From contig NZ_CP013422.1 in assembly GCF_001718695.1 (NCBI RefSeq), positions 372,001 to 436,000 on the forward strand: DNA of 64,000 nt. The letters run 5' to 3'. Source of the stretch: Burkholderia ubonensis. Its GTDB lineage: Bacteria > Pseudomonadota > Gammaproteobacteria > Burkholderiales > Burkholderiaceae. A program made the position numbers and the translations under genes. The first letter of the stretch is position 1, and the number at the start of each line of letters is the position of its first letter. Positions 1-64,000 of this stretch are shown piece by piece. The notes under the pieces were generated by a model. It ran no database searches. It saw only the letters and a list, made by a program, of their open reading frames with translations, and was not told where the DNA came from.

Positions 1-1
1 G

Positions 2-826
2 CTCGCGGGCGGCAAGGAGGTGCTGCTGCGGCAGCGGAGCTGGAGCAGCCTCGACGGCCCGCAGGCCCGCACCGACCGCTCGGTGTTCCTGCCGCAGGTC
101 GCGCTGGTCTACAAGCCGGTGAACGCGCTGTCGCTTTACGCGTCGTACAGCAAGGCGCTGTCGCTCGGCGACCAGGCGCCGGTGCGCGCGACCAACGCAT
201 ATGCGTTCCTGCCGCCCGTCGAATCCCGCCAGATCGAAGTCGGTGCGAAATACGACTGGCTCGACCGCCTGAGCCTCACGGCCGCGGTATTCTCGATCAG
301 CAAGCCGTTCCAGTTCGCGCAGCCCGACGCGTCGAACGGCAGCTACACGTTCGTGCAGCGCGGCACGCAGCGGCACCAGGGGATCGAGCTCGGCGCGGCC
401 GGGCAGGTCACGCAGCGGCTGTCGCTGACCGCGACCGTGGCGGCGATTCGCGCGCGCGCTTACGATTCGGGGTCGCCGGCCTACGAAGGGCACCAGGCCA
501 TCAACGTCCCGGCGCTGCGCGCGTCGCTGTATGCGGACTATGCGGTGCCCGGCGTCGCCGGTCTCGCGCTGCTCGGCGGCGTCGATTACAGCGCGAGCCG
601 CAATGCGAACGAAGAGGGCACGGCGCGCGTGCCGGCGTGGTTCGTGTTCAATCTCGGCGCGCGCTATGCGACGAAGATCGGCGGACACCGGACGGTGCTG
701 CGCGTGTCGGTCGACAACCTGTTCAACAAGTTCTACTGGCGGGATGCGGGCGAGCAGCAGGGCGACGCGTACCTGTTTCCCGGCGCGCCGCGCACCGCGC
801 GCGTGTCGCTGACTTACGATTTCTGA
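2..826 (+). CDS. TonB-dependent outer-membrane receptor, C-terminal part (5' end outside window)
   Basis: The reading frame is open from the left edge, so only about the last 275 residues of the beta-barrel are seen. Alternating beta-strand patterns end in a typical C-terminal block (RVSVDNLFNKFYWRDAG, then ARVSLTYDF) with a terminal phenylalanine, the outer-membrane insertion signal. VDNLFNKFYW is characteristic of TonB-dependent siderophore or vitamin receptors. It would bind a scarce ligand at the surface and import it using TonB-ExbBD energy. The plug and TonB box are missing, so the ligand cannot be read from the sequence. The next genes, a PnuC-type transporter 33 bp away and a small-molecule kinase, suggest a vitamin or nucleoside-like ligand rather than a siderophore. 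That point is inference. Confidence 0.85.
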   Translation, partial: LAGGKEVLLRQRSWSSLDGPQARTDRSVFLPQVALVYKPVNALSLYASYSKALSLGDQAPVRATNAYAFLPPVESRQIEVGAKYDWLDRLSLTAAVFSISKPFQFAQPDASNGSYTFVQRGTQRHQGIELGAAGQVTQRLSLTATVAAIRARAYDSGSPAYEGHQAINVPALRASLYADYAVPGVAGLALLGGVDYSASRNANEEGTARVPAWFVFNLGARYATKIGGHRTVLRVSVDNLFNKFYWRDAGEQQGDAYLFPGAPRTARVSLTYDF

Positions 827-859
827 TCGCGGTTCGACCTACACTGGAGAGTACGAACG

Positions 860-1474
860 ATGTCCACCCTCGAAATCGCCGGCGTGATCGTCAGTGCGCT
901 CGCGATCTGGCTGACCGCGAAGCGGCGCATGCTGTGCTGGCCCGTGGGGCTCGCGTCGGTCGCGCTGTACGGCTGGATCTTCTTCGACGCGAAGCTTTAT
1001 TCGGACATGCTGCTGCAGGGCGCGTTCGCGGTGCTGCAGGTGTACGGCTGGCGGCGCTGGCTCGCGCAGCGTGAGCTGGACGCCGGCAGCGCGGGCGCTG
1101 CGCCGGCCGGCGACGTCGCGCCCGTGACCGGCGTGCGGCCGCGGCAGATGTTGCCCGACCTGATCGCGGCGGTCGTCGGCAGCGCGCTGCTCGGCGGGAT
1201 CATGGCGCGCTGGACCGACGCCGCGCTGCCGTTCGTCGACGCGTCGCTGACCGCGTTCAGCCTCGTCGCGCAATACTGGACCGCGCGGCGCTACATCGCA
1301 TCGTGGGGCCTGTGGATCGTGGTCAACGTGGTGTATGTCGGGATGTTCGTCGTCAAGGAGCTGTACCTGACCGCGGGGCTCTATGCGCTGTTCATCGGGC
1401 TCGCGGTGATCGGCTGGCGCGACTGGCGTCGCTCGGCCGACGCATTGCATGCGGCGACGAGCCCGGCCGCCTGA
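860..1474 (+). CDS. PnuC-family vitamin/nucleoside transporter
   Basis: A 204-residue inner-membrane protein with about seven hydrophobic segments, and conserved-looking PnuC features near the start (aromatic-rich WPVGLASVALYGWIFF and YSDMLLQGAFAVLQVYGW). PnuC proteins are facilitators for nicotinamide riboside, thiamine (PnuT) or riboflavin (PnuX); the substrate is trapped by a downstream kinase. The start ATG has GGAGAG a few bases upstream and lies 33 bp after the TonB receptor. An APH-fold kinase gene follows 23 bp downstream, which fits the transport-and-trap logic. The gene is usually labelled pnuC, but the receptor and kinase context fits thiamine (PnuT) at least as well, so no symbol is given. 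Confidence 0.88.
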   Translation: MSTLEIAGVIVSALAIWLTAKRRMLCWPVGLASVALYGWIFFDAKLYSDMLLQGAFAVLQVYGWRRWLAQRELDAGSAGAAPAGDVAPVTGVRPRQMLPDLIAAVVGSALLGGIMARWTDAALPFVDASLTAFSLVAQYWTARRYIASWGLWIVVNVVYVGMFVVKELYLTAGLYALFIGLAVIGWRDWRRSADALHAATSPAA

Positions 1475-1497
1475 CACCTCACGGAGCAACGTCGTTC

Positions 1498-2706
1498 ATG
1501 ACATTTCCTCTCGAGCCGGACGCGCGTGCAGTGCGCGGTGAAGCCGATACGCATGACGTCGCGCCGCCGCAGTTCGGTGTCGACGGCGAGCAGGCCGAAC
1601 GCGACTGGCCGCTGATCACGCGCGACGAGGTGGCCGCGATCCTCGCGCGGATCGACGGCGCGGGGCCGCCGGCGCAGCTCGCGTGGCACAGCCCGCGGCC
1701 GTTCTCGGCGGCCGTGCTGGTTCATACCGCGCGCGGCCGCGCGCTGTTCGTCAAGCGTCATCACGTGAGCATCCGCGACGTCGCGGGGCTCGAGGAAGAA
1801 CATCGTTTCATCGCGCATCTGCGGGCGCGCGGCGTGCCGGTCGCGGACGTGCTGGCGGCGCGCGACGGCGCGAGCGCGTTCGCGTCGGGCGAATGGACCT
1901 ACGAAGTGCATGCGCTCGCGCCGGGCGTGGACGCGTATCGCGGCGTGATGTCGTGGAAGCCGTTCATGCATCCGTCGCACGCGTACGCGGCCGGCCGCGC
2001 GCTGGCCGAACTGCATCGCGCGTCGGCCGGCTACGATGCGCCGGCGCGGCCCGTGCGCACGCTGCTGTCGAGTTTTCGCGTGTTGTCGTGCGCGGATCTG
2101 ACCGGCGCGCTCGAGCGCTGGGTCGCCGCGCAGCCGCTGTTGACGCGCGCGCTCGGCACGCGCGACTGGCGCGGCGATGTCGCGAAGTGGATCGGCCCGT
2201 ATCACGCGCGCCTCGTGCCGCTGCTGGGCGCGCTGCCGCCGCTGTGGACCCACGGCGACTGGCACGCGTCGAACCTGTTGTGGAGCGACGGCGAGCCCGG
2301 CGCGCAGGTGCGCACGGTGCTCGATTTCGGGCTGTCGGATCGCACCTGCGCGGTGTATGACGTTGCGCTCGCGATCGAGCGCAACGCGATCGACTGGATG
2401 GCGCCGGCTGACGCGCGCAAGGTCGAATACGCGCAGATCGATGCGCTGCTCGACGGGTACGAGTCGCTCGCGCCGCTCGACGACGACGCGTATGCGGCGC
2501 TGGTGGCGCTGCTGCCGATCGTGCATACCGAGTTCGCGCTGTCCGAGGTTGCGTATTTCGACGGTATCGTCGGTTCGCCCGAGACGGTCGATGTTGCGTA
2601 CGACGGCTATCTGATCGGGCATGCGCGATGGTTCGGCGAGCGGGATGGGCGGAAGTTGCTGGACTGGCTGGTGGAGCGGCGGCTTACGAAGCGGCGCAGC
2701 CTGTAA
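1498..2706 (+). CDS. APH-fold small-molecule kinase (phosphotransferase)
   Basis: A 402-residue protein when started at the ATG just after pnuC; the frame is open further upstream but that part overlaps pnuC. The protein-kinase-like aminoglycoside/choline/thiamine kinase fold is recognisable from the catalytic loop HGDWHASNLLW (HxDxxxxN, Brenner motif) followed by the metal-binding VLDFGLSD. An ALFVKRHH segment near residue 85 supplies the ATP-contacting lysine. It probably phosphorylates the substrate brought in by the two upstream proteins, trapping it in the cytoplasm. Thiamine kinase ThiK and choline kinase belong to this fold, so thiamine is a reasonable guess, but nothing in the sequence proves the substrate. 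Antibiotic resistance is less likely given the operon. Confidence 0.8.
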   Translation: MTFPLEPDARAVRGEADTHDVAPPQFGVDGEQAERDWPLITRDEVAAILARIDGAGPPAQLAWHSPRPFSAAVLVHTARGRALFVKRHHVSIRDVAGLEEEHRFIAHLRARGVPVADVLAARDGASAFASGEWTYEVHALAPGVDAYRGVMSWKPFMHPSHAYAAGRALAELHRASAGYDAPARPVRTLLSSFRVLSCADLTGALERWVAAQPLLTRALGTRDWRGDVAKWIGPYHARLVPLLGALPPLWTHGDWHASNLLWSDGEPGAQVRTVLDFGLSDRTCAVYDVALAIERNAIDWMAPADARKVEYAQIDALLDGYESLAPLDDDAYAALVALLPIVHTEFALSEVAYFDGIVGSPETVDVAYDGYLIGHARWFGERDGRKLLDWLVERRLTKRRSL

Positions 2707-2710
2707 AGCC

Positions 2711-2739
2711 GCGTGCCGGAGGAAGTCGCGCCGGCACGC
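2711..2739 (+). terminator. Strong hairpin after the transporter-kinase operon
   Basis: A perfect 9-bp inverted repeat (GCGTGCCGG / CCGGCACGC) with an 11-base loop starts 4 bases after the kinase stop codon. There is no following T-run, so it may act as a Rho-assisted terminator or 3'-end protector rather than a classical intrinsic terminator. Confidence 0.5.
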
Positions 2740-2920
2740 GGTTGCCCCGCGCTTCATCTTCCTTTCGTGCGGCGAGTTCTTCGAGGCAGAGCGTGAGAGG
2801 GCACCGAGACGATGTCTGCGCCCTCCGTGCTTTTGCGCGGAACAACGATTTCGACCGAAGCGCAGGTTCGTTTGAAGCCGAGCGGACCGGTTGCACGCCC
2901 GTGCGGTTTCGCGGGGGCTT

Positions 2921-2990
2921 GAGCCATATGCGGGGAAACTCGCACGTACGGTTCCTGGAAGAGAACACGCCGGTAACGGCGTGTCTTCAC
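2921..2990 (+). mobile_element. Group II intron 3'-end relic (domains V and VI)
   Basis: Positions 2921-2954 fold as a canonical 34-nt group II intron domain V: GAGCC pairs with GGTTC, the AGC triad is present, the CG two-base bulge is on the 3' strand, and the tip is a GAAA tetraloop. Only one outer pair is mismatched (A opposite C). It is followed at once by a domain VI-like hairpin (ACACGCC / GGCGTGT, about 2964-2985). The upstream 200 bases hold no reverse-transcriptase/maturase frame and no recognisable domains I-IV, so this is a truncated, immobile relic. The rest of 2740-3155 shows no gene. The relic lies at the junction between the vitamin-uptake operon and the exporter/adhesin operon, consistent with past insertion and deletion here. 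Confidence 0.75.
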
Positions 2991-3155
2991 CGGCTTCGCT
3001 CTAGGACGATCCGCGCACTTTCCCGCGCAGATACGCGGCCGCACCCAACCTCGCGAAGGGCGTCTCGGAGCACGACGCATGCCGCGCCGCGCCGAACCTG
3101 ACGACACCGGCAATACGCAAACGGTCGCGCCTCGCTCGGCAGGCTCCTCAACGCG

Positions 3156-5270
3156 TCAGAAGCCCAGTTCGCGTTGCAATACCGCGGCGACGAACCGCAG
3201 GCCGCGGCCCAGGTAGCTTTCGCGGCCGGCGCCGAGCTGCGCCGTGCCGGGCACCTCGCGTCCCGGCCCGTCGCCGCTGCTGCACGCGTCGAAGCGCACC
3301 TGCCAGGTGGCTTGCAGCGGCACCAGCTGGTGCGTCTTCGGATCCTGCTCGGCGGGGATCGGGCCGCCGTACGTGCTGGCCACGGTAGGCTCGTCGAGCG
3401 TGGCCACGTTGACCTTGTCGATCGCGGCGATGCGGCAACGGCGCGCCGCGAGTTCGGGCACGTCCGACACGAACACGGCCGTCTGTCCGGCCGCGAGGCG
3501 CTCCACGTCGTGCTCGCCCACGTAGGCGTCGCCCTTCACGCCGCCGGGCGCCACGATGTCGTAGAGCCGCTCGCCGCGCGGCAGCCAGGTGCCCGGCGCT
3601 TGCGCGTCGTCGTTGGCCTGCACGGTGCCGTCGAACGGCGCGCGGATCGTCAGTCGCGCGATCTCGGCACGCAGCCCCGCCACCGTCTGCCGCGCCGACT
3701 CCCAGCGGCGTTGCAACGCCGTGCCCTGCTGCTGCAGGCGATCGTCGAACGATTGCTGCTCGACTTCCCAGCGCAGCCGCGCCTCCTCGGCGCTGGCGCT
3801 GGCCAGCTTCGCGTCGAGATCGGGCGACACCAGCACTGCGAGCGTGTCGCCGGCGCGTACCTTGCGCCCGTCGCGCACCGGCTCCGGGTTCGCGGCCAGG
3901 TAGCCGGGCTCGACCGTATAGAGCCCCTGGGCGCGCAGCGGCGTGAGCACGGCCGGCGCGCTCACGCCGGCATGCCACGGCAGCACGAAGAATGCCAGCA
4001 GCGCCGCGCCCAGCAACGCGCTGCGTCGGGTTTCGCGGCGCCAGTGCAGCGCGTCGCGGCGCGCCCAGCAGTGCTGCGCCTCGCGCCACACCGGGCGCAT
4101 GATGAACCAGCCGAATTCCACGCAGAACAGCACCATGCCGAGCAGCTTGAAGAACGCGTGATACACCACCAGCGCGATCGACATGAACACGGTCAGCCGG
4201 TACAGCCAGGTGGCGAACGAGAACGCGATCAGGAAGCGGCGGCGCTCGGCGCTGCACGGTTCGGGCTGCGGGTCGCCGAAGCCGAACAGGCGTTCGCGCA
4301 GCCACCAGCGGCCGAGCGCGAACGCGCGATCGTGCAGGTTCGGCATGTCGAGCCAGTCCGACAGCAGGAAATAGCCGTCGAAGCGCATGAAGGGGCTCGC
4401 GTTGATGCCGAGCGTGGCCACCCAGGTGGTGGTGGCGAGCAGGAACGCGCCGGCGCGCAGCGGCCCGTCGGGCAGCAGCGTCCACGCCAGCGTGGAGAAC
4501 GCGGCGAGCGCCACCTCGCTGAGCATGCCGGCCGCGCCGATCCACAGCCGGCGGCGCCGCTCGGGCACCTTCCAGGCCTCGGTGGTGTCGGTGTACAGCA
4601 CCGGCACCATCACCAGCAACGCCACGCCCATGGTGGGCACGCGGCAGCCGTGGCGCTGCGCCGTGTAGGCATGCGCGAACTCGTGCAGCACCTTGGCGAA
4701 GCCGAGCGCGATGCCCACGCCCACCAGGCCGCGCCAGTCGGCGTAGTTGTGGAAGGTGTGCAGGAATTCGTCCCAGCGCCGCGACGCGAGGAACAGGCCG
4801 AGCAGAGCCACCGCCGTGACCACGTACCAGAACGCCGGCCGGAACGCGAACGCGACGTAGCGGTGCGTGGCGCGCAGGAACGACATCGGATGCCAGATCG
4901 GAATCCGGATCATCAGGTAGTGCTTGAGCAGCCACATGGCGCGCGAGGTATGCTGCGCCGCCTCGTGGGCATCGAGCCGTGCGGTGTCCGCGGCGCTCAT
5001 GGCAACCAGCAGGTTCTCCTGGCGCAGCGTGCGCAGCAGCGCCTCCATGTCGTCGAGCGTGACGGTGAGGGTGGTGTCGCGGTTCACGGCCTCGACGATC
5101 GCGTTCGCGTCGTCGAGCGCCCAGCGCGAGAGCAGCTCGAACGCGGGCCAGCCGATCAGGAAGAAGCGGTTCGCGGCAGGATCGTGCAGCATCCAGGTCG
5201 GCGCGCCGTCGGGCGTCACGGGGCCGGCCGAGAGCGTCAGTTCCTGGCGCAGTTGCGGGAGTCGGTGCAT
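3156..5270 (-). CDS. PqqD-like / M50 site-2-protease / HlyD fusion membrane protein
   Basis: A 704-residue protein with three parts. Residues 1-90 resemble PqqD, a winged-helix peptide chaperone (FFLIGWPAFELLSRW ... LLRTLRQENLLVA). Residues about 120-430 are a polytopic M50 zinc metalloprotease with HEFAH at 196-200 and the third-ligand motif FDGY at 297-300. After a last membrane helix near 425 comes a HlyD/lipoyl-like periplasmic arm (VEPGYLAANPEPVRDGRKVRAGDTL, then TIRAPFDGTVQ). Known M50 proteases cleave within membranes; the attached adaptor arm suggests a link to export. It is the last gene of the adhesin operon, 31 bp after the GAF-like/HlyD gene. No ABC transporter is encoded nearby, so this protein may replace it or process the cargo; that is inference. 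Confidence 0.85.
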   Translation of the reverse strand: MHRLPQLRQELTLSAGPVTPDGAPTWMLHDPAANRFFLIGWPAFELLSRWALDDANAIVEAVNRDTTLTVTLDDMEALLRTLRQENLLVAMSAADTARLDAHEAAQHTSRAMWLLKHYLMIRIPIWHPMSFLRATHRYVAFAFRPAFWYVVTAVALLGLFLASRRWDEFLHTFHNYADWRGLVGVGIALGFAKVLHEFAHAYTAQRHGCRVPTMGVALLVMVPVLYTDTTEAWKVPERRRRLWIGAAGMLSEVALAAFSTLAWTLLPDGPLRAGAFLLATTTWVATLGINASPFMRFDGYFLLSDWLDMPNLHDRAFALGRWWLRERLFGFGDPQPEPCSAERRRFLIAFSFATWLYRLTVFMSIALVVYHAFFKLLGMVLFCVEFGWFIMRPVWREAQHCWARRDALHWRRETRRSALLGAALLAFFVLPWHAGVSAPAVLTPLRAQGLYTVEPGYLAANPEPVRDGRKVRAGDTLAVLVSPDLDAKLASASAEEARLRWEVEQQSFDDRLQQQGTALQRRWESARQTVAGLRAEIARLTIRAPFDGTVQANDDAQAPGTWLPRGERLYDIVAPGGVKGDAYVGEHDVERLAAGQTAVFVSDVPELAARRCRIAAIDKVNVATLDEPTVASTYGGPIPAEQDPKTHQLVPLQATWQVRFDACSSGDGPGREVPGTAQLGAGRESYLGRGLRFVAAVLQRELGF

Positions 5271-5301
5271 GGTGCGAAAGCGTCGTGCGGGTCGTCGTGT
5301 T

Positions 5302-6744
5302 TCACCAGCCCAGCCACTGGCGGGCCAGCGTCAGCGGACGGCGCAGCAGGTAGTAGATCGCGGGTACCCACGGCCCGCGGATCCGTGCGGTGCCCATCGC
5401 GCCGAGCGGCGCATGCGCGTCGCCCGCATCGAGCGTGGCGCGCACGCGGTAGGCGAGCACGCCCTCGGGCGTCGGCTCGGCGCGCCAGGCCACGGTGTCG
5501 ACGCGCGCGTCGTAGCTCGCCAGCGGCGAACTCTTCGGATACAGCGTCAGCGTGGTGCCGGGCTTCACGTCGATGTTGTCGGCCACCGGCAGCCACGCGG
5601 TCACTTCCACGTGCGCGGGATTGGCCAGCAGCAGGATCTTCTCCCCGACGGCCACCGCCTTGCCGGTCCATTCGTTTGGATCGCTGAAGATCGCCACGCC
5701 GGCGCGCTGCGCGGTGACGTTCACGCGCGCGAGCTGGCGCGCGGTGTAGTCGAGCTCGACGCGGCTCTGGTCGAGCTTGCCCTGGCGCTCGGCCATGTCG
5801 AGGCGGTTCTTGTCGTCGGTCACCGCGAGCTGCGCCGTCTGCCGGAGTTCCTCCTGGGCCGTGTCGAAATCCTTGCGGGCCACGGCGTAGCGCGACTGCA
5901 GCGTGGTGGCGTCGAGCGCGAGCAGCGGCGTGCCCTGCTGCACGACCTGATTCGGACGCACGTACAGGCGGTCGATCACGCCGTCGAGCGGCGCGCGCAC
6001 CACGAACGGATCCTTCGGCGTGACCTCGGCCGGCGCGAGCACCGTGAGCCGTACCGGGATCACGCACGCCACCGCCAGGCCGATCAGCACGCGGCGCTGC
6101 TGGCGGCCGGGCTTCAGCAAGACCCGGGCACGCTCGCGCCACGAGGCGCGGGGCGCGAACGACTCGAACGCGTGCGCCCACACCTGGCCGAGCTCGGTCA
6201 GCAGCGCGGTGTCGGTGGCGCTCCAGATCCCGTCGCGCGCGAACACCACGCCGCCCACGGCGCGGCCGGCCCGATCGGTCAGCGGCAGCCACGCGCCGTG
6301 CTCGGGCCACCACGCGGCCCATTCCTCCACCACGTGCGGCGCGTCGGCGCGCAGGTCGGCGGCGGTGAAGGTGTGCACGCGCGGCCGCGCCGGCAGCACC
6401 GGAGCGCCCTGGCCTTCCACGCGCGCCGCGGCGTCCTCGGGCGGGGCGCTCTGCAGGCCGCGCGCGAGCGCCTTGCAAAGCTGGCCGAGCCATTGCACGT
6501 AGGGTGCGTTCGGATCGCTCTGAGGCAGGCCCGACAACGCGGCCACGTGGCCCGGCGTGTCGCCGCGCCACCACGCGGCCTGCCGGTAGGGCACCAGCGC
6601 GAGCGTCTCGTTGACGATCGTGAAGCCGAGCGTGGTTTCGGTCGCGGCCGCGCGAGCGCGCGCCGACAGTTGCCAGAGCAGCGCGAGCTGCTGGCCGTCG
6701 ATGCGGGGTTGAGCCGCCTCGTCCGCCGTACGGTTTGCCGTCAT
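5302..6744 (-). CDS. GAF-like domain / HlyD-family membrane adaptor
   Basis: A 480-residue protein. Residues 1-205 look like a cytoplasmic GAF-type sensor fold (TLGFTIVNETLALVPYRQAAWW ... AWLPLTDRAGRAVGGVVFARDG). A single transmembrane helix follows near 217-237. The periplasmic part is HlyD-like: a lipoyl half-motif (VVRAPLDGVIDRLYVRPNQV), a helical hairpin at about 280-340 and a beta-barrel to the end. HlyD proteins join inner-membrane pumps to TolC. A sensory-looking cytoplasmic domain on such an adaptor is unusual and may recognise cargo or a signal. It starts 4 bp after the upstream adaptor gene and is translated with the M50 fusion gene downstream. Confidence 0.8.
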   Translation of the reverse strand: MTANRTADEAAQPRIDGQQLALLWQLSARARAAATETTLGFTIVNETLALVPYRQAAWWRGDTPGHVAALSGLPQSDPNAPYVQWLGQLCKALARGLQSAPPEDAAARVEGQGAPVLPARPRVHTFTAADLRADAPHVVEEWAAWWPEHGAWLPLTDRAGRAVGGVVFARDGIWSATDTALLTELGQVWAHAFESFAPRASWRERARVLLKPGRQQRRVLIGLAVACVIPVRLTVLAPAEVTPKDPFVVRAPLDGVIDRLYVRPNQVVQQGTPLLALDATTLQSRYAVARKDFDTAQEELRQTAQLAVTDDKNRLDMAERQGKLDQSRVELDYTARQLARVNVTAQRAGVAIFSDPNEWTGKAVAVGEKILLLANPAHVEVTAWLPVADNIDVKPGTTLTLYPKSSPLASYDARVDTVAWRAEPTPEGVLAYRVRATLDAGDAHAPLGAMGTARIRGPWVPAIYYLLRRPLTLARQWLGW

Positions 6745-6748
6745 TGCA

Positions 6749-7522
6749 TCACCGCGCGAAAGTCGCCCACCCGCTCATACCCGGCAGCAGGTCGGGCGCG
6801 CCGGCATTCAACGCCGCCGTCACGTCCACCGTCTGCGTGACGGGGTCGACGCGCGCGCCGATCCGCGCCACCTTGGCCGGGTAGGTCTTGCCGACTTCGT
6901 CCACCTGCACGCTCAGCGCGTGGCCCGGACGCAGCCAGGCGAGCCATTTCGACGGCACGATCATCTTCAGCTCGAGGTGGCTGGTGTCCACCACGGTGAG
7001 CAGCGGCTTGCCCGGTTCGGCGAACTGCTGCGGCGAGGCGCTGCGCTTGGACACGCGGCCGTCGAACGGCGCGGCGATCGCGCACTTGCGGACGGTGGCC
7101 GACATATAGGCCACCTCGGCCGCGCTGGCCTTCTGCTTGGCCTGCGCCTGCTGCACCTCGAGCGCGCCGATCGAATGCAGCGCGAGGAGCTTGCGGTTGG
7201 TGTCGAGCAGGTCGCGCGCGCCGTCCGCGTCGGCCTGCGCCTTGCGCAGCTGCGCGTTGTACAGCGAGCAGTCGAGCGTGACGAGCGTCTGCCCGGCGCG
7301 GAACGAATCGCCGTCGCGGAACGGCAGGGAGGCGATCTTGGCCGCCACTTCGCTCGAGATGTCCACCTGATCGCGCGACACGAGCTGGATGCGGATCCTC
7401 GAATCGGGATTGTCGACGGCCGGCGCGCCCGGCGGCGGCGCCGGGGGCGCCGCCAGGACCAGGCGCGAGGCGACGAGCAGCGCGATCGCGCCGGCTGCCC
7501 GGTAGTGCTTGAACGGCTTCAT
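6749..7522 (-). CDS. Periplasmic adaptor (HlyD/RND membrane-fusion type)
   Basis: A 257-residue protein with an N-terminal signal sequence (IALLVASRLVLAAPP). It then carries the lipoyl half-motif (PFRDGDSFRAGQTLVTLDC), a short helical hairpin at about 95-150, the second lipoyl half (CAIAAPFDGRVSKRSA) and a beta-barrel. This is the layout of a small periplasmic adaptor bridging an inner-membrane partner and a TolC duct. The ATG overlaps the stop codon of the TolC-like gene in an ATGA junction, so the two are translationally coupled. With the GAF-like/HlyD and M50/HlyD proteins, this operon encodes three different adaptor-like proteins, which is unusual for one export pathway. Confidence 0.85.
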   Translation of the reverse strand: MKPFKHYRAAGAIALLVASRLVLAAPPAPPPGAPAVDNPDSRIRIQLVSRDQVDISSEVAAKIASLPFRDGDSFRAGQTLVTLDCSLYNAQLRKAQADADGARDLLDTNRKLLALHSIGALEVQQAQAKQKASAAEVAYMSATVRKCAIAAPFDGRVSKRSASPQQFAEPGKPLLTVVDTSHLELKMIVPSKWLAWLRPGHALSVQVDEVGKTYPAKVARIGARVDPVTQTVDVTAALNAGAPDLLPGMSGWATFAR

Positions 7523-9168
7523 TTCTGCACAGCTCCTGCATCGCGCGAGGCGGCCGCGGCCAGCGTCGGGCCGGGTTGGGCGGGGGCCACGGCGGCCGGG
7601 TCGCCGCCCTTGGCGAGCGCGTCCCAGCGCTGCTGCGAGGCGGTGATCGCGCTGCGAATCGCGGCGAGGTCGTAGCCGGTGGGCTTGTCGCTCATCGGGT
7701 CGAGGCCCAGCGTGGCGAGCATCTGGCCATAGGCGCTTTCGAGTTCGCCGTAGCTCTGGTACAGGCGCAGCTCCGACATCATCGCCTGCGTGGCGTTGCG
7801 GATTTCCTCGAGCTTGCCCTGCGCGTTCGCTTCCGTGGCGTTGTGCGTATGCCGCAGGATCTGGCCGTCCACGTCGTTCATCTGCTTGAACAGGTCGAAC
7901 TGGCGCGTCTTCGCCGCGAGCTCGCTGCGCGCCACGTGCACCTGCGTGAGCACCGCCATGCTCAGCGCCATGCGCTGCATCTTGGCCACGTCGAGCTGCG
8001 CCTGCGCCGTGCCGCGGATGTTGCGCGCGTTCAGCAGGTTCAGCAGGTTCCAGCTCACGCTGATGCCGGCCGTGCGCCAGGCGTTGTACACGAGGAAGCT
8101 GTTGCTGTCGAAGTGCGCGCCGAGGCTGAACTCGATGCCGGGCAGCAGCTTGGCCATCGCCTTGTGCGTCTCGTTCACGCTGATGCGCTCGTTGTAGCTC
8201 GCTTCCACCAGCTCGGGGCGGCGTTGCAGCGCCATGTCTTCCATCTTCGGCATGGCCATGTCGAAGGCCGGCACCTTGAAGTCGCTGCTCGCGGCCAGCG
8301 TGAAGTCCTTGCCCGGCTCGAGATTCATCAGCGAGGCGAGGCGCGGCTTGGCTTCCTCGAGCTGGTCGCGCACGGCCTCGAGCTGGCGCATCAGATCGAG
8401 CAGCGAGCGCTGGTAGTTCAGCGTGTCGAGCGGCGAGCGCAGGCCCTGCGCCTGGGTGCGGCGCGAATCGTCGAGCGCCGACCGCGCCTGGGTCAGCAGC
8501 GGCTCGATGCGATCGCGCAGGCGCTGCGCGCCCACCGCTTGCCAGTAGGCCTCGCGCACCTGCTGCATCATCAGCTGCACGACCTTGCGGCGGCGCTGCT
8601 CGAGCACCAGCACGCGGTCGGACTGTTCCTTGGCCTCGAAGTAGCTCACGCCGAAGTCGAGGATGTTCCAGGACAGGTTCAGGTCGGCGGTGCGGCTGTT
8701 CTTGTCGGTGGAGTACGACGGAATCAGCGACTGGTCGTGCGTGTAGAGACCTTCCGACGACGAAGCGAGCTCGTGGTTGCGGTTGGCGTAACCGGCTGCG
8801 GCCGTCAGCTTGGGCAGCAGGTCGAAGTTCGACAGGTCGAGCTGGCGCTGGGCGAGCGCCTCTTCCATCATCTTCAGGCGATGGTCGAGGTTGTAGCGCA
8901 CGGCGCGCGCCATGGCCTCGTCGAGCGTGATCGGACCGGTCACCGGCTGCTGGTCGGCGAACATCGCCGTGCGGTCGGTGTGGGCGGTGGCGGCGCGCTC
9001 GGCATCCGTGAACGGTACCGGCTTGATGGCGCAGCCGGACAGCCAGACGACGGCCACGGCGGCCGCGAGCAATGCGGGACGCGGTGCGCGTCCCCGGAGC
9101 GTCTTGTTTTTCAAGTCGAGGGGTCTCTTGGAAAAATGGGCGAATGAACGGGCGAAAGCGAAGGTCAT
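7519..9168 (-). CDS. TolC-family outer-membrane efflux lipoprotein
   Basis: A 549-residue protein. The frame is open far upstream, but the ATG at 9168 overlaps the adhesin stop codon (ATGA). It gives a signal peptide with lipobox LSGC, the lipidated cysteine being residue 46. The body shows two TolC-type repeats rich in long amphipathic helices (MMEEALAQRQLDLSNFDLLPKL; YLSWNILDFGV-like NLSWNILDFGVSYFEAKEQSDR). It should form the trimeric outer-membrane duct through which the large DUF4347 protein leaves the cell, docked to the adaptors encoded next in the operon. A more general drug-efflux role is less likely because it sits between the adhesin and the adaptor genes. Confidence 0.88.
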   Translation of the reverse strand: MTFAFARSFAHFSKRPLDLKNKTLRGRAPRPALLAAAVAVVWLSGCAIKPVPFTDAERAATAHTDRTAMFADQQPVTGPITLDEAMARAVRYNLDHRLKMMEEALAQRQLDLSNFDLLPKLTAAAGYANRNHELASSSEGLYTHDQSLIPSYSTDKNSRTADLNLSWNILDFGVSYFEAKEQSDRVLVLEQRRRKVVQLMMQQVREAYWQAVGAQRLRDRIEPLLTQARSALDDSRRTQAQGLRSPLDTLNYQRSLLDLMRQLEAVRDQLEEAKPRLASLMNLEPGKDFTLAASSDFKVPAFDMAMPKMEDMALQRRPELVEASYNERISVNETHKAMAKLLPGIEFSLGAHFDSNSFLVYNAWRTAGISVSWNLLNLLNARNIRGTAQAQLDVAKMQRMALSMAVLTQVHVARSELAAKTRQFDLFKQMNDVDGQILRHTHNATEANAQGKLEEIRNATQAMMSELRLYQSYGELESAYGQMLATLGLDPMSDKPTGYDLAAIRSAITASQQRWDALAKGGDPAAVAPAQPGPTLAAAASRDAGAVQK

Positions 9169-12100
9169 GAGCGGCGCTCCCCGGTGACGTGCAGGGTGGC
9201 CAGCGCATTGGCGAACTGGGCGGCGAGCGAGGGCTTGGCGAGGGGCGCGGCCTGCGCGTGCGGCGCGACGGCGTGGCCGTTGCCCTTGCCGTGTTCGGCG
9301 GGCTTGCCGGCGGCGTTGCCGTGGGCGTCGAAGCGCATCGTCACCTCGCGGCGCACGAGGTTGCCGGCGGCATCGCGCTGCACGAGCGTGACCCGAACGT
9401 CGTGCACGCCGGCGGGCGGCTTGCCGCTGAGTACGCCCGATTGCGCGTCGTAGTGCAGCCACGCCGGCAGCGGTGCGCCGTTGGCGAGCGTGACGGCGGT
9501 GACGGCCGCGTCGTCGGCGCCCGGCGCCTGCGCGTCGCGGGTGGCGGGCGTCTGCACCAGCGTCCGCACGTTCACCGCGAAATCCTGGCCGGCACGATGC
9601 AGCGGATGCACGTCGATCGGCGCCAGCGGATGAGCAGCCGGCGTCGCGCCTTCGATCCCGGCCGGTACCAGCGAATCGAGCGGCCGCACGTGCGTGTCGC
9701 CGAGCGAACGCTCGCGCGCACCGTGGCTCGCGAAGGTGAAGGTGTCGCGCGTGCCGATCGAACCGACGTCCCGCTGGCTGGTCGCGCCGAATGCATCGAG
9801 CACGATCAGCGGACTCGATACCCCGTCGGACTGGCCGAGGCTGTCGTCGGCGAGCAGCGGCGCGGCGTGCGGCAGGCCGATCGGCATGGCGCCGGTTTGC
9901 TCGCGGTCGGGTTGACCGTTCTGGTCGTGCGGCAGCACCCATTGCGGCAGGATCGGCGTGCCGACCGGCTGCGCCGTGCCGACGATGGTCAGCGTGCGCG
10001 TGAGCGGCGCGCTGGTCTTGACGCCGTCGCCGACCGTGAACACCAGCGTGCGCGTGCTGCCGGTGTGCTCGGCCTGCGTATGGAGATAGCCGACCGCGGT
10101 GAGCGCGGCCTGCCATTGCGCCAAGGTGGCGTTGCCGCTGGCCGAGTGCAGCGTGAGCGTGCCGTGCGCGGCGTCGAAGCTCGCGGCGATGTCGCCGGTG
10201 GCCGCGCCTGCCGCGAAGCTCAGCACGTCGTGCTGGGCGTCGAAGGCGCCGCTGAAGGCGATCGTGGCGGTGGTGGGCGCCGTGGCGTTCAGATCGGTCA
10301 GCGTGATGCCGGCGCCGACCGACACCGGGACGGTGACGCGGCCGCCCGCCGTATAGCTCAGTTGCGTGCCGTCCACGCCGAGCAGTGGCGTCTGGTGCGT
10401 CGCCGTGACCGACACGCTGCGCTCCAGCGCGGCGCTCGTCTTGACGCCGTCGTTGATGGTGAAGCCGATGCTGCGGGTGGTCGTGTCGGGCGTGACGGCC
10501 GTGTCGGTGTAGGTGACCGAGCGCAGCGCGGCCTGCCATTGCGCGAGCGTGGCGGTGCCGCCCGCGGAGACGAGGGTGAGCGTGCCGTGCGCGGCGTCGA
10601 AGCTCGCCGTGATGTTGCCCATCGTGCCGTCGTTGCTGAACGCGAGCACGTCCTCGCCGGCGTGGAAGCCCGCGCCGATCTGCACGGTGGCCGAGGCCAG
10701 CGTGGCGTTGTCGAGGTCGCTCAGCGTGAGGCTGCCGTCGATCGTCACCGGTACGGATGCGGCGTTGTCGCCCGCCACGAACGCGGCCGGGCCGCTGCTG
10801 GTGGTGGAGAGCGTCGGCGTCTGGTCGGTGGTGGCGACGGTCACGTCGCGCGTGATGGCGACGCTGGTCTTGGCGCCGTCGCTGACCGCGAAGCCGATGG
10901 TGCGCGTGGCCGTGTCGGGCGTGACGGCCGTGTCGGTGTAGGTGACCGAGCGCAGCGCGGCCTGCCATTGCGCTAGCGTGGCGGTGCCGCCCGACGAGAC
11001 GAGCGTGAGCGTGCCGTGCGCGGCGTCGTAGGCGGCGGTGATGTTGCCCATCGTGGCGCGGTCGTTGGTGAACGCGAGCACGTCCTGCCCGGCGTGGAAG
11101 CCCGCGCCGATCTGCACGGTGGCCGAGGCCAGCGTCGCGTTGTCGCGGTCCGACAGCGTGATGCCCGAATCCACCGTGACCGGCTGGGACGGCGCGTTGT
11201 CTGCCGACACGAACGCAGTGCTGCCGCTGGCGGTCGAGCCCACGAGCGGCGTCTGGTCGGTGGCGGCCACGCTCACGTCGCGCGAGTAGGCGGCGCTGGT
11301 CCTCACGCCGTCGTTGATGCTGAAGCCGATGCTGCGGGTGGTCGCGTCGGGCGTGACGGCCGTGTCGGTGTAGGTGACCGAGCGCAGCGCGGCCTGCCAT
11401 TGCGCGAGCGTGGCGGTGCCGCCCGCGGAGACGAGGGTGAGCGTGCCGTGCGCGGCGTCGAAGCTCGCCGTGATGTTGCCCATCGTGCCGTCGTTGCTGA
11501 ACGCGAGCACGTCCTCGCCCGCATGGAAGCCCGCGCCGATCTGCACCGTGGCCGAGGCCAGCGTCGCATTGTCGAGGTCGCTCAGCGTGAGGCCGCCGTC
11601 GATCGTCACCGGTACGGATGCGGTGTTGTCGCCCGCCACGAACGCGGCCGGGCCGCTGCTGGTGGTGGAGAGCGTCGGCGTCTGGTCGGTGGTGGCGACG
11701 GTCACGTCGCGCGTGATGGCGACGCTGGTCTTGGTGCCGTCGCTGACCGCGAAGCCGATGGTGCGGGTGGCCGTGTCGGGCGTGACGGCCGTGTCGGTGT
11801 AGGTGACCGAGCGCAGCGCGGCCTGCCATTGCGCGAGCGTGGCGGTGCCGCCCGCCGAGACGAGCGTGAGCGTGCCGTGCGCGGCGTCGTAGGCGGCGGT
11901 GATGTTGCCCATCGTGGCGCGGTCGTTGGTGAACGCGAGCACGTCCTGCCCGGCGTGGAAGCCCGCGCCGATCTGCACGGTGGCCGCGGCCAGCGTCGCA
12001 TTGTCGAGGTCGGTCACCGCGATGCCGGTGTCGATCGCGACCGGCGTGGATGCCGCGTTGTCGGCGGCCACGAACGCGGCGCTGCCGGTGCTGCTGGTGG

Positions 12101-15100
12101 ACAGCAGCGGGGTCTGCTCGGTCGGCGTGACGACGATGGTGCGCGTCAGCACGTTGCTGAACTGCGAGCCGGCGCTCAGCGAAAAGCTGACGGTGCGCGT
12201 CGCGTCGTTCGGCGTGACCTGCGTGTCGCTATAGGCCACCGAGCGCAGCGCGGCCTGCCATTGGGCGAGCGTGGCCGAGCCGTTCGCCGAGGTCAGCGTC
12301 AGCATGCCGGTCGACGTATCGTAGCTGCCGGTGATGTTGCCCATCGTCAGGCCGTCGTTGCTGAACGACAGCCGGTCCTCGCCGCTATACAGGTTGCCCG
12401 TGATCGCGATCACCGCGCCGTCGACTACGTTGCCGAGCGGGTCCGCGACGGTCAGGTTCGGGTCGATCGCCACCGGCGCGGCGCTGGCGTTGTCGCCGGC
12501 CACGAAGCTCGCGCTGCCGGTGCTGGAGGTGCCCAGCGCCGGCGCCGAGCTGATCACGTTGACGCTGTAGTCGAGCGGCGAGCTGGTCTTCACGCCGTCG
12601 TTGACGACGACGCTGACGGTGCGCGTGCCGAGCGCGGCGTTGGCGCCGGTCGAGAACTGCAGGCTGTCGAGCACCGTCTGCCATTGCGCGACGGTGCCGC
12701 CGGTCGAGCTGATCGTCAGCGTGCCGCTGGCCGCGTCGTAGTTGACGTTCATGCCGTTGGTCAGCGTCGAAGGCGGCACGCTGATGCCGAGCGTGTCGCC
12801 GCTTTGCAGACCCGCGGTGATCTGTACCGTGATCGACATCGGTACCAGCGTCGAGCCGCTCACGTTCCGGTCGGTCAGCGTGATGCCGCTGTCGATCGCG
12901 GTGGCGGCCTGGCCGGTCAGGTAGTCGACGCTGTTGCCCGAGGCGCCGACCAGCGGCGTCTGATGGGTCGCCTGTACCACGATCACCTTGCTCGAGCCGA
13001 CGCTGGACTTGGTGCCGTCGTTGACGCTGAAGCTGATGGTGCGACTCGCGGTCTGCGGCACCACGGCCGTGTCGGTGTAGGTGACCGAGCGCAGCGCGGC
13101 CTGCCACTGGGCGGCGGTCGAGCCGCCTGCCGAGGTCAGCGTGAGCGTGCCGGTGCCGGCGTCGAAATGCGCCTGGATGTCGCCGAACGCGCCGTTGCCG
13201 AGCGCGAGCACGTCTTCGCCGCTGTGGAAGTTGCCGGTGATCGCCACGGTGGCCGACGCCATGGTCGCCGAGTCGGAGTCGGTCAGCGTCAAGCCGGCGT
13301 CCACCACGACCGGGGCGGAGGGCGCGTTGTCGCCCGAAACGAAGGTGGTGGTGCCGCCGCTGTCGGTGACGATCGGCGACTGGTCGGTCGGAACGACGTT
13401 GATCGTGCGCTGGAAGTTGGTGCTGACCTTCGAGCCGTCCGTGATCACGAAGTTGATGACGCGCTGCGTGCCGTCCGGCGTGGCGGCCGAATCGGTAAAG
13501 CGGACCGAGCGCAGCGCGGCCTGCCATTGCGCGAGCGTGGCGGTGCCGCCCGCCGAGCTGAGGGCCAGCACGCCGTTCGAGTACGCGCCCGTGATGTTGC
13601 CCATCGTCGAGCCGTCGTTGGTGAACAGCAGCGTATCGCCGTTCGCGTCGTAACCGCTCGCGATCACGACGTTGGCCTGGGTCAGCGTGGCGTTGTCGCG
13701 ATCGGACACCGTGATGCCCGAATCGATCACGACCGGCGTGCTGGGCACGTTGTCGCCCTGCGTGAACGTGAGGCTCCCAGACGAGCCGCCGATCACCGGT
13801 GTCTGGTCGGTATCGGCGACGGTCACGGTGGAGGTGGCCGCGGTGCTGGTCTTGGTGCCGTCGCTGATCGCGAAGCTGACGGTGCGCGCGAGGGCGCCCG
13901 GCGTAATGGCCGTCGAGTCGTAGGTGACGGCCCGCAGCGCGTTCTGCCACTGTGCGAGCGTGGCCTGGTTGCCCGACGAGGTCAGCGTCAGCGTGCCGTT
14001 CGCGTACACGGCCGAGATGTTGCCGTACAGCGCGGTGCTGTTGTTGTTGAAGGCGAGCACGTCGGTCGCCTCGTAATGGCCGGTGATGGTGACCACGGCC
14101 TGCTGGAGCGGGCCGCCGTCCAGATCGCCGACGGTGATGGCGTCGTTGACGGCGACCGCCGTCGAGGCGGTGTTGTCGCCGGCCACGAACGAGACGGTGT
14201 TGCCGCCGGCGCCGATCACCGGCGTCTGGTCGGTGGCCGTCACGGTCACGTTGCGCGTGGCCGTCGAGCTGGTCAGCGTGCCGTCGTTGATCTGGAAGCT
14301 GACCGTGCGTGTGCTGGACGAAGGCACCACCAGGTCGTTCGTGAACTGGATCGAGGCAAGCGCGTTCTGCCACTGCAGCAGCGACGCGCCGCCGGCCGCG
14401 GTCAGCGTCAGCACGCCCGTGCTGCCGTCGTACGCGCCGCTGATGTTGCCCATCGTCGCCGGATTGGCGGTGAACAGCAGCTGGTCGTGATTGCCCTGGA
14501 AGTTGCCTGTGATCGCGACGGTCGCGCTGACCAGCGTCGTGCTGCTGCCGTCGGTGAGCAGAATGCCCGGGTCGACCGCCACCGGCGTCGAGGTGGTGTT
14601 GTCGCCGCTCACGAACTGCGCCGAGCCGCTGTCGGTGCTGACCGTCGGGCCGGCCGTGACCACCATGCTGTGATGCAGCAGCGCGCTGGTCTTGGTGCCG
14701 TCGCCGACGGCGAACGTGATGTCGCGCGTGCCGCCCGTCGTGCCCGTCGCGCTCGCGAACGTGACGGCGTCGAAAGCGTTCTGCCATTGCGCGACGGTGG
14801 CGGTGCCGCCGGCCGACGTCAGCGTGAGCGCGTGCGTGGTCGCATTGTAGCTGCCGATGATGTTGCCATACAGCGTCACGTTCGAGTTGTTGAACGCGAG
14901 CGTGTCGCCGGTCGCGTAGCCGCTTGCGATCGTGACGGCGCCCGAGGTCAGCGTCGGCGTGTCGGCGTCGCTGACGTGCACGTTGGCGTCGACCGCGACC
15001 GCGGCCGAGCCGGCGAAGTAGCTGGTGCTGGTGGCGCCGCCCTCGGTCACGAGCGGCGTCTGGTCGACGGAGGTGACGGTGATGGTGCGCGTGGCCACGT

Positions 15101-16847
15101 TGCTCGCCTCGGTGCCGTCGTTGAACGCGAACGACACCGTGCGGGTGGTGGTGGACAGGTTGGGCGAGGCCTGCGTGCTGAAGAACGTGATCGACTGCAG
15201 CGCGGCCTGCCAGCTGGCGAGGCTGGGCGACCCGCTGCCGGTCAGCGTCAGGACGCCGGTGGCGCTGTTGTAGCTGCCGGTGATGCCGTTTTGCGCGACG
15301 AACGACAACTGGTCGCCGCTCTGCACGTTGGTGATGCGGACCGTGGCGGTGCTTGCCGAGGCCGAACTGGGGTCGGAGATCGTGATGCCGGGGTCCACCG
15401 CCACAGCGGTGCCGCCCACGCCGTTGTCGCTCGAACTCCACGACGCGCTGCCGCTGCTGGTGGTCACCGACGGGCCGTTGTCGGTATAGGCGAGGTTGTT
15501 GAGCGTGGGCTCGAAGCTGCCCGAGTCGTTCTGGTCGATCAGCGAGAACGAGACGATGTTGTTGAAGGCGCTGCCGAGCTGTATCTGGCTCGACACGGTG
15601 CCGGTGAAGCCGCCCACCGCGGCCGTGGCGAGCTGGACCAGCGCGCTCTTCGAGCCGTTGGCGTAGGTGGCCTGGATGTACAGGTCGCCGTTGAACGAGC
15701 TGAGGTCGAAGCTCTGCAGGCTGAACTGGTGGCCGTTGGCGAGCGAGATGGTGACGTTGCTCATCGTCGAGGCGCCGTCGGCGTTGATGTCCAGGACGCC
15801 GTCGGTGGGCGACACGGAGATGTCGCTCGGGAACGGCGAGTTCGACGCGTTGTAGGCGTAGGTGTTGCCGGGCTGGTCGAACGTGTAGACGAGGCCGTCG
15901 AGCGTGAACTGGGACAGGCCGATCGCCGCGAAGTTGTCGGCGGCCGCGCTGTCGTAGGTTTCCGTCGTCACGCCGAGCAGTTCGTTGAACTGCGCCTGGG
16001 CGCTGGCCGATTCGTTCAGCGCGGTGTGGACGTTGCCGACCTGGTATTCGAGCGTCCAGTTGCCGCCGAGCGCGGCCGAGCCGGTCGCGTCGATCGAGGC
16101 GGCCACGTTCAGGTGGGTGATGCCGGCGATCTTCTGTACCAGTGCCTGACCGTCGGCCTGTTGGGCCACGTCGCAGCCGTAGATCAGGAAGTCGCCGCCG
16201 GCGTGCATCGCCGCGCCGATCTGTGCGAGCTGCGTGCTGTAGCCGGACAGATCGCCGTTGGTGAGCCAGGTGGAGCCGACCTGGATCGCGCCGTCGCTGC
16301 CGTGCGAGAGCAGGCTGATCGACTCCACGCCGCGATGGGCCTGCAGGTATTGCGCGATCTGCGCGAGGCCGTCGGTTTTCGCGTCGAGCACCACGTACTG
16401 CGTACCGGCGGGCAGACCGGCGATCAGGACCTGGTAGTTCGCGACGCTCGGGTCGATGAACACGACCTCGGTCTGCGCGGCCGACATCGCGGCGCTGCCG
16501 TCGGTCGTGGCGGCATGTTGCGCTTCCCGTTGCGTCGATGGTGCCTGCTGGCGGTTCTGCGCGAACGGCGAGATCGGGTCGCTGCTCTGCGGCTTGTCCG
16601 CCGGTGCGTTGGGAGCGGCATTATTCGATGTGCCGACCGCGGGCGTGTAGATATGCGCCTCGGTGCGATGGATGACTTCCGCTGGCGCGTGCTCGTGGGC
16701 ATGCGGCTGGGCGGCCACGGCGGCCACCGATGCGTCGTAGACGACACGCGGCTCGAGGGCGAGCAACAGGGGCGAGGCCGCGATGCGCGGGCCGGGCTGG
16801 CTGGCGTTTTGCTTCTGGCGCGCGAACCACTGCTTGATGATCTTCAT
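9165..16847 (-). CDS. Giant repeat-rich surface/secreted protein with LEPR motif and DUF4347 domain
   Basis: A 2560-residue, acidic, Ser/Thr/Ala-rich protein, first gene of its operon. The N-terminus is not a classical signal peptide: a basic patch, then LLLALEPRVVYDAS, the LEPR motif seen at the start of large exported repeat proteins. Residues about 127-285 are a DUF4347 domain with ISLLSHG (H182) and FLIYGCDVA (C225), reminiscent of a clan CD-type His-Cys pair (inference). Thirteen repeats of about 141 residues follow, each with FVAGDN, TMGNIT, GTLTL and LAQWQAALRSVTYTDTAVTP cores. Near the C-terminus is a putative Ig-like segment (LPAWLHYDAQSGVLSGKPPAG). No RTX nonapeptides or obvious type I secretion tail are seen. 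It is probably an adhesin or biofilm matrix protein exported by the four downstream gene products. Confidence 0.85.
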   Translation of the reverse strand: MKIIKQWFARQKQNASQPGPRIAASPLLLALEPRVVYDASVAAVAAQPHAHEHAPAEVIHRTEAHIYTPAVGTSNNAAPNAPADKPQSSDPISPFAQNRQQAPSTQREAQHAATTDGSAAMSAAQTEVVFIDPSVANYQVLIAGLPAGTQYVVLDAKTDGLAQIAQYLQAHRGVESISLLSHGSDGAIQVGSTWLTNGDLSGYSTQLAQIGAAMHAGGDFLIYGCDVAQQADGQALVQKIAGITHLNVAASIDATGSAALGGNWTLEYQVGNVHTALNESASAQAQFNELLGVTTETYDSAAADNFAAIGLSQFTLDGLVYTFDQPGNTYAYNASNSPFPSDISVSPTDGVLDINADGASTMSNVTISLANGHQFSLQSFDLSSFNGDLYIQATYANGSKSALVQLATAAVGGFTGTVSSQIQLGSAFNNIVSFSLIDQNDSGSFEPTLNNLAYTDNGPSVTTSSGSASWSSSDNGVGGTAVAVDPGITISDPSSASASTATVRITNVQSGDQLSFVAQNGITGSYNSATGVLTLTGSGSPSLASWQAALQSITFFSTQASPNLSTTTRTVSFAFNDGTEASNVATRTITVTSVDQTPLVTEGGATSTSYFAGSAAVAVDANVHVSDADTPTLTSGAVTIASGYATGDTLAFNNSNVTLYGNIIGSYNATTHALTLTSAGGTATVAQWQNAFDAVTFASATGTTGGTRDITFAVGDGTKTSALLHHSMVVTAGPTVSTDSGSAQFVSGDNTTSTPVAVDPGILLTDGSSTTLVSATVAITGNFQGNHDQLLFTANPATMGNISGAYDGSTGVLTLTAAGGASLLQWQNALASIQFTNDLVVPSSSTRTVSFQINDGTLTSSTATRNVTVTATDQTPVIGAGGNTVSFVAGDNTASTAVAVNDAITVGDLDGGPLQQAVVTITGHYEATDVLAFNNNSTALYGNISAVYANGTLTLTSSGNQATLAQWQNALRAVTYDSTAITPGALARTVSFAISDGTKTSTAATSTVTVADTDQTPVIGGSSGSLTFTQGDNVPSTPVVIDSGITVSDRDNATLTQANVVIASGYDANGDTLLFTNDGSTMGNITGAYSNGVLALSSAGGTATLAQWQAALRSVRFTDSAATPDGTQRVINFVITDGSKVSTNFQRTINVVPTDQSPIVTDSGGTTTFVSGDNAPSAPVVVDAGLTLTDSDSATMASATVAITGNFHSGEDVLALGNGAFGDIQAHFDAGTGTLTLTSAGGSTAAQWQAALRSVTYTDTAVVPQTASRTISFSVNDGTKSSVGSSKVIVVQATHQTPLVGASGNSVDYLTGQAATAIDSGITLTDRNVSGSTLVPMSITVQITAGLQSGDTLGISVPPSTLTNGMNVNYDAASGTLTISSTGGTVAQWQTVLDSLQFSTGANAALGTRTVSVVVNDGVKTSSPLDYSVNVISSAPALGTSSTGSASFVAGDNASAAPVAIDPNLTVADPLGNVVDGAVIAITGNLYSGEDRLSFSNDGLTMGNITGSYDTSTGMLTLTSANGSATLAQWQAALRSVAYSDTQVTPNDATRTVSFSLSAGSQFSNVLTRTIVVTPTEQTPLLSTSSTGSAAFVAADNAASTPVAIDTGIAVTDLDNATLAAATVQIGAGFHAGQDVLAFTNDRATMGNITAAYDAAHGTLTLVSAGGTATLAQWQAALRSVTYTDTAVTPDTATRTIGFAVSDGTKTSVAITRDVTVATTDQTPTLSTTSSGPAAFVAGDNTASVPVTIDGGLTLSDLDNATLASATVQIGAGFHAGEDVLAFSNDGTMGNITASFDAAHGTLTLVSAGGTATLAQWQAALRSVTYTDTAVTPDATTRSIGFSINDGVRTSAAYSRDVSVAATDQTPLVGSTASGSTAFVSADNAPSQPVTVDSGITLSDRDNATLASATVQIGAGFHAGQDVLAFTNDRATMGNITAAYDAAHGTLTLVSSGGTATLAQWQAALRSVTYTDTAVTPDTATRTIGFAVSDGAKTSVAITRDVTVATTDQTPTLSTTSSGPAAFVAGDNAASVPVTIDGSLTLSDLDNATLASATVQIGAGFHAGEDVLAFSNDGTMGNITASFDAAHGTLTLVSAGGTATLAQWQAALRSVTYTDTAVTPDTTTRSIGFTINDGVKTSAALERSVSVTATHQTPLLGVDGTQLSYTAGGRVTVPVSVGAGITLTDLNATAPTTATIAFSGAFDAQHDVLSFAAGAATGDIAASFDAAHGTLTLHSASGNATLAQWQAALTAVGYLHTQAEHTGSTRTLVFTVGDGVKTSAPLTRTLTIVGTAQPVGTPILPQWVLPHDQNGQPDREQTGAMPIGLPHAAPLLADDSLGQSDGVSSPLIVLDAFGATSQRDVGSIGTRDTFTFASHGARERSLGDTHVRPLDSLVPAGIEGATPAAHPLAPIDVHPLHRAGQDFAVNVRTLVQTPATRDAQAPGADDAAVTAVTLANGAPLPAWLHYDAQSGVLSGKPPAGVHDVRVTLVQRDAAGNLVRREVTMRFDAHGNAAGKPAEHGKGNGHAVAPHAQAAPLAKPSLAAQFANALATLHVTGERRS
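9980..15480 (-). repeat. Thirteen tandem ~141-codon repeats in the giant surface protein
   Basis: Thirteen copies are countable from the invariant WQ of the ...QWQxAL... core. Copies 1-8 (high coordinates) are divergent; copies 9-12 are nearly identical to each other. This pattern suggests an old array with recent amplification near its C-terminal end. Confidence 0.85.
10435..11991 (-). repeat. Recent 861-bp tandem duplication (two-repeat unit)
   Basis: About 700 bases starting near 10435 recur 861 bp further on, starting near 11296, with only scattered substitutions. For example, a 142-codon stretch differs at about three residues. The unit equals two protein repeats (287 codons), so copies 9/11 and 10/12 are paired duplicates. 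The array is a likely site of copy-number change by recombination and of assembly collapse. Confidence 0.8.
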
Positions 16848-16939
16848 GACGATGCTCTCCCTGCTGCTACCTGCCAGATGCCGTGCGGCCGGCTGCGGGG
16901 CCGCACCGGCCCCGCCTGATGATTGAAGCCCGGTCGCGA

Positions 16940-17143
16940 TCAGCCGCGCGACGGGAAGCTGCCTTCCAGCGCGATAATGAATGACAGACCGAGGTACGGA
17001 TTGCGGACGTTGACGGGCATGTTGCTGCGCGACACGCCGATCATGACGGTCGGGTTGGTTGTGAATTCAACGGCCGCGTCGAACGGCTTGAGTGTCTTGC
17101 TCGTCGTGTTTACGGCGCCGCCCTGTGTTTCTGAAGGCAGGGT
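16940..17143 (-). pseudogene. Orphan C-terminal fragment, possibly of a membrane or barrel protein
   Basis: On the minus strand about 65 codons are open between an upstream TAA and a TGA, with no start codon except an internal ATG. They encode a protein-like segment (FDAAVEFTTNPTVMIGV ... NPYLGLSFIIALEGSF) with alternating hydrophobic pattern and sensible codon use. It reads like the last strands of a larger protein whose 5' part is gone. It ends 93 bp upstream of the adhesin start codon, so the adhesin promoter must lie in or just after this relic. The parent family was not recognised. Confidence 0.35.
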
Positions 17144-18083
17144 TTATCCCCTGATTCAAACGGCGTGTTTTCAAGGTTCCGGCAGGGCCGCCGGCTCGCG
17201 ACGTAACTGCTCGAGCGGATGGCAGGAAAATCGAATGGCGCGGCCGTGCGGCACATGGGGTTATATACCGCTGGTGCCGATTTTCATGAAACAGATTCGT
17301 TGGTAAAAACGTTTGCGCCGGATTATCGGCTTCCACGTTCAGGCTGTTAGGCAGGTCTTCGGCCGCCGCTCGTGGCGCGTGCTGACGAACACTTCGATGA
17401 ACAACGCGTCGCCGTCATGGGACGCGGCGTGGAATGTCGATTCTGCGTCGGCGCAAATGTTTGCGAGCCCTAAATTGCCGATCGAAACAGGCGTGGCAAC
17501 AATTTCATCGGACTGGAAAAAGTTGAATGGGTCGATAAGAAAATCGACTGTCAAGGCGTCAGACTAATTGTCTGATCAGCGGCAATTGGAGCTTGTTTGT
17601 TCGGTTGCGGTGATTGCCCCATGTGCCGTTTGCGACGAGCAACGAAATGTTGATGATGAGCAAGCCGGGCGCGTGCCGGAGAATGCGCGGCGATGCGCTT
17701 CTGCGCGATGCGAAACGCCGCCATGCCGATACCAGGTGCAGGGCGGGAGGTGAGCTCGTCGGAGAGCAGCGAGGTCGGTACCGCATCGCATCAATCGCGC
17801 AAATTGAACGAGCAACTACGACTGACCCCGTGCGACGAAGTGAGCGCGCTGAACGTGCTGGCCGACCACGGCAGCCGCCAGTCGCGCGAAGATGCGATCG
17901 AACTGGCGGCGTGCATTGCGCAACCAGGGCGCGGCCCCAGTCAACGCCACGCACATTGTCGACACGTATCCGACGGCCGCGACGTCGCAGCAGGCGCTGC
18001 GGCGTACGACGGTTTCGTGCCGGGCGTCGCCCCGACATCGGCCGGGGGGTGAACGTCTTGAAGCCGCCTCGAGGGCAGACGTT
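17144..18083. other. Gene-poor spacer with lowered GC
   Basis: About 940 bp between the adhesin promoter area and metY. No convincing gene is seen. The part from 17300 to 17700 is clearly less GC-rich than its surroundings. It contains the palindrome TCAGAC-TAATT-GTCTGA at 17559-17575. Open frames here lack ribosome sites and family features; some minus-strand frames between 17816 and 18000 look faintly like decayed coding sequence. Confidence 0.5.
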
Positions 18084-18113
18084 CGAAGCGGGCGTGTCGG
18101 CACGCCCGCTTCG
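18084..18113 (-). terminator. metY terminator hairpin
   Basis: A perfect 13-bp inverted repeat (CGAAGCGGGCGTG / CACGCCCGCTTCG) with a TCGG tetraloop begins 2 bases after the metY stop codon. No strong U-run follows, but the stem is very stable and well placed. Confidence 0.65.
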
Positions 18114-18115
18114 CG

Positions 18116-19411
18116 TCAAAGCTGCGCGAGCGCCTGATCGAGATCGGCGATCAGGTCGTCGATATGCTCGATGCCGATCGACAGCCGCACCGTTTCTTCC
18201 TTCACGCCGGCCTTCGCGAGTTCGGCCGGCGAGAGCTGCCGATGCGTGGTCGATGCCGGATGCGTCGCGAGCGACTTCGTGTCGCCGATGTTGACGAGCC
18301 GCGTGAACAGCTTCAGCGCGTCCTGGAACTTCGCGCCGCCCGCGCGGCCGCCTTTCACCCCGAACGTCAGGAGCCCCGGCCCGCGCCCCGACAGATAGCG
18401 CGCGACGAGCGGATGGTCGGGGTGGTCGGGCAGTCCCGCGTAGCTCACCCATTCGACGTTCTCGTGGCGCGCGAGATGCTGCGCGATCTTCAGCGTGTTG
18501 TCGCTGATGCGCTCGATGCGCAGTGCAAGCGTTTCGATGCCCTGCAGGATCTGGAATGCGTTGAACGGCGAGATCGCCGCGCCCATGTTGCGCAGCGGTA
18601 CGACGCGCGCGCGGCCGATATACGCGGCCTGACCGAACGCTTCCGTATAGACGACGCCGTGATAGCTGACGTCGGGCTCGTTCAGGCGCTTGAAGCGGTC
18701 CGCATGCTCCGCCCACGGGAACTTGCCCGAATCGACGATCGCGCCGCCGAGGCTCGTGCCGTGCCCGCCGAGATATTTCGTCAGCGAATGCACGACGATG
18801 TCCGCGCCGTGCTCGAACGGCCGCAGCAGGTACGGCGACGGCACCGTGTTGTCGACGATCAGCGGGATCCCGTGACGATGCGCGATCTCCGCGAGCGCGG
18901 CGATGTCGGTGACGTTGCCGAGCGGGTTGCCGACCGATTCCGCGAAGATCGCCTTCGTGCGCGCGTCGATCAGCGCGTCGAACGATGCGGGGTCGCGCGG
19001 ATCGGCGAAGCGCGTGGCGATGCCGTATTGCGGCAGCGTGTGCGCGAACAGGTTGTAGGTGCCGCCGTACAGCGTGCTGGCGGACACGATGTTGTCGCCG
19101 GCTTCGGCGATCGTCTGGATCGAATAGGTGACGGCCGCCTGCCCCGACGCGAGCGCCAGCGCGCCGACGCCGCCCTCGAGCGCCGCGATGCGCTGCTCGA
19201 GCACGTCCGTCGTCGGGTTCATGATCCGCGTGTAGATGTTGCCCTGCACCTTCAGGTCGAACAGGTCCGCGCCGTGCTGCGTGTCGTCGAATGCATATGC
19301 GACGGTCTGGTAGATCGGCACCGCGACCGCGCGCGTGGTCGGGTCGGGACGATAGCCGCCGTGGACGGCGATGGTTTCGAGACGCCAGCTGGAAGAGGCC
19401 CTGTCGGTCAT
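18116..19411 (-). CDS. metY: O-acetylhomoserine sulfhydrylase (PLP enzyme)
   Basis: A 431-residue Cys/Met-metabolism PLP-dependent enzyme of full family length. It has the N-terminal IYQTVAYAFDDTQHGADLF and YTRIMNPTTDVLEQRIAALEGG, the PLP-stacking ASGQAA near 88-93 and the Schiff-base lysine in VVHSLTKYLGGHG (K212). It would convert O-acetylhomoserine and sulfide (or methanethiol) to homocysteine (or methionine) in the cytoplasm. The insert-rich length favours MetY over cystathionine gamma-synthase. It appears to be a single-gene unit with its own hairpin terminator; no SAM riboswitch was recognised in the 165 bp upstream. Confidence 0.92.
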   Translation of the reverse strand: MTDRASSSWRLETIAVHGGYRPDPTTRAVAVPIYQTVAYAFDDTQHGADLFDLKVQGNIYTRIMNPTTDVLEQRIAALEGGVGALALASGQAAVTYSIQTIAEAGDNIVSASTLYGGTYNLFAHTLPQYGIATRFADPRDPASFDALIDARTKAIFAESVGNPLGNVTDIAALAEIAHRHGIPLIVDNTVPSPYLLRPFEHGADIVVHSLTKYLGGHGTSLGGAIVDSGKFPWAEHADRFKRLNEPDVSYHGVVYTEAFGQAAYIGRARVVPLRNMGAAISPFNAFQILQGIETLALRIERISDNTLKIAQHLARHENVEWVSYAGLPDHPDHPLVARYLSGRGPGLLTFGVKGGRAGGAKFQDALKLFTRLVNIGDTKSLATHPASTTHRQLSPAELAKAGVKEETVRLSIGIEHIDDLIADLDQALAQL

Positions 19412-19576
19412 GGTGTGCTCCGTCTGTTGTTGTGATGGTCCGGCGATTATAGGAGCACGGGCGCTGCGGGCTTTAGAACGAATCGTTTGTTGCTTATGGT
19501 GCGCCGGCGCATCGCGTGCGTTTTCAGCGAATGCTGCGCAGCGGGATGTCGTGGTGGGCGGTGCGAATCCGTGCGC

Positions 19577-20338
19577 TCACGCGCGGCAGATCGCGATGAT
19601 CTCGGCGCTCGTCGCGTCGTCGAATGGCGCGCCTTGCCAGTCGCCGCACCATTGCGTCGCCGAGAAGCCGGCTGCCGTCACGCGTGCTTGCAGATCGGGT
19701 TGGGCGATGAAGCGCAATCGGCTCGTATTTTGCAGCTGTATATCGTCGCGGCAGAAACGGTAGTATGTGTCGAACGACACGACCGGGCCGTCGATTGCGG
19801 TGACCGCGCGATGCAGTTCGACGCGGCCGAAATCGGGCGATTCGACGTGCGATGCGGGCGCGGACGGTACCCATCTGCGCCACGGTTCGACACGTGGATT
19901 GCGTGTCTCGAACATGAAGCGTCCGCCCTCGTTCAGCAGACGCCGCACGCCGTGCAGCGTGGCGTCGATCGCGGCGTCGGTCAGCAGGCACTGGAATGCG
20001 TGGCCGGTCATCACGACCGTATCGAAGCGCGCGTCGGGCGACAGGCCGGCGAGATCGCTGACGGCCCAGCGCACCGCGGATGCACCGGGTTGCTGCCGTG
20101 CATGCTCGATCATCGCGGCGGCCGGATCGATCGCGACGACGTCGTGCCCGGCCGCAGCGAGCCGGCGTGCGAACCGGCCGGTGCCGCAGCCGAGATCGAG
20201 GATGCGCTGCTGAACGGTGCCGATGCGCGATGCGCAGAACGCGAAGTCGTGATCGCCCGCGTTGAACAGGTCGTAGACCGCGACGAGGCGCGGGTCGGTG
20301 TAGAGGATTTCGCGGGCGGGTGCCGTGTCGGACATCAT
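19577..20338 (-). CDS. Class I SAM-dependent methyltransferase
   Basis: A 253-residue protein with a Rossmann methyltransferase core: motif I ILDLGCGTGRFARRLAAAGHDVVAIDP near residues 44-70, motif II-like FDTVVMTGHAFQCLL, and motif III around LLNEGGRFMFETRNP. It transfers a methyl group from S-adenosylmethionine to an unknown small molecule or protein. Two consecutive ATG codons open the gene; the first was taken. It begins 14 bp after the LysE-family exporter gene on the same strand, so the two are probably co-transcribed. The methylated product could be an exported metabolite, but nothing proves it. Confidence 0.82.
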   Translation of the reverse strand: MMSDTAPAREILYTDPRLVAVYDLFNAGDHDFAFCASRIGTVQQRILDLGCGTGRFARRLAAAGHDVVAIDPAAAMIEHARQQPGASAVRWAVSDLAGLSPDARFDTVVMTGHAFQCLLTDAAIDATLHGVRRLLNEGGRFMFETRNPRVEPWRRWVPSAPASHVESPDFGRVELHRAVTAIDGPVVSFDTYYRFCRDDIQLQNTSRLRFIAQPDLQARVTAAGFSATQWCGDWQGAPFDDATSAEIIAICRA

Positions 20339-20352
20339 GCGGAGCGCATGCG

Positions 20353-20979
20353 TCAACGCTGCTGAGCCGCGACGCGCAGGCCGAGCGCGATGAAGATCGA
20401 GCCGATGATCTTGCCTTGCCAACGCGTCAGCCACGCGAGCCGCTTCACGAGCCGGCCGAGCGGACGGACCGAGCAGGCGATCAGCGTCGTGTACAGCGAA
20501 CTGAGCGCGACGAAGATCAGGCCGAGCACGGCGAATTGCACGAACGTCGAGCCGCGTTCCGGATGCACGAACTGCGGCATGAACGCGAGGAAGAACAGTG
20601 CGGTTTTCGGGTTCAGCACTTCGGCGGGGATGGCCTGCAGATACGCCTTCAGCGGCGTGACGGGCGACAGCTTCGGCAGCGACGGGTCGGACGGCTTCTC
20701 GATCAGCGCACGCACGCCGAGGTAGATCAGGTAGGCGGCGCCGACCCACTTCACGACGTTGAACGCGAGCGCGGACGTCATCAGCAGCGCCGACAAACCG
20801 ACGGCCGCGAACAGCGTATGCACGAAGTCGCCGCTGGCGACGCCGAGGCCGGTCAGGATGCCGGTCTTGCGGCCGCCCTGTACGGTGCGGCTGAGGACGA
20901 GCAGTACGGCGGGGCCGGGGATCAGGAACAGACCCAGGACGACGGCGGTGAAGGTGGTCAGCGTGGTCAGGTCGAACAT
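20353..20979 (-). CDS. LysE/RhtB-family amino-acid exporter
   Basis: A 208-residue inner-membrane protein with about six hydrophobic helices. It has the hallmark N-terminal FLIPGPAVLLVLSRTVQGGRKTGILTGLGVASGDFVH, the central YLIYLGVRAL and the middle NPKTALFFLAFMPQFV. These motifs define the RhtB branch of the LysE exporters, which export homoserine, threonine, leucine or related metabolites by proton antiport. The ATG at 20979 was chosen because the upstream open frame lacks membrane character. It leads a probable two-gene unit with the methyltransferase. Confidence 0.9.
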   Translation of the reverse strand: MFDLTTLTTFTAVVLGLFLIPGPAVLLVLSRTVQGGRKTGILTGLGVASGDFVHTLFAAVGLSALLMTSALAFNVVKWVGAAYLIYLGVRALIEKPSDPSLPKLSPVTPLKAYLQAIPAEVLNPKTALFFLAFMPQFVHPERGSTFVQFAVLGLIFVALSSLYTTLIACSVRPLGRLVKRLAWLTRWQGKIIGSIFIALGLRVAAQQR

Positions 20980-21351
20980 GGCGGCTCCGGCAGGGTTGGC
21001 GCAGCGGCGGGGATGGGGGGATTGTAGTCGGTTTGTTCGGCTCGCTTGCGCCGACGTCGATCTCAAGTTATTCGGACCTTGCCCTCCAACAGATTGCGGT
21101 GGTCGAAAACGGTGCAGAATCGCGTTGGTGAGGTGAGCGGCGGCGGGACATCGGTTCGTCTCTACGGGGATGCGCGGCTTCTGATGCAGAGCATTATGGA
21201 CTCGACTACGCCAGTCCCTGACCCAGGCGGAGTGCCGGGGCACCCCTCTGGGATTCACCAGGAACTATGAACGGTACGGCAGGCACATATGAATTGTTGT
21301 GAATCCAAGTGCCAAGACGGTTATCCATTTCCTTTTTAAAAGCGGCCCGAA
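20980..21351. other. Intergenic region upstream of the LysE gene
   Basis: About 370 bp that must carry the exporter promoter on the minus strand. Base composition falls toward the right end. No RNA gene or clear operator was recognised. Confidence 0.4.
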
Positions 21352-21827
21352 ATGAGATTTACATGGAAATCTGGCCCCGTACTCGCCGGGCAGCTGGTGT
21401 ACTGCCAAGCTGAGTACTCGTTCGACTTCGTTCCGAGGGAAAATGAATTAAACAGCCGAGTTCGGGCTCCCGAACTGGATCTATTTCGATTGGTACGCTT
21501 CAATTGGAGGTATCCGTAGAAACCGGCGAAATACTATTTCCGTGGGGCTTGTTTCCACACACGCGATGGACAGATCGAGTTATGGTCCCTCCAAATACTT
21601 GTCCAGGCCGATTGTTCCTCGCGGATATTTCCGTTCTCGTGCCCGGAGCTGCGGTCGACTTACCTGGAGGCACGGAATGGCAGACACATTTCCACCGCGA
21701 GTCTGGGTGGTTATATACCGGCGTCGGTGATACGGCAGATGTCATCGTGGAATTCGCAGCCAACGCAGGTGCGTCACTGACAAATGAACAACTCACAGGG
21801 CTGTGGCTAAAGCCGATACGTGAATGA
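21352..21827 (+). pseudogene. Small unknown gene split by a frame disruption
   Basis: Two overlapping frames together look like one protein. The first runs from ATG 21352 to a TAG at 21517-21519 (55 residues, ending LVRFNWRYP). The second, in a different frame, is open through 21504 (TTG) to 21827 and continues smoothly with LEVSVETGEILFPWGLFPHTRW and an acidic, Trp-rich C-terminal half. The join lies within 21490-21517. Combined length is about 157 residues. The lower GC of 21300-21900 differs from both neighbours and suggests acquired DNA. The family is not recognised; single-domain immunity-type proteins have a similar look. A genuine two-gene overlap is the alternative. Confidence 0.5.
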
Positions 21828-22030
21828 TCCATTTCCGCGTGGGAGTTTGAGGATTACCAAGGATGATCAGACTTCATTGACGCACTTGACGCGCTCCGGT
21901 CGTTGCCACAAACAGCGTTGGCTTCGATACGTCCAGCCTCGAAAACAAGCTAAGCGGATATTTTCTTGACGCGGCACATTCCAAGAACCATAACCCGCGC
22001 AAACGCATGCGTATCGATCCACGCACGCCA

Positions 22031-23527
22031 TCACCCACCCCCCAACACCAACGCAGCCCCTTTCTCCCCGATCATCAACGCCGGCCCCTGCGTATGCCCG
22101 GACGTGATGCGCGGCATGATCGACACATCGATGACCCGCAGCGCCTCGACCCCGTGAACGCGCAACTGCGGATCGACCACAGCATCGTTGCCGGTGCCCA
22201 TCCTGCACGTGCCGACCGGATGGCTGAGCGAGCCCGCATTGCTCAGGATCCAGTTGCGGATCTCGGCGGGCGTGCGCACCGACGGGCCGGGCGTCTGCTC
22301 CTCGCCGCGCCAGGCCGACAGCCCGGGCGCGTTGCCGAGCGAGCGCATCAGCTCGAAGCCCTGCACGCATTGCTCGAAGTCGCCCGGCGCCGACAGGAAG
22401 TTCATGTCGATCAGCGGCGCGGCGGTCGGATCGGCCGAGCGCAGCGCGACGCGGCCCCGGCTTTGTAGCCGCATCATGTCGCCCGTCACCGAATAGAAAC
22501 TGCGCAGTTCCTCCTCGGACTGGCCGCACGTATAGCGTCCGCGCATCATCTCGGCTGCATTGGCCGGCTGGCCGTCGGCATTCGCGTTCGCCCAGACGAT
22601 CGCGTAGCCCTCGTTGACGGGCTGGTCGAGGATCGGCTGCCGCGACGTCCAGATGCCCTGGAAGATCAACGCGTCCATCAGGTTGGCGCCCACGCCCGGC
22701 AGGTCCATCTGCACGGGGATGCCGAGTTGCCGCAATTGCGCGGCGTCGCCGACGCCCGAGCGCATCAGGATCTGCGGCGAGTTGATCGCGCCCGCGCACA
22801 GCAGGATTTCCCGGTCGGCGATCGCACGTACGCGCGCGCCGCCGCGGACGTAGTGCACCGCGGCCGCGCGCCGCGTGCCGTTGAACTCGATCCGTTCGAC
22901 GAGCGATTCGGCGGCGAGCGTCAGATTCGACTGCCGCGCGAGCAGCGGCTCGACGTAGCGCTGGTAGCTCGTCACGCGCTGGAAGCGCGTGTCGATGGTC
23001 GAGCGTAGCGGCGACACGCCGGCCATCGGCCGCCCGTCGTTGTAGTTCGGGTTGTAGCGGTGGCCGAGCTGCTCGCTCGCGCTCACGAACGCCTCGCCGA
23101 ACGCGTTGCGCGTCGTGGTGGTCGGTTGCAGCATGCGTTCGACCTGCTCGAAGTGCGGCGCGACGTCCTGGTAGCGCCAGCCGTCGCAGCCGTACCGGCT
23201 CGCCCACTGATCGAAGTCGGCAGGCGCGCCGCGCACGTAGACCATGTCGTTGTGCGCGGTGCAGCCGCCCGTCACCTTCGCCCGCCAGACGTCCATCACG
23301 CGATCGTTCATGCGCGTCTGCGGCACGCTTTTGTAACCCCAGTGAATCGCGCCGATGCGGTACAGGCAGTTGATCTGGTTCGGGTCGCGGATCGGCGGGA
23401 AATGCGACGCGAGCGGCCCGGCCTCGAGCAGGAGCACCTTGATCGACGGGTTGTCGGCGAGCCGCCCGGCGACGATGCTGCCCGCCGAGCCGGAACCGAT
23501 GACGATGTAGTCGTAGCGTTCGTCCAC
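22031..23527 (-). CDS. GMC-family FAD-dependent oxidoreductase
   Basis: A 498-residue glucose-methanol-choline oxidoreductase. It begins with the FAD-binding YIVIGSGSAGSIVAGRLAD (GxGxxG). The second GMC signature is around ILLCAGAINSPQILMRSGVGD, and the active-site histidine region is LSHPVGTCRMG with a second His in ITSGHTQGPALMIGEKGA near the C-terminus. Such enzymes oxidise alcohols to aldehydes or ketones in the cytoplasm. It is the last gene of the minus-strand cluster that starts with two tiny proteins and three haem-oxygenase-like enzymes, 37 bp after the last of them. The likely role is therefore oxidation of an intermediate or side chain produced by those enzymes. The substrate is unknown. 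Confidence 0.88.
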   Translation of the reverse strand: MDERYDYIVIGSGSAGSIVAGRLADNPSIKVLLLEAGPLASHFPPIRDPNQINCLYRIGAIHWGYKSVPQTRMNDRVMDVWRAKVTGGCTAHNDMVYVRGAPADFDQWASRYGCDGWRYQDVAPHFEQVERMLQPTTTTRNAFGEAFVSASEQLGHRYNPNYNDGRPMAGVSPLRSTIDTRFQRVTSYQRYVEPLLARQSNLTLAAESLVERIEFNGTRRAAAVHYVRGGARVRAIADREILLCAGAINSPQILMRSGVGDAAQLRQLGIPVQMDLPGVGANLMDALIFQGIWTSRQPILDQPVNEGYAIVWANANADGQPANAAEMMRGRYTCGQSEEELRSFYSVTGDMMRLQSRGRVALRSADPTAAPLIDMNFLSAPGDFEQCVQGFELMRSLGNAPGLSAWRGEEQTPGPSVRTPAEIRNWILSNAGSLSHPVGTCRMGTGNDAVVDPQLRVHGVEALRVIDVSIMPRITSGHTQGPALMIGEKGAALVLGGG

Positions 23528-23564
23528 GGGCTTCTCCTCGTGCGTGTGAGCTGGCGCGGCGCCG

Positions 23565-25052
23565 TCAGCCGCGCGGGTCGAGCAGCCGGCCGTACGGGCC
23601 GTGCAGCGCGAGCGTCGGCTGCGCGCCGTAAAAGCCGGCGATGCCGCTCCACGCGCGGTGGTTCAGTTCGAGCAGGAACAGGATGCGGCGCATCGCGATC
23701 GTCTGGCGCACGGGATCGATCGCGGCGATCTGCTCGAACGTGTCGCGCGAGATGCTGTTGTGGTTCAGCGATTCGTTCAGTTCCTCGTGGTCGCCGGACA
23801 CGCTGTGGAACGCGTCGTTGTCCTTGACCGCCGCCATCAGGCGCAGCGACATCTTCGGCGGCTCGCCGAAGATGCCCTCGACGACCATGATCGCGGCGAA
23901 CGACGACACCGGGTCGACATCGGCGAGGAGCGTGAGCGCGTCGACGAACGCGAAGTGCAGCGGCAGCGGCACGATCTGCGCGAGCATGCGCGGTGCGACG
24001 CCGAGCGCTTCGCAGGTCGTGCTTTCGAGCGCCTCGTGGCCGTATTCCTCGCCGTAGTAGCGGAGCATCATCGTGCGCAGCGGAATGCTGAGCCGCATGC
24101 TCAGCAGCGGCGCGATGATTTCCACGAAGCGCCGCGTCACGTGGTACTGCTCGATGAACGGGCCGGCGACGAGCGGCGAATAGCCGCCGTTCAGCGCGTC
24201 CACCGCGCTCACGTACGGATTCTCGCCCCAGAGGTTCAGCGTTTCGCGCGTGATCAGCTCGGTCTGTCGCATGAACTCGAGCCCGTTCGACAGCGACACG
24301 GCCGGCACGTCCGCGCACGGCAGCCGCTGCGCGTCTTCACCGCTCGCGGCGACGAGGCTCGACGCGACCAGCCACAGATGCGACATCAGGTCGTGCTCGT
24401 CGTACAGCCCGGCCGTGTCGAACCGGGCGTCGTCCGCGGCGCTGGCGCGCGGCGCGCCGGAGAACGCATCGAGCATCAGCGCGACGGCTGCCAGCGTGAG
24501 CGGCGCGGCGCGGCGGAAGTATTCGAACTCGATGCGCAGCAGCGCGAGATGGAAGTTGGGTTCGACCTGCGCGTCGAACGGATCGTCGTGCGCGTCGAAC
24601 AGCGTGCGCGCGGAGGCGGGTCGATCGAGGTGCAGCCGGAGCGTCGCGGCATCGCGCGCGACCGCGTCGCGCCGCGCGGCGTCGAGCGTGGCGAGGCTGG
24701 CCGCGACCGTCTGCGCGATGCACGAGTCGATCCGCGCGGCCTGCGCGGCAAGCGCATCGGCGGCCGTGTCGTCGGCCTCGCCGATCAGCGAATGCGTGTC
24801 GAGAAACGTGCCGAGCGCGTGCCAGCCAGAGTCGGGTTCGCTTTCGCGCAGCGTCCACCACAGCGGCGACGCCGTGTCGGTCAGGCTGTGGAGTTGCGCG
24901 GCGATCTGGTCCGCGGCGTCGCTGGCGTCGAACGCCAGCCGGTATTCGTGCGCGCCCGCGCGCATGCTGACGAGCGCCGAGCCGGGCTCGTGGTGGATCG
25001 CGTCGACGACGAGGCGCGGCGACTGATAACGCTGAAATGTCCAGAGTTCCAT
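23565..25052 (-). CDS. Haem-oxygenase-like diiron-type enzyme (long form)
   Basis: A 495-residue protein, started at ATG 25052 with GAGGG upstream, 8 bp after the previous gene. Residues about 250-475 form an all-helical haem-oxygenase-like domain (iron-containing redox enzyme type). Likely metal ligands are EEYGH (E336, H339) and Hx3Nx4H (H422, N426, H431). The first 245 residues include a possible PqqD-like start and helical sequence without clear ligands, perhaps a degenerate second domain. Members of this superfamily oxidise amines, fatty acids or amino acids using O2 at a dimetal site. Paralogy with three neighbouring genes and linkage to two tiny proteins suggest oxidative modification of a peptide; the reaction is unknown. 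Confidence 0.72.
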   Translation of the reverse strand: MELWTFQRYQSPRLVVDAIHHEPGSALVSMRAGAHEYRLAFDASDAADQIAAQLHSLTDTASPLWWTLRESEPDSGWHALGTFLDTHSLIGEADDTAADALAAQAARIDSCIAQTVAASLATLDAARRDAVARDAATLRLHLDRPASARTLFDAHDDPFDAQVEPNFHLALLRIEFEYFRRAAPLTLAAVALMLDAFSGAPRASAADDARFDTAGLYDEHDLMSHLWLVASSLVAASGEDAQRLPCADVPAVSLSNGLEFMRQTELITRETLNLWGENPYVSAVDALNGGYSPLVAGPFIEQYHVTRRFVEIIAPLLSMRLSIPLRTMMLRYYGEEYGHEALESTTCEALGVAPRMLAQIVPLPLHFAFVDALTLLADVDPVSSFAAIMVVEGIFGEPPKMSLRLMAAVKDNDAFHSVSGDHEELNESLNHNSISRDTFEQIAAIDPVRQTIAMRRILFLLELNHRAWSGIAGFYGAQPTLALHGPYGRLLDPRG

Positions 25053-25060
25053 GGCGACCC

Positions 25061-26056
25061 TCAGTGGAAGATGCGCGGCAGCGGCGCGCTGTCGTCGGCG
25101 TAGTAGGCGAGGATGGTGTCCTCCTGGCGCACCAGCGTCTCGACCATCAGCGAGACGTTGCGTTTCGTGACCGTGCAGGCTTCGGGATCGATCGCGGTGT
25201 CGAGCGCCATCAACTGCCGCGAGATGTCCTCGTGCCGGTACGTGTCGTTCAGGTCCGCGTGTGCGCGCAGCGGCCGGTAGAACGCCTCGGGCATGCCGAG
25301 CGCGACGCAGCGCGCGTCGAACGCGTCGATGAATGCAGGCTGCGCGCGCTCGAACAGAAACAGGCTCGCCTTGAACGACAGCGGATGCTGGCGCGCGTGC
25401 ACGCCGAGCGCGGCCGCGAGCGAGAACGTCGCGGGCAGCGGCTGGTGCTGCTCGATCTGCGCCTCGGCGAGCCCCACGGCCTTCAGCGACGCCTCGAGAA
25501 ACCGGTCGTGGCCGAGCTCCGATTTCAGGAAGTCCTGCAGCAGCGTGCGCTCCGCGGGACTGGCGGCCCAGCCGAGCGCGGGCCCGATCAGCCCCGGCGC
25601 CGCGCGCACGATCCAGTAATACTCGAGCGTATAGCCGATCAGCTGGCGGCGCGTCGCGCGTTGTTCGACCAGCGCGCGCAGGAATGCCGAGCGTGCGCTG
25701 CGCGCGGCGGTGCGCTCCGCGATGCGGCGGATGTCGCGGTAGAGCTGCGCGCCGCTGGTCGCCACCGCGGCGCGGCGCGGATCGGATTCGATCAGCAGGC
25801 GCAGCACGTTGAAATCGGCGAGCAGCGGCGGGATCTTGTCGGCGATGCGGGGCGAGCGCGCGGCCAGTTCCTCGGGCGTCATGCCGCCCGCGTGCAAATC
25901 GCCGATCAGGCGCGCGACGTCGGTCGCCTCGTCGGGCGCGAAGCGGAACGCGCATTGCCGGCCGCCGGCGCTCAGCACGGCGCCGCTATCCGTGAGCTGC
26001 GAGGTCACGATGCCGCGGAATTTCGGCATCGCGGGAGCTGCGAGCGAGCTGTCCAT
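25061..26056 (-). CDS. Haem-oxygenase-like diiron-type enzyme with PqqD-like start
   Basis: A 331-residue protein. Residues about 15-85 resemble a PqqD-type winged helix (QCAFRFAPDEATDVARLIGDL ... IPPLLADFNVLRLL). The rest is helical with candidate ligands E145 (TLEYYW), ExxH in KSELGH (E180, H183) and Hx3Nx4H in HADLNDTYRH (H266, N270, H275). This last motif matches the paralogues encoded on either side. It sits 10 bp after the first haem-oxygenase-like gene and 8 bp before the long form, clearly in one operon. It is likely an O2-using dimetal oxidase or oxygenase. Acting as a non-catalytic partner is possible because the first acidic ligand pair is EL rather than EE. Confidence 0.72.
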   Translation of the reverse strand: MDSSLAAPAMPKFRGIVTSQLTDSGAVLSAGGRQCAFRFAPDEATDVARLIGDLHAGGMTPEELAARSPRIADKIPPLLADFNVLRLLIESDPRRAAVATSGAQLYRDIRRIAERTAARSARSAFLRALVEQRATRRQLIGYTLEYYWIVRAAPGLIGPALGWAASPAERTLLQDFLKSELGHDRFLEASLKAVGLAEAQIEQHQPLPATFSLAAALGVHARQHPLSFKASLFLFERAQPAFIDAFDARCVALGMPEAFYRPLRAHADLNDTYRHEDISRQLMALDTAIDPEACTVTKRNVSLMVETLVRQEDTILAYYADDSAPLPRIFH

Positions 26057-26066
26057 GGTGGTTGCC

Positions 26067-27032
26067 TCACAGGTCGGACACGCGCCGCAGCAGCGGCGCG
26101 TCGGATGTGTAGTAGTGCCAGACGGCCGTGTAGAAGTCGTCGTAGAGCTCGACGAACAGCCGCAACTGGGCCTTCATGCGTGCGACGGTGGCGGCATCGA
26201 GCACCGGCACGTCGTGAAAGATCGCGCGTGTCAGGCTGCCGTGCGCCGCGTTGAGGTTGATGGTTGCGTGCGTCTTGAGCGGGCCGACGAGCCCGTCGGG
26301 CAGTTGCGCGCGCTCGCACGCCTGGATGAAGCTGTCGTGCTGCATGCCCTGGCCTTCGAGCAAGCCGAGCGTCGTGAAGAAGAACAGCGGATCGCTGTGC
26401 GACCAGTACGCGAGCGCATTGCACAGCCCCATCGTCTCGGGCAGCGGGATCGCGTCGAGCATGTCGGCGCGGCTCAGCCCCGCGAAGTTCAGCGCGCGCA
26501 GCAGGATCTCGTCGTGTCCGTACTCTTCGGAGAAGAAGCGGTTGAGCGTCAGTCGCACCGGCGTGCTCGGCACGTAGGACAGCACGGGCGCATCGAAATA
26601 GCTTTCGCGGAACAGGAAGTGCCAGTTCTCGATCACCATGCCGATCGCGAGCCGCTCGGGCAGGTCGCCCGGCGAGCGCGTGTCGAGGCATGCGCGCCAG
26701 AACGGGTTGCGGTAGAGCGTCTCCTCGCAGTACTGCTCGACGAGATCCTCGATCTCGAGGATCACTTCCGCGCCCGCGCGACTCGCGACCGGCGCGTCGT
26801 CGTCGATCAGGCCGGCCTCGTCCAGCGTGCCGACCAGCTCGTCGAGCAGCGCGCGCGGCAACGCGGGCTCGTCGCGCGCGATCTCGTCGAGATCGCGGCG
26901 GCCGTCGAACTGGTCGAGCGTGCGGGCCAGCGCGGCGGCGGCGTGCGGGCCGTCGGGCAGCGCGTCGACGTGCCCCAGCGTCACCGGCGTCACCAGCCGC
27001 GGACGGGATGCGGGCGATTCGATCTGTTCCAT
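26067..27032 (-). CDS. Haem-oxygenase-like diiron-type enzyme with PqqD-like domain
   Basis: A 321-residue protein with GGGAG before its ATG. Residues about 15-80 look PqqD-like (ALARTLDQFDGRRDLDEIA ... LLDELVGTLDEAGLID). In known systems PqqD folds bind the leader of a precursor peptide. The helical part carries E135 (VIENWH), EEYGH (E170, H173) and Hx3Nx4H (H255, N259, H264), the pattern expected of a haem-oxygenase-like dimetal site. The gene follows the smaller of the two tiny proteins by 76 bp. It is the best candidate for the enzyme that first acts on that peptide. No haem-binding proximal histidine pattern was seen, so it is unlikely to be a true haem oxygenase. Confidence 0.75.
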   Translation of the reverse strand: MEQIESPASRPRLVTPVTLGHVDALPDGPHAAAALARTLDQFDGRRDLDEIARDEPALPRALLDELVGTLDEAGLIDDDAPVASRAGAEVILEIEDLVEQYCEETLYRNPFWRACLDTRSPGDLPERLAIGMVIENWHFLFRESYFDAPVLSYVPSTPVRLTLNRFFSEEYGHDEILLRALNFAGLSRADMLDAIPLPETMGLCNALAYWSHSDPLFFFTTLGLLEGQGMQHDSFIQACERAQLPDGLVGPLKTHATINLNAAHGSLTRAIFHDVPVLDAATVARMKAQLRLFVELYDDFYTAVWHYYTSDAPLLRRVSDL

Positions 27033-27108
27033 GATGAGACTCCCGAAGTGGGCGCACGGGGCGGGCGCGCGGCTCGCCCCGCAACTGGCTGAATCGGTGC
27101 CGCGGCGA

Positions 27109-27288
27109 TTACAGGTGGATCGCGATCAGCGTCGGCGTGCCATCGGGCTTGTTGACGGTGACAAGGTAGTGCTTGCCGCCGAGCGTGCCCGTATTGATGT
27201 AGAGATCCACCTTGTGGCCGTCGAACACGTTCTTGGCCGGTTCGGCGTTCTTCACTTCATGAACCGTGGGCTGATGGGTATTTGCCAT
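27109..27288 (-). CDS. Tiny 59-residue protein, candidate precursor peptide A
   Basis: Encoded from ATG 27288, with GGTG about 8 bases upstream; a GTG at 27297 is the alternative start. The polar N-terminal half (MANTHQPTVHEVKNAEPAK) is followed by a more hydrophobic core (DLYINTGTLGGKHYLVTVNK) and the tail PDGTPTLIAIHL. There is no signal peptide and no cysteine. Size, position directly before PqqD-like enzymes, and a leader-like polar half fit a ribosomally made, post-translationally modified peptide. It shares with peptide B a GG-x3-4-hydrophobic-x3-K-x(1-2)-DGxP arrangement. A small accessory or structural protein is the alternative. The name and product are unknown. Confidence 0.65.
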   Translation of the reverse strand: MANTHQPTVHEVKNAEPAKNVFDGHKVDLYINTGTLGGKHYLVTVNKPDGTPTLIAIHL

Positions 27289-27432
27289 ATCGATCACCGT
27301 TTTGAAAATTAAAGGAGCTCCGGCCTGATTCGAATAATCGGGCTGGATGATTTACAGTGAAATCCGGAATGCAATGTGAATATCGGATATATTCCTTTTC
27401 ATCCGTCGTGCGGACGATTCCTTAACTGATAT

Positions 27433-27639
27433 TCATCCGCACATGGTCATGAACGCGGCCCGTGCCGAAAGCGGCTGACCGTCCGCATGTTTTGCAATCG
27501 CAATCTTGAGATCGGCCCCGCCGACGATCAGCGCGTGACGATCGGCGCCGGCGCGCGGGTCGACCGTCTGCAAAGCGTCGACTTCCTTGACGGCGACCTT
27601 GGTGCCTCGTGGCACGATGACAGTAAGCGGTTCACTCAT
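27433..27639 (-). CDS. Tiny 68-residue protein, candidate precursor peptide B
   Basis: Begins at ATG 27639 with an excellent GGAGG Shine-Dalgarno sequence 6 bases upstream, implying strong expression. The sequence starts MSEPLTVIVPRGTKVAVKEV, has GGADLKIAIAKHADGQP in the centre and ends AFMTMCG, with a single penultimate-region cysteine. It is the first gene of the minus-strand cluster. The shared GG ... K ... DGxP arrangement suggests distant relationship to peptide A, 144 bp downstream. It may be a second substrate of the haem-oxygenase-like enzymes or a partner of peptide A. The family is not recognised. Confidence 0.65.
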   Translation of the reverse strand: MSEPLTVIVPRGTKVAVKEVDALQTVDPRAGADRHALIVGGADLKIAIAKHADGQPLSARAAFMTMCG

Positions 27640-27985
27640 AGCAACCTCCGACGATGAGAACGGGCGCAAGCGCCCCGCCGCCATTAGCGCGGCACGCAGC
27701 CGTGCCGCGGCCAGGCGGCACCGGAGCGGCGGCATCTCCGATCTTCAAATGGGTTGGGATGATTCCAAGGAAGGGGCCCCTATTTATATTCTTGTAAAAA
27801 CTAACTTTATTTTAAACGTCCGCTGATTTCTTGAATTGGCGGAATCATGGAGATAATCTAGTACAACGTTTGCGCAATACAAGATTGATTTAATCGCCCG
27901 TGCGATTATTTTCTCTTAATCAGCGCATGCGTCGATCGTTTCGAAAAATGCATCGGACGATGGTCGAACAACCGGAGACGAAGAC
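27640..27985. promoter_or_regulatory. AT-rich divergent promoter region of the peptide/oxygenase cluster
   Basis: This 346-bp gap separates the minus-strand operon from the divergent oxygenase gene. Its middle (27775-27920) is strikingly AT-rich for this genome. An 8-bp palindrome TTGCGCAA lies at 27870-27877 between two TACAA direct repeats. On the minus strand TTGTAT and TAGATT, 16 bases apart, could be a sigma-70 promoter. One bidirectional control site for the whole locus is likely; H-NS-type silencing would fit the composition. Confidence 0.5.
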
Positions 27986-28993
27986 ATGGGCGAGATGACG
28001 GAAATCTGCGTGCGGCCGAGGCTGCGGCATTGCACGCTCGTGGCGCTGGCCGGCGAGCGGCTGGCGATGATCGTAGGCGACGAGCGTTTCGAGCTCGAGC
28101 AGGTGCAGGGCAGCCGCGACGCGTTCCTGCGCATGAAGCGCTACCTGGACGGGCGACATACGCTCGATGACATCGCGCAGCGTTCGGACGTGTCGATCGG
28201 CAGCGTGCGGACGATCGTCGGGCAACTGGACGAACTGGGCCTGCTGCGCCGCGAACAGCCGGCCGCCACGATCGCCGTGGCGGATTTTCTCGAGCGGGTC
28301 GAGCGCAGCACGCGGATGTGGCGCGCGCAGATCGGCTATCACCGGTTGTTCGGCATGCTCGAGCGGGGCGAGGCAAGCCGCGACCTGATCGCCGGGCTGC
28401 TGCTCGAGACCTACCACTTCGTCCGGCTCGCGCCGCGTCACGTCGGCGCTGCGATCGCGCATTGCCGCGACCAGGCGACGGCCGAGCTGCTGTGCGGCTA
28501 CCTGGCCGACGAGTACGCGCATCACAGGCTGATCGCTGCGTCGGTCGAGAAGCTGGGCATTCCGCGCGAGCAGATCCGCGACGCGCATCCGGTGATCGGC
28601 ACGCTGTCGCTCGTGAACATGCTGTGCGAGGTCGGCCGCGCGTCGTCGCTCGGTTACCTGTGCTGCCTGAAACTGATCGAGGCGAGCCCCGAGGACGAGG
28701 CCGGCGCGCGCGGCGCGTGGCGCGAGATCGCGCGCGCCGCCGTGCTCGATGCGGACGTGTTCGACGGCCTGATGCGCCATATGCGCATCGACGTCGGCGC
28801 GGGCCATGCGGGCCTGCTGGAGCAGGCGCTTGCGCACACAACCGACGTGTCGGCCGACGCCGCGCACGTCGCGATCAACCACATGCACGACGTGAAGCAC
28901 GCGTTCGATCAGTTTCATGACCAGGTGATCCAGTACTACACCGACATGTCGAACTACGTGCCGCGGCTCAAGGTCGATTTCTTCTCGCTATGA
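27986..28993 (+). CDS. Divergent haem-oxygenase-like diiron-type enzyme with PqqD-like domain
   Basis: A 335-residue protein with GGAGACGAAGAC upstream of the ATG. Residues about 15-90 resemble PqqD (FLRMKRYLDGRHTLDDIA ... GQLDELGLLRRE). The helical remainder has E141 (LLLETYH), DEYAHH (E176, H179) and an Hx9H pair (H274, H284) in place of the Hx3Nx4H of its three paralogues, so one ligand may differ. The C-terminus is aromatic and acidic (IQYYTDMSNYVPRL). It faces away from the other cluster genes but shares their promoter region, so it is probably co-regulated. It may carry out a separate step, for example on the second peptide. Confidence 0.72.
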   Translation: MGEMTEICVRPRLRHCTLVALAGERLAMIVGDERFELEQVQGSRDAFLRMKRYLDGRHTLDDIAQRSDVSIGSVRTIVGQLDELGLLRREQPAATIAVADFLERVERSTRMWRAQIGYHRLFGMLERGEASRDLIAGLLLETYHFVRLAPRHVGAAIAHCRDQATAELLCGYLADEYAHHRLIAASVEKLGIPREQIRDAHPVIGTLSLVNMLCEVGRASSLGYLCCLKLIEASPEDEAGARGAWREIARAAVLDADVFDGLMRHMRIDVGAGHAGLLEQALAHTTDVSADAAHVAINHMHDVKHAFDQFHDQVIQYYTDMSNYVPRLKVDFFSL

Positions 28994-29214
28994 GGCGGGG
29001 GGTGCAGGCGATGAGCCTGCGACGGTGTCGAGGTCTTCAATCTCGGCGGCGCAGCGGCCGGGTTCGGGCTGATCGGCACGACCGCGCAGTTGCCGCGTCC
29101 GAGCCGAAACGACTGCAGCGGGGTGCGCAGGAAAGCGATCGCTTTGCCGGCCGATGGGACAGCGTCTGCAACGGACGCCAATGAAGGGGAAGAAAGGGAA
29201 GAAGGAAACCACAA

Positions 29215-29245
29215 GCTGCCGGCCGGCTTCCCGCCGCCCGGCAGC
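29215..29245 (-). terminator. argG terminator candidate
   Basis: On the minus strand, an 8-bp stem GCTGCCGG / CCGGCAGC, 18 bases after the argG stop codon, is followed by TTGTGGTTT. The weak T-rich tail makes it a plausible intrinsic terminator. The surrounding 28994-29262 gap holds nothing else recognisable. Confidence 0.5.
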
Positions 29246-29262
29246 CCACAACAACGACCGGC

Positions 29263-30870
<1,608 letters not shown>

Positions 30871-30890
30871 TCAAAAGCCGCAGCCCGGAG

Positions 30891-31961
30891 TCAAATATTC
30901 CACGACCGCGCGCTATCCAGCAGCCGCTCCCTTAGCTGATCCACTTCCCCGGCCAGCTTCGCCGAAATCGACACGTACCCGGACAACTGCGGCGGCGGCG
31001 CATCGTGCGGCACGTCCTGGCGTCGCCGCGCTCCGCCGAGCCGGCTCGGCGTGCCGAACTTCAGCGCGCGGCTCGCGCCGACGAGCATGTCGCGGATGTT
31101 CCGGTTCGTCGCCTTCATCGCGACGCGCAGGTAGTCGCGCGCGGCCGTATCGTCGCGGGGCGGCAGCACGCTCGACAGGATCTCGAGATAGCCGATGCAC
31201 AGCCGCAGGCTGCGCTGGATCGCCTCGAGCTGCTGCATCGAGATCTCGCATTCCTTCGACACGGACGGCATCAGCGAGCGCAGCTGCACGAGCAGCGCGC
31301 TGAGCGCGGCCATCTCCTTCAGGTGCGCTTCGTCGCTGACCTGCCGGTCGCCCGCGATCCGCGCATGCACGGCGGCGCACGCGCGCAGCGCGTCGGCGAG
31401 CTTGTAGCGCCACGAGTAGGTCGCGTAGAGCGGCAGCGCGAACGAGAACGCCAGCGCGATCGCGATGCCGACCAGCACGTTCACCGCGCGCCACAGGCCG
31501 TCGACGATCTCGTTGTCGCCGTGCCCGGCGACGATCACCATCGTGATCGCCGACAGCAGCGCGATATAGCCGGCCTTGCCGATCGCGTGATACGCGCAGA
31601 CGCCGCAGGCGATCGCCATCACCGCGTAGATCGCGAGCGGCGCGTGGACGGCCGAGTGCAGCAGGATCAGCAGCAGCCCGGCGAGCGCGCCGATCGACGT
31701 GCCGAGCGCGCGCTCGGCGGCCTTCTTGCGGATGTTGCCGTGATGCTGCAGGCCGCCGACGACGATCAGCACGGTGATCGTCGACCATTCGCCGTGCGGA
31801 ATCCGCAGGCCGGTCGACAGGCCGATCGACACGAGGATCGCGAGCGCGACGCGTGCGGCGTGGATCAGTTTCGCGTGCCGGTAGCGGCGGTACGGGTCGA
31901 GCAGTGGACGGAGCGCTTGGCGCAGGAGCGACGGAAGTGGGGCGGGAAGCGGGGCGGTCAT
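30891..31961 (-). CDS. FUSC-family membrane protein (aromatic acid exporter-like)
   Basis: A 356-residue inner-membrane protein. The N-terminal half holds about five or six helices, with GEWSTITVLIVVGGLQHHGNIRKKAAERALGTSIGALAGLLLILL, the motif region of fusaric-acid-resistance/AaeB proteins. A cytoplasmic helical domain rich in Leu/Arg follows. Full FUSC exporters of about 700 residues have two such halves; this is a half-size form likely to act as a dimer. It probably exports an aromatic or weak acid. No HlyD-like partner gene is adjacent, so a link to a tripartite pump is not supported here. Confidence 0.82.
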   Translation of the reverse strand: MTAPLPAPLPSLLRQALRPLLDPYRRYRHAKLIHAARVALAILVSIGLSTGLRIPHGEWSTITVLIVVGGLQHHGNIRKKAAERALGTSIGALAGLLLILLHSAVHAPLAIYAVMAIACGVCAYHAIGKAGYIALLSAITMVIVAGHGDNEIVDGLWRAVNVLVGIAIALAFSFALPLYATYSWRYKLADALRACAAVHARIAGDRQVSDEAHLKEMAALSALLVQLRSLMPSVSKECEISMQQLEAIQRSLRLCIGYLEILSSVLPPRDDTAARDYLRVAMKATNRNIRDMLVGASRALKFGTPSRLGGARRRQDVPHDAPPPQLSGYVSISAKLAGEVDQLRERLLDSARSWNI

Positions 31962-32099
31962 GACGAAGCGAGGAGGGCCGGAAAGGCGGACCGGCCTGCG
32001 CGGACCGGCGCGGGCCGCTCGCGCAGCTGGCGTTACGCTAGCCGAACGCGGCCGGCCTGTCCACGGGGACGTGGCGCGGCACGGCGGCCGGCCGCGGCG

Positions 32100-33632
32100 T
32101 CACGCGTCGGCCGCACTCGTCGCGGCGTCCGACACGCGATTGCGGCCGCCCGACTTCGCGCGGTACAGCGCTTCGTCGGCCAGCCGCAGCAGCGTCGCTG
32201 CGCTCACGCGGCCGCCGACGGCGGTCGCGACGCCGATGCTCACCGTCAGGTGCCCGTACGGGCTGCGCTCGTGCGCGATGTCGAGCCCGGCGATCGCGCG
32301 CCGGATCGCCTCCGCGACGACCGCCGCGCCGCGCGCGTCGGTGTCGGGCAGCGTGACCACGAATTCCTCGCCGCCATAGCGCGCGACGTGATCGCTCGGG
32401 CGCCGCAGGCAGCGCAGCGCGCATTGCGCGACCTGGCGCAGCACGTTGTCGCCCGCCTGGTGGCCGTAGTAGTCGTTGAACGATTTGAAGTGATCGACGT
32501 CGATGAACAGCACGGACAGCGGCCGGCTGCTGCGGGTGGCGTGCTGGGCCTCCTGCGCGAGCACGGCGTCGAACCGGCCGCGGTTGTCGAGGCCGGTCAG
32601 CGCGTCGGTATGCGCGAGGCGGTACAGCTTCGATTCGGCGACCTGCCGGCGCTTCAGCTCGCGCGACAGCAGCAGCGAGCCCGCCGCGATGATCGCGGTG
32701 AAGGCGGCCATCAGCACCCCGATCCAGATCGCGCGCTCGCGCCACGTCGCATAGATGTCGTCCTCGGCGGGCGCGACGTTGACGATCAGCGGCAGGTTCG
32801 CGAGGTGCTTGTACACATAGATGCGCCGCACGTCGTCGATCACGCCGACGCCGACGATCGCGCCTTCGCGGTTGCGTCGCGCTTCGATGAACAGCTGCGC
32901 GTCGCGCAGGTTCAGCCCCACCATGCGCGCGTCGTACGGCAGGCGGCACACGAGCGCGCCGTTGTCCTCGATGATCGCCGCGGTGCCCCGCTTGCCGACC
33001 GCGATGCCGTCGAGCAGCGCGCGGAAGTAGTCGATGCTCAGCGTGCCGACGACGATGCCGCCGAACGAGCCGTCGGGGCGGTCTATCCGGCGGCTGAGCG
33101 CGATCGTCAGCGCGCCGTTGCGCAGCCGGGACGCATACGGGCGGCTGATGTAAAGCCCCTGCGCGAGCCCGTCGCGATGGACGGTGAAATAATCGCGATC
33201 GGAAAAATTGCCTTGCCGCGGCGGCGAGACGCCCGAATCGATCACGATATTGCCGCGCGTATCCATCACGAAAATGGCGCCGAGATACGCGCCGTTTGCC
33301 GCGCGGTCGAACAGCATCCGATGACGCTGGGTGGCCGGCAATGCTGCCAATTCGGGATCGGCGAGCCCGTCCACGACGTTTTGCAGCGATAGATCATACA
33401 ATTCGATATTGCGCGAAATATCGCGCTCGATGAGCAGCATCAGGTTGCGGGCGTTTTCGATCGCGTGGTCGTATGCGTCGCGACGTGCCTCGATCAAAAG
33501 CGATGCCGACAATCCCCAGCTGAATACCAGTAGCGCGATACCTGCGACCAGTACGCCCCGGGGCGACAGAATGCGGGACACGACCGACGGGGTATAGCGG
33601 CGCAATGCGACAAGCAGCGGGCGTAGCTTCAT
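32100..33632 (-). CDS. Membrane diguanylate cyclase with periplasmic sensor
   Basis: A 510-residue protein: a transmembrane helix near residues 25-50, a periplasmic Cache-like sensor (about 55-285, with IFVMDTRGNIVIDSGVSPP), a second helix near 295-318 and a C-terminal GGDEF domain. The active-site signature is GGEEF in RYGGEEFVV, so it should make cyclic di-GMP from two GTP. An RPSD inhibitory site lies just before it, indicating product feedback. The metal-binding IDVDHFKSFND is intact. c-di-GMP is relevant to this window because the NfrB glycosyltransferase 14 kb away carries a c-di-GMP-binding domain, though a direct connection is unproven. Confidence 0.92.
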   Translation of the reverse strand: MKLRPLLVALRRYTPSVVSRILSPRGVLVAGIALLVFSWGLSASLLIEARRDAYDHAIENARNLMLLIERDISRNIELYDLSLQNVVDGLADPELAALPATQRHRMLFDRAANGAYLGAIFVMDTRGNIVIDSGVSPPRQGNFSDRDYFTVHRDGLAQGLYISRPYASRLRNGALTIALSRRIDRPDGSFGGIVVGTLSIDYFRALLDGIAVGKRGTAAIIEDNGALVCRLPYDARMVGLNLRDAQLFIEARRNREGAIVGVGVIDDVRRIYVYKHLANLPLIVNVAPAEDDIYATWRERAIWIGVLMAAFTAIIAAGSLLLSRELKRRQVAESKLYRLAHTDALTGLDNRGRFDAVLAQEAQHATRSSRPLSVLFIDVDHFKSFNDYYGHQAGDNVLRQVAQCALRCLRRPSDHVARYGGEEFVVTLPDTDARGAAVVAEAIRRAIAGLDIAHERSPYGHLTVSIGVATAVGGRVSAATLLRLADEALYRAKSGGRNRVSDAATSAADA

Positions 33633-34150
33633 CCTGGAGGGGTGGGGGTGCGGGCATTTCGTCGTCGACGATTGCGCACGTTGATTATTTCGGAGTGAAT
33701 CGCATTATCTCGCGAAATCGGAATTCTCGCCGCGCGAGGCAAAACATGCATCTCAACTGTCGATTTGAAAACGGTTACGCATCATTACCCTGGTCGGATG
33801 AATGACGTTGATTCAAATCAATTTTCAGTATCGGTTATTTCGTCTGATTATTGTGAATGTCCGCGGCAAAATGTCGTTTTCAGCCAGTATTTTCGCCATC
33901 GTGAAATAGGGGCGTACCACGTCCGCGGATTGCCCGCCACGCCGCGTGCAAAACGTTGACTGCGCCGCCGCGCCGGCATCGCCGCGCGTTCCGCGGCCGG
34001 GCCGTCGCGGGCGAATCAGGTAGAATCCGCGCTTCGCCGCAGCCGCGCGGCGTGCAACGCATATCGGGGCCGTATCGCAGGCGGCACACCGCGTCCCGAT
34101 TCCGCATGCGCCGGCCCTGGATGCCGGCCCGCTCAACGTTCGTCCGTTTT
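33633..34150. promoter_or_regulatory. Divergent intergenic region, AT-rich centre
   Basis: About 520 bp between the diguanylate cyclase gene (minus) and the permease gene (plus). Positions 33680-33900 are AT-rich relative to the genome and should contain both promoters. No specific operator was recognised. Confidence 0.45.
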
Positions 34151-35686
34151 ATGTCCGCACTTCCGAATCCCGACCAACCCGGTTCGTCCGCGAACCCACC
34201 CAAGCTTCACCGCGCGCTGAAGGCGCGCCACCTGACGATGATCGCGATCGGCGGCTCGATCGGCACCGGCCTGTTCGTCGCGTCCGGCGCGTCGATCTCG
34301 CAGGCCGGCCCCGGCGGCGCGATGGTCGCGTACATGCTGATCGGCCTGATGGTCTATTTCCTGATGACGAGCCTCGGCGAGATGGCGGCGTTCATGCCGG
34401 TGTCGGGCTCGTTCGCGACCTACGGCGCGAAGTACGTCGACGAAGGCTTCGGCTTCGCGCTCGGCTGGAACTACTGGTACAACTGGGCGGTGACGATCGC
34501 GGTCGAGCTGGTGGCCGCGCAGCTCGTGATGCACTACTGGTTCCCGGACGTGCCGGGCGTCTGGTGGAGCGCGGCGTTCCTCGCGGTGATGTTCCTGCTC
34601 AACGCGCTGACGGTGCGCGGCTTCGGCGAGGCCGAATACTGGTTCGCGCTGATCAAGGTCGTCACCGTGCTCGCGTTCATCGGCGTCGGCCTGCTGATGA
34701 TCTTCGGCATTCTGAAGGGCGCGCCGCACAACGGCTGGGGCAACCTGACGATCGGCGACGCGCCGTTCGCGGGCGGCTTGCCGGCGATGATGGGCGTCGC
34801 GATGATCGCGGGCTTCTCGTTCCAGGGCACCGAGCTGATCGGCGTCGCGGCCGGCGAATCGGAGAATCCGCGCACGACGATCCCGCGCGCGGTGCGCCAG
34901 GTGTTCTGGCGCATCCTGCTGTTCTACGTGCTGGCGATCTTCGTGATCGGCGTGCTGATTCCGTACACCGACCCGAACCTGCTGAAGAGCGACGTGACCG
35001 ACATCGGCGTGAGCCCGTTCACGCTGGTGTTCCGCCATGCGGGCCTCGCGTTCGCGGCCGGCGTGATGAACGCGGTGATCCTGACCGCGGTGCTGTCGGC
35101 CGGCAACTCGGGCATGTATGCGTCGACGCGGATGCTGTACAACCTCGCGACCGAAGGCCGCGCGCCGAAGCTGTTCGCGAAGCTGTCGCCGGGCGGCGTG
35201 CCGCGCAACGCGCTGTACGCGACGACGGCCGTCGGCGCGCTGTGCTTCCTGACGTCGCTGTACGGCGACAAGACCGTCTACCTGTGGCTGCTGAACACGT
35301 CGGGGATGACGGGCTTCATCGCGTGGCTCGGCATCGCGGTCAGCCACTACCGGTTCCGCAAGGGCTACGTCGCGCAGGGCTATTCGCTCGACCAGATGCC
35401 GTACGAGTCGAAGTGGTTCCCGTTCGGCCCGCTGTTCGCGTTCGCGCTGTGCATCGTGATCGCGCTCGGCCAGGACTACCAGGCGTTCCTCGCGAACCGG
35501 ATCGACTGGATGAGCGTCGTCGCGACCTACGTCGGCATCCCGCTGTTCCTCGCGGTGTGGGCCGGCTACCGGCTCGTCAACAAGAGCCGCTTCGTCCGCT
35601 ACGAGGACATGGAGATCGCGCCGTGGATCGCCGCGAACCGCGGCGGCGTTGCGCCGCGCGTCGAGAACCGCGAGACGGTCGGCTGA
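34151..35686 (+). CDS. Amino-acid permease (APC superfamily, LysP/AroP type)
   Basis: A 511-residue inner-membrane protein with twelve predicted helices. It has the family start LHRALKARHLTMIAIGGSIGTGLFVASG and the conserved GESENPRTTIPRAVRQVFWRI and NSGMYASTRMLYNLA segments. Members of this group import lysine, aromatic or other amino acids with protons; the overall motif set is closest to LysP, but the substrate cannot be assigned from sequence alone. The start ATG at 34151 precedes the conserved region by the usual distance. It appears monocistronic, with a strong terminator 65 bp downstream. Confidence 0.92.
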   Translation: MSALPNPDQPGSSANPPKLHRALKARHLTMIAIGGSIGTGLFVASGASISQAGPGGAMVAYMLIGLMVYFLMTSLGEMAAFMPVSGSFATYGAKYVDEGFGFALGWNYWYNWAVTIAVELVAAQLVMHYWFPDVPGVWWSAAFLAVMFLLNALTVRGFGEAEYWFALIKVVTVLAFIGVGLLMIFGILKGAPHNGWGNLTIGDAPFAGGLPAMMGVAMIAGFSFQGTELIGVAAGESENPRTTIPRAVRQVFWRILLFYVLAIFVIGVLIPYTDPNLLKSDVTDIGVSPFTLVFRHAGLAFAAGVMNAVILTAVLSAGNSGMYASTRMLYNLATEGRAPKLFAKLSPGGVPRNALYATTAVGALCFLTSLYGDKTVYLWLLNTSGMTGFIAWLGIAVSHYRFRKGYVAQGYSLDQMPYESKWFPFGPLFAFALCIVIALGQDYQAFLANRIDWMSVVATYVGIPLFLAVWAGYRLVNKSRFVRYEDMEIAPWIAANRGGVAPRVENRETVG

Positions 35687-35751
35687 TTTCGCCGTCGCCG
35701 GCTGCCGCACCGTGACGCCGGCGCGGCCGTGTCGTGTGCGATACGCCACTA

Positions 35752-35786
35752 AAACGGGAAGCCGCACGTGCTTCCCGTTTTTTTTG
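35752..35786 (+). terminator. Intrinsic terminator of the permease gene
   Basis: The stem AAACGGGAAGC / GCTTCCCGTTT closes a 7-base loop and runs into eight T residues. This is a textbook Rho-independent terminator. The same stem sequence recurs at 36272-36303. Confidence 0.92.
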
Positions 35787-35980
35787 TCGGCTTTCCGCTG
35801 CGCGGGGTCAAAGCCGGTTATATTTCCCGACCCTACCGGGCTCACGTCCCGGCCGGCGCGATGCGCGCCGCGCGGATCGGCATCCGGCGCGCGCGTCGGG
35901 CGGCGGCCGGCCGCGCCCGCCGTTTTCATCGTTCCGCCGCGGCCTGCACGGCCGGCGGAACGCGCAACCCAGAGGAATCC

Positions 35981-36226
35981 ATGAGCGCATCACCCGCCGA
36001 GCGGAAGGCCGGACCTGTTTCCATCGTGCGAATCGAAGCCGCGATCAATGCGTGGCGCGCAGTGTATCCGCCGGCCCCGGACGGCGAGGACGGCTACGCG
36101 CTCGATGCCGGCAGCGACTGTCTCGCCGAGCTGTACGGCACGATGATCTGCTACCGGTTGCCCGACGTGCCGCTCGATTCGCTGAGCGACGCGCAGCGCG
36201 ATGCGCTGTACGCGACCGAGGCATGA
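35981..36226 (+). CDS. DUF3717 small protein
   Basis: An 81-residue cytoplasmic protein with AGAGGA before its ATG. The pattern IVRIEAAINAWRAVYPP ... CLAELYGTMICYRLPDVPLDSLSDAQRDAL matches the DUF3717 family, which is typical of Burkholderia and relatives. Its function is unknown. It is isolated between two near-identical terminators, so it is expressed on its own. Confidence 0.8.
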   Translation: MSASPAERKAGPVSIVRIEAAINAWRAVYPPAPDGEDGYALDAGSDCLAELYGTMICYRLPDVPLDSLSDAQRDALYATEA

Positions 36227-36271
36227 CGGGCCGCCGCGCTGCTGCGTTGTCGCGGCGCGGTGTCGGTGATG

Positions 36272-36303
36272 GAACGGGAAGCCGCGCGGCTTCCCGTTTT
36301 GCT
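36272..36303 (+). terminator. Intrinsic terminator of the DUF3717 gene
   Basis: AACGGGAAGCCGCGCGGCTTCCCGTT forms a GC-rich stem followed by TTTTGCTTT. The arm ACGGGAAGC is identical to that of the terminator 500 bp upstream. Confidence 0.88.
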
Positions 36304-36441
36304 TTGTGCGGCGGCGCCCATTGCCCGCGCCGGCTGAGGTATCGTGACGGCATCGCGAGCGGGCGCTCACGGCGTGGCGAGCGCGGGCATCTGCGCACGG
36401 TGCCGCGCGCGTGCCCGTCGCGCGTCCGGGAGGAATCGAAC

Positions 36442-37359
36442 ATGGAGTTGAGACATCTGCGCTACTTCGTCGCGGTGGCCGAGGAGCGGAATTTCACGCG
36501 CGCGGCGGAGCGGCTGCACATCGCGCAGCCGCCGCTGAGCCGCCAGATCCAGCAGCTCGAGGAACTGCTCGGGGTGCCGCTGTTCGAGCGCAACGCGCGG
36601 CCGCTGAAGCTGACCGACGCGGGGCGCTTCTTTCATTCGCATGCGGTGCAACTGCTCGCGCAGACGGCCGAGCTGGAATCGATGACCAAGCGCGTCGGCA
36701 AGATCGAGCGCAGCCTGTCGATCGGCTTCGTCGGCTCGACGCTGTACGGGATGCTGCCGAAGATCATCCGGCGCTATCGCGACGAATTCCCGGCGGTCGA
36801 GCTGAGCCTGCAGGAGCTGTCGACGATGGACCAGATCAAGGCGCTGAAGGAAGGGCGCATCGACGTCGGGTTCGGGCGCATCCGCCACGAGGACCCGAGC
36901 GTGCGGCGCGTCGTGCTGCGCGAGGAGCGGATGATCGTCGCGCTGCCGGTCGGCCATGCGCTCGACGGCGCGAAGGAGGTGCTGTCGCTGCACGACCTCG
37001 TCAACGACACGCTGATCATTTTTCCGAAGGCGCCGCGGCCGAGCTACGCCGACCAGGTGCTCGCCGCGTTCCACGACCGCGCGCTGAAGCCGCGCAGGAT
37101 CTACGAGACCCGCGAGCTGCAGATCGCGCTCGGGCTCGTCGCGGCGGGCGAGGGCATCTCGGTCGTGCCGCACAGCGTGTACGGGCTGAAGCGCGACGAC
37201 ATCAGCTACAAGCCGCTCGACGATCCGAACCTCGTGTCGCCGATCATCATGAGCATGCGCATGCTCGACGAATCGGAGGACATCCGCGCGATGCAGGCGC
37301 TGATCTACCGGCTGTACGACGAGTCGCAGATCGAGTATCTGCATCCGCAGCCCGAATGA
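36442..37359 (+). CDS. LysR-type regulator (CatR/BenM-like)
   Basis: A 305-residue LysR protein with GGGAGGAA upstream of the ATG. The N-terminal helix-turn-helix is ELRHLRYFVAVAEERNFTRAAERLHIAQPPLSRQI, and the effector domain follows from about residue 90. The sequence resembles CatR/BenM regulators of aromatic-acid (muconate-responsive) catabolism (GFVGSTLYGMLPKIIR; VAAGEGISVVPHSV). No aromatic-degradation operon is next to it. It may control the alpha/beta hydrolase gene 81 bp downstream on the same strand, or act at a distance. Confidence 0.9.
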   Translation: MELRHLRYFVAVAEERNFTRAAERLHIAQPPLSRQIQQLEELLGVPLFERNARPLKLTDAGRFFHSHAVQLLAQTAELESMTKRVGKIERSLSIGFVGSTLYGMLPKIIRRYRDEFPAVELSLQELSTMDQIKALKEGRIDVGFGRIRHEDPSVRRVVLREERMIVALPVGHALDGAKEVLSLHDLVNDTLIIFPKAPRPSYADQVLAAFHDRALKPRRIYETRELQIALGLVAAGEGISVVPHSVYGLKRDDISYKPLDDPNLVSPIIMSMRMLDESEDIRAMQALIYRLYDESQIEYLHPQPE

Positions 37360-37440
37360 GCGCGCCGCCGCCGGCGGCTTGCTCGACGCCGCGCGTGCGG
37401 CCGCCATCATGCAGACGACTGACCACCCACACGTGCACCC

Positions 37441-38244
37441 ATGACCGACATCGTAATCGACGAAAGCTGGATCGAGACGCCGCAAGGGCGTCTCTTCGCG
37501 AAACGCTGGCGCGGCGCGCAGCCAGCCGCGCACGAGCGCGCCGCACCGGTCGTGCTGCTGCACGATTCGCTCGGCTGTGTCGAGCTTTGGCGCGACTTCC
37601 CCGCGCAGCTCGCGCGTGCCGCTGCGCGCGACGTGATCGCGTACGACCGGCTCGGCTTCGGCCGTTCGGACCGTCACCCAGGACAACTCGCCGCGACGTT
37701 CGTGCGCGACGAGGCCGAGCACGACTTCGCCGCGGTACTGGAAGGGTTCGGCGTCGACCCGTTCGTCGCGTTCGGCCACAGCGTCGGCGGCGGGATGGCG
37801 GTTGCGTGCGCGGCCGCGCATGCGCGGCGCTGCCGGGCGCTGATCACGGTCGCCGCGCAGGCATTCGTGGAAGGTCGCACGCTGGACAGCATTCGCGACG
37901 CCGCCCGGCAATTCGACGCACCGGGGCAGCTCGACCGTCTCGCGCGCCATCACGGCGACAAGGCCGAATGGGTGTTGCGCGCGTGGGTCGATACGTGGCT
38001 GTCGGCGGCGTTTCGCGACTGGAGCCTGGACGACGTGCTGCCGCACGTGCGCTGCCCGACGCTTGCGATTCACGGCGCGCAGGACGAGTACGGCTCGGAT
38101 GCGCATCCGAAGCGGATCGCCGCGCGTGTGGCGGGGCCGTCGTCGTGGCTGTTACTCGACCGATGCGGGCACATCCCGCACCGCGAGCGTCCCGCCGACG
38201 TGCTCGCGGCCGTCGCGACGCTGCTGCACGACGCGCACGCGTAA
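37441..38244 (+). CDS. Alpha/beta hydrolase
   Basis: A 267-residue cytoplasmic protein of the alpha/beta hydrolase fold. The oxyanion region is VVLLHDSLGCVELW, the nucleophile elbow GHSVGGG (serine near residue 117), the acid residue in AIHGAQDEYG and the catalytic histidine in DRCGHIPHRERP. It hydrolyses an ester, lactone or C-C bond of unknown substrate. It lies 81 bp after the LysR gene and may be part of a short operon with it. The ATG at 37441 has no clear ribosome site, but no better start exists. Confidence 0.85.
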   Translation: MTDIVIDESWIETPQGRLFAKRWRGAQPAAHERAAPVVLLHDSLGCVELWRDFPAQLARAAARDVIAYDRLGFGRSDRHPGQLAATFVRDEAEHDFAAVLEGFGVDPFVAFGHSVGGGMAVACAAAHARRCRALITVAAQAFVEGRTLDSIRDAARQFDAPGQLDRLARHHGDKAEWVLRAWVDTWLSAAFRDWSLDDVLPHVRCPTLAIHGAQDEYGSDAHPKRIAARVAGPSSWLLLDRCGHIPHRERPADVLAAVATLLHDAHA

Positions 38245-38290
38245 GCGCGCGCCCGCTGCGACGCACGCGGCGAGCCGCGCCCGCCGACGC

Positions 38291-38638
38291 TCAGAACGCC
38301 AGCTGGATCGCGAGGTCGATCGCGAGCAGCGCGATCGAACAGCCGATGCCGAGGACCACATTCGGCAGCCGATGCTCGAAATCGCGGTCCCTGCGCATCG
38401 CCGCGCCGAGCAGGTACAGCGCTTCGACGACGATCTGCAGGCCGACGAACAGCAGCATCAGCAGGTATTCGTAGCCCATCTCCTTGAAGCCGGCGAAGTG
38501 CATCCCGTGATCGCGGACCCACTGGCCGACGCGCAGCAGCTCGTAGACGAACAGCAGCGCGGGGAACAGGTAGCTGACGAAATAGGTCGGCACGCTGGCG
38601 TGCCGCAGTTCGAGGTGGAAATGATGCGTGGCAGCCAT
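38291..38638 (-). CDS. Small hypothetical membrane protein
   Basis: A 115-residue protein with GAGGA 7 bases before its ATG. It starts with a histidine-containing segment (MAATHHFHLELRHASVPTY) and has three hydrophobic stretches (SYLFPALLFVYELL; EYLLMLLFVGLQIVVEALYLLGA; VVLGIGCSIALLAIDLAIQLAF). No family was recognised. It ends 46 bp from the convergent hydrolase gene. Confidence 0.65.
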   Translation of the reverse strand: MAATHHFHLELRHASVPTYFVSYLFPALLFVYELLRVGQWVRDHGMHFAGFKEMGYEYLLMLLFVGLQIVVEALYLLGAAMRRDRDFEHRLPNVVLGIGCSIALLAIDLAIQLAF

Positions 38639-38848
38639 CACGAATTCCTCCTTGCAATGCATGATTGCGGTCGCGACGGCGGCGCGGCGAGGTGCGGGCC
38701 AAACGGATGTCCCGATGCTGCGTGCGCAGCCGTACGTCATCAGCATACTGCTGCGCGGTGAATTTGGCATGCGCTGACGGCGTTCGTCGTAACAAACCTG
38801 TTGTGCAGTGCGCAAACGGGGTAGCGCGCGGCGAGGTCGCGTGCGTGC

Positions 38849-39544
38849 TCAGAAATGCCCGGTGAAGCGGTACCGGCTGCCCGGATGCCACAGATTGACC
38901 GTCGACGCGACGACGCCTTGCGACCACGTGCGCCGGTGCAGCATCAGGCACGGCTCGCGCTCGTCCATCGTCAGCAGGCGGCGCGTTTCCGCATCGGGCA
39001 TCGCGGCCTCGATCCGGTATTCGACGCGCTGCAGCGGCGCGACGCGCGTCAGGTACTGGTTCGGCGTCGTCGTCGTGAAGTCCTGCAGCGCATAGTCGGG
39101 CGCGCAGGCCGGATTGACCCAGCGCTCCTCGAGCTGCACGGGCGTGTCGTTCTCGAAGTGCAGCACGCGCGAATGGAAGATCGGCTTGCCGGCGTCGAGC
39201 TGCATCTCGTCGGCGAGCTTCGCGTCGGCGATCGTCGCGCCGACCTGCAGCACCTGCGCGCGATAGCCGTGGCCGCGCGCGCCGACTTCGTCCGAGATGC
39301 TGCGGATCGCGACGAGCGTCGACTCGTACTTCGGCGTCGCGACGAAGGTGCCGGAGCCGCGGGTGCGCGTCAGCACCTGCTCGGCCGTCAGCTCGCGCAG
39401 CGCGCGGTTGACGGTCATCCGCGCGACGTTGAATTCGCGCGCGAGTTCGTTCTCCGACGGCACCTGGTCGCCTTCCGCCCATTCGCCGGCGTGGATCCGC
39501 GCCAGGATGAAGTCCTTGATTTCCTGATAGATCGGTGTGGTCAT
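38849..39544 (-). CDS. GntR/HutC-family transcriptional regulator
   Basis: A 231-residue protein: a winged helix-turn-helix at residues 1-70 (IYQEIKDFILARIHAGEWAEGDQVPSENELAREFNVARMTVNRALREL) and a UTRA ligand domain from about 90 to 225 (ERWVNPACAPDYALQDFTTTTPNQYL; LHRRTWSQGVVASTVNLWHPGSRYRF). This is the architecture and sequence style of HutC, the histidine-utilisation repressor that senses urocanate. No hut catabolic genes are present in the window, so the symbol is withheld. It may be a second HutC paralogue or act on a distant operon. Confidence 0.88.
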   Translation of the reverse strand: MTTPIYQEIKDFILARIHAGEWAEGDQVPSENELAREFNVARMTVNRALRELTAEQVLTRTRGSGTFVATPKYESTLVAIRSISDEVGARGHGYRAQVLQVGATIADAKLADEMQLDAGKPIFHSRVLHFENDTPVQLEERWVNPACAPDYALQDFTTTTPNQYLTRVAPLQRVEYRIEAAMPDAETRRLLTMDEREPCLMLHRRTWSQGVVASTVNLWHPGSRYRFTGHF

Positions 39545-39807
39545 GGCATTGCTGTTCGAGAGACGGCAGCCGCGTGCCGTCGCGTGCCGGCGGTCGTCCG
39601 CGGTTCGTCCCGGGTTCATCCGGTGCCCGGGCGGAGTGTACCGGGTTCGATGCCGCGCCGGCCCGCTTGCGGGCCGGTGCTTCGGGTAAGTCCGGCGTCC
39701 ACGCGATGTGCTCGCGACCGGCTGCACCGGCGGCAACAGCCGCATCGGGCACGCGGCGGCTGCAAAAGTATAGACAAATGCATGGTTGCGCCTCTGACAG
39801 GAACGCC

Positions 39808-40053
39808 ATGAAGAAACGCGCGCTCGGTATTGCCCTTGCCTGCATCGCGGTCGGTGCGCACGCAAAGGATGGGTCGACGATCCGCTTCGTCGCCGCAGGG
39901 TGGCGACAGTCGAATGGCGGACGAGTGCGCCGTCGAAAGTATCGGAAGCCTATGTCGCGTCGATCGTTCGCTTCGTGTTGTCGTTACGTGTGGGTGTCAA
40001 ACATCGTCAATTCAGTCCTGACTGGTACACCGCGTAGGGTCGGCGGGCGTTAA
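39808..40053 (+). pseudogene. Possible decayed secreted-protein gene
   Basis: An ATG preceded by GACAGGAA opens a clean signal peptide (MKKRALGIALACIAVGAHAKDG) followed by STIRFVAAG. The frame then becomes an Arg-rich, non-protein-like sequence, which suggests a frameshift near 39900. The start resembles Burkholderia fimbria-like or spore-coat-U-like secreted proteins, but too little is left to say. The rest of the gap from 39545 to 40098 shows nothing else. Confidence 0.3.
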
Positions 40054-40098
40054 GCCGGTATCAGCCGAATCGGCGGCTGACCTATCCGGGAGCGTTCC

Positions 40099-40236
40099 AT
40101 GAACCGCATCGTGAAGATTTTGACGGCCGGCGCACTCGCATGTGCCGTGCTCGTGCCGGCCCTCGCCGAAGCGCATTCGCACCGCGTGTGCCATTTCGAT
40201 CATCACCACCATCGCGTGTGCCGCTGGGTGCGCTGA
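40099..40236 (+). CDS. Short exported His/Cys-rich peptide
   Basis: A 45-codon gene with GGGAGCG upstream of its ATG. It encodes a signal peptide (MNRIVKILTAGALACAVLVP, then ALAEA) and a mature part of only about 20 residues: HSHRVCHFDHHHHRVCRWVR. Two VC pairs flank a run of histidines, so it could bind zinc, copper or nickel in the periplasm. It lies 58 bp before another small secreted protein gene on the same strand. The function is not known; a metal-buffering or envelope-stress peptide is a guess. Confidence 0.6.
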   Translation: MNRIVKILTAGALACAVLVPALAEAHSHRVCHFDHHHHRVCRWVR

Positions 40237-40294
40237 GCATGGCTTTGCCCGGCTACGGCCGGGATGATTTCGCGATACAGGCAATCAGGAGAGG

Positions 40295-40783
40295 ATGATG
40301 AAAAAGACGATGTTGATCGCCGCGTTTGCCGCGAGCTTCGGCCTGTCGGGCGCTGCGTTCGCACAGGTGCAGGCGCCGGCCAGCGCGCCGGCTGGCACGA
40401 CCGGCCTGTGCAAGGACGGCTCGTTCTATGCGGGCGCATCGAAGAAGGGCGCGTGCGCAGGACACAAAGGCGTGAAGGCCTGGTATGGCGCGTCGGCTGC
40501 TGCTGCGGGCAGCGCATCGGCCAGCGCATCGGCAGCAGTGCCCGCGACGGCTGCGTCGGGCGGTGCTGCGTCCGGCGCCGCGCCGGTGAAAAGCGCGTCG
40601 GCCGCCGCCGCCGCAGCCGCGCCGGGCGGCGGCGCGGGCAAGGTATGGGCCAACGACAGCACGAAGGTCTATCACTGCTCGACCGACAAGTATTACGGCA
40701 AGACCAAGCACGGCAGCTACATGTCGGAAGCCGATGCGAAGGCGAAGGGCTTTCACCCGTCGCACGGCAAAGCCTGCTCGTAA
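40295..40783 (+). CDS. Secreted DUF3761-like protein with low-complexity linker
   Basis: A 162-residue exported protein (161 if it starts at the second ATG, 40298, which is better spaced from AGGAGAGG). A signal peptide ends at AFAQ. The first module (GLCKDGSFYAGASKKGACAGHKGVKAWYG) matches the DUF3761 pattern with two cysteines. An Ala/Ser-rich linker of about 60 residues leads to a second Cys-containing module (VYHCSTDKYYGKTKHGSYMSEADAKAKGFHP). It is probably periplasmic or secreted; its function is unknown. A strong terminator follows 58 bp after the stop codon. Confidence 0.75.
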   Translation: MMKKTMLIAAFAASFGLSGAAFAQVQAPASAPAGTTGLCKDGSFYAGASKKGACAGHKGVKAWYGASAAAAGSASASASAAVPATAASGGAASGAAPVKSASAAAAAAAPGGGAGKVWANDSTKVYHCSTDKYYGKTKHGSYMSEADAKAKGFHPSHGKACS

Positions 40784-40840
40784 GGCGATGGCGCGGGTAG
40801 GTTCCGCGCCGAGTCCGTCGACGCGCCGTTGGGCGTCGTG

Positions 40841-40867
40841 CCCCGCCGTTGTGGCGGGGCTTTTTTG
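40841..40867 (+). terminator. Intrinsic terminator
   Basis: The GC-rich stem CCCCGCC / GGCGGGG with a short loop is followed by TTTTTTGTTT, ending the small secreted-protein transcript. Confidence 0.92.
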
Positions 40868-41054
40868 TTTCGTTGCGGATCGTCGGGGGCAGCCTCGGGT
40901 TGAGTCCGGAGCCATGAAGCGTCCGACGATGACACGTTGAGCATCGTTGACAACCGTTCCTCGTTTTGGGACGATATTTTCAGTCTCGGGGTACCGCTAC
41001 CTCTTACGCTTGCTCTAACGTTCGGTATAAACGTTGGGCTGGCGAGGTACGTTC

Positions 41055-41393
41055 ATGTCCCCCACCCAAGCCGCATGGCTCATTCTTGCTGCGAGCGTCG
41101 CCGCTGAATCACTCGGCACTGCAGCCCTCAATCTCTCCGTTGGCTTTACTCGCCTGCTTCCGACAGTACTGACCGTGACGTTCTACGTGGCAGCTGTCAT
41201 TCTGATGGCCGTCGCGACGAAGAGAATCGAAATGAGTTTGGCATACGCAGCCTGGGCTGGAAGCAGCGTCGTGCTGACGGTAGTGATAGGTTTCGTCTGG
41301 TTTGGAGAGTCGATGAACGTCGTTAAGGCGATTGGATTGATCGCTGCGATATCCGGCATCGTTTTGCTGAACTTCAGCAGCAACGGCGCATAG
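41055..41393 (+). CDS. Small multidrug resistance (SMR) exporter
   Basis: A 112-residue protein with four transmembrane helices. The essential membrane glutamate is in ASVAAESLGTAAL (E18). The rest follows the EmrE pattern, including ILMAVATKRIEMSLAYAAWAGSSVVLTVVIGFVWFGES. SMR proteins are dimeric proton antiporters for quaternary ammonium compounds, guanidinium or polyamines. GGCGAGG precedes the ATG. The locally lower GC from 40920 to 42600, with pseudogene debris after it, suggests an acquired or decaying patch. The 319 bp that follow (41394-41712) hold no recognisable feature. Confidence 0.88.
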   Translation: MSPTQAAWLILAASVAAESLGTAALNLSVGFTRLLPTVLTVTFYVAAVILMAVATKRIEMSLAYAAWAGSSVVLTVVIGFVWFGESMNVVKAIGLIAAISGIVLLNFSSNGA

Positions 41394-41712
41394 CCCGCCC
41401 ACGGACGCTTCGGAGAACGCTGGATGACTGCGCAGGGACGGGTTATGCGTCGTGCATGAACGCCAGTGTCCGGGCCGGTTGCCGCGCTCGGGTGTGGGGC
41501 GCAGTACGGCCAAGAACGGTCGATCGACACAGCGCCTAGATCGCTGACAATCGGGGCGCATTCACCAAATTGGTAGTTGCGGTCCTGAACGCTCCGGTAC
41601 GTAGAATTTTGAATTTCACGTGGTGGCGCATGCATGACTACCTAACCGAATAGTTGCGTAGGCCGTCCGATGCTGACTCATGCTAGTCTCCGAAGACGAA
41701 AGGGAGGCTTTC

Positions 41713-41952
41713 ATGCAACGAACGATCGCGTACCGCGGCTTCGAGATTCAGGTCGAATTGACTCCGGCTGCTGATGAGGACACCTTCGACGTGACCTTTC
41801 AGATTAAAGGCGCCACAAACCTCGAAGTGCTCGGCGCGCGGGGAGGCCGCATCTCGTTGCGCAACGGCCCTTTTACTGAGCGATGGGCCTATCTGGTAGC
41901 CGAAATCGCCGGCCAAGCTGCTATCGACGTGTTACTCGGTCCCGTCGACTGA
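41713..41952 (+). CDS. Small hypothetical protein
   Basis: A 79-residue cytoplasmic protein with an excellent AAAGGGAGG ribosome site 6 bases before its ATG. It reads as a compact alpha/beta domain (TIAYRGFEIQVELTPAADEDTFDVTFQIKG ... TERWAYLVAEIAGQAAIDVLLG). No named family was recognised. It precedes the transglutaminase pseudogene by 36 bp. Confidence 0.65.
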   Translation: MQRTIAYRGFEIQVELTPAADEDTFDVTFQIKGATNLEVLGARGGRISLRNGPFTERWAYLVAEIAGQAAIDVLLGPVD

Positions 41953-41988
41953 TTCAATGTTTGTTTCCCGATGCAATACTCTCAGTGA

Positions 41989-42240
41989 TCGCATAGGGGA
42001 CGGCGCTATTACACTGGCTATATCAGCGATGTGGGCTTGCCGCCCGTTGCGGCGCCGATGGATTTCGCGGGGTAGTTCGAAGCCTATGTGGGCGGTAGCT
42101 GGCCGACCTTCGATCCGCGAAACAACGCGCCGCGTAATGGACGTGTTTTGACGGCATACGGGCGCGATGCCGCGGATGTCGCGATCAGCAATGCATTCGG
42201 GGCCGCCGTGCTAACGCACTTCATGGTGCACTGCGACCAG
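41989..42240 (+). pseudogene. Transglutaminase-like protein, C-terminal fragment with in-frame stop
   Basis: The frame reads RYYTGYISDVGLPPVAAPMDFAG, then TAG (42073-42075), then [19 protein letters not shown] followed by [19 protein letters not shown]. This is the conserved end of bacterial transglutaminase-like proteins, including the catalytic Asp in FDPRNN. In intact relatives a tryptophan precedes FEA, so TAG appears to be a mutated TGG. The N-terminal two-thirds, with the catalytic Cys and His, are missing. Homology fades after 42240. From there to 42599 nothing is recognisable. Confidence 0.75.
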
Positions 42241-42599
42241 GCAGGACCGAGCCACGATCCTGCCGACGCTGAGCCGGCGCGGAAATGTACGGATAGGATG
42301 CGTCGCGTGGCAACGTCGCCGTTCGAATCGAACGGTGAATTGCGCAGAGCTGAGCGTTCGTGGCGCAACGTCCTAAGACTGGTCAAAGCATTGAGGTCCC
42401 CCCCAGCGGCCGCTTTGGAGAAGGTTGAATGCCCGTTGTGGGTCAATCCGAGACCATCGCACGTTGCAACGCGTCTGCCGACCGCATTCGGCCATTTTGA
42501 TACGTTCGACATCGCGGTGTGGTTCGTCGACAATCCGCTGGGGGGGCAGCCTCCAGCGTCACAAGTGCCCCAACTCGCGAACAATCGGATGGCGCAAGA

Positions 42600-43427
42600 A
42601 TGACCTCGCATGCAGAAATATATTTGAGAGATTTTCATCGGCGCCGGGCGGGAGCAACGCGTCGAGCCTATGGTAATCGACCTGCCCGATCTGCGCAGGC
42701 GGCATACCCTTCCTCCTATCACGCACTGGCGAATCGTGTGCCGAATGAAGCGATGTCGCGGACTGTCCTCGACCTGGCATGTGGCGATGGGCCATTGCTG
42801 CAAATTCTGAACGACAGGGGGCATGCAGCCACGAAGCTGATTGGCATAGACATGAGCGATGGCGAGTTGAGCGTGGCTCGGGGAATATTGCCGCACGAAA
42901 TACGATTGCTCAACGAGCGCGCACAAGAAATGTCGCTCGATAGCGGTTCAGTAGACTACGTGCTGTCGCACATGGCTCTCATGTTGATGGACGATATCGA
43001 ACAAGTGGTCCGAGAGATCCGCCGGGTATTACGTGACGGCGGCAGTTTTTCCGCTATCGTGGGGCGGAGCTTTTTGACCGGCAAGGTCGGCGAAGTCTTT
43101 CTGGACATCTTCAAGCCAATCGCGAAGGCTCGGCTCACCGAGTTGCGACTCGGCGACGCGCGCACGCGCAGTGAAGCCGGTTGGCAAGAACTGCTAAAAC
43201 GCGATTTTGTTGATGTGGCTTTTGAAGACATCGACATCGACTGGACACCTACACCCGAGCAGCTGTGGTTGGACATGCTGGACACCTACGATGCCGACCG
43301 GATGTCGGAAGCGGCGCGCGCGCAGTTCAAAAGTGAACTGTTGTCGGCGTTCGCGCCCATGCAAAGCGACGACGGTACGTTGCAAACTGGATGGGGCCTG
43401 CGTCTGGTTCAGGCCACTGCTGCCTAG
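42600..43427 (+). CDS. Class I SAM-dependent methyltransferase
   Basis: A 275-residue protein started at ATG 42600, because upstream codons belong to decayed sequence. The Rossmann core has motif [17 protein letters not shown] (near residues 57-72), the acidic [13 protein letters not shown], and [29 protein letters not shown], typical of Methyltransf_11-type enzymes. The substrate is unknown. It is flanked by pseudogene debris on the left and a repeat-bearing gap on the right. Its codon use is less GC-biased than its neighbours, consistent with recent acquisition. Confidence 0.85.
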
Positions 43428-43660
43428 CGGCGAGTTCGAGGGACGGCTCAGGTAGCACTGAGGTCGCTTGTAGATGCTCTCAGCCTGGGCTGATCTGCGA
43501 CGGTCGCACGTTGCAGGGGTAACCGGCTGCATCCGACCAGACGCGAATGCTATCGGCGCCACGCCTGACGCTGAATGGCCGTTAGAGGCAAATCTGACAG
43601 GCCGCACCGTGTCGAAAGCCCACATCCACGGAACTCCACGAAGGTTACTTTTCGCCGTTT

Positions 43661-43690
43661 CGCGACGCGACGCGACGCGACGCGACGCGC
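43661..43690. repeat. CGCGA pentanucleotide microsatellite
   Basis: Five perfect CGCGA units plus a partial sixth lie in the 333-bp gap between two convergent genes. Looser short repeats (GCGCAATGC, ACGCGATAC-type) follow at 43691-43735. A five-base period is prone to slippage, but no reading frame crosses it. The rest of the gap holds nothing else. Confidence 0.8.
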
Positions 43691-43760
43691 CGCAATGCGC
43701 AATGCGCGATACGGGATACGCGATACACGACACCGACTCACCGGCACGCTAGTCACCCCC

Positions 43761-44720
43761 TCACTGCCCAACCCCGCCCGCCGCGACCGCTCGCGGCCGC
43801 CCCTTGCGGCCCGCGAGCTCCCGCGTAAGCGCATCCGACACATAATGCGGGCCGTCGAACAAATACACCGAATACCCGCGATAAACAGCCAATTGCGCGG
43901 CCAGCTCATCCGCAGTGGCCGCGCGAAACCCACCACGCTCCGCGGGTCGGAACGCCTCCGCGATCAGCCGCACGCGTCGCTTGCCCAGCCGCGCGGCCAA
44001 GTCATCGACGTACGTACGCGCGACATACGGTTCGCGCGCATACACGCCGCAACCGTCCTGAAACAACACACCGACATCCGCGGGCAGCCACGTGACGAGC
44101 CAGTCGGCCAGCGCCTTCCCGCCGATGTTGCTCTGGTCGTACACGCTCACCCACAGCGGTCGCGGCAACCGGTTCAGGATCGCCGCGAGCTTCGGCGCGT
44201 CCTGCCAGGTCGGATCGATTTCGACGGGGAAGTAATAGCCGGTGACATGCAGCGGAACCGGCGCGCGTGCGACCGCGACCGACTGATCGGCAAGTGCCGA
44301 CAGCTGCGTGCGCGCACGCCGTTCGTCCTGGTAGCCGGCCAGGCCGAGGATCACGTTGCGGGCCCACGGCTCGCGGCCGATGCGTTGCCAGTCGGGAAGA
44401 TGCGAGGCCGTGCGCATGCCGGTGCCGGCGAGATACGCGGTATCGTCGACGGCACTCCACTGGATCAACAGCTCATGCACGCCGAGCTGCTGCCAGTTGC
44501 CGGCCGGATTGATCGTCGCGTTGTCGAGCTGCCAGACGATGCCGTCGGCGTGCACGTCGTGCGCCGTCCAGCTGCAAGCGGTCATTGCCAGCGACGCGGC
44601 AACGGCCGCGAACGGCGTCGCATGCGCCACGTGCACGCGCCGGCGCGGCCCAGCGGCCTGCCGGAGCCGGCCGATACGCTGCCGAAACCTGCGCAACGCG
44701 CGGATGGCATAGATGGTCAT
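43761..44720 (-). CDS. Lipoprotein with possible TIM-barrel fold, polysaccharide locus
   Basis: A 319-residue protein with GGAGG before its ATG. After an Arg-rich start, a lipobox-like LAMTACS (C49) implies lipidation. The body (GVHELLIQWSAVDDTAYL ... RPLWVSVYDQSNIGGKALADWL ... GVLFQDGCGVYAREPY ... VRLIAEAF) has the beta-alpha rhythm of a TIM barrel, similar to DUF4434-like or glycoside-hydrolase-related proteins. It ends a likely three-gene minus-strand operon, after the DUF2334 protein (103 bp) and a small exported protein. A role in trimming or sensing the surface glycan is inference; catalytic residues cannot be fixed by eye. Confidence 0.65.
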   Translation of the reverse strand: MTIYAIRALRRFRQRIGRLRQAAGPRRRVHVAHATPFAAVAASLAMTACSWTAHDVHADGIVWQLDNATINPAGNWQQLGVHELLIQWSAVDDTAYLAGTGMRTASHLPDWQRIGREPWARNVILGLAGYQDERRARTQLSALADQSVAVARAPVPLHVTGYYFPVEIDPTWQDAPKLAAILNRLPRPLWVSVYDQSNIGGKALADWLVTWLPADVGVLFQDGCGVYAREPYVARTYVDDLAARLGKRRVRLIAEAFRPAERGGFRAATADELAAQLAVYRGYSVYLFDGPHYVSDALTRELAGRKGRPRAVAAGGVGQ

Positions 44721-44774
44721 CGCTTGCCTCCAGATAAGCCCTCCCGCGCATCATCGTAGCCCATCCGAAGCACA

Positions 44775-44807
44775 CGCGCGATCCGCATCGTCATTGCGGA
44801 TCGCGCG
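44775..44807 (-). terminator. Hairpin between the DUF2334 and lipoprotein genes
   Basis: A perfect 13-bp inverted repeat (CGCGCGATCCGCA / TGCGGATCGCGCG) with a 7-base loop lies 16 bases after the DUF2334 stop codon. Without a T-run it may attenuate or protect the upstream message rather than end it. Confidence 0.55.
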
Positions 44808-44823
44808 CTTGCGGCCAGCCGCG

Positions 44824-46467
44824 TTACTTGGCCGTCGTGCCGTCCACCCAGGTATAACCGAGGTTCGTGATGCCGGTCACGAGACTCTGGAAATCCTGCA
44901 ATGCAGGCAGCCGGAGGTCGGGTTCGAGCCAGTACGGATGGAAGAAGAACGACGCGAAGCCGTCGCGCACGGCCAGCCCGTACTGTGCATTGGTCACGAG
45001 CTGCTGCCACGTGTACGTGATGCACGAGAACTGGTCGATACTGCAAATGTTGTACTGGATGCTGCCCAGGTTCTCCGGAATGATCCGCTGTCCGTAGTAA
45101 TCGGAGTTGATGATGTACGGGAAGAACTGCCCGGCCGAAAAGTCCTGGTTGGGTGCGCCGGTGCCGAGCTGTGGATTGGTCGCCGTGTAGTAGACGGCCC
45201 GCTGGAACGTGGTCGGGAACGTCGCGGCCGTCGCCGCCGCCGCCTTGGGCGACACCTGATACTGCGGCGCAGCCCAGCCGACGATCTTGTAGCCGTTGGC
45301 CGTGAACTCGAGCAGCCCGTTCGTCATTCTGTCCTCCGCCCATTGCACCGAGTCCTCGTCGACCGGCCGGTTCTGCACCGCATACCAGAACTCATAGTCG
45401 CTGCCGCTGACGGCAGTCAGCAGATTCGGCGTCGAGTCGTACTGGTGCGTGTAGCCATGCATCACGATCGAGCCGCCGCGCGGGATTGCGTAGTTCAGCG
45501 CATTCTTGAGCCCCGTTGCCTGCGCGAGATGGATGGTCTGTGGCACGCCGCCGTTGTAATAACCGTTCGGGTCGGTATACAGCGGAATGGTCGCCATCGT
45601 GAACTTGATCCTCTTCGAGTACAGGTAGTCGGTGAGCTGCTTCATCGAACTCGTCGTCGTATAGGCGTCGAGGTCCTCGAGACGCACGAGCGCACGATGA
45701 TTCACCGGTGCGTTGGTCTGCAGGATGTCGTGCAGCATGTCGCAGATCACGAGGTAGCGATCCGTCGGCCCGATGTAGGAGAACGGAACGTCGGCGAAGT
45801 ACCAGAGGCGGCCCGAGCGCATCACGTACGGCGCGGTTGCGCCGCTCTGGCTGTTCTTCATCGTGACGAGCACCTGCGCCTTGGTCGCATCGACCACCTG
45901 CGTCAGGCCGACGTCCGGGTCCGCGCTGACGGCGCCGGTCGACGCGTTGTACGCGTAGTACTTCACCATCGGCAGGTTCTTGTAGGTGATCGTGTCGTAG
46001 AAGCCGGGGTTCGGATTGCTCGACGAAGGCGTCGCGTTCAGCCCGGCCAGCCCCTGAAAACTGAACCCGAAGGTCTGGTTGAACGTGTACGCCGTGTTCC
46101 ATGCGAGCTGCCACAGGTTGTACTTGAACCAGACGACCGTCTTCGTGGCGGTCATCACGTCGCTCATGAACGCGGTCGGAATCGGGTTGTTGTAGTAATC
46201 GCCGATGTAGAACGTCACGTCGTGATTGCCGACCATGCCCGACGTGTAGTTCTGGATCGGAACCAGGTCCACGGTCGTATTGAAGTGGCCGAGCAGATTG
46301 CGCAACATGATGCTGTACATCAGTCCGAGCTTCGAATACGGGTCGTTGGCCGGGTTGTCGTAGAGCACGAGCGTGCGGGCAGTGGTGGTCTGCGCGTGGG
46401 CCGTGCCGGGCGTCGCGATTTGCACGAAGCCGGCCAGCAGCGCGATGACGATCAGGATCTTCTTCAT
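44824..46467 (-). CDS. Exported DUF2334 polysaccharide-deacetylase-like protein
   Basis: A 547-residue protein with GGGAGAAACGG upstream of the ATG and a cleavable signal peptide (MKKILIVIALLAGFVQIATP ... AHA). The C-terminal half has DUF2334 landmarks: HRALVRLEDLDAYT (metal-binding Asp pair), IVMHGYTHQY (zinc histidines) and FFFHPYWLEP. These mirror the NodB-like carbohydrate deacetylase fold. The N-terminal half (about 30-270) is a separate alpha/beta domain. It probably removes acetyl groups from an N-acetylated surface sugar, which fits the ManNAc-type glycan expected from NfrB and WecB. It is co-transcribed with a small exported protein 12 bp upstream. Confidence 0.82.
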   Translation of the reverse strand: MKKILIVIALLAGFVQIATPGTAHAQTTTARTLVLYDNPANDPYSKLGLMYSIMLRNLLGHFNTTVDLVPIQNYTSGMVGNHDVTFYIGDYYNNPIPTAFMSDVMTATKTVVWFKYNLWQLAWNTAYTFNQTFGFSFQGLAGLNATPSSSNPNPGFYDTITYKNLPMVKYYAYNASTGAVSADPDVGLTQVVDATKAQVLVTMKNSQSGATAPYVMRSGRLWYFADVPFSYIGPTDRYLVICDMLHDILQTNAPVNHRALVRLEDLDAYTTTSSMKQLTDYLYSKRIKFTMATIPLYTDPNGYYNGGVPQTIHLAQATGLKNALNYAIPRGGSIVMHGYTHQYDSTPNLLTAVSGSDYEFWYAVQNRPVDEDSVQWAEDRMTNGLLEFTANGYKIVGWAAPQYQVSPKAAAATAATFPTTFQRAVYYTATNPQLGTGAPNQDFSAGQFFPYIINSDYYGQRIIPENLGSIQYNICSIDQFSCITYTWQQLVTNAQYGLAVRDGFASFFFHPYWLEPDLRLPALQDFQSLVTGITNLGYTWVDGTTAK

Positions 46468-46479
46468 GGCCGTTTCTCC

Positions 46480-46776
46480 CTATTCGCGTTCCACGTTGCC
46501 GCCAGCCTTCTTGACGGATTTGGGGCTGAACGGCGGGCGGCCGGTCTCCTTGTAGGCCTTTTCCCAATCCTCGTCGGACATGCCGGCCTTCACGCGCACG
46601 TGCGCGGAGCCGTTCGGCAACGGCGGTGGCTTCACCTTGCCGCTGGACGAGCTGCTGGCTTGCTGCGCGTTCGCGGCCTGGAGCGGGCCCGTCACGACGA
46701 GCGCGGACGTCAATGCAACGAGCAGCCCGACGGCGCTCACCCCGGTTCGGAAAGAGTGGTTTCGATGCGAAGGCAT
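46480..46776 (-). CDS. Small exported protein of the polysaccharide locus
   Basis: A 98-residue protein. ATG 46776 is better spaced from AAAGGA than the alternative ATG at 46785. A signal peptide (VGLLVALTSALVVTGPLQAANA) leads to a short mature region with a Ser-rich linker and GMSDEDWEKAYKETGRPPFSPKSVKKAGG. No family was recognised. It is the first gene of the minus-strand operon with the DUF2334 protein, divergent from nfrB, so it is likely an accessory part of the same pathway. Confidence 0.65.
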   Translation of the reverse strand: MPSHRNHSFRTGVSAVGLLVALTSALVVTGPLQAANAQQASSSSSGKVKPPPLPNGSAHVRVKAGMSDEDWEKAYKETGRPPFSPKSVKKAGGNVERE

Positions 46777-47260
46777 GGTGTTCATCCTTTGATAGGCAAA
46801 TTGCGATCGCCTCGTTCGGGAAACGAGCACGACCAGCCCCCCCGATCCGTAGCTGGACTTCATGTCGTGATTTGTTGTGCGCCTGATACCGGATAAGCAA
46901 ATGAAACCGGTCGGCTGTGTTTCAAGCCAGATCCATACCATCCACCGCAAACGCGCGCCGTGCCGGGACGCCGACATCAGCGCCGCGCGGCAAGCCGGAA
47001 TTGCAGCGATAAACGTTGCACGCGCGTAACGCGGGCACAACGCGGGGCCCGACCGCGAGTGCCGCGGCGAACGTCGCGCGACGCACGCGCGGCGCGCTGC
47101 GCACCGCCGCGCGCGGGCCGGCTGGCGGGCGGTTCGAATGGCGGCCCATCATGCCGCCGAGCGCGCCGTGCGCGCCGTTCGTCCGAGCCGCGCGCGGTCG
47201 TGGCCGGCGTCGCTGCGCGGCCGACCTGTCGGGCGGCTTTCACGCGCGGCGCGACCGCAC

Positions 47261-47276
47261 GTTTCAGTGCTGAAAC
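47261..47276. promoter_or_regulatory. GTTTCAG-TG-CTGAAAC palindrome, probable activator site
   Basis: Perfect 7-bp inverted arms, two bases apart, stand out from the CG-rich background. The site is about 80-90 bases upstream of the sigma-54 promoter, the usual place for an enhancer-binding protein. A partial copy is present between wecB and glmS at 57471-57486. Confidence 0.6.
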
Positions 47277-47352
47277 ATTTGGCCTGCCTTCGCGGTGCCG
47301 GCCGCCTGCCGCGCATGCCGGCACCCCGCGAGCGACAAGGATTGCGCGCCGA

Positions 47353-47368
47353 TGGCGCACGACTTGCT
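47353..47368 (+). promoter_or_regulatory. Sigma-54 promoter for nfrB
   Basis: TGGCGCACGACTTGCT matches the -24/-12 consensus (TGGCAC-N5-TTGCW), with GG and GC exactly 10 bases apart. The start codon of nfrB lies about 300 bases downstream. RpoN plus an enhancer-binding protein would control the glycan genes. Confidence 0.65.
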
Positions 47369-47677
47369 TGACGAGTCGTGCGTGCGGACGGCGGTGTACG
47401 GGGGGCCGTGCGACGCGACCGACGCCGGCGGTTTCGCGCGGCCATGACCGCAGCAGTGTGCGGCGTCTCGTTGGAATCAGCGTCGGAAAATTTGCGCGAG
47501 CGCGTCGATGGCGCCTGATGCGTGAGCGTGCGATTCGGCCGCGCGGGCGCCGCTTCAGAGCCGCACGCGCAGCGGGCAGGAACGGAAGGGCAGTTGTACC
47601 GGGGGCGAGGTGGGGCTGCTTATCGGCCTTGCGTCGGCAGGCGCAAACAGCACTGACAAGCGACAATCGCGGAAAAC

Positions 47678-49639
47678 ATGATGAACCATACAATATGGAG
47701 TGCGTATCTGTCGGCACTCGACGTCGTCGCCATCGTGACCGCGATCGTCATCCTGATCAGCACGCTCGACGATCTCACGCTCGATGCCTGTTACTGGTCG
47801 TTCGAAATCCGCCGGGTCCTGCGTCGCGAGAAGGCGCCAGCCATCGACATCGGCATGCTGCGCGCGCTCGACGAGCGTTATCTGGCGCTGATGGTGCCGG
47901 CCTGGAAAGAGTACGACGTGATCGCGAAGATGATCGAGAACACGCTCGCGACCATCGAGTACGAACGCTATGTGATCTTCGTCGGCACCTATCACAACGA
48001 TGCCGAAACTACGGCCGAAGTCGAACGGATGGTTCGACGCTACCCCGGGCGCGTCACGCGCGCGACGGTGCGCAACGACGGGCCGACCTGCAAGGCCGAC
48101 TGCCTGAACTGGATTCTCGATGCGATCCTGCGTTACGAGGACGTCCACCGCATCCAGTTCGCCGGCGTCGTGATGCACGACTGCGAGGACGTGATTCACC
48201 CGGCCGAATTGAAGTACCTGAACCACGCGGTCACGCAGAGCGACCTCGTGCAGCTTCCCGTGCTGTCGTTGCCGCGCAAATGGAACGAGTTCGTCGCCGG
48301 CTGTTACCTCGACGATTTCAGCGAAACGCATCAGAAGGACGTGCCGGTGCGCGCGCGTCTGACCGGCGTCGTGCCCGGCGCGGGCGTGGCGTCGTGCTAC
48401 AGCCGCCGCGCGATCGACGCGGCGATGAAGGCGAGCGGCGGCAACGCGTTCAACACCAGTTCGCTGACCGAGGACTACGACTTCAGCTTCCGGCTGAGGG
48501 ACCTCGGGATGACGGAGACGTTCGCCCGCTTCCCGCTGTCGGACGTCGCGCGCGATGCGCAGGCGCGCAACGCGCGCAAAGGCGCGGCACGTGAGAACCT
48601 GCTCGCGACGCGCGAGTATTTTCCGAAGACGTTCAGAACAGCATACCGGCAGCGCGCGCGCTGGGTGCTCGGCATCGCGTTTCAAGGCTGGGAGCAGCTC
48701 GGCTGGAAAGGCGACCTGCTCACCCGCTACATGTTCTTCCACGATCGCAAGGGCATCGTGACGTCGCTGTTCTCGGTGATCGCCTACGTCGTGCTGCTCA
48801 ATTTCGTGCTGCTTGCCGTCCTCGAGAAAACCGGCCATGCGCTCCCGGCCAGCGTTCATTTCGCGACGAACGGCCCGTGGATCGCGCCGCTGCTGTGGGT
48901 GAACACCTTCATGCTGGTCGCGCGCGCCGGACAGCGCGTGCACTTCGTCAGCAAGCTGAACGGCCCGCTGCAGGGGGTGCTGTCGGTCCCGCGGATGTTC
49001 GTCAACAACATGATCAACTTCTACGCGGTTTGCCGCGCGTGGCGCATCTATCTCGGCCACCTGGTGAGCGGCAAGCCGATCGCGTGGGACAAGACCAGCC
49101 ACACCTATCTGTCGAACGAAGCGCTCGGGAAAGTGCGGCGCAGGATCGGCGAGATCCTGGTCGGCTGGGGCGTGCTGTCGCTCGAGCAGCTGCAGGCATG
49201 CCTCGACAAGCAAGTGACGTGCGGCAAGCGGCTCGGCGAGCTGTTGCTCGACGCGAGCATGCTGTCGACCGAATCGCTCGCCGACGCGATCGCCGAGCAG
49301 GCCGATCTGCCGCGCGTGAGCCTGGGCAACGTTGCTGTCGGCCATTTCGCGGACTCGCTGGCCTTCGAGTTGCAGTACGCGTATCGCGCGATTCCGTTTT
49401 CCACCGCCGACGACGGCACGCTGAACATCGCGGTCGGCCGCCCGCTCACTCAGGACGAACAGGAGGTCGTGCGACGCGGCGCGCGTACCAACGTCGCGTA
49501 CTTCATCGCGTGCGATGCGGAAATTTCCGCCGAACTCGCGCGGCACTCGCGCTTCGTCGAGATCTCGCGGCTACGCGACGGCGACGGCGCGTCGATGCAG
49601 GCATCTGCGGCGATTCGGCCGTCGGGAGAACAGGCATGA
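47678..49639 (+). CDS. nfrB: NfrB-type c-di-GMP-controlled glycosyltransferase
   Basis: A 653-residue inner-membrane processive GT2 glycosyltransferase of the phage-N4 adsorption protein B family. An N-terminal helix (11-29) precedes the catalytic domain, with HDCED (acidic metal site), SSLTEDYDFSFRL (TED) and QRARW (QxxRW). Helices follow at about 365-430. The C-terminus (about 480-590) holds tandem MshEN motifs (RRRIGEILVGWGVLSLEQLQ; GKRLGELLLDASMLSTESLA), which bind cyclic di-GMP. In E. coli, NfrB is activated by c-di-GMP and makes a ManNAc-containing glycan with NfrA. The same is expected here. The stop codon overlaps nfrA (ATGA), and a sigma-54 promoter lies upstream. Confidence 0.9.
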   Translation: MMNHTIWSAYLSALDVVAIVTAIVILISTLDDLTLDACYWSFEIRRVLRREKAPAIDIGMLRALDERYLALMVPAWKEYDVIAKMIENTLATIEYERYVIFVGTYHNDAETTAEVERMVRRYPGRVTRATVRNDGPTCKADCLNWILDAILRYEDVHRIQFAGVVMHDCEDVIHPAELKYLNHAVTQSDLVQLPVLSLPRKWNEFVAGCYLDDFSETHQKDVPVRARLTGVVPGAGVASCYSRRAIDAAMKASGGNAFNTSSLTEDYDFSFRLRDLGMTETFARFPLSDVARDAQARNARKGAARENLLATREYFPKTFRTAYRQRARWVLGIAFQGWEQLGWKGDLLTRYMFFHDRKGIVTSLFSVIAYVVLLNFVLLAVLEKTGHALPASVHFATNGPWIAPLLWVNTFMLVARAGQRVHFVSKLNGPLQGVLSVPRMFVNNMINFYAVCRAWRIYLGHLVSGKPIAWDKTSHTYLSNEALGKVRRRIGEILVGWGVLSLEQLQACLDKQVTCGKRLGELLLDASMLSTESLADAIAEQADLPRVSLGNVAVGHFADSLAFELQYAYRAIPFSTADDGTLNIAVGRPLTQDEQEVVRRGARTNVAYFIACDAEISAELARHSRFVEISRLRDGDGASMQASAAIRPSGEQA

Positions 49640-51330
49640 AACGCTCGACCCGTCCGATCACCGCCGGCCTCGCGCGCTGCGCGCGGCTCAGCGCACTGGC
49701 GCTCGCCATGTCGCTCGCGTGGCAGCCGCCCGCGCACGCTGCCCGGCCGCTCGTCCCCAAAGCGTTCCGGCTGGCCGACGGCGCCTACAAGGCAATCGAC
49801 GCCGGCGACCTGCCCCGCGCGGAGGCGTATGCGTTGCGCGCACTGCAGATCCAGCCGGGCAGCGAGCAGCTCGGACTGTTGCTCGTCGACGTGTACCGGC
49901 GCGAAGGCAAGGTCGACGACGCCGACGCGCTGCTCGAATCGCTGAGCACACGCTTTCCGAACAGCGCGGCCGTGCTCGCGCAGCACGGTTATCTCGCGCA
50001 GCGCCAGATGCGCTACGACGTCGCGTGCCGCGACTTCTCGGCCGCCGTGGCGGGCGGCAAGTGGAGCGCGGAGCAGCAGCGCAACCTGCGGCTCGCATGG
50101 TCGGACAGCGCGCTCGCGGCGAACCGTCCGCATGAAGCGGGCATCGCGCTGGCGCCGCTCGCCGATGAAAAATCCGCGGTGATCCAGGTGCGCATCGCGC
50201 AATTGAGCCTGCAGGCCGGCGATCACGACACGGCGATCCGGATGGCCGAACTGGCCGCCAGCGACGCGGCGACGGACACCGAACGCAACATGGCCGCCGC
50301 GATCGCCGCGCAGGCGCGGCAGGTCGATCGGCCGCCGCAGGCACCGGCCGACGACTCGGCGATGCAGCATCTGCAACACGCGTACGACCTGCTGCGCGAG
50401 CACCGCGATCGCGATGCGCTCGACGCGTTCCAGCAAGGCTTCGCCGGCGGCGCCGGCAACGCGATGAACTATGCGGATGCCGGCTATGCGGCGAAGCGGA
50501 TCGGCCTGAACGACGAATCGGTGCAGATGTTCGAGCACAGTCTCGATGCCGACGAAAGCGAGCACGCGTTCGACACGCAGCGCAAGTTCGGCTATCGGCG
50601 CGAAGTCGAGCAACTGCAGCGCACGTGGGGTTTCGTGCTGAGCGCGCCGTATCAATCGGCCGCGTTCGGCCCGCAAGGAACGATCAGCGTGCTGCAGCCG
50701 GGCGTCGAGGCGTACTGGCAGCCGCCGAAGATCGGCTACCAGAACGGGCGCATCCTGCAGTTCTTCGTGCGCGGTTACGGCACCGCGTACGACGGCAACG
50801 GCAACGTGACCGGCATGCCGACGGTGCAGGGGTCGGTGGGCGTGCGCTACAAGCCGATACCGGATCAGAACGTGGTGATGACCGCCGAGCGGCTGTTCCA
50901 CATCGGCAGCCTGTCGATGACGGACTGGCTGATGCGTTTGGGATATTCGTCGGAAGCGGGCACCGACCTGCGCGTGACCGAGCCGAGCTGGCGCAGCTGG
51001 CAGGCCTATGTAGAAGGCGCCTATTTCATTCACGCGGGGCGCTACATCGTTTATTCGGAGCTGCGCTACGGCCACACGTGGCGTCTGCCGATGCTCGGCA
51101 ATCGTCTGACCGTCTATCCGCACGTCGCGGTGGCGGGCGATCACGACAACCGTGAGAAGGACGAGACGGCGATCGGCGTGGGGCCGGGCATCCAGTTCCG
51201 GTACTGGTTCCGCGAAGGGCGCTATACGGCGCCGGCGAGCTACGTCGATGTGACGGTGCAATACCGGTTTCCGTTGACGTCAGCGGCCCGCGCACGTGGT
51301 CTCGTGGTGCGCGCGACATTGTGGTTCTGA
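49636..51330 (+). CDS. nfrA: NfrA-type outer-membrane glycan secretion protein
   Basis: A 564-residue protein with a signal peptide (LSALALAMSLAWQPPAHAA). TPR-like helices fill about 40-290 (KAIDAGDLPRAEAYALRALQIQPGSEQLG). From about 320 to the end is the NfrA C-terminal domain, an outer-membrane beta-barrel (GVEAYWQPPKIGYQNGRILQFFVRGYGT ... YVDVTVQYRFPL, ending in Phe). It is shorter than E. coli NfrA, mainly in the TPR part. Together with NfrB it should form the export path and surface display site of the glycan, and could serve as a phage receptor. It is translationally coupled to nfrB. Confidence 0.88.
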   Translation: MKRSTRPITAGLARCARLSALALAMSLAWQPPAHAARPLVPKAFRLADGAYKAIDAGDLPRAEAYALRALQIQPGSEQLGLLLVDVYRREGKVDDADALLESLSTRFPNSAAVLAQHGYLAQRQMRYDVACRDFSAAVAGGKWSAEQQRNLRLAWSDSALAANRPHEAGIALAPLADEKSAVIQVRIAQLSLQAGDHDTAIRMAELAASDAATDTERNMAAAIAAQARQVDRPPQAPADDSAMQHLQHAYDLLREHRDRDALDAFQQGFAGGAGNAMNYADAGYAAKRIGLNDESVQMFEHSLDADESEHAFDTQRKFGYRREVEQLQRTWGFVLSAPYQSAAFGPQGTISVLQPGVEAYWQPPKIGYQNGRILQFFVRGYGTAYDGNGNVTGMPTVQGSVGVRYKPIPDQNVVMTAERLFHIGSLSMTDWLMRLGYSSEAGTDLRVTEPSWRSWQAYVEGAYFIHAGRYIVYSELRYGHTWRLPMLGNRLTVYPHVAVAGDHDNREKDETAIGVGPGIQFRYWFREGRYTAPASYVDVTVQYRFPLTSAARARGLVVRATLWF

Positions 51331-51369
51331 GCGGCTGCGCTGACGCCTGGACGGATCGCTACGACGCGA

Positions 51370-52350
51370 TCAGCTGGGCGATTTGAGCGTGATGATCGTT
51401 TGACGCAGCAGCTTGAAGTAGCCGCTCGTCGAATACGGGAGCATCTCCTCGACGTAGTTCCACCAGAAGAACCCGCCGATGAAGCGCGGATCGGTCATGC
51501 TGTTGACCATCGGGTAGTAGGTGGTGATGAGGTTCTGCTGCACCGACGTCGGCGCGGCGATGTCCGACGTGCCGATTTCGCCGAAGCCGACCTTCGCGTT
51601 CGGGAAGATGCTTTCCAGCGCCGCGAAGTCGTTCTTCCACGACGGGCTCAGGCCCGGGCAGTCCTGATACGGGTAGTAGCTGAACAGCGCGTAGTCGGCT
51701 TGCTGGCGCACCGTGGACGACAGGAAATTCGTCGGCCAGGTCTTCCAGTAATCCTGCGGCTTCGCCCAGCAGTTGTTGCCCTTGCTGTCGTCGTTGTAGT
51801 ACAGCGTGATGGCCGTCTTGCCGCCGTTCGATTTCACGATCGTATTGGCCGCGGCGACCATCTGGCCGATCTGCTGCTCTTCCGAGTTGACCACCGTGTT
51901 GGTGCCGTTCGGGTCGTTGCGCAGCCATTCGCCGTTGATTTCGTTCGCGATTTCCCACACGTCGACGGTGTTCTTCAGCTGCGACACCAGTTCCTGCGTG
52001 CGCGCCTGGTACGCCGACAGCGTCGTCGGGAAATAGTACGAATCGTAGATTTCGCCCATCACGTATGCGACCGAGTGCAGGCGCAGCAGCGGCGCGTAGT
52101 AGTCGGCCGCCGACGTGCCCGGATCGAACACGACGCGCACCGTCGGGCGGTACGGCAGGTTCTGCAGCGACGCGACGATCGCATCGAGTTTGGTCAGGTC
52201 GTCCAGCGTGACCCCATAGACGGGGTTCTTCAAAGGCTCGACCTGGGCCTGGGCCGACTGGGACAGCGGCATCAGACCGGCACAAGCCACGCATGCGGCG
52301 ATTGCAGTACGCGAGATAGTTTTCGTCAGCTTAATCAAAACTCGTTCCAT
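51370..52350 (-). CDS. Exported clan GH-A-like glycoside hydrolase
   Basis: A 326-residue protein with a signal peptide (ACVACAGLMPLSQSAQAQ). The catalytic acid/base motif VWEIANEINGEW (N136-E137) and the nucleophile in KVGFGEIGTSD (E258) are placed as in clan A TIM-barrel hydrolases (GH5/GH39-like). It would cut a polysaccharide in the periplasm or outside. It is convergent with nfrA (39 bp between stops) and its promoter faces the motor genes. Matrix-synthesis loci often contain a cognate hydrolase that trims or releases the polymer, and that is the likely role. The exact GH family was not recognised. Confidence 0.75.
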   Translation of the reverse strand: MERVLIKLTKTISRTAIAACVACAGLMPLSQSAQAQVEPLKNPVYGVTLDDLTKLDAIVASLQNLPYRPTVRVVFDPGTSAADYYAPLLRLHSVAYVMGEIYDSYYFPTTLSAYQARTQELVSQLKNTVDVWEIANEINGEWLRNDPNGTNTVVNSEEQQIGQMVAAANTIVKSNGGKTAITLYYNDDSKGNNCWAKPQDYWKTWPTNFLSSTVRQQADYALFSYYPYQDCPGLSPSWKNDFAALESIFPNAKVGFGEIGTSDIAAPTSVQQNLITTYYPMVNSMTDPRFIGGFFWWNYVEEMLPYSTSGYFKLLRQTIITLKSPS

Positions 52351-52724
52351 CCTATGTTCAGAGGAAGCGAGATTTTAGACGAAAATAAAAGCTAATTATC
52401 CGACGATATTGGAAGTAAAGGGGTTCAATGGGCTGTGGCGTCATGCGCGGATGCACGCGCGCCGAGATAAACGAAGCATCCGCAGGCGAATTCGCAAACG
52501 CGTTTTCCGCACGGTCGCGAGCGACGTTCACGCTGTGGAGCGTGTCGTCGCGAGATGCGCTGCGTGCGCGCTCGCGCGACGATCCACTGGTTCGGCTCGC
52601 CCGACGCGCACGCATGCATCGTCGAGCGCCGGCGCACGCATCGCACGAAGTGGACCGTGCGCGAGGCGGCACGCAAACGTTTGGCGTTGATCTCGGCCGG
52701 AAAACCGCAGGAAATTGCTAAAGG
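52351..52724. promoter_or_regulatory. Divergent gap between the hydrolase and the CNB-FliG-like gene
   Basis: 374 bp with an AT-rich segment (52351-52425) next to the hydrolase start, likely its promoter. No sigma-54 pattern with correct spacing was found here in either direction. Confidence 0.45.
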
Positions 52725-54074
52725 ATGCGTGTGGCGATGACGTTAAACGGGAACGGGGAAGACTGTCGATCGCATGCCTCCGACGTGCGACGCGCAGTCC
52801 GCAACAATCAGCGCAGCAGGGGAACCAACTTGAACCGTCAGCAATCTTGGACGCGTACGGCCGCGCCCGGCGAGATCATCTACTCGGAGGGCTTCGCCGG
52901 CGAGCCCGTCATCTATCTGATCGCGGAGGGCAAGATCGAGCTGTCGACGCGTTGCGAGGACAAACGCATCGTCATCGGCACGCTCGGGCGCGGCGACTTT
53001 TTCGGCGAAGCGGCGCTGCTCGGGGCAGAGCCGCGCGCGCACACCGCGAAGGCGCTCACGTTCTGTCAGCTCACCGTCGTGCCGGCGGAGGTGCTGGACG
53101 ACGAAATCGGGCGCGTGTCCGCGCTGCTTCGCCATATCGTGCGCACGATGATCCGCCGCGTGAAGCGCAAGGACGACCAGCTCGCGACCTACACGCACGC
53201 GGATTTCCTGCCCGGCGTGCTGTCCTATGCGCACGTGCTCTCGCTGATGGCGGGCGGGGAGCGCCGCGGCGGCGACGAAGCGTGGGCGCGCCGGCCGATG
53301 CAGGCGTATGCCGAGCAGGCGTCGGTGCCGCTCGCCGACGTGATCAGGAAATGCCGCGCGGTCGCCGGGCATTCGCGTCCGCACGTGATGGCGATGCTCA
53401 AGCGCATGGAGAAGCTCAATCTCGTCACGATCGAGGCCGCGCAGGCGGATCAACTGAGCGGCGGGGCCGCCGATTACGCGGCGTCCGCCGACGCGCGCCA
53501 GGTCGTGACCTTCGACGCCGCCCGCATTACCGACCGCGCGCAGCAGGTCGCGGATCACGAGCTCGACCTGTCGATCAGCAGCGAACTCGAGCTGATCGAG
53601 CTCGCCGATCTCGAATCGCTGATCGGCGTCGAGAAGAAGCTGCTGCTCAACAAGCTGTCTCACGGCGAGATCGCGGACGAAGTGTTCGCGTTCCGCAAGT
53701 CGAAGGTGCTCAATTACGTCGAGCAGAAGGGCGTCGCGTACTTTACGCGGCGCAACGTCCGGCGCGGCGGCGAGCTCAACGCGCTGGAGGACCTGGCCTG
53801 GGTCGACCAGCGCACGCTGTTCGAGGTCGTCAGCGCGTTCGATACGTACGACCTCGCGAAGCTGCTCGCGAGCGCGGACGATCAGGCGGTCGTCGACCGG
53901 CTGTTCTCGGTGATGACCGAGACGCGCCGCAACGAGGTCTCGTGGGTCATGCGCCGCGACATCAAGATCGATCCGGTCGAGGTCGGCGACATCGAACAGC
54001 GGCTGCTGGATGCCGTGCGCGCGCTCAAGGGGCCGGCCGCCGCCGCGGCGAACCTTCCCGATCAGGCGGCGTGA
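52725..54074 (+). CDS. Cyclic-nucleotide-binding protein with FliG-C-like tail
   Basis: A 449-residue cytoplasmic protein. Residues about 40-145 are a cyclic-nucleotide-binding domain (PGEIIYSEGFAGEPVIYLIAEGKIEL; phosphate cassette GEAALLGAEPRAHTA with the Glu and Arg kept). Residues 150-245 look Crp-like helical. The last 85 residues (LEDLAWVDQRTLFEVVSAFD ... LFSVMTETRRNEVSWVMRRDI) align by eye with the torque-generating C-terminal domain of flagellar FliG (FEDLVDLDDRSIQQLL pattern). MotA- and MotB-like genes follow at once. It could be a soluble rotor or regulator that connects a nucleotide signal to that motor. ATG 52725 is used; ATG 52737 is possible. I know of no characterised protein of this layout. 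Confidence 0.75.
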   Translation: MRVAMTLNGNGEDCRSHASDVRRAVRNNQRSRGTNLNRQQSWTRTAAPGEIIYSEGFAGEPVIYLIAEGKIELSTRCEDKRIVIGTLGRGDFFGEAALLGAEPRAHTAKALTFCQLTVVPAEVLDDEIGRVSALLRHIVRTMIRRVKRKDDQLATYTHADFLPGVLSYAHVLSLMAGGERRGGDEAWARRPMQAYAEQASVPLADVIRKCRAVAGHSRPHVMAMLKRMEKLNLVTIEAAQADQLSGGAADYAASADARQVVTFDAARITDRAQQVADHELDLSISSELELIELADLESLIGVEKKLLLNKLSHGEIADEVFAFRKSKVLNYVEQKGVAYFTRRNVRRGGELNALEDLAWVDQRTLFEVVSAFDTYDLAKLLASADDQAVVDRLFSVMTETRRNEVSWVMRRDIKIDPVEVGDIEQRLLDAVRALKGPAAAAANLPDQAA

Positions 54075-54093
54075 GCGCCGGCCGGAGAGAGAC

Positions 54094-54858
54094 ATGGATC
54101 TGTTGACGCTGTTCGGCGTCGTGTTCGGTGGCGCGGCCATCGTGTTCGGCTTTTCGCTCGAGGGCGGGCATTTCGCGACGCTGTTCCAGCTCGAGGCGTT
54201 CGTGATCGTGCTCGGCGGCACGCTCGGCGCGGTGATGATACAGAACACGTGGGCGCGCTTTTTCGATGCGGTGAAGCAGCTGCGGCTCGCGTTCGTGCAG
54301 GCGCGGCGGGTCGATCGGCAGAGCCTGACGGATCTGCTGGAGTGGGGCGACCGCGCGAAGCTGAACGGCCTGCTCGCGTTCGAATCGATGGACGTCAGCG
54401 GGATTCATCCGTTCGCGCGGCGCGGGCTCGAACTGCTGGCGAACGGGGTGTCGACCGCGGTGCTCGAAGACGCGCTGCAGCGCGAGCTCGATGCCTACGA
54501 GCGCAGCCACATGGCGGCGGCGCGCGTGTGGCAGCAGGCGGGCGGCTATGCGCCGACGTTCGGCATCCTCGGCTCGGTGATGGGACTGATCCAGGTGACG
54601 AGCCATATTCTCGAACCCGCGCAGCTCGGGCCGGGGATCGCGGTGGCGTTCGTCGCGACGCTGTACGGGCTGGCGCTCGCGAACCTCGTGTTCCTGCCGC
54701 TGTACGGCAAGCTGCGTGCGCAGGTGGACAGCGAGCTGCGGTTTCGCAAGCTCTATCTCGACGGGCTGCTGGCGATCTCGCGCAAGGAGTCGCCGCATAC
54801 GATCGAGACGCGCCTGACCGGCGATATTCGCGGCCGGGCGGCCGAGTCGCTCGCGTGA
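54094..54858 (+). CDS. MotA-like ion-channel stator protein
   Basis: A 254-residue inner-membrane protein with GGAGAGAG before the ATG. It has four helices: LFGVVFGGAAIVFGF, AFVIVLGGTLGAVMI, and the conserved pair YAPTFGILGSVMGLIQV and GIAVAFVATLYGLALANLVFLPL with their channel prolines. The cytoplasmic loop HPFARRGLELLANG carries the Arg/Glu pattern that contacts FliG in flagellar MotA. No other flagellar genes are nearby. With MotB and the CNB-FliG-like protein it forms a separate proton- or sodium-driven unit, embedded in a polysaccharide locus. Confidence 0.85.
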   Translation: MDLLTLFGVVFGGAAIVFGFSLEGGHFATLFQLEAFVIVLGGTLGAVMIQNTWARFFDAVKQLRLAFVQARRVDRQSLTDLLEWGDRAKLNGLLAFESMDVSGIHPFARRGLELLANGVSTAVLEDALQRELDAYERSHMAAARVWQQAGGYAPTFGILGSVMGLIQVTSHILEPAQLGPGIAVAFVATLYGLALANLVFLPLYGKLRAQVDSELRFRKLYLDGLLAISRKESPHTIETRLTGDIRGRAAESLA

Positions 54859-54876
54859 CGCCCGTGGAGCATCGAC

Positions 54877-55557
54877 ATGACGGCACGAACTGAGGCCGCG
54901 CGCGCGGGCGCAACGGCGACCGGTCGCGACGACGATGAAGGCGACGACGCGCAGTCCGGCCGCTGGCTGATCTCCTATGCGGATCTCGTCACCACGCTGA
55001 TGGTGCTGTTTCTCGCGCTGTACGTGCTGCAGCTCGCGAAGTACAACGCGCTCGACGCGCGCTATCAGACGCTCGCGCGGCACGACGACGCCGCGCGCGG
55101 CACGGCGGCCATCACGCTGCCCGAGCGCGTGCCCGCGTGGCTCGCGTCGCTCGATGCACTGAAGACGGCCGGCCGCATCGCGCTCGTGCGCGCGCCGCAC
55201 GGGATCGAGATCGGCATCAACGCGAAGATCCTGTTCAACGTCGGCGACGCGCGGCTGCTGCCGGATGCGGCGCCGGTGCTGACCCAGATCGCGCGCGCAT
55301 TGAGCGAGCATGCGAGCGGCGACATCCTCGTCGAAGGCCATACGGACAGCGTGCCGATCTCGACCGCGAAGTATGAATCCAACTGGGAGTTGTCGTCGGC
55401 GCGGGCGGGGGCCGTCGTGCGGTATCTGGTCGAGCGGGGCGTCGAGCCGCATCGGCTCGCCGCGATCGGCCGCGCCGATACGCAGCCGCTCGTCACCGGC
55501 GACGACGCGGCCGCACGCGCGCGTAATCGGCGCGTGACGATCTTCGTCGCGTACTGA
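54877..55557 (+). CDS. MotB-like stator protein with OmpA-type peptidoglycan-binding domain
   Basis: A 226-residue protein: an acidic cytoplasmic tail, one membrane helix starting SYADLVTTLMVLFLALY with the ion-carrying aspartate (D36), and a periplasmic OmpA/MotB domain (ILVEGHTDSVPISTAKYESNWELSSARAGAVVRYL). It pairs with the MotA-like protein 18 bp upstream and anchors the unit to peptidoglycan. The plug region after the helix is short. Extra MotAB pairs exist in many bacteria (swarming, gliding, Zorya defence), but none of the Zorya partner genes (ZorC/D/E) is present. Confidence 0.87.
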   Translation: MTARTEAARAGATATGRDDDEGDDAQSGRWLISYADLVTTLMVLFLALYVLQLAKYNALDARYQTLARHDDAARGTAAITLPERVPAWLASLDALKTAGRIALVRAPHGIEIGINAKILFNVGDARLLPDAAPVLTQIARALSEHASGDILVEGHTDSVPISTAKYESNWELSSARAGAVVRYLVERGVEPHRLAAIGRADTQPLVTGDDAAARARNRRVTIFVAY

Positions 55558-55753
55558 ACGGCGGCTGCGGCTGCGGATGCGATTGCATTGCGTGTGCTGA
55601 TGCTCCACATCCGAGATCGACGCCGCGTTGCTGCCGGTGCCTGCCGGTGCCTGCCGATCCGTCGAACGCACGCGCACGCGCCGCTACGCTCAATAGCGGC
55701 GACCTTCCGCGCTGCCCGGAACCGGCAGACCGAGCCCCCAGACGCCAACCCGC

Positions 55754-57181
<1,428 letters not shown>

Positions 57182-57236
57182 TCATGAGTGTTCTTTGCCG
57201 TGCCGTTCGTCGCGACCGCTCCCCGTTGCCAATACA

Positions 57237-57251
57237 GCAATATTCAAACCA
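57237..57251 (-). promoter_or_regulatory. Sigma-54-like promoter toward wecB
   Basis: On the minus strand TGGTTTGAATATTGC has GG and GC exactly 10 bases apart and the TTGC -12 element, but a poorer -24 block. The wecB start codon is 265 bases downstream. Confidence 0.45.
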
Positions 57252-57470
57252 CCCGCCGCGTGGCCCGGCCCCGACGCCCGCGCCGCATCGGCAACGCGTC
57301 GAACGTTTCACAATTGCTACGAGCGCGGCGCGCCGGCGCGCGGCGGGGACGCTGAGTTGCACCCGTGGCGTCGCCCCGTACGACGCGTGGCGTCGTTCGT
57401 TGCGTGCGGCATCGCGTTGCATGACGGCCCGCGCGTGAAACGACCGGACGGCCGCGCGAGATCGCGAAAT

Positions 57471-57486
57471 GTTGCGCATCTGAAAC
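57471..57486. promoter_or_regulatory. Half-conserved GTTTCAG-type palindrome
   Basis: GTTGCGCATCTGAAAC keeps one perfect CTGAAAC arm and 4 of 7 bases in the other, in the same 16-base layout as the site before nfrB. It lies about 220 bases upstream of the sigma-54-like element for wecB. Confidence 0.4.
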
Positions 57487-57986
57487 ATGTGCGGTGTCCA
57501 TTCGCAGCCGGCGCGACATCGCGGATGCTGACGGCACGGCGCGGCGACGCAGTCGCGATGCGATGACCGACGCCTGCGCAGCCCTTACCCCGCGCGGCTT
57601 GCAGGCCTTGCGTCGATGCGCGACGCGACGCGGTGGATCGTCTCGCCGACGGTCGAGAGCGATGATGCGGCGATGAATCAAAAACGGACGGCGCGGCGCG
57701 TCGGCGAGCGCGTCGGCGCATCGCCGGCCCTTGCCGCGTGGGCGAAGTCGGTCGATGGCTCGACGCTTGCTTGTTCGATGGTGCAGGCGTGCGGCGGCCG
57801 ACGCAGCTCGGCGATACCGATACGGCGGAGCCGGAAACAGCGCTCGGTGTGCCTACGTTCGGATGTGGCGCGACGCACGAGATGCACGCGCATGTGCGCA
57901 GTTGCGACGGACCTGCGGGTGCGACCACGGTGGACGAAAAACCGCGGCGCACGGCCGATGGACGAACAGGGGCAAGGAGACGGGTC

Positions 57987-59804
57987 ATGTGTGGGATCGT
58001 CGGCGCGGTCGCGCAACGGAACATCGTTCCGATTCTGATAGAAGGCTTACGCCGCCTCGAATACCGGGGCTACGACTCGTGCGGCGTCGCGACCGTCGTC
58101 GACGGCGCGGCGCGCCGCGAACGCAGCGTGTCGCGCGTCGCGGATCTCGAAGCGCACGTGGTGAGCGCCGGGCTTTCCGGCAGCACGGGGATCGCGCACA
58201 CGCGCTGGGCGACGCACGGCGCGCCGGCGACCTGCAACGCGCACCCGATCTTCTCGCGCGACGAAATCGCGCTCGTGCACAACGGCATCATCGAGAATCA
58301 CGAATCGTTGCGCTCGCAACTGTCAGACGAACATTACGAATTCGACGGCCAGACCGACACCGAGGTCGTCGCGCACCTGATCCACAGCAAGTATCGCGGC
58401 GACCTGCTCGCGGCGGTGCGCGACGCGACCTCGCAACTGCACGGCGCGTATGCGATCGCGGTGTTCAGCAAGTCCGAGCCGCAGCGGCTCGTCGGCGCGC
58501 GGGTCGGCTCGCCGCTCGTCGTCGGGCTGAAGGACGGCGAGTGCTTCGTCGCGTCGGACGCGCTCGCGCTCGCCGGCATCACCGACCGCTTCATCTTCCT
58601 CGAGGAAGGCGACATCGTCGAACTGACCGCCGGCCACGCGCGGATCTTCGACCGCAACGGCGTGCAGGTCGAGCGCCCGGTGCAGACGGTGACGTCGGGC
58701 GACGGCTTGGTCGAGCTCGGCCCGTATCGCCACTTCATGCAGAAGGAGATCTTCGAGCAGCCGCACGCGGTCGCGGCGACGATTCCCGATGCGGGCCTGT
58801 TCGATCCCGCGGTGTTCGGGCCGGACGCGCGGCGCATCTTCGAGCAGATCGACAACGTGCTGATCCTCGCGTGCGGCACGAGCCATTACTCGGGGCTCAC
58901 CGCGCGCCGCTGGCTGGAGACGATCGCGCGGCTGCCCGCGCAGGTCGAGATCGCGAGCGAATACCGCTACAGCGACGCGCTCGCGCTGCCGAACACGCTG
59001 GTGGTCGTCGTGTCGCAATCGGGCGAGACGGCCGACACGCTCGCGGCGCTCAAGTATGCGCAATCGCTCGGCCATCCGGACACGCTCGCGATCTGCAACG
59101 TGCCGACCAGCGCGATGATGCGGCAGACCAGCCTGCGCTTCCTCACGCGCGCGGGCCCGGAGATCGGCGTCGCGTCGACGAAGGCGTTCACGACGCAGCT
59201 CGTCGCGCTGTTCATCCTGTCGGTCACGCTCGGGCGGCTGCGCGGCTGCGTCGACGACGCGCAGCTCGCGCGCTATGCGACGCAGCTGCGGCGGCTGCCC
59301 GACGCGCTCGCCGACGTGCTCGCGCTCGAGCCGCAGATCGAACGCTGGGCGGAGGAATTCGCGTGCCACGAGAACGCGCTGTTCCTCGGGCGCGGGCTGC
59401 ATTATCCGATCGCGCTCGAAGGCGCGCTGAAGCTGAAGGAGATCTCGTACATCCACGCGGAGGCGTATCCGGCGGGCGAACTGAAGCACGGGCCGCTCGC
59501 GCTCGTCACGCACACGATGCCGGTCGCGACGATCGCGCCGAACGACATGCTGCTCGAAAAGCTGAAGTCGAACATGCAGGAAGTGAGGGCGCGCGGCGGG
59601 CAGCTGTACGTGTTCGCGGATGCCGATACGCGCATCGACAACGGCGACGGCGTGTCGGTGCTGAGGATGCCGGATTACTACGGGCTGCTGTCGCCGATCC
59701 TGCACGTCGTGCCGCTGCAGTTGCTCGCGTATCACGCGGCATGCGTGCGCGGCGCGGATATCGACAAGCCGAGGAATCTGGCGAAGTCGGTGACGGTGGA
59801 GTGA
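57987..59804 (+). CDS. glmS: Glutamine-fructose-6-phosphate aminotransferase
   Basis: A 605-residue GlmS of normal length, with AAGGAGA before its ATG. The nucleophile Cys2 follows the initiator Met ([20 protein letters not shown]). The glutaminase domain shows [11 protein letters not shown] and DGQTDTE; two SIS domains follow with [10 protein letters not shown] and SQSGETADT, and the C-terminus ends LAKSVTVE. It makes glucosamine-6-phosphate, the first committed step toward UDP-GlcNAc. Located opposite wecB, it is probably a second, pathway-linked copy that boosts amino-sugar supply for the NfrAB glycan. A housekeeping copy elsewhere is assumed, not seen. No glmS ribozyme was recognised. Confidence 0.93.
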
Positions 59805-59992
59805 CGGGGACGGGCGGTGCGTGTGCGGCGCCTCAGAGCGGAGCGGTAAGCGTGTTGCGGCCGTGGGCGCAGGCGATGAAGTCGTTCGCATGTTTCGTTA
59901 CCGGGGCCGCGAGCCGCAAAACGCCGCTGCGACGGCCGCCCGATTCATGCGAAGATTGGCCGACCGTTCCGAGAACCGAACCCGAGGCCCCC

Positions 59993-60454
59993 GTGAACCG
60001 ATCGAATCCCGAACGCAACGCACACACCGGCCACCCGCCGTGGATGCACATCGCTTTGGCCGAGCTCGGCATCCGCCGCTTCCCGCCCGGCAGCAGCAAC
60101 CCGCGCATCGTCGAGTACAACAACCACACGAACCTCGTCGGCTATGACGACAAGATTTCGTGGTGCTCGTCATTCCTGAACTGGTGCATGGCGCATGCGG
60201 GCTTGCGCGGCACCGGCTCCGCGCTCGCGCGCTCGTGGCTCGAATGGGGCAGGGCGCTGGAGCGGCCGGTCTACGGCTGCGTCGCCGTGCTGACGCGAGA
60301 CGATCCGGCGAGCTGGAAGGGGCACGTCGGGTTCTATCTGCGTCACGACGACGAGAACGTCTACCTGTTCGGCGGCAACCAGCTCGAAGAAGTGCGCGAG
60401 CTCGCGTATCCGGTGAGCGAGGTGATCGGATACCGGTGGCCTGACGTCGGCTGA
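59993..60454 (+). CDS. TIGR02594-type (CHAP/NlpC-like) protein
   Basis: A 153-residue protein from GTG 59993, with GAGG just upstream. The pattern PPWMHIALAELGIRRF ... DKISWCSSFLNWCMAHAGL (catalytic-type cysteine) ... SWKGHVGFYLRHDDENVYLFGGNQ (histidine) matches the TIGR02594 family, thought to be related to CHAP/NlpC-P60 cell-wall amidases. Such proteins often occur in phage lysis modules, but no other phage gene is nearby. There is no signal peptide. It may be a cell-wall hydrolase, or an orphan phage-derived gene. It lies 188 bp after glmS. Confidence 0.78.
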   Translation: MNRSNPERNAHTGHPPWMHIALAELGIRRFPPGSSNPRIVEYNNHTNLVGYDDKISWCSSFLNWCMAHAGLRGTGSALARSWLEWGRALERPVYGCVAVLTRDDPASWKGHVGFYLRHDDENVYLFGGNQLEEVRELAYPVSEVIGYRWPDVG

Positions 60455-60525
60455 ATGCGCGGCATCGCCGAGTCGACGGGCGGGCGTGGAGCGTTTCGAT
60501 GCGGCGAAGGTCGCCGGCGCACCGG

Positions 60526-61974
60526 TCAGCGGGCCGCAGCGGTGGCCGCGACGGCTTCCGGCTCCGTCCCGCCCGCCGCATCGTTGCGGCTCCAGCCGCC
60601 ACCGAGCGACCGATACAGCGCAACCGCCGACAGCGCGTGCTCGCGCCGCACCTGATTCAGCGCGTCCGAATCGCGCAGATACACTTCCTGCGCCGACAGC
60701 ACGTCCAGGAAATCCGTCGCGCCGCCCTTGTAAAGCTGGTTCGCGAGACCGAGCGCGTGATTGGACGCCGACAGCGCGCTCGCGAGCCGCTGCGTTGCCG
60801 CGTCGCTGCTGACGAGATCCGCGCGCGCATCCTCGATTTCACGCAGCGCCTGCAGCATCGTCTGCCGCAAGCCGAGCTCCGATTCGCGCATGCGGCTTTC
60901 GCTCCGAGCGATGTCGGCGGTGATGCGCCCGGCGTTGAAGATCGGGCTCGTTGCGCTCAGCGCCGCGCTGAACAGGTTGTCGGTCAGCGTCGGCAGGCCG
61001 AGATAGGACGCGGCGAGGAGGCCGTCGGTCAGGTTCAGCGAGAACTTCGGATAGCGCTCGGCCTTCGCGACGCCGACCTGGGCCGCGCGCTGCTCGACGC
61101 GCGCGTAGGCGCTCAGCACGTCGGGGCGGCGCAGCAGCGCCTGCGACGGCAGCGTGGCGGGCGATCCGTCCGGCGGCGCGGGGATGTCGCCGGCCTGCGC
61201 GAGCACGAGCTTGTCGACCGACTCGGGCGTGCGCCCCGAATACACGGCGATCAGGTTGAGCTGGTGCGAGATCTGCGCCTGCGTCGGCGGAATCCGCGCT
61301 TCGAGCGCATCGAGCTGGTTCTGCGCGCGCGTGACGTCGAGCTCGGTCGACAGCCCGAACGCCTGACGCTTGCGCGTGAGGTCGAGCGCGCGTTGGCGGA
61401 TCCGCGCGTTGTCCTGCAGGATCCGCAGTTCCTGCTGCGCCCACCGCAGGTCGACGTAGGCCGACGCGGTGTCCGCCGCGAGCGCGAGCCGCATCGCGTC
61501 TTCCGCGTGCTTCTGCCCGACGAGTTCGGCTTGCGCGGCGAGCAGGTCGAGCCGTTCGCCGCCGAACACGTCCGGCGACCAGCTCAGCGCGAGGCCCGCG
61601 CCGGCCTGCTTCACGTAGCCGAGCGGCGGCGGCGTGTTCTGGCGCGCGTAAGCGCCGTGCGCGTTCGCGTCCAGTTCCGGCAGCAGCGCCGAGCGCTTCT
61701 GCACCGTCAGCGCCTGCGCCTGCTTCACGCGCTCGGCGGCCGCCTGCAGGTCGAGGTTGGCGTCGAGCACGGTGGCGATCAATGCGTCGAGCACCGGGTC
61801 GTGGAACTGCGCCCACCACGTTGCGGCGTCGACGTCCGCGCGCGGCACGTCCGTGTCCCACGCGTGCGGCGCGAGCGATTCGACCGATTCATGCAGCGCG
61901 GGATGCTGCGCGGGCTGCACCGCGCAGCCGGCAGCGAGCGCGCTGACGGCGAGGGCGACGAGAAGCTTTTTCAT
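60526..61974 (-). CDS. OprM/NodT-type outer-membrane efflux lipoprotein
   Basis: A 482-residue protein with a lipoprotein signal (LVALAVSALAAGC, C17). Its two efflux repeats include the NodT landmarks WWAQFHDPVLDALIATVLDANLDLQAAAERVKQA and LLRRPDVLSAYARVEQRAAQVGVAKAERYPKFSL. It forms the trimeric outer-membrane duct of a tripartite drug exporter. It begins 10 bp after the MFS pump gene and is the last gene of the minus-strand operon, whose adaptor gene is cut by the window edge. Confidence 0.92.
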   Translation of the reverse strand: MKKLLVALAVSALAAGCAVQPAQHPALHESVESLAPHAWDTDVPRADVDAATWWAQFHDPVLDALIATVLDANLDLQAAAERVKQAQALTVQKRSALLPELDANAHGAYARQNTPPPLGYVKQAGAGLALSWSPDVFGGERLDLLAAQAELVGQKHAEDAMRLALAADTASAYVDLRWAQQELRILQDNARIRQRALDLTRKRQAFGLSTELDVTRAQNQLDALEARIPPTQAQISHQLNLIAVYSGRTPESVDKLVLAQAGDIPAPPDGSPATLPSQALLRRPDVLSAYARVEQRAAQVGVAKAERYPKFSLNLTDGLLAASYLGLPTLTDNLFSAALSATSPIFNAGRITADIARSESRMRESELGLRQTMLQALREIEDARADLVSSDAATQRLASALSASNHALGLANQLYKGGATDFLDVLSAQEVYLRDSDALNQVRREHALSAVALYRSLGGGWSRNDAAGGTEPEAVAATAAAR

Positions 61975-61984
61975 GACGATGACC

Positions 61985-63559
61985 TCAGTGCGCGTCCGGC
62001 GGCGGCGCGCTCGTGGAAATGGGTTTGGAAAACAGCACCGCGATCAGCGCGACGAGGAAACACAACGCCAGCGCGTAGAACGCGTCCGCGTAAGTGAGCG
62101 TCAGCGCTTCGCGAAAGATCAGCCGGTGCAGGTTCGCGAGGCCGGCCTGCGCGGCGTTCAGCGTGTCGCCGGCTGCGGCCGTCCAGTGCGCGGCCTGCCC
62201 GTCGAGCAGCGCCGCGACCTGCGGCTGGCCGGCACTCACGTGCTCGTTGAGGCGCAGGTAGTGGAAATTCAGCCGGTCGTTGAGCATCGTCGCGCTGACC
62301 GCGATGCCGATCGCGCCGCCGAGGTTGCGCATCAGGTTGAACAGGCCGCTCGCCGATTTCAGCCGCGACTGCGGCAGCGAGCCGAGCGCCATCGTCACGA
62401 TCGGCGGCACGCTGAACTGCTGGCCGATGCCGCGCAGCGCCTGCGGCAGCAGCAGTTCGCGCCAGCCCCAGTCGTGCGTGATCGGCGTGTACAGGTAGAC
62501 GCCGAGGCCGAAGCAGGCGAGCCCGAACACCAGCAGCACCCGCATGCTGAAGAAGCGCGTCGCGAACGCATACGCGCCGAGCGCGAGCATCTGGAACGCG
62601 CCGACCGACAGCAGCGCGATGCCGATCTGCAGCGAGCTGAAGCCGCGCACCTGCGCGAGAAAGAGCGGCGTCAGGAACACCGACACGAAGATGCCGATCC
62701 CGGTCACGAACGACAGCAGGCTGCCGATCCCGAAGTTGCGCACGACGAGCGCGCGCAGGTCGACGATCGGGTCCTTCGCGGTCAGCGCGTGGACGAGGAA
62801 CAGGAAGCCGCAGATCGCGGAGATCCACGTGCACAGCACGATGACGTCGTCGCCGAACCAGTTCTTGCGCGGGCCTTCCTCGAGCACGTATTCGAGGCAG
62901 CCGAGGAAGCCGGACATCAGCGCGATGCCGGGATAGTCGCCGCGCTTGAGCAGGCCGAGGTCGGGCTGGTCGATATGCACGTAGCGCGGCACCAGCGCGG
63001 CCACGACGATGCCCGGCGCGAGGTTCAGGTAGAACAGCCAGTGCCACGACCACTGGTCGGTGATCCAGCCGCCGATCACCGGGCCGATTGCCGGCGCGAG
63101 CGACGCGAGCGCGCCGATGGTCGTCGATGCGACCAGCCGCTGCTTGCCGGGAAACAGCACGAACGCGGTCGTGAACACGGTCGGGATCATCGCCGCGCCG
63201 AGCGCGCCCTGCAGCCCGCGAAACAGGATCATCGAGTTGATGTCCCACGCGAGGCCGCACAGCATGCTGGTGATCGTGAAGCCGACCGCGGACGCGACGA
63301 ACAGCCAGCGCGTCGACAGCACCTTCGACAGCCAGCCCGACATCGGGATCACAAGGATCTCCGCGATCAGGTACGCGGTCTGCACCCACGACAGCTCGTC
63401 CTGGCTCGCGGACAGCCCGCCGCCGATGTCGCGCAGCGACGACGCGACGATCTGGATGTCGAGGGTCGCCATGAAGAACCCGACGCACATCAGCGCGAAC
63501 GCGAACACGCGCTGCCGCATCGGTTGCGACGCCGGGTTGCCGATAAAGCCTGTAGTCAT
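61985..63559 (-). CDS. EmrB/QacA-type MFS drug exporter (DHA2, 14 helices)
   Basis: A 524-residue inner-membrane protein with fourteen helices. DHA2 signatures are MATLDIQIVASSLRDIGGGL (motif D1), GWLSKVLSTRWLFVAS (motif A) and LASLAPAIGPVIGGWITDQWSWHWLFYLN (motif C). ATG 63559 is preferred over ATG 63574 because GGAGCGG sits 6-10 bases before it. It pumps hydrophobic toxic compounds using the proton gradient, with the EmrA-like adaptor upstream and the OprM-like duct downstream. The specific drug range is unknown. Confidence 0.92.
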   Translation of the reverse strand: MTTGFIGNPASQPMRQRVFAFALMCVGFFMATLDIQIVASSLRDIGGGLSASQDELSWVQTAYLIAEILVIPMSGWLSKVLSTRWLFVASAVGFTITSMLCGLAWDINSMILFRGLQGALGAAMIPTVFTTAFVLFPGKQRLVASTTIGALASLAPAIGPVIGGWITDQWSWHWLFYLNLAPGIVVAALVPRYVHIDQPDLGLLKRGDYPGIALMSGFLGCLEYVLEEGPRKNWFGDDVIVLCTWISAICGFLFLVHALTAKDPIVDLRALVVRNFGIGSLLSFVTGIGIFVSVFLTPLFLAQVRGFSSLQIGIALLSVGAFQMLALGAYAFATRFFSMRVLLVFGLACFGLGVYLYTPITHDWGWRELLLPQALRGIGQQFSVPPIVTMALGSLPQSRLKSASGLFNLMRNLGGAIGIAVSATMLNDRLNFHYLRLNEHVSAGQPQVAALLDGQAAHWTAAAGDTLNAAQAGLANLHRLIFREALTLTYADAFYALALCFLVALIAVLFSKPISTSAPPPDAH

Positions 63560-63590
63560 GATCCGCTCCGTCATTCGCTCGGCATGCCGC

Positions 63591-64000
63591 TCAGTCCGCG
63601 CGCGCCGTATGCACGGTCACGACCGCGGACAGGCCGGGACGCAGCACGTTCTCGAGGCCCGGCTGCGCATCGAGATGCACGCGCACCGGCACGCGCTGCA
63701 CGATCTTCGTGAAGTTGCCGGTCGCGTTCTCCGGCGGCAGCACGCTGAAGGTCGCGCCGGTCGCGGGCGCGAGGCTCTCGACGCGGCCGTGCACGCGCAG
63801 GCTCGATGCGTCGAGCGACACGTCGACGCGGTCGCCCGGGCGTATCTTCTTCAGCTGGTCTTCCTTGAAGTTCGCGTCGATCCACAGGCCCGACGCGGGC
63901 ACGATCGTCAAGAGCGGCACGCCGACGTTCGCGAGCATCCCGACCCGGCCGGTGCGGTTGCCGACGTAGCCGTCGACCGGCGAGCGGATCGTCGTGTATT
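63591..64000 (-). CDS. EmrA/HlyD-type adaptor, C-terminal part (5' end outside window)
   Basis: The frame is open to the window edge. It shows the second lipoyl half (TTIRSPVDGYVGNRTGRVG), then PLLTIVPASGLWIDANFKEDQLKKIRPGD and GATFSVLPPENATGNFTKIVQRVPVRVHL, classic EmrA sequence. It bridges the MFS pump and the outer-membrane duct in the periplasm. The stop codon is 31 bp before the start of emrB. Only about 135 residues are visible. Confidence 0.92.
   Translation of the reverse strand, partial: YTTIRSPVDGYVGNRTGRVGMLANVGVPLLTIVPASGLWIDANFKEDQLKKIRPGDRVDVSLDASSLRVHGRVESLAPATGATFSVLPPENATGNFTKIVQRVPVRVHLDAQPGLENVLRPGLSAVVTVHTARAD

Follow-up and report, generated by a model that had tools for sequence, protein, structure and literature searches.

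What do two very small genes do at the head of a cluster of haem-oxygenase-like (HO-like) enzymes in Burkholderia ubonensis, and do these genes belong together? The window, by which we mean the whole analysed stretch of 64,000 nucleotides, holds such a cluster; it belongs to contig 3 in a genome of 6.68 Mb. We consider it likely that the locus is a RiPP-type module, in which T2 is the precursor and HO1, HO2 and probably HO3 oxidise its conserved C-terminus, with tailoring afterwards. The features are as follows, in window coordinates.

T1: 27433..27639, minus strand; tiny protein of 68 aa ending in ...MTMCG, found in Burkholderia copies of the module only
T2: 27109..27288, minus strand; putative precursor peptide of 59 aa, with the end ...PTLIAIHL-stop
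HO1: 26067..27032, minus strand; 321 aa, haem-oxygenase-like protein of dimetal-oxidase type with an N-terminal winged-helix-type (possibly RRE/PqqD-like) domain
HO2: 25061..26056, minus strand; 331 aa, second paralogue, with the architecture of HO1 by alignment
HO3: 23565..25052, minus strand; 495 aa, predicted N-terminal strands and helices, a helical middle and a C-terminal HO-like domain
GMC: 22031..23527, minus strand; 498 aa, GMC-family flavoprotein oxidoreductase, accessory
HO4: 27986..28993, plus strand; 335 aa, divergent paralogue of HO-like type; it carries H-x3-D-x4-H, and its N-terminal domain matches HTH families
Transferred module: 22046..29000, no strand assigned; alignable to loci L019 and L020 inside these limits and not outside them

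The reading order on the minus strand is T1, T2, HO1, HO2, HO3 and GMC, and HO4 is divergent on the plus strand. The two tiny genes, the three in-line HO paralogues, the GMC gene and the divergent fourth paralogue that the earlier note described were all recovered in their places. Its tight minus-strand cluster with central gaps of 8-76 bp is borne out by the coordinates, which give 144 bp between T1 and T2, 76 bp between T2 and HO1, and then 10, 8 and 37 bp down to GMC. Good ribosome sites had been claimed for both tiny genes; that of T1 is strong (GGAGG), but that of T2 is only moderate.

The strongest evidence that the peptide and the enzymes form one system came from other genomes. We found 19 loci with an HO1 orthologue (the window, L018-L020, L022-L026, L028, L030-L036, L064 and L065), which belong to Burkholderia, Paraburkholderia, Dyella, Sphingomonas, Robbsia, Tistrella, Rhodococcus, a Chloroflexota MAG and two further Burkholderiaceae. 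In all 19, a T2-type gene (an orthologue or a short analogue) is encoded on the strand of HO1 and upstream of it, and in every one of them the peptide ends in a near-fixed ...(A/P)(V/I)-His-Leu-stop. Only the last six or so residues are kept, while the remainder is variable and the length ranges from about 17 to 60 residues. The end reads PTLIAIHL in Burkholderia, Paraburkholderia, Dyella and Sphingomonas, RPVLIPVHL in Robbsia and the genomes G1113 and G1128, KPVLIAVHL in Tistrella (where a TPP-enzyme gene is placed between the peptide gene and HO1), RPVLVAVHL in the 19-aa peptide of Chloroflexota and TIVAVAVHL in the 17- or 23-aa peptide of Rhodococcus. Ribosome sites are clear for the short forms of the peptide, in a check that placed two start coordinates (L030 and the short L024 form) one codon late. 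An encoded peptide with a conserved core and a variable remainder, adjoining putative modifying enzymes, is the arrangement of a RiPP locus, and from it we infer that the peptide is the substrate.

A regular expression for the C-terminal motif gave 19 matches in the 431,008 bases of 21 loci, one for each HO1 locus, and a narrower one, too strict for the Rhodococcus peptide, gave 18 matches among 16,039 stops of the same number of loci. Because the motif was learned from these loci, only shuffles, its uniqueness within each locus and control loci can test it. It did not occur in ten shuffles (plain and in 3-kb blocks, not dinucleotide-preserving), and no peptide with this end was found in two control HO-like loci, L021 (G021) and L066 (G1029). 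Neither T1 nor T2 matched a Pfam family, and the single NCBIfam match of T2 was far below its cut-off. Comparison of the window with L019 and L020 gave a dN of 0.03 against a dS of 0.10-0.16 for T2 and of 0.28-0.37 for T1, which indicates purifying selection on both. Judged by their conservation, both tiny genes look real. The earlier note had proposed that its idea would fail if the tiny genes were not kept beside the enzymes in other genomes. T2 was kept beside them in 19 of 19 loci, but T1 was detected in only 4 and not in the other 15. Those four are the same 4 of 65 Burkholderia genomes that carry an HO1 orthologue, and full-length HO4 co-occurs with T1 in these four copies. T1 may be a second substrate or an accessory.

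The module appears to move as a block. In the 65 Burkholderia genomes, the fifth relative (G021) was only a divergent one. When the region 15001-36000 of the window was compared with L019 and L020, the aligned parts were 29000-22046 (93% identity) and 28994-22046 (91% identity), respectively, without any flanking DNA. Since the alignments stop so sharply at 29000/28994 and 22046, the limits of 22031..28993 drawn in the earlier note coincide with the borders of a jointly transferred module. Flanks were common to the window and L018 (G064) only, among 8 loci compared. The genes for LysE, a Cys/Met PLP enzyme, argininosuccinate synthase and FUSC were rejected as module genes, as they were kept only in L018 in that comparison. 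The Paraburkholderia locus L026 aligns from 27445 to 21994 and again over an 81-base piece (27932-27852), and the T1 stretch is missing from it.

A tree of HO1 from 15 of the 19 loci (L018, L025, L033 and L034 were omitted as near-duplicates, here and in the ligand count below) joined the Burkholderia/Paraburkholderia copies to those of Dyella (88/89) and of Sphingomonas (92/99), apart from three other Burkholderiaceae copies, L022, L064 and L065. In this tree 5 of 12 inner branches were starred, and those of L024 and L023 were very long. The grouping fits a horizontal transfer of the block. HO1, HO2 and HO3 diverged in parallel across the loci.

Wider samples were searched for further relatives. 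The A1 profile, used at E 1e-25, gave matches in 1 of 274 genomes of the class sample and 1 of 299 of the phylum (the window's own genome in both cases), in 6 of 299 of the family (new ones being G1113, G1128 and the very divergent G1029), in 6 of 250 of the genus Sphingomonas (all already known) and in 1 of 350 Chloroflexota (the known G342); the best 6-8 candidates were scored per genome, by which weak matches could be missed. Plasmid records searched with HO3 or the Rhodococcus HO1 returned nothing new. A viral origin was also considered and set aside, as one viral-contig scan with A1 gave no relative.

What, then, are the enzymes? HO1 and HO4 matched PF14518 of Pfam above the cut-off, and HO2 and HO3 below it; HO1 is 28% identical to HO2, 25% to HO3 and 23% to HO4. 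The ExxH and Hx3Nx4H patterns noted earlier in three paralogues hold for HO1-HO3, which carry E-x2-H and H-x3-N-x4-H, and HO4 has H-x3-D-x4-H instead. Predicted structures support an HO-like helical bundle in HO1 and HO3, and the HO fold dominated the structure-search matches listed. Among proteins of solved structure, the closest in sequence and the top PDB match is MboA (the mangotoxin acetylenase of Pseudomonas; PDB 9YPI/9YPL/9YPM), with which the paralogues share the fold and the spacing E-x2-H-(D/E), E, H-x3-(D/N)-x4-H. Five of the six metal-ligand positions of MboA (a 3-His/3-Glu-Asp set) are kept at the MboA spacing in HO1 (15/15), HO2 (15/15) and HO3 (14/14), and the sixth, the position of MboA Asp176, is Asn in all 44 of the HO1-HO3 sequences examined. 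In HO4 of the window all six ligands are present by alignment, and this protein may be an enzyme or a sensor/regulator. Of the dimetal oxidases proposed earlier, the HO-like fold is supported for HO1 and HO3, and one of their metal-ligand positions has become Asn. MboA was not among the best 50 structure-search matches listed for HO1 and HO3, which is no evidence of a difference, because the structure library ends at 2026-04-08 and may not hold MboA.

The N-terminal 80-90 residues resemble a winged-helix-type domain in the predicted models, with helices at 29-41, 48-54 and 60-72 in HO1, and strands within 12-40 followed by three helices in HO3. As the HO fold filled the match lists for whole HO1 and HO3, the structure search hardly probed this part. 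The earlier suggestion of a PqqD-like domain is weakly supported: the RRE of PbtF matched at E 2.8e-4, but winged helices of O-methyltransferases matched better (E 1.2e-4). Among 16 N-terminal domains, NCBIfam gave daptide_HExxH in 3 (best E 0.028), PqqD_rel_X in 2 and a lasso PqqD model in 1, all weak, and Pfam gave HTH families. By these matches the domain is possibly RRE/PqqD-like.

The companion genes differ between lineages. GMC, which the earlier note had included in the set, is indeed present in the window, but it stands at the module in only 7 of 19 loci (the window, L018-L020, L025, where it is cut by the contig end, L026 and L028), a count that excludes L065, whose GMC (33% identical) is located past the peptide at a distance of about 5.5 kb. 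On this distribution we regard it as a lineage-specific extra outside the core; a late action of it is plausible. A search of 15 loci (L018, L025, L033 and L034 omitted) found a class III aminotransferase in four (L022, L064, L065 and L036; mutual identity 39-65%) and a GNAT also in four (L022, L064, L065 and L024, the last about 30% identical). GNAT acetyltransferases are often self-protective. Exporters of several kinds were seen, namely EamA in L022, L064 and L065, MFS in L024, and an ABC ATPase with two permeases in L036; a 40% identical LysE lies close upstream of the peptide in L065. A TldD/TldE pair occurred in the Chloroflexota locus L036 only, among the genes scanned, which cover part of the flanks at some of the other loci. 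The Sphingomonas loci had no GMC (6/6) and no aminotransferase, EamA or GNAT (4/4 searched), and the neighbours in L030, their sole locus with scanned flanks, were unrelated; the minimal set there may be T2-HO1-HO2-HO3. In Rhodococcus L024, HO1 and HO2 were found and no HO3 within the 24.8 kb read. An aminotransferase and a module GMC never occurred together in the 15 loci searched for both. Both would take an oxidised carbon as their point of attack, and this is our main clue to the chemistry.

Several known systems resemble the locus in part. In MboA the peptide is held by its C-terminal carboxylate at Fe1 and oxidised on the C-terminal side chain, according to the available part of its report (PMC13185094). 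There MboA is a single HDO with a reductase, MboB, and it works on a tripeptide that ATP-grasp ligases assemble, not on a ribosomal product; besides having Asp176 where HO1-HO3 have Asn, MboA is not credited in that text with an N-terminal winged-helix domain, unlike HO1. VarO is an HO-like protein in the cluster of the thiovarsolin RiPP of Streptomyces varsoviensis, and the available account describes a varO deletion mutant without the desaturated Arg products (PMC6511847), from which an HO-like protein can work in a RiPP pathway. However, as far as that account goes, thiovarsolins have a repeating precursor with APR cores, thioamidation by YcaO/TfuA, one HO-like enzyme and no C-terminal His-Leu core. 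We do not assign the locus to them, as no YcaO/TfuA was seen among the genes scanned and the T2-type peptides are without APR repeats.

Daptides (MpaA/B/C/D/M) are a further parallel: in the accessible text (PMC10036551) a ribosomal peptide is first oxidised at its C-terminal residue and then transaminated by a PF00202-type aminotransferase, in an RRE-assisted pathway, which means that an oxidised C-terminus can pass to such an enzyme. Their oxidation is instead performed by the NAD(P)-dependent alcohol-dehydrogenase-like MpaC on an invariant C-terminal Thr, and HO-like enzymes are not mentioned there. The locus was not placed among daptides, given His-Leu instead of Thr in 19/19 and, as regards an MpaC-type decarboxylase, no member of the iron-alcohol-dehydrogenase family among the genes scanned. 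PqqC, which is cofactor-free, has an HO-like fold that occurs in nature fused to a PqqD domain, and one such fusion (5VRD) was matched at E 0.0077 in the PDB sequence search; the domain order is other, and product and precursor are unrelated. MftG of mycofactocin is likewise a GMC enzyme tied to a RiPP system. The GMC of the window scored 255.9 bits against TIGR03970, below the curated cut-off of 387.45, and choline dehydrogenase models scored above TIGR03970, also below their own cut-offs. With this score, and no mft genes recognised among those scanned, membership in mycofactocin was rejected.

Taken with MboA, the conserved His-Leu end beside MboA-like enzymes is best explained by the peptide tail entering the metal site. 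We suggest a pathway in which T2 would be the precursor, and HO1, HO2 and probably HO3 would act as HO-like dimetal oxidases on ...A/P-V/I-His-Leu-COOH. By analogy with MboA, the C-terminal carboxylate would most likely be bound at the metal site, and the terminal Leu and/or the penultimate His might be desaturated, hydroxylated or cleaved. To position the peptide, the N-terminal winged-helix-type domains may grip the strand that lies upstream of its core. The oxidised end might then be tailored by GMC (alcohol/carbonyl) in the window, and by the class III aminotransferase or the TPP enzyme in other lineages. What finally results could be a peptide with a modified C-terminus or a small molecule cut from it, exported, and N-acetylated in some lineages.

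That last outcome deserves separate weight. T2 could be a sacrificial source or carrier, whose oxidised C-terminal residue or residues are cleaved to a small amino-acid-like antimetabolite while the rest is recycled. We see this as a tentative sub-case of the RiPP reading, with a likelihood that overlaps with it. The EamA, MFS and LysE exporters are of a small-molecule type and GNATs accompany the genes, the forms of 17-28 aa hold little beyond the core, and the aminotransferase in 4 of 15 loci points the same way. However, no obvious releasing protease was seen among the genes scanned, apart from the Chloroflexota TldD/E, and LysE was not kept with the module in L019, L020 and L026. A different doubt concerns the enzymes themselves: some paralogues may be catalytically dead partners, as the uniform Asn could suggest, with one of them, or HO4 with its complete Asp set, as the oxidase, and T1 as a possible HO4 substrate in Burkholderia, where both are kept together. 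We think this rather unlikely, because HO1-HO3 show no variation at the five remaining ligand positions, unlike a decaying site, and outside Burkholderia no close HO4 or T1 was detected, save for an HO4-like stretch in L026.

Less probable again is that T2 serves the enzymes as a small subunit, activator or inhibitor, with its tail plugging the active site, and not as their substrate. A conserved small protein under purifying selection, adjoining enzymes whose metal site its tail could fit, would agree with this role. A peptide of 17-19 aa retains only the end, however, and tailoring enzymes that differ with the lineage, along with TldD/E and exporters, suggest a pathway in which a product is made. 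A chance neighbourhood of unrelated genes is extremely improbable, since the genes occur together in Pseudomonadota, in Actinomycetota and in one Chloroflexota MAG, and in view of the sharp borders and the parallel divergence.

HO-like oxidases are known for unusual chemistry at C-H and C-C bonds. The earlier note knew of no characterised system with this set of genes, and our search of the literature, mostly open-access, for HO-like proteins in connection with RiPPs, precursor peptides, TldD, RREs or PF14518 found no description of it either among the papers listed. The available part of a 2026 review of HO-like oxidases cites one ribosomal-peptide case, the thiovarsolins (PMC13108848). RiPPs with HDO chemistry are already known in kind, and the locus is possibly a new class. 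In its full form this proposal, which we hold to be evenly balanced, is of a (A/P)(V/I)-His-Leu core with two or three RRE-bearing, Asn-variant HO-like oxidases. The C-terminus would be turned into a non-carboxylate or carbonyl/amine end, or excised as a small antimetabolite, and the module would have spread horizontally, probably across three phyla, with interchangeable GMC, aminotransferase and TPP enzyme. The C-terminal motif together with HO1 would be a sequence tag for finding further loci, and the role of an Asn-for-Asp dimetal site becomes a testable question. A conserved module of two or three oxidases, whose minimal substrate has 17-28 residues in some lineages, would be a genetically simple means of studying oxidase chemistry on encodable peptides.

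Elsewhere in the window, outside the module of haem-oxygenase-like (HO-like) enzymes, there is a 2560-aa open frame at 9165-16847, which lies within the region 3156-16847 and is adjoined there by two HlyD-domain genes, one of them with an additional weak match to peptidase M50. This region perhaps encodes a large secreted protein and its export parts.

A distinct HO-like enzyme locus was seen in genome G1029, with the following genes:

L066, 6561-14420: MFS transporter, amidohydrolase, HO-like protein, class I/II aminotransferase and class II aldolase

No motif peptide, the T2-type putative precursor that precedes HO1 genes, was found at this locus, nor was one found at the HO-like locus of the Burkholderia genome G021 (L021), where two adjoining HO-like stretches (8641-10239) have about 23-27% identity to HO1 and HO4 of the module. 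In Paraburkholderia atlantica (L026, 1717-2345), an HO4-like stretch of 55-65% identity lies upstream of T2 and is split into two pieces, and it is possibly decayed or frame-shifted.

A thiamine-pyrophosphate enzyme gene sits between the peptide and HO1 in Tistrella (L023, 7635-9824). The Chloroflexota peptide is preceded upstream by an open frame (L036, 1627-3231) that has a Rieske [2Fe-2S] domain at one end; its product is a possible electron donor to the oxidases.

A LysE-type exporter is encoded near the module (window 20353-21258), and it is not kept with the module in two other Burkholderia copies, L019 and L020. In G1128, another such exporter, 40% identical to that of the window, is encoded just upstream of the peptide (L065, 10409-10975). 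Divergent to the peptide in Robbsia (L022, 7961-9358) and in G1113 (L064, 7026-8429) are GntR/aminotransferase-fusion regulators, 70% identical to each other and of the MocR type. PLP-linked control by such a regulator would fit an amino-acid-like product.
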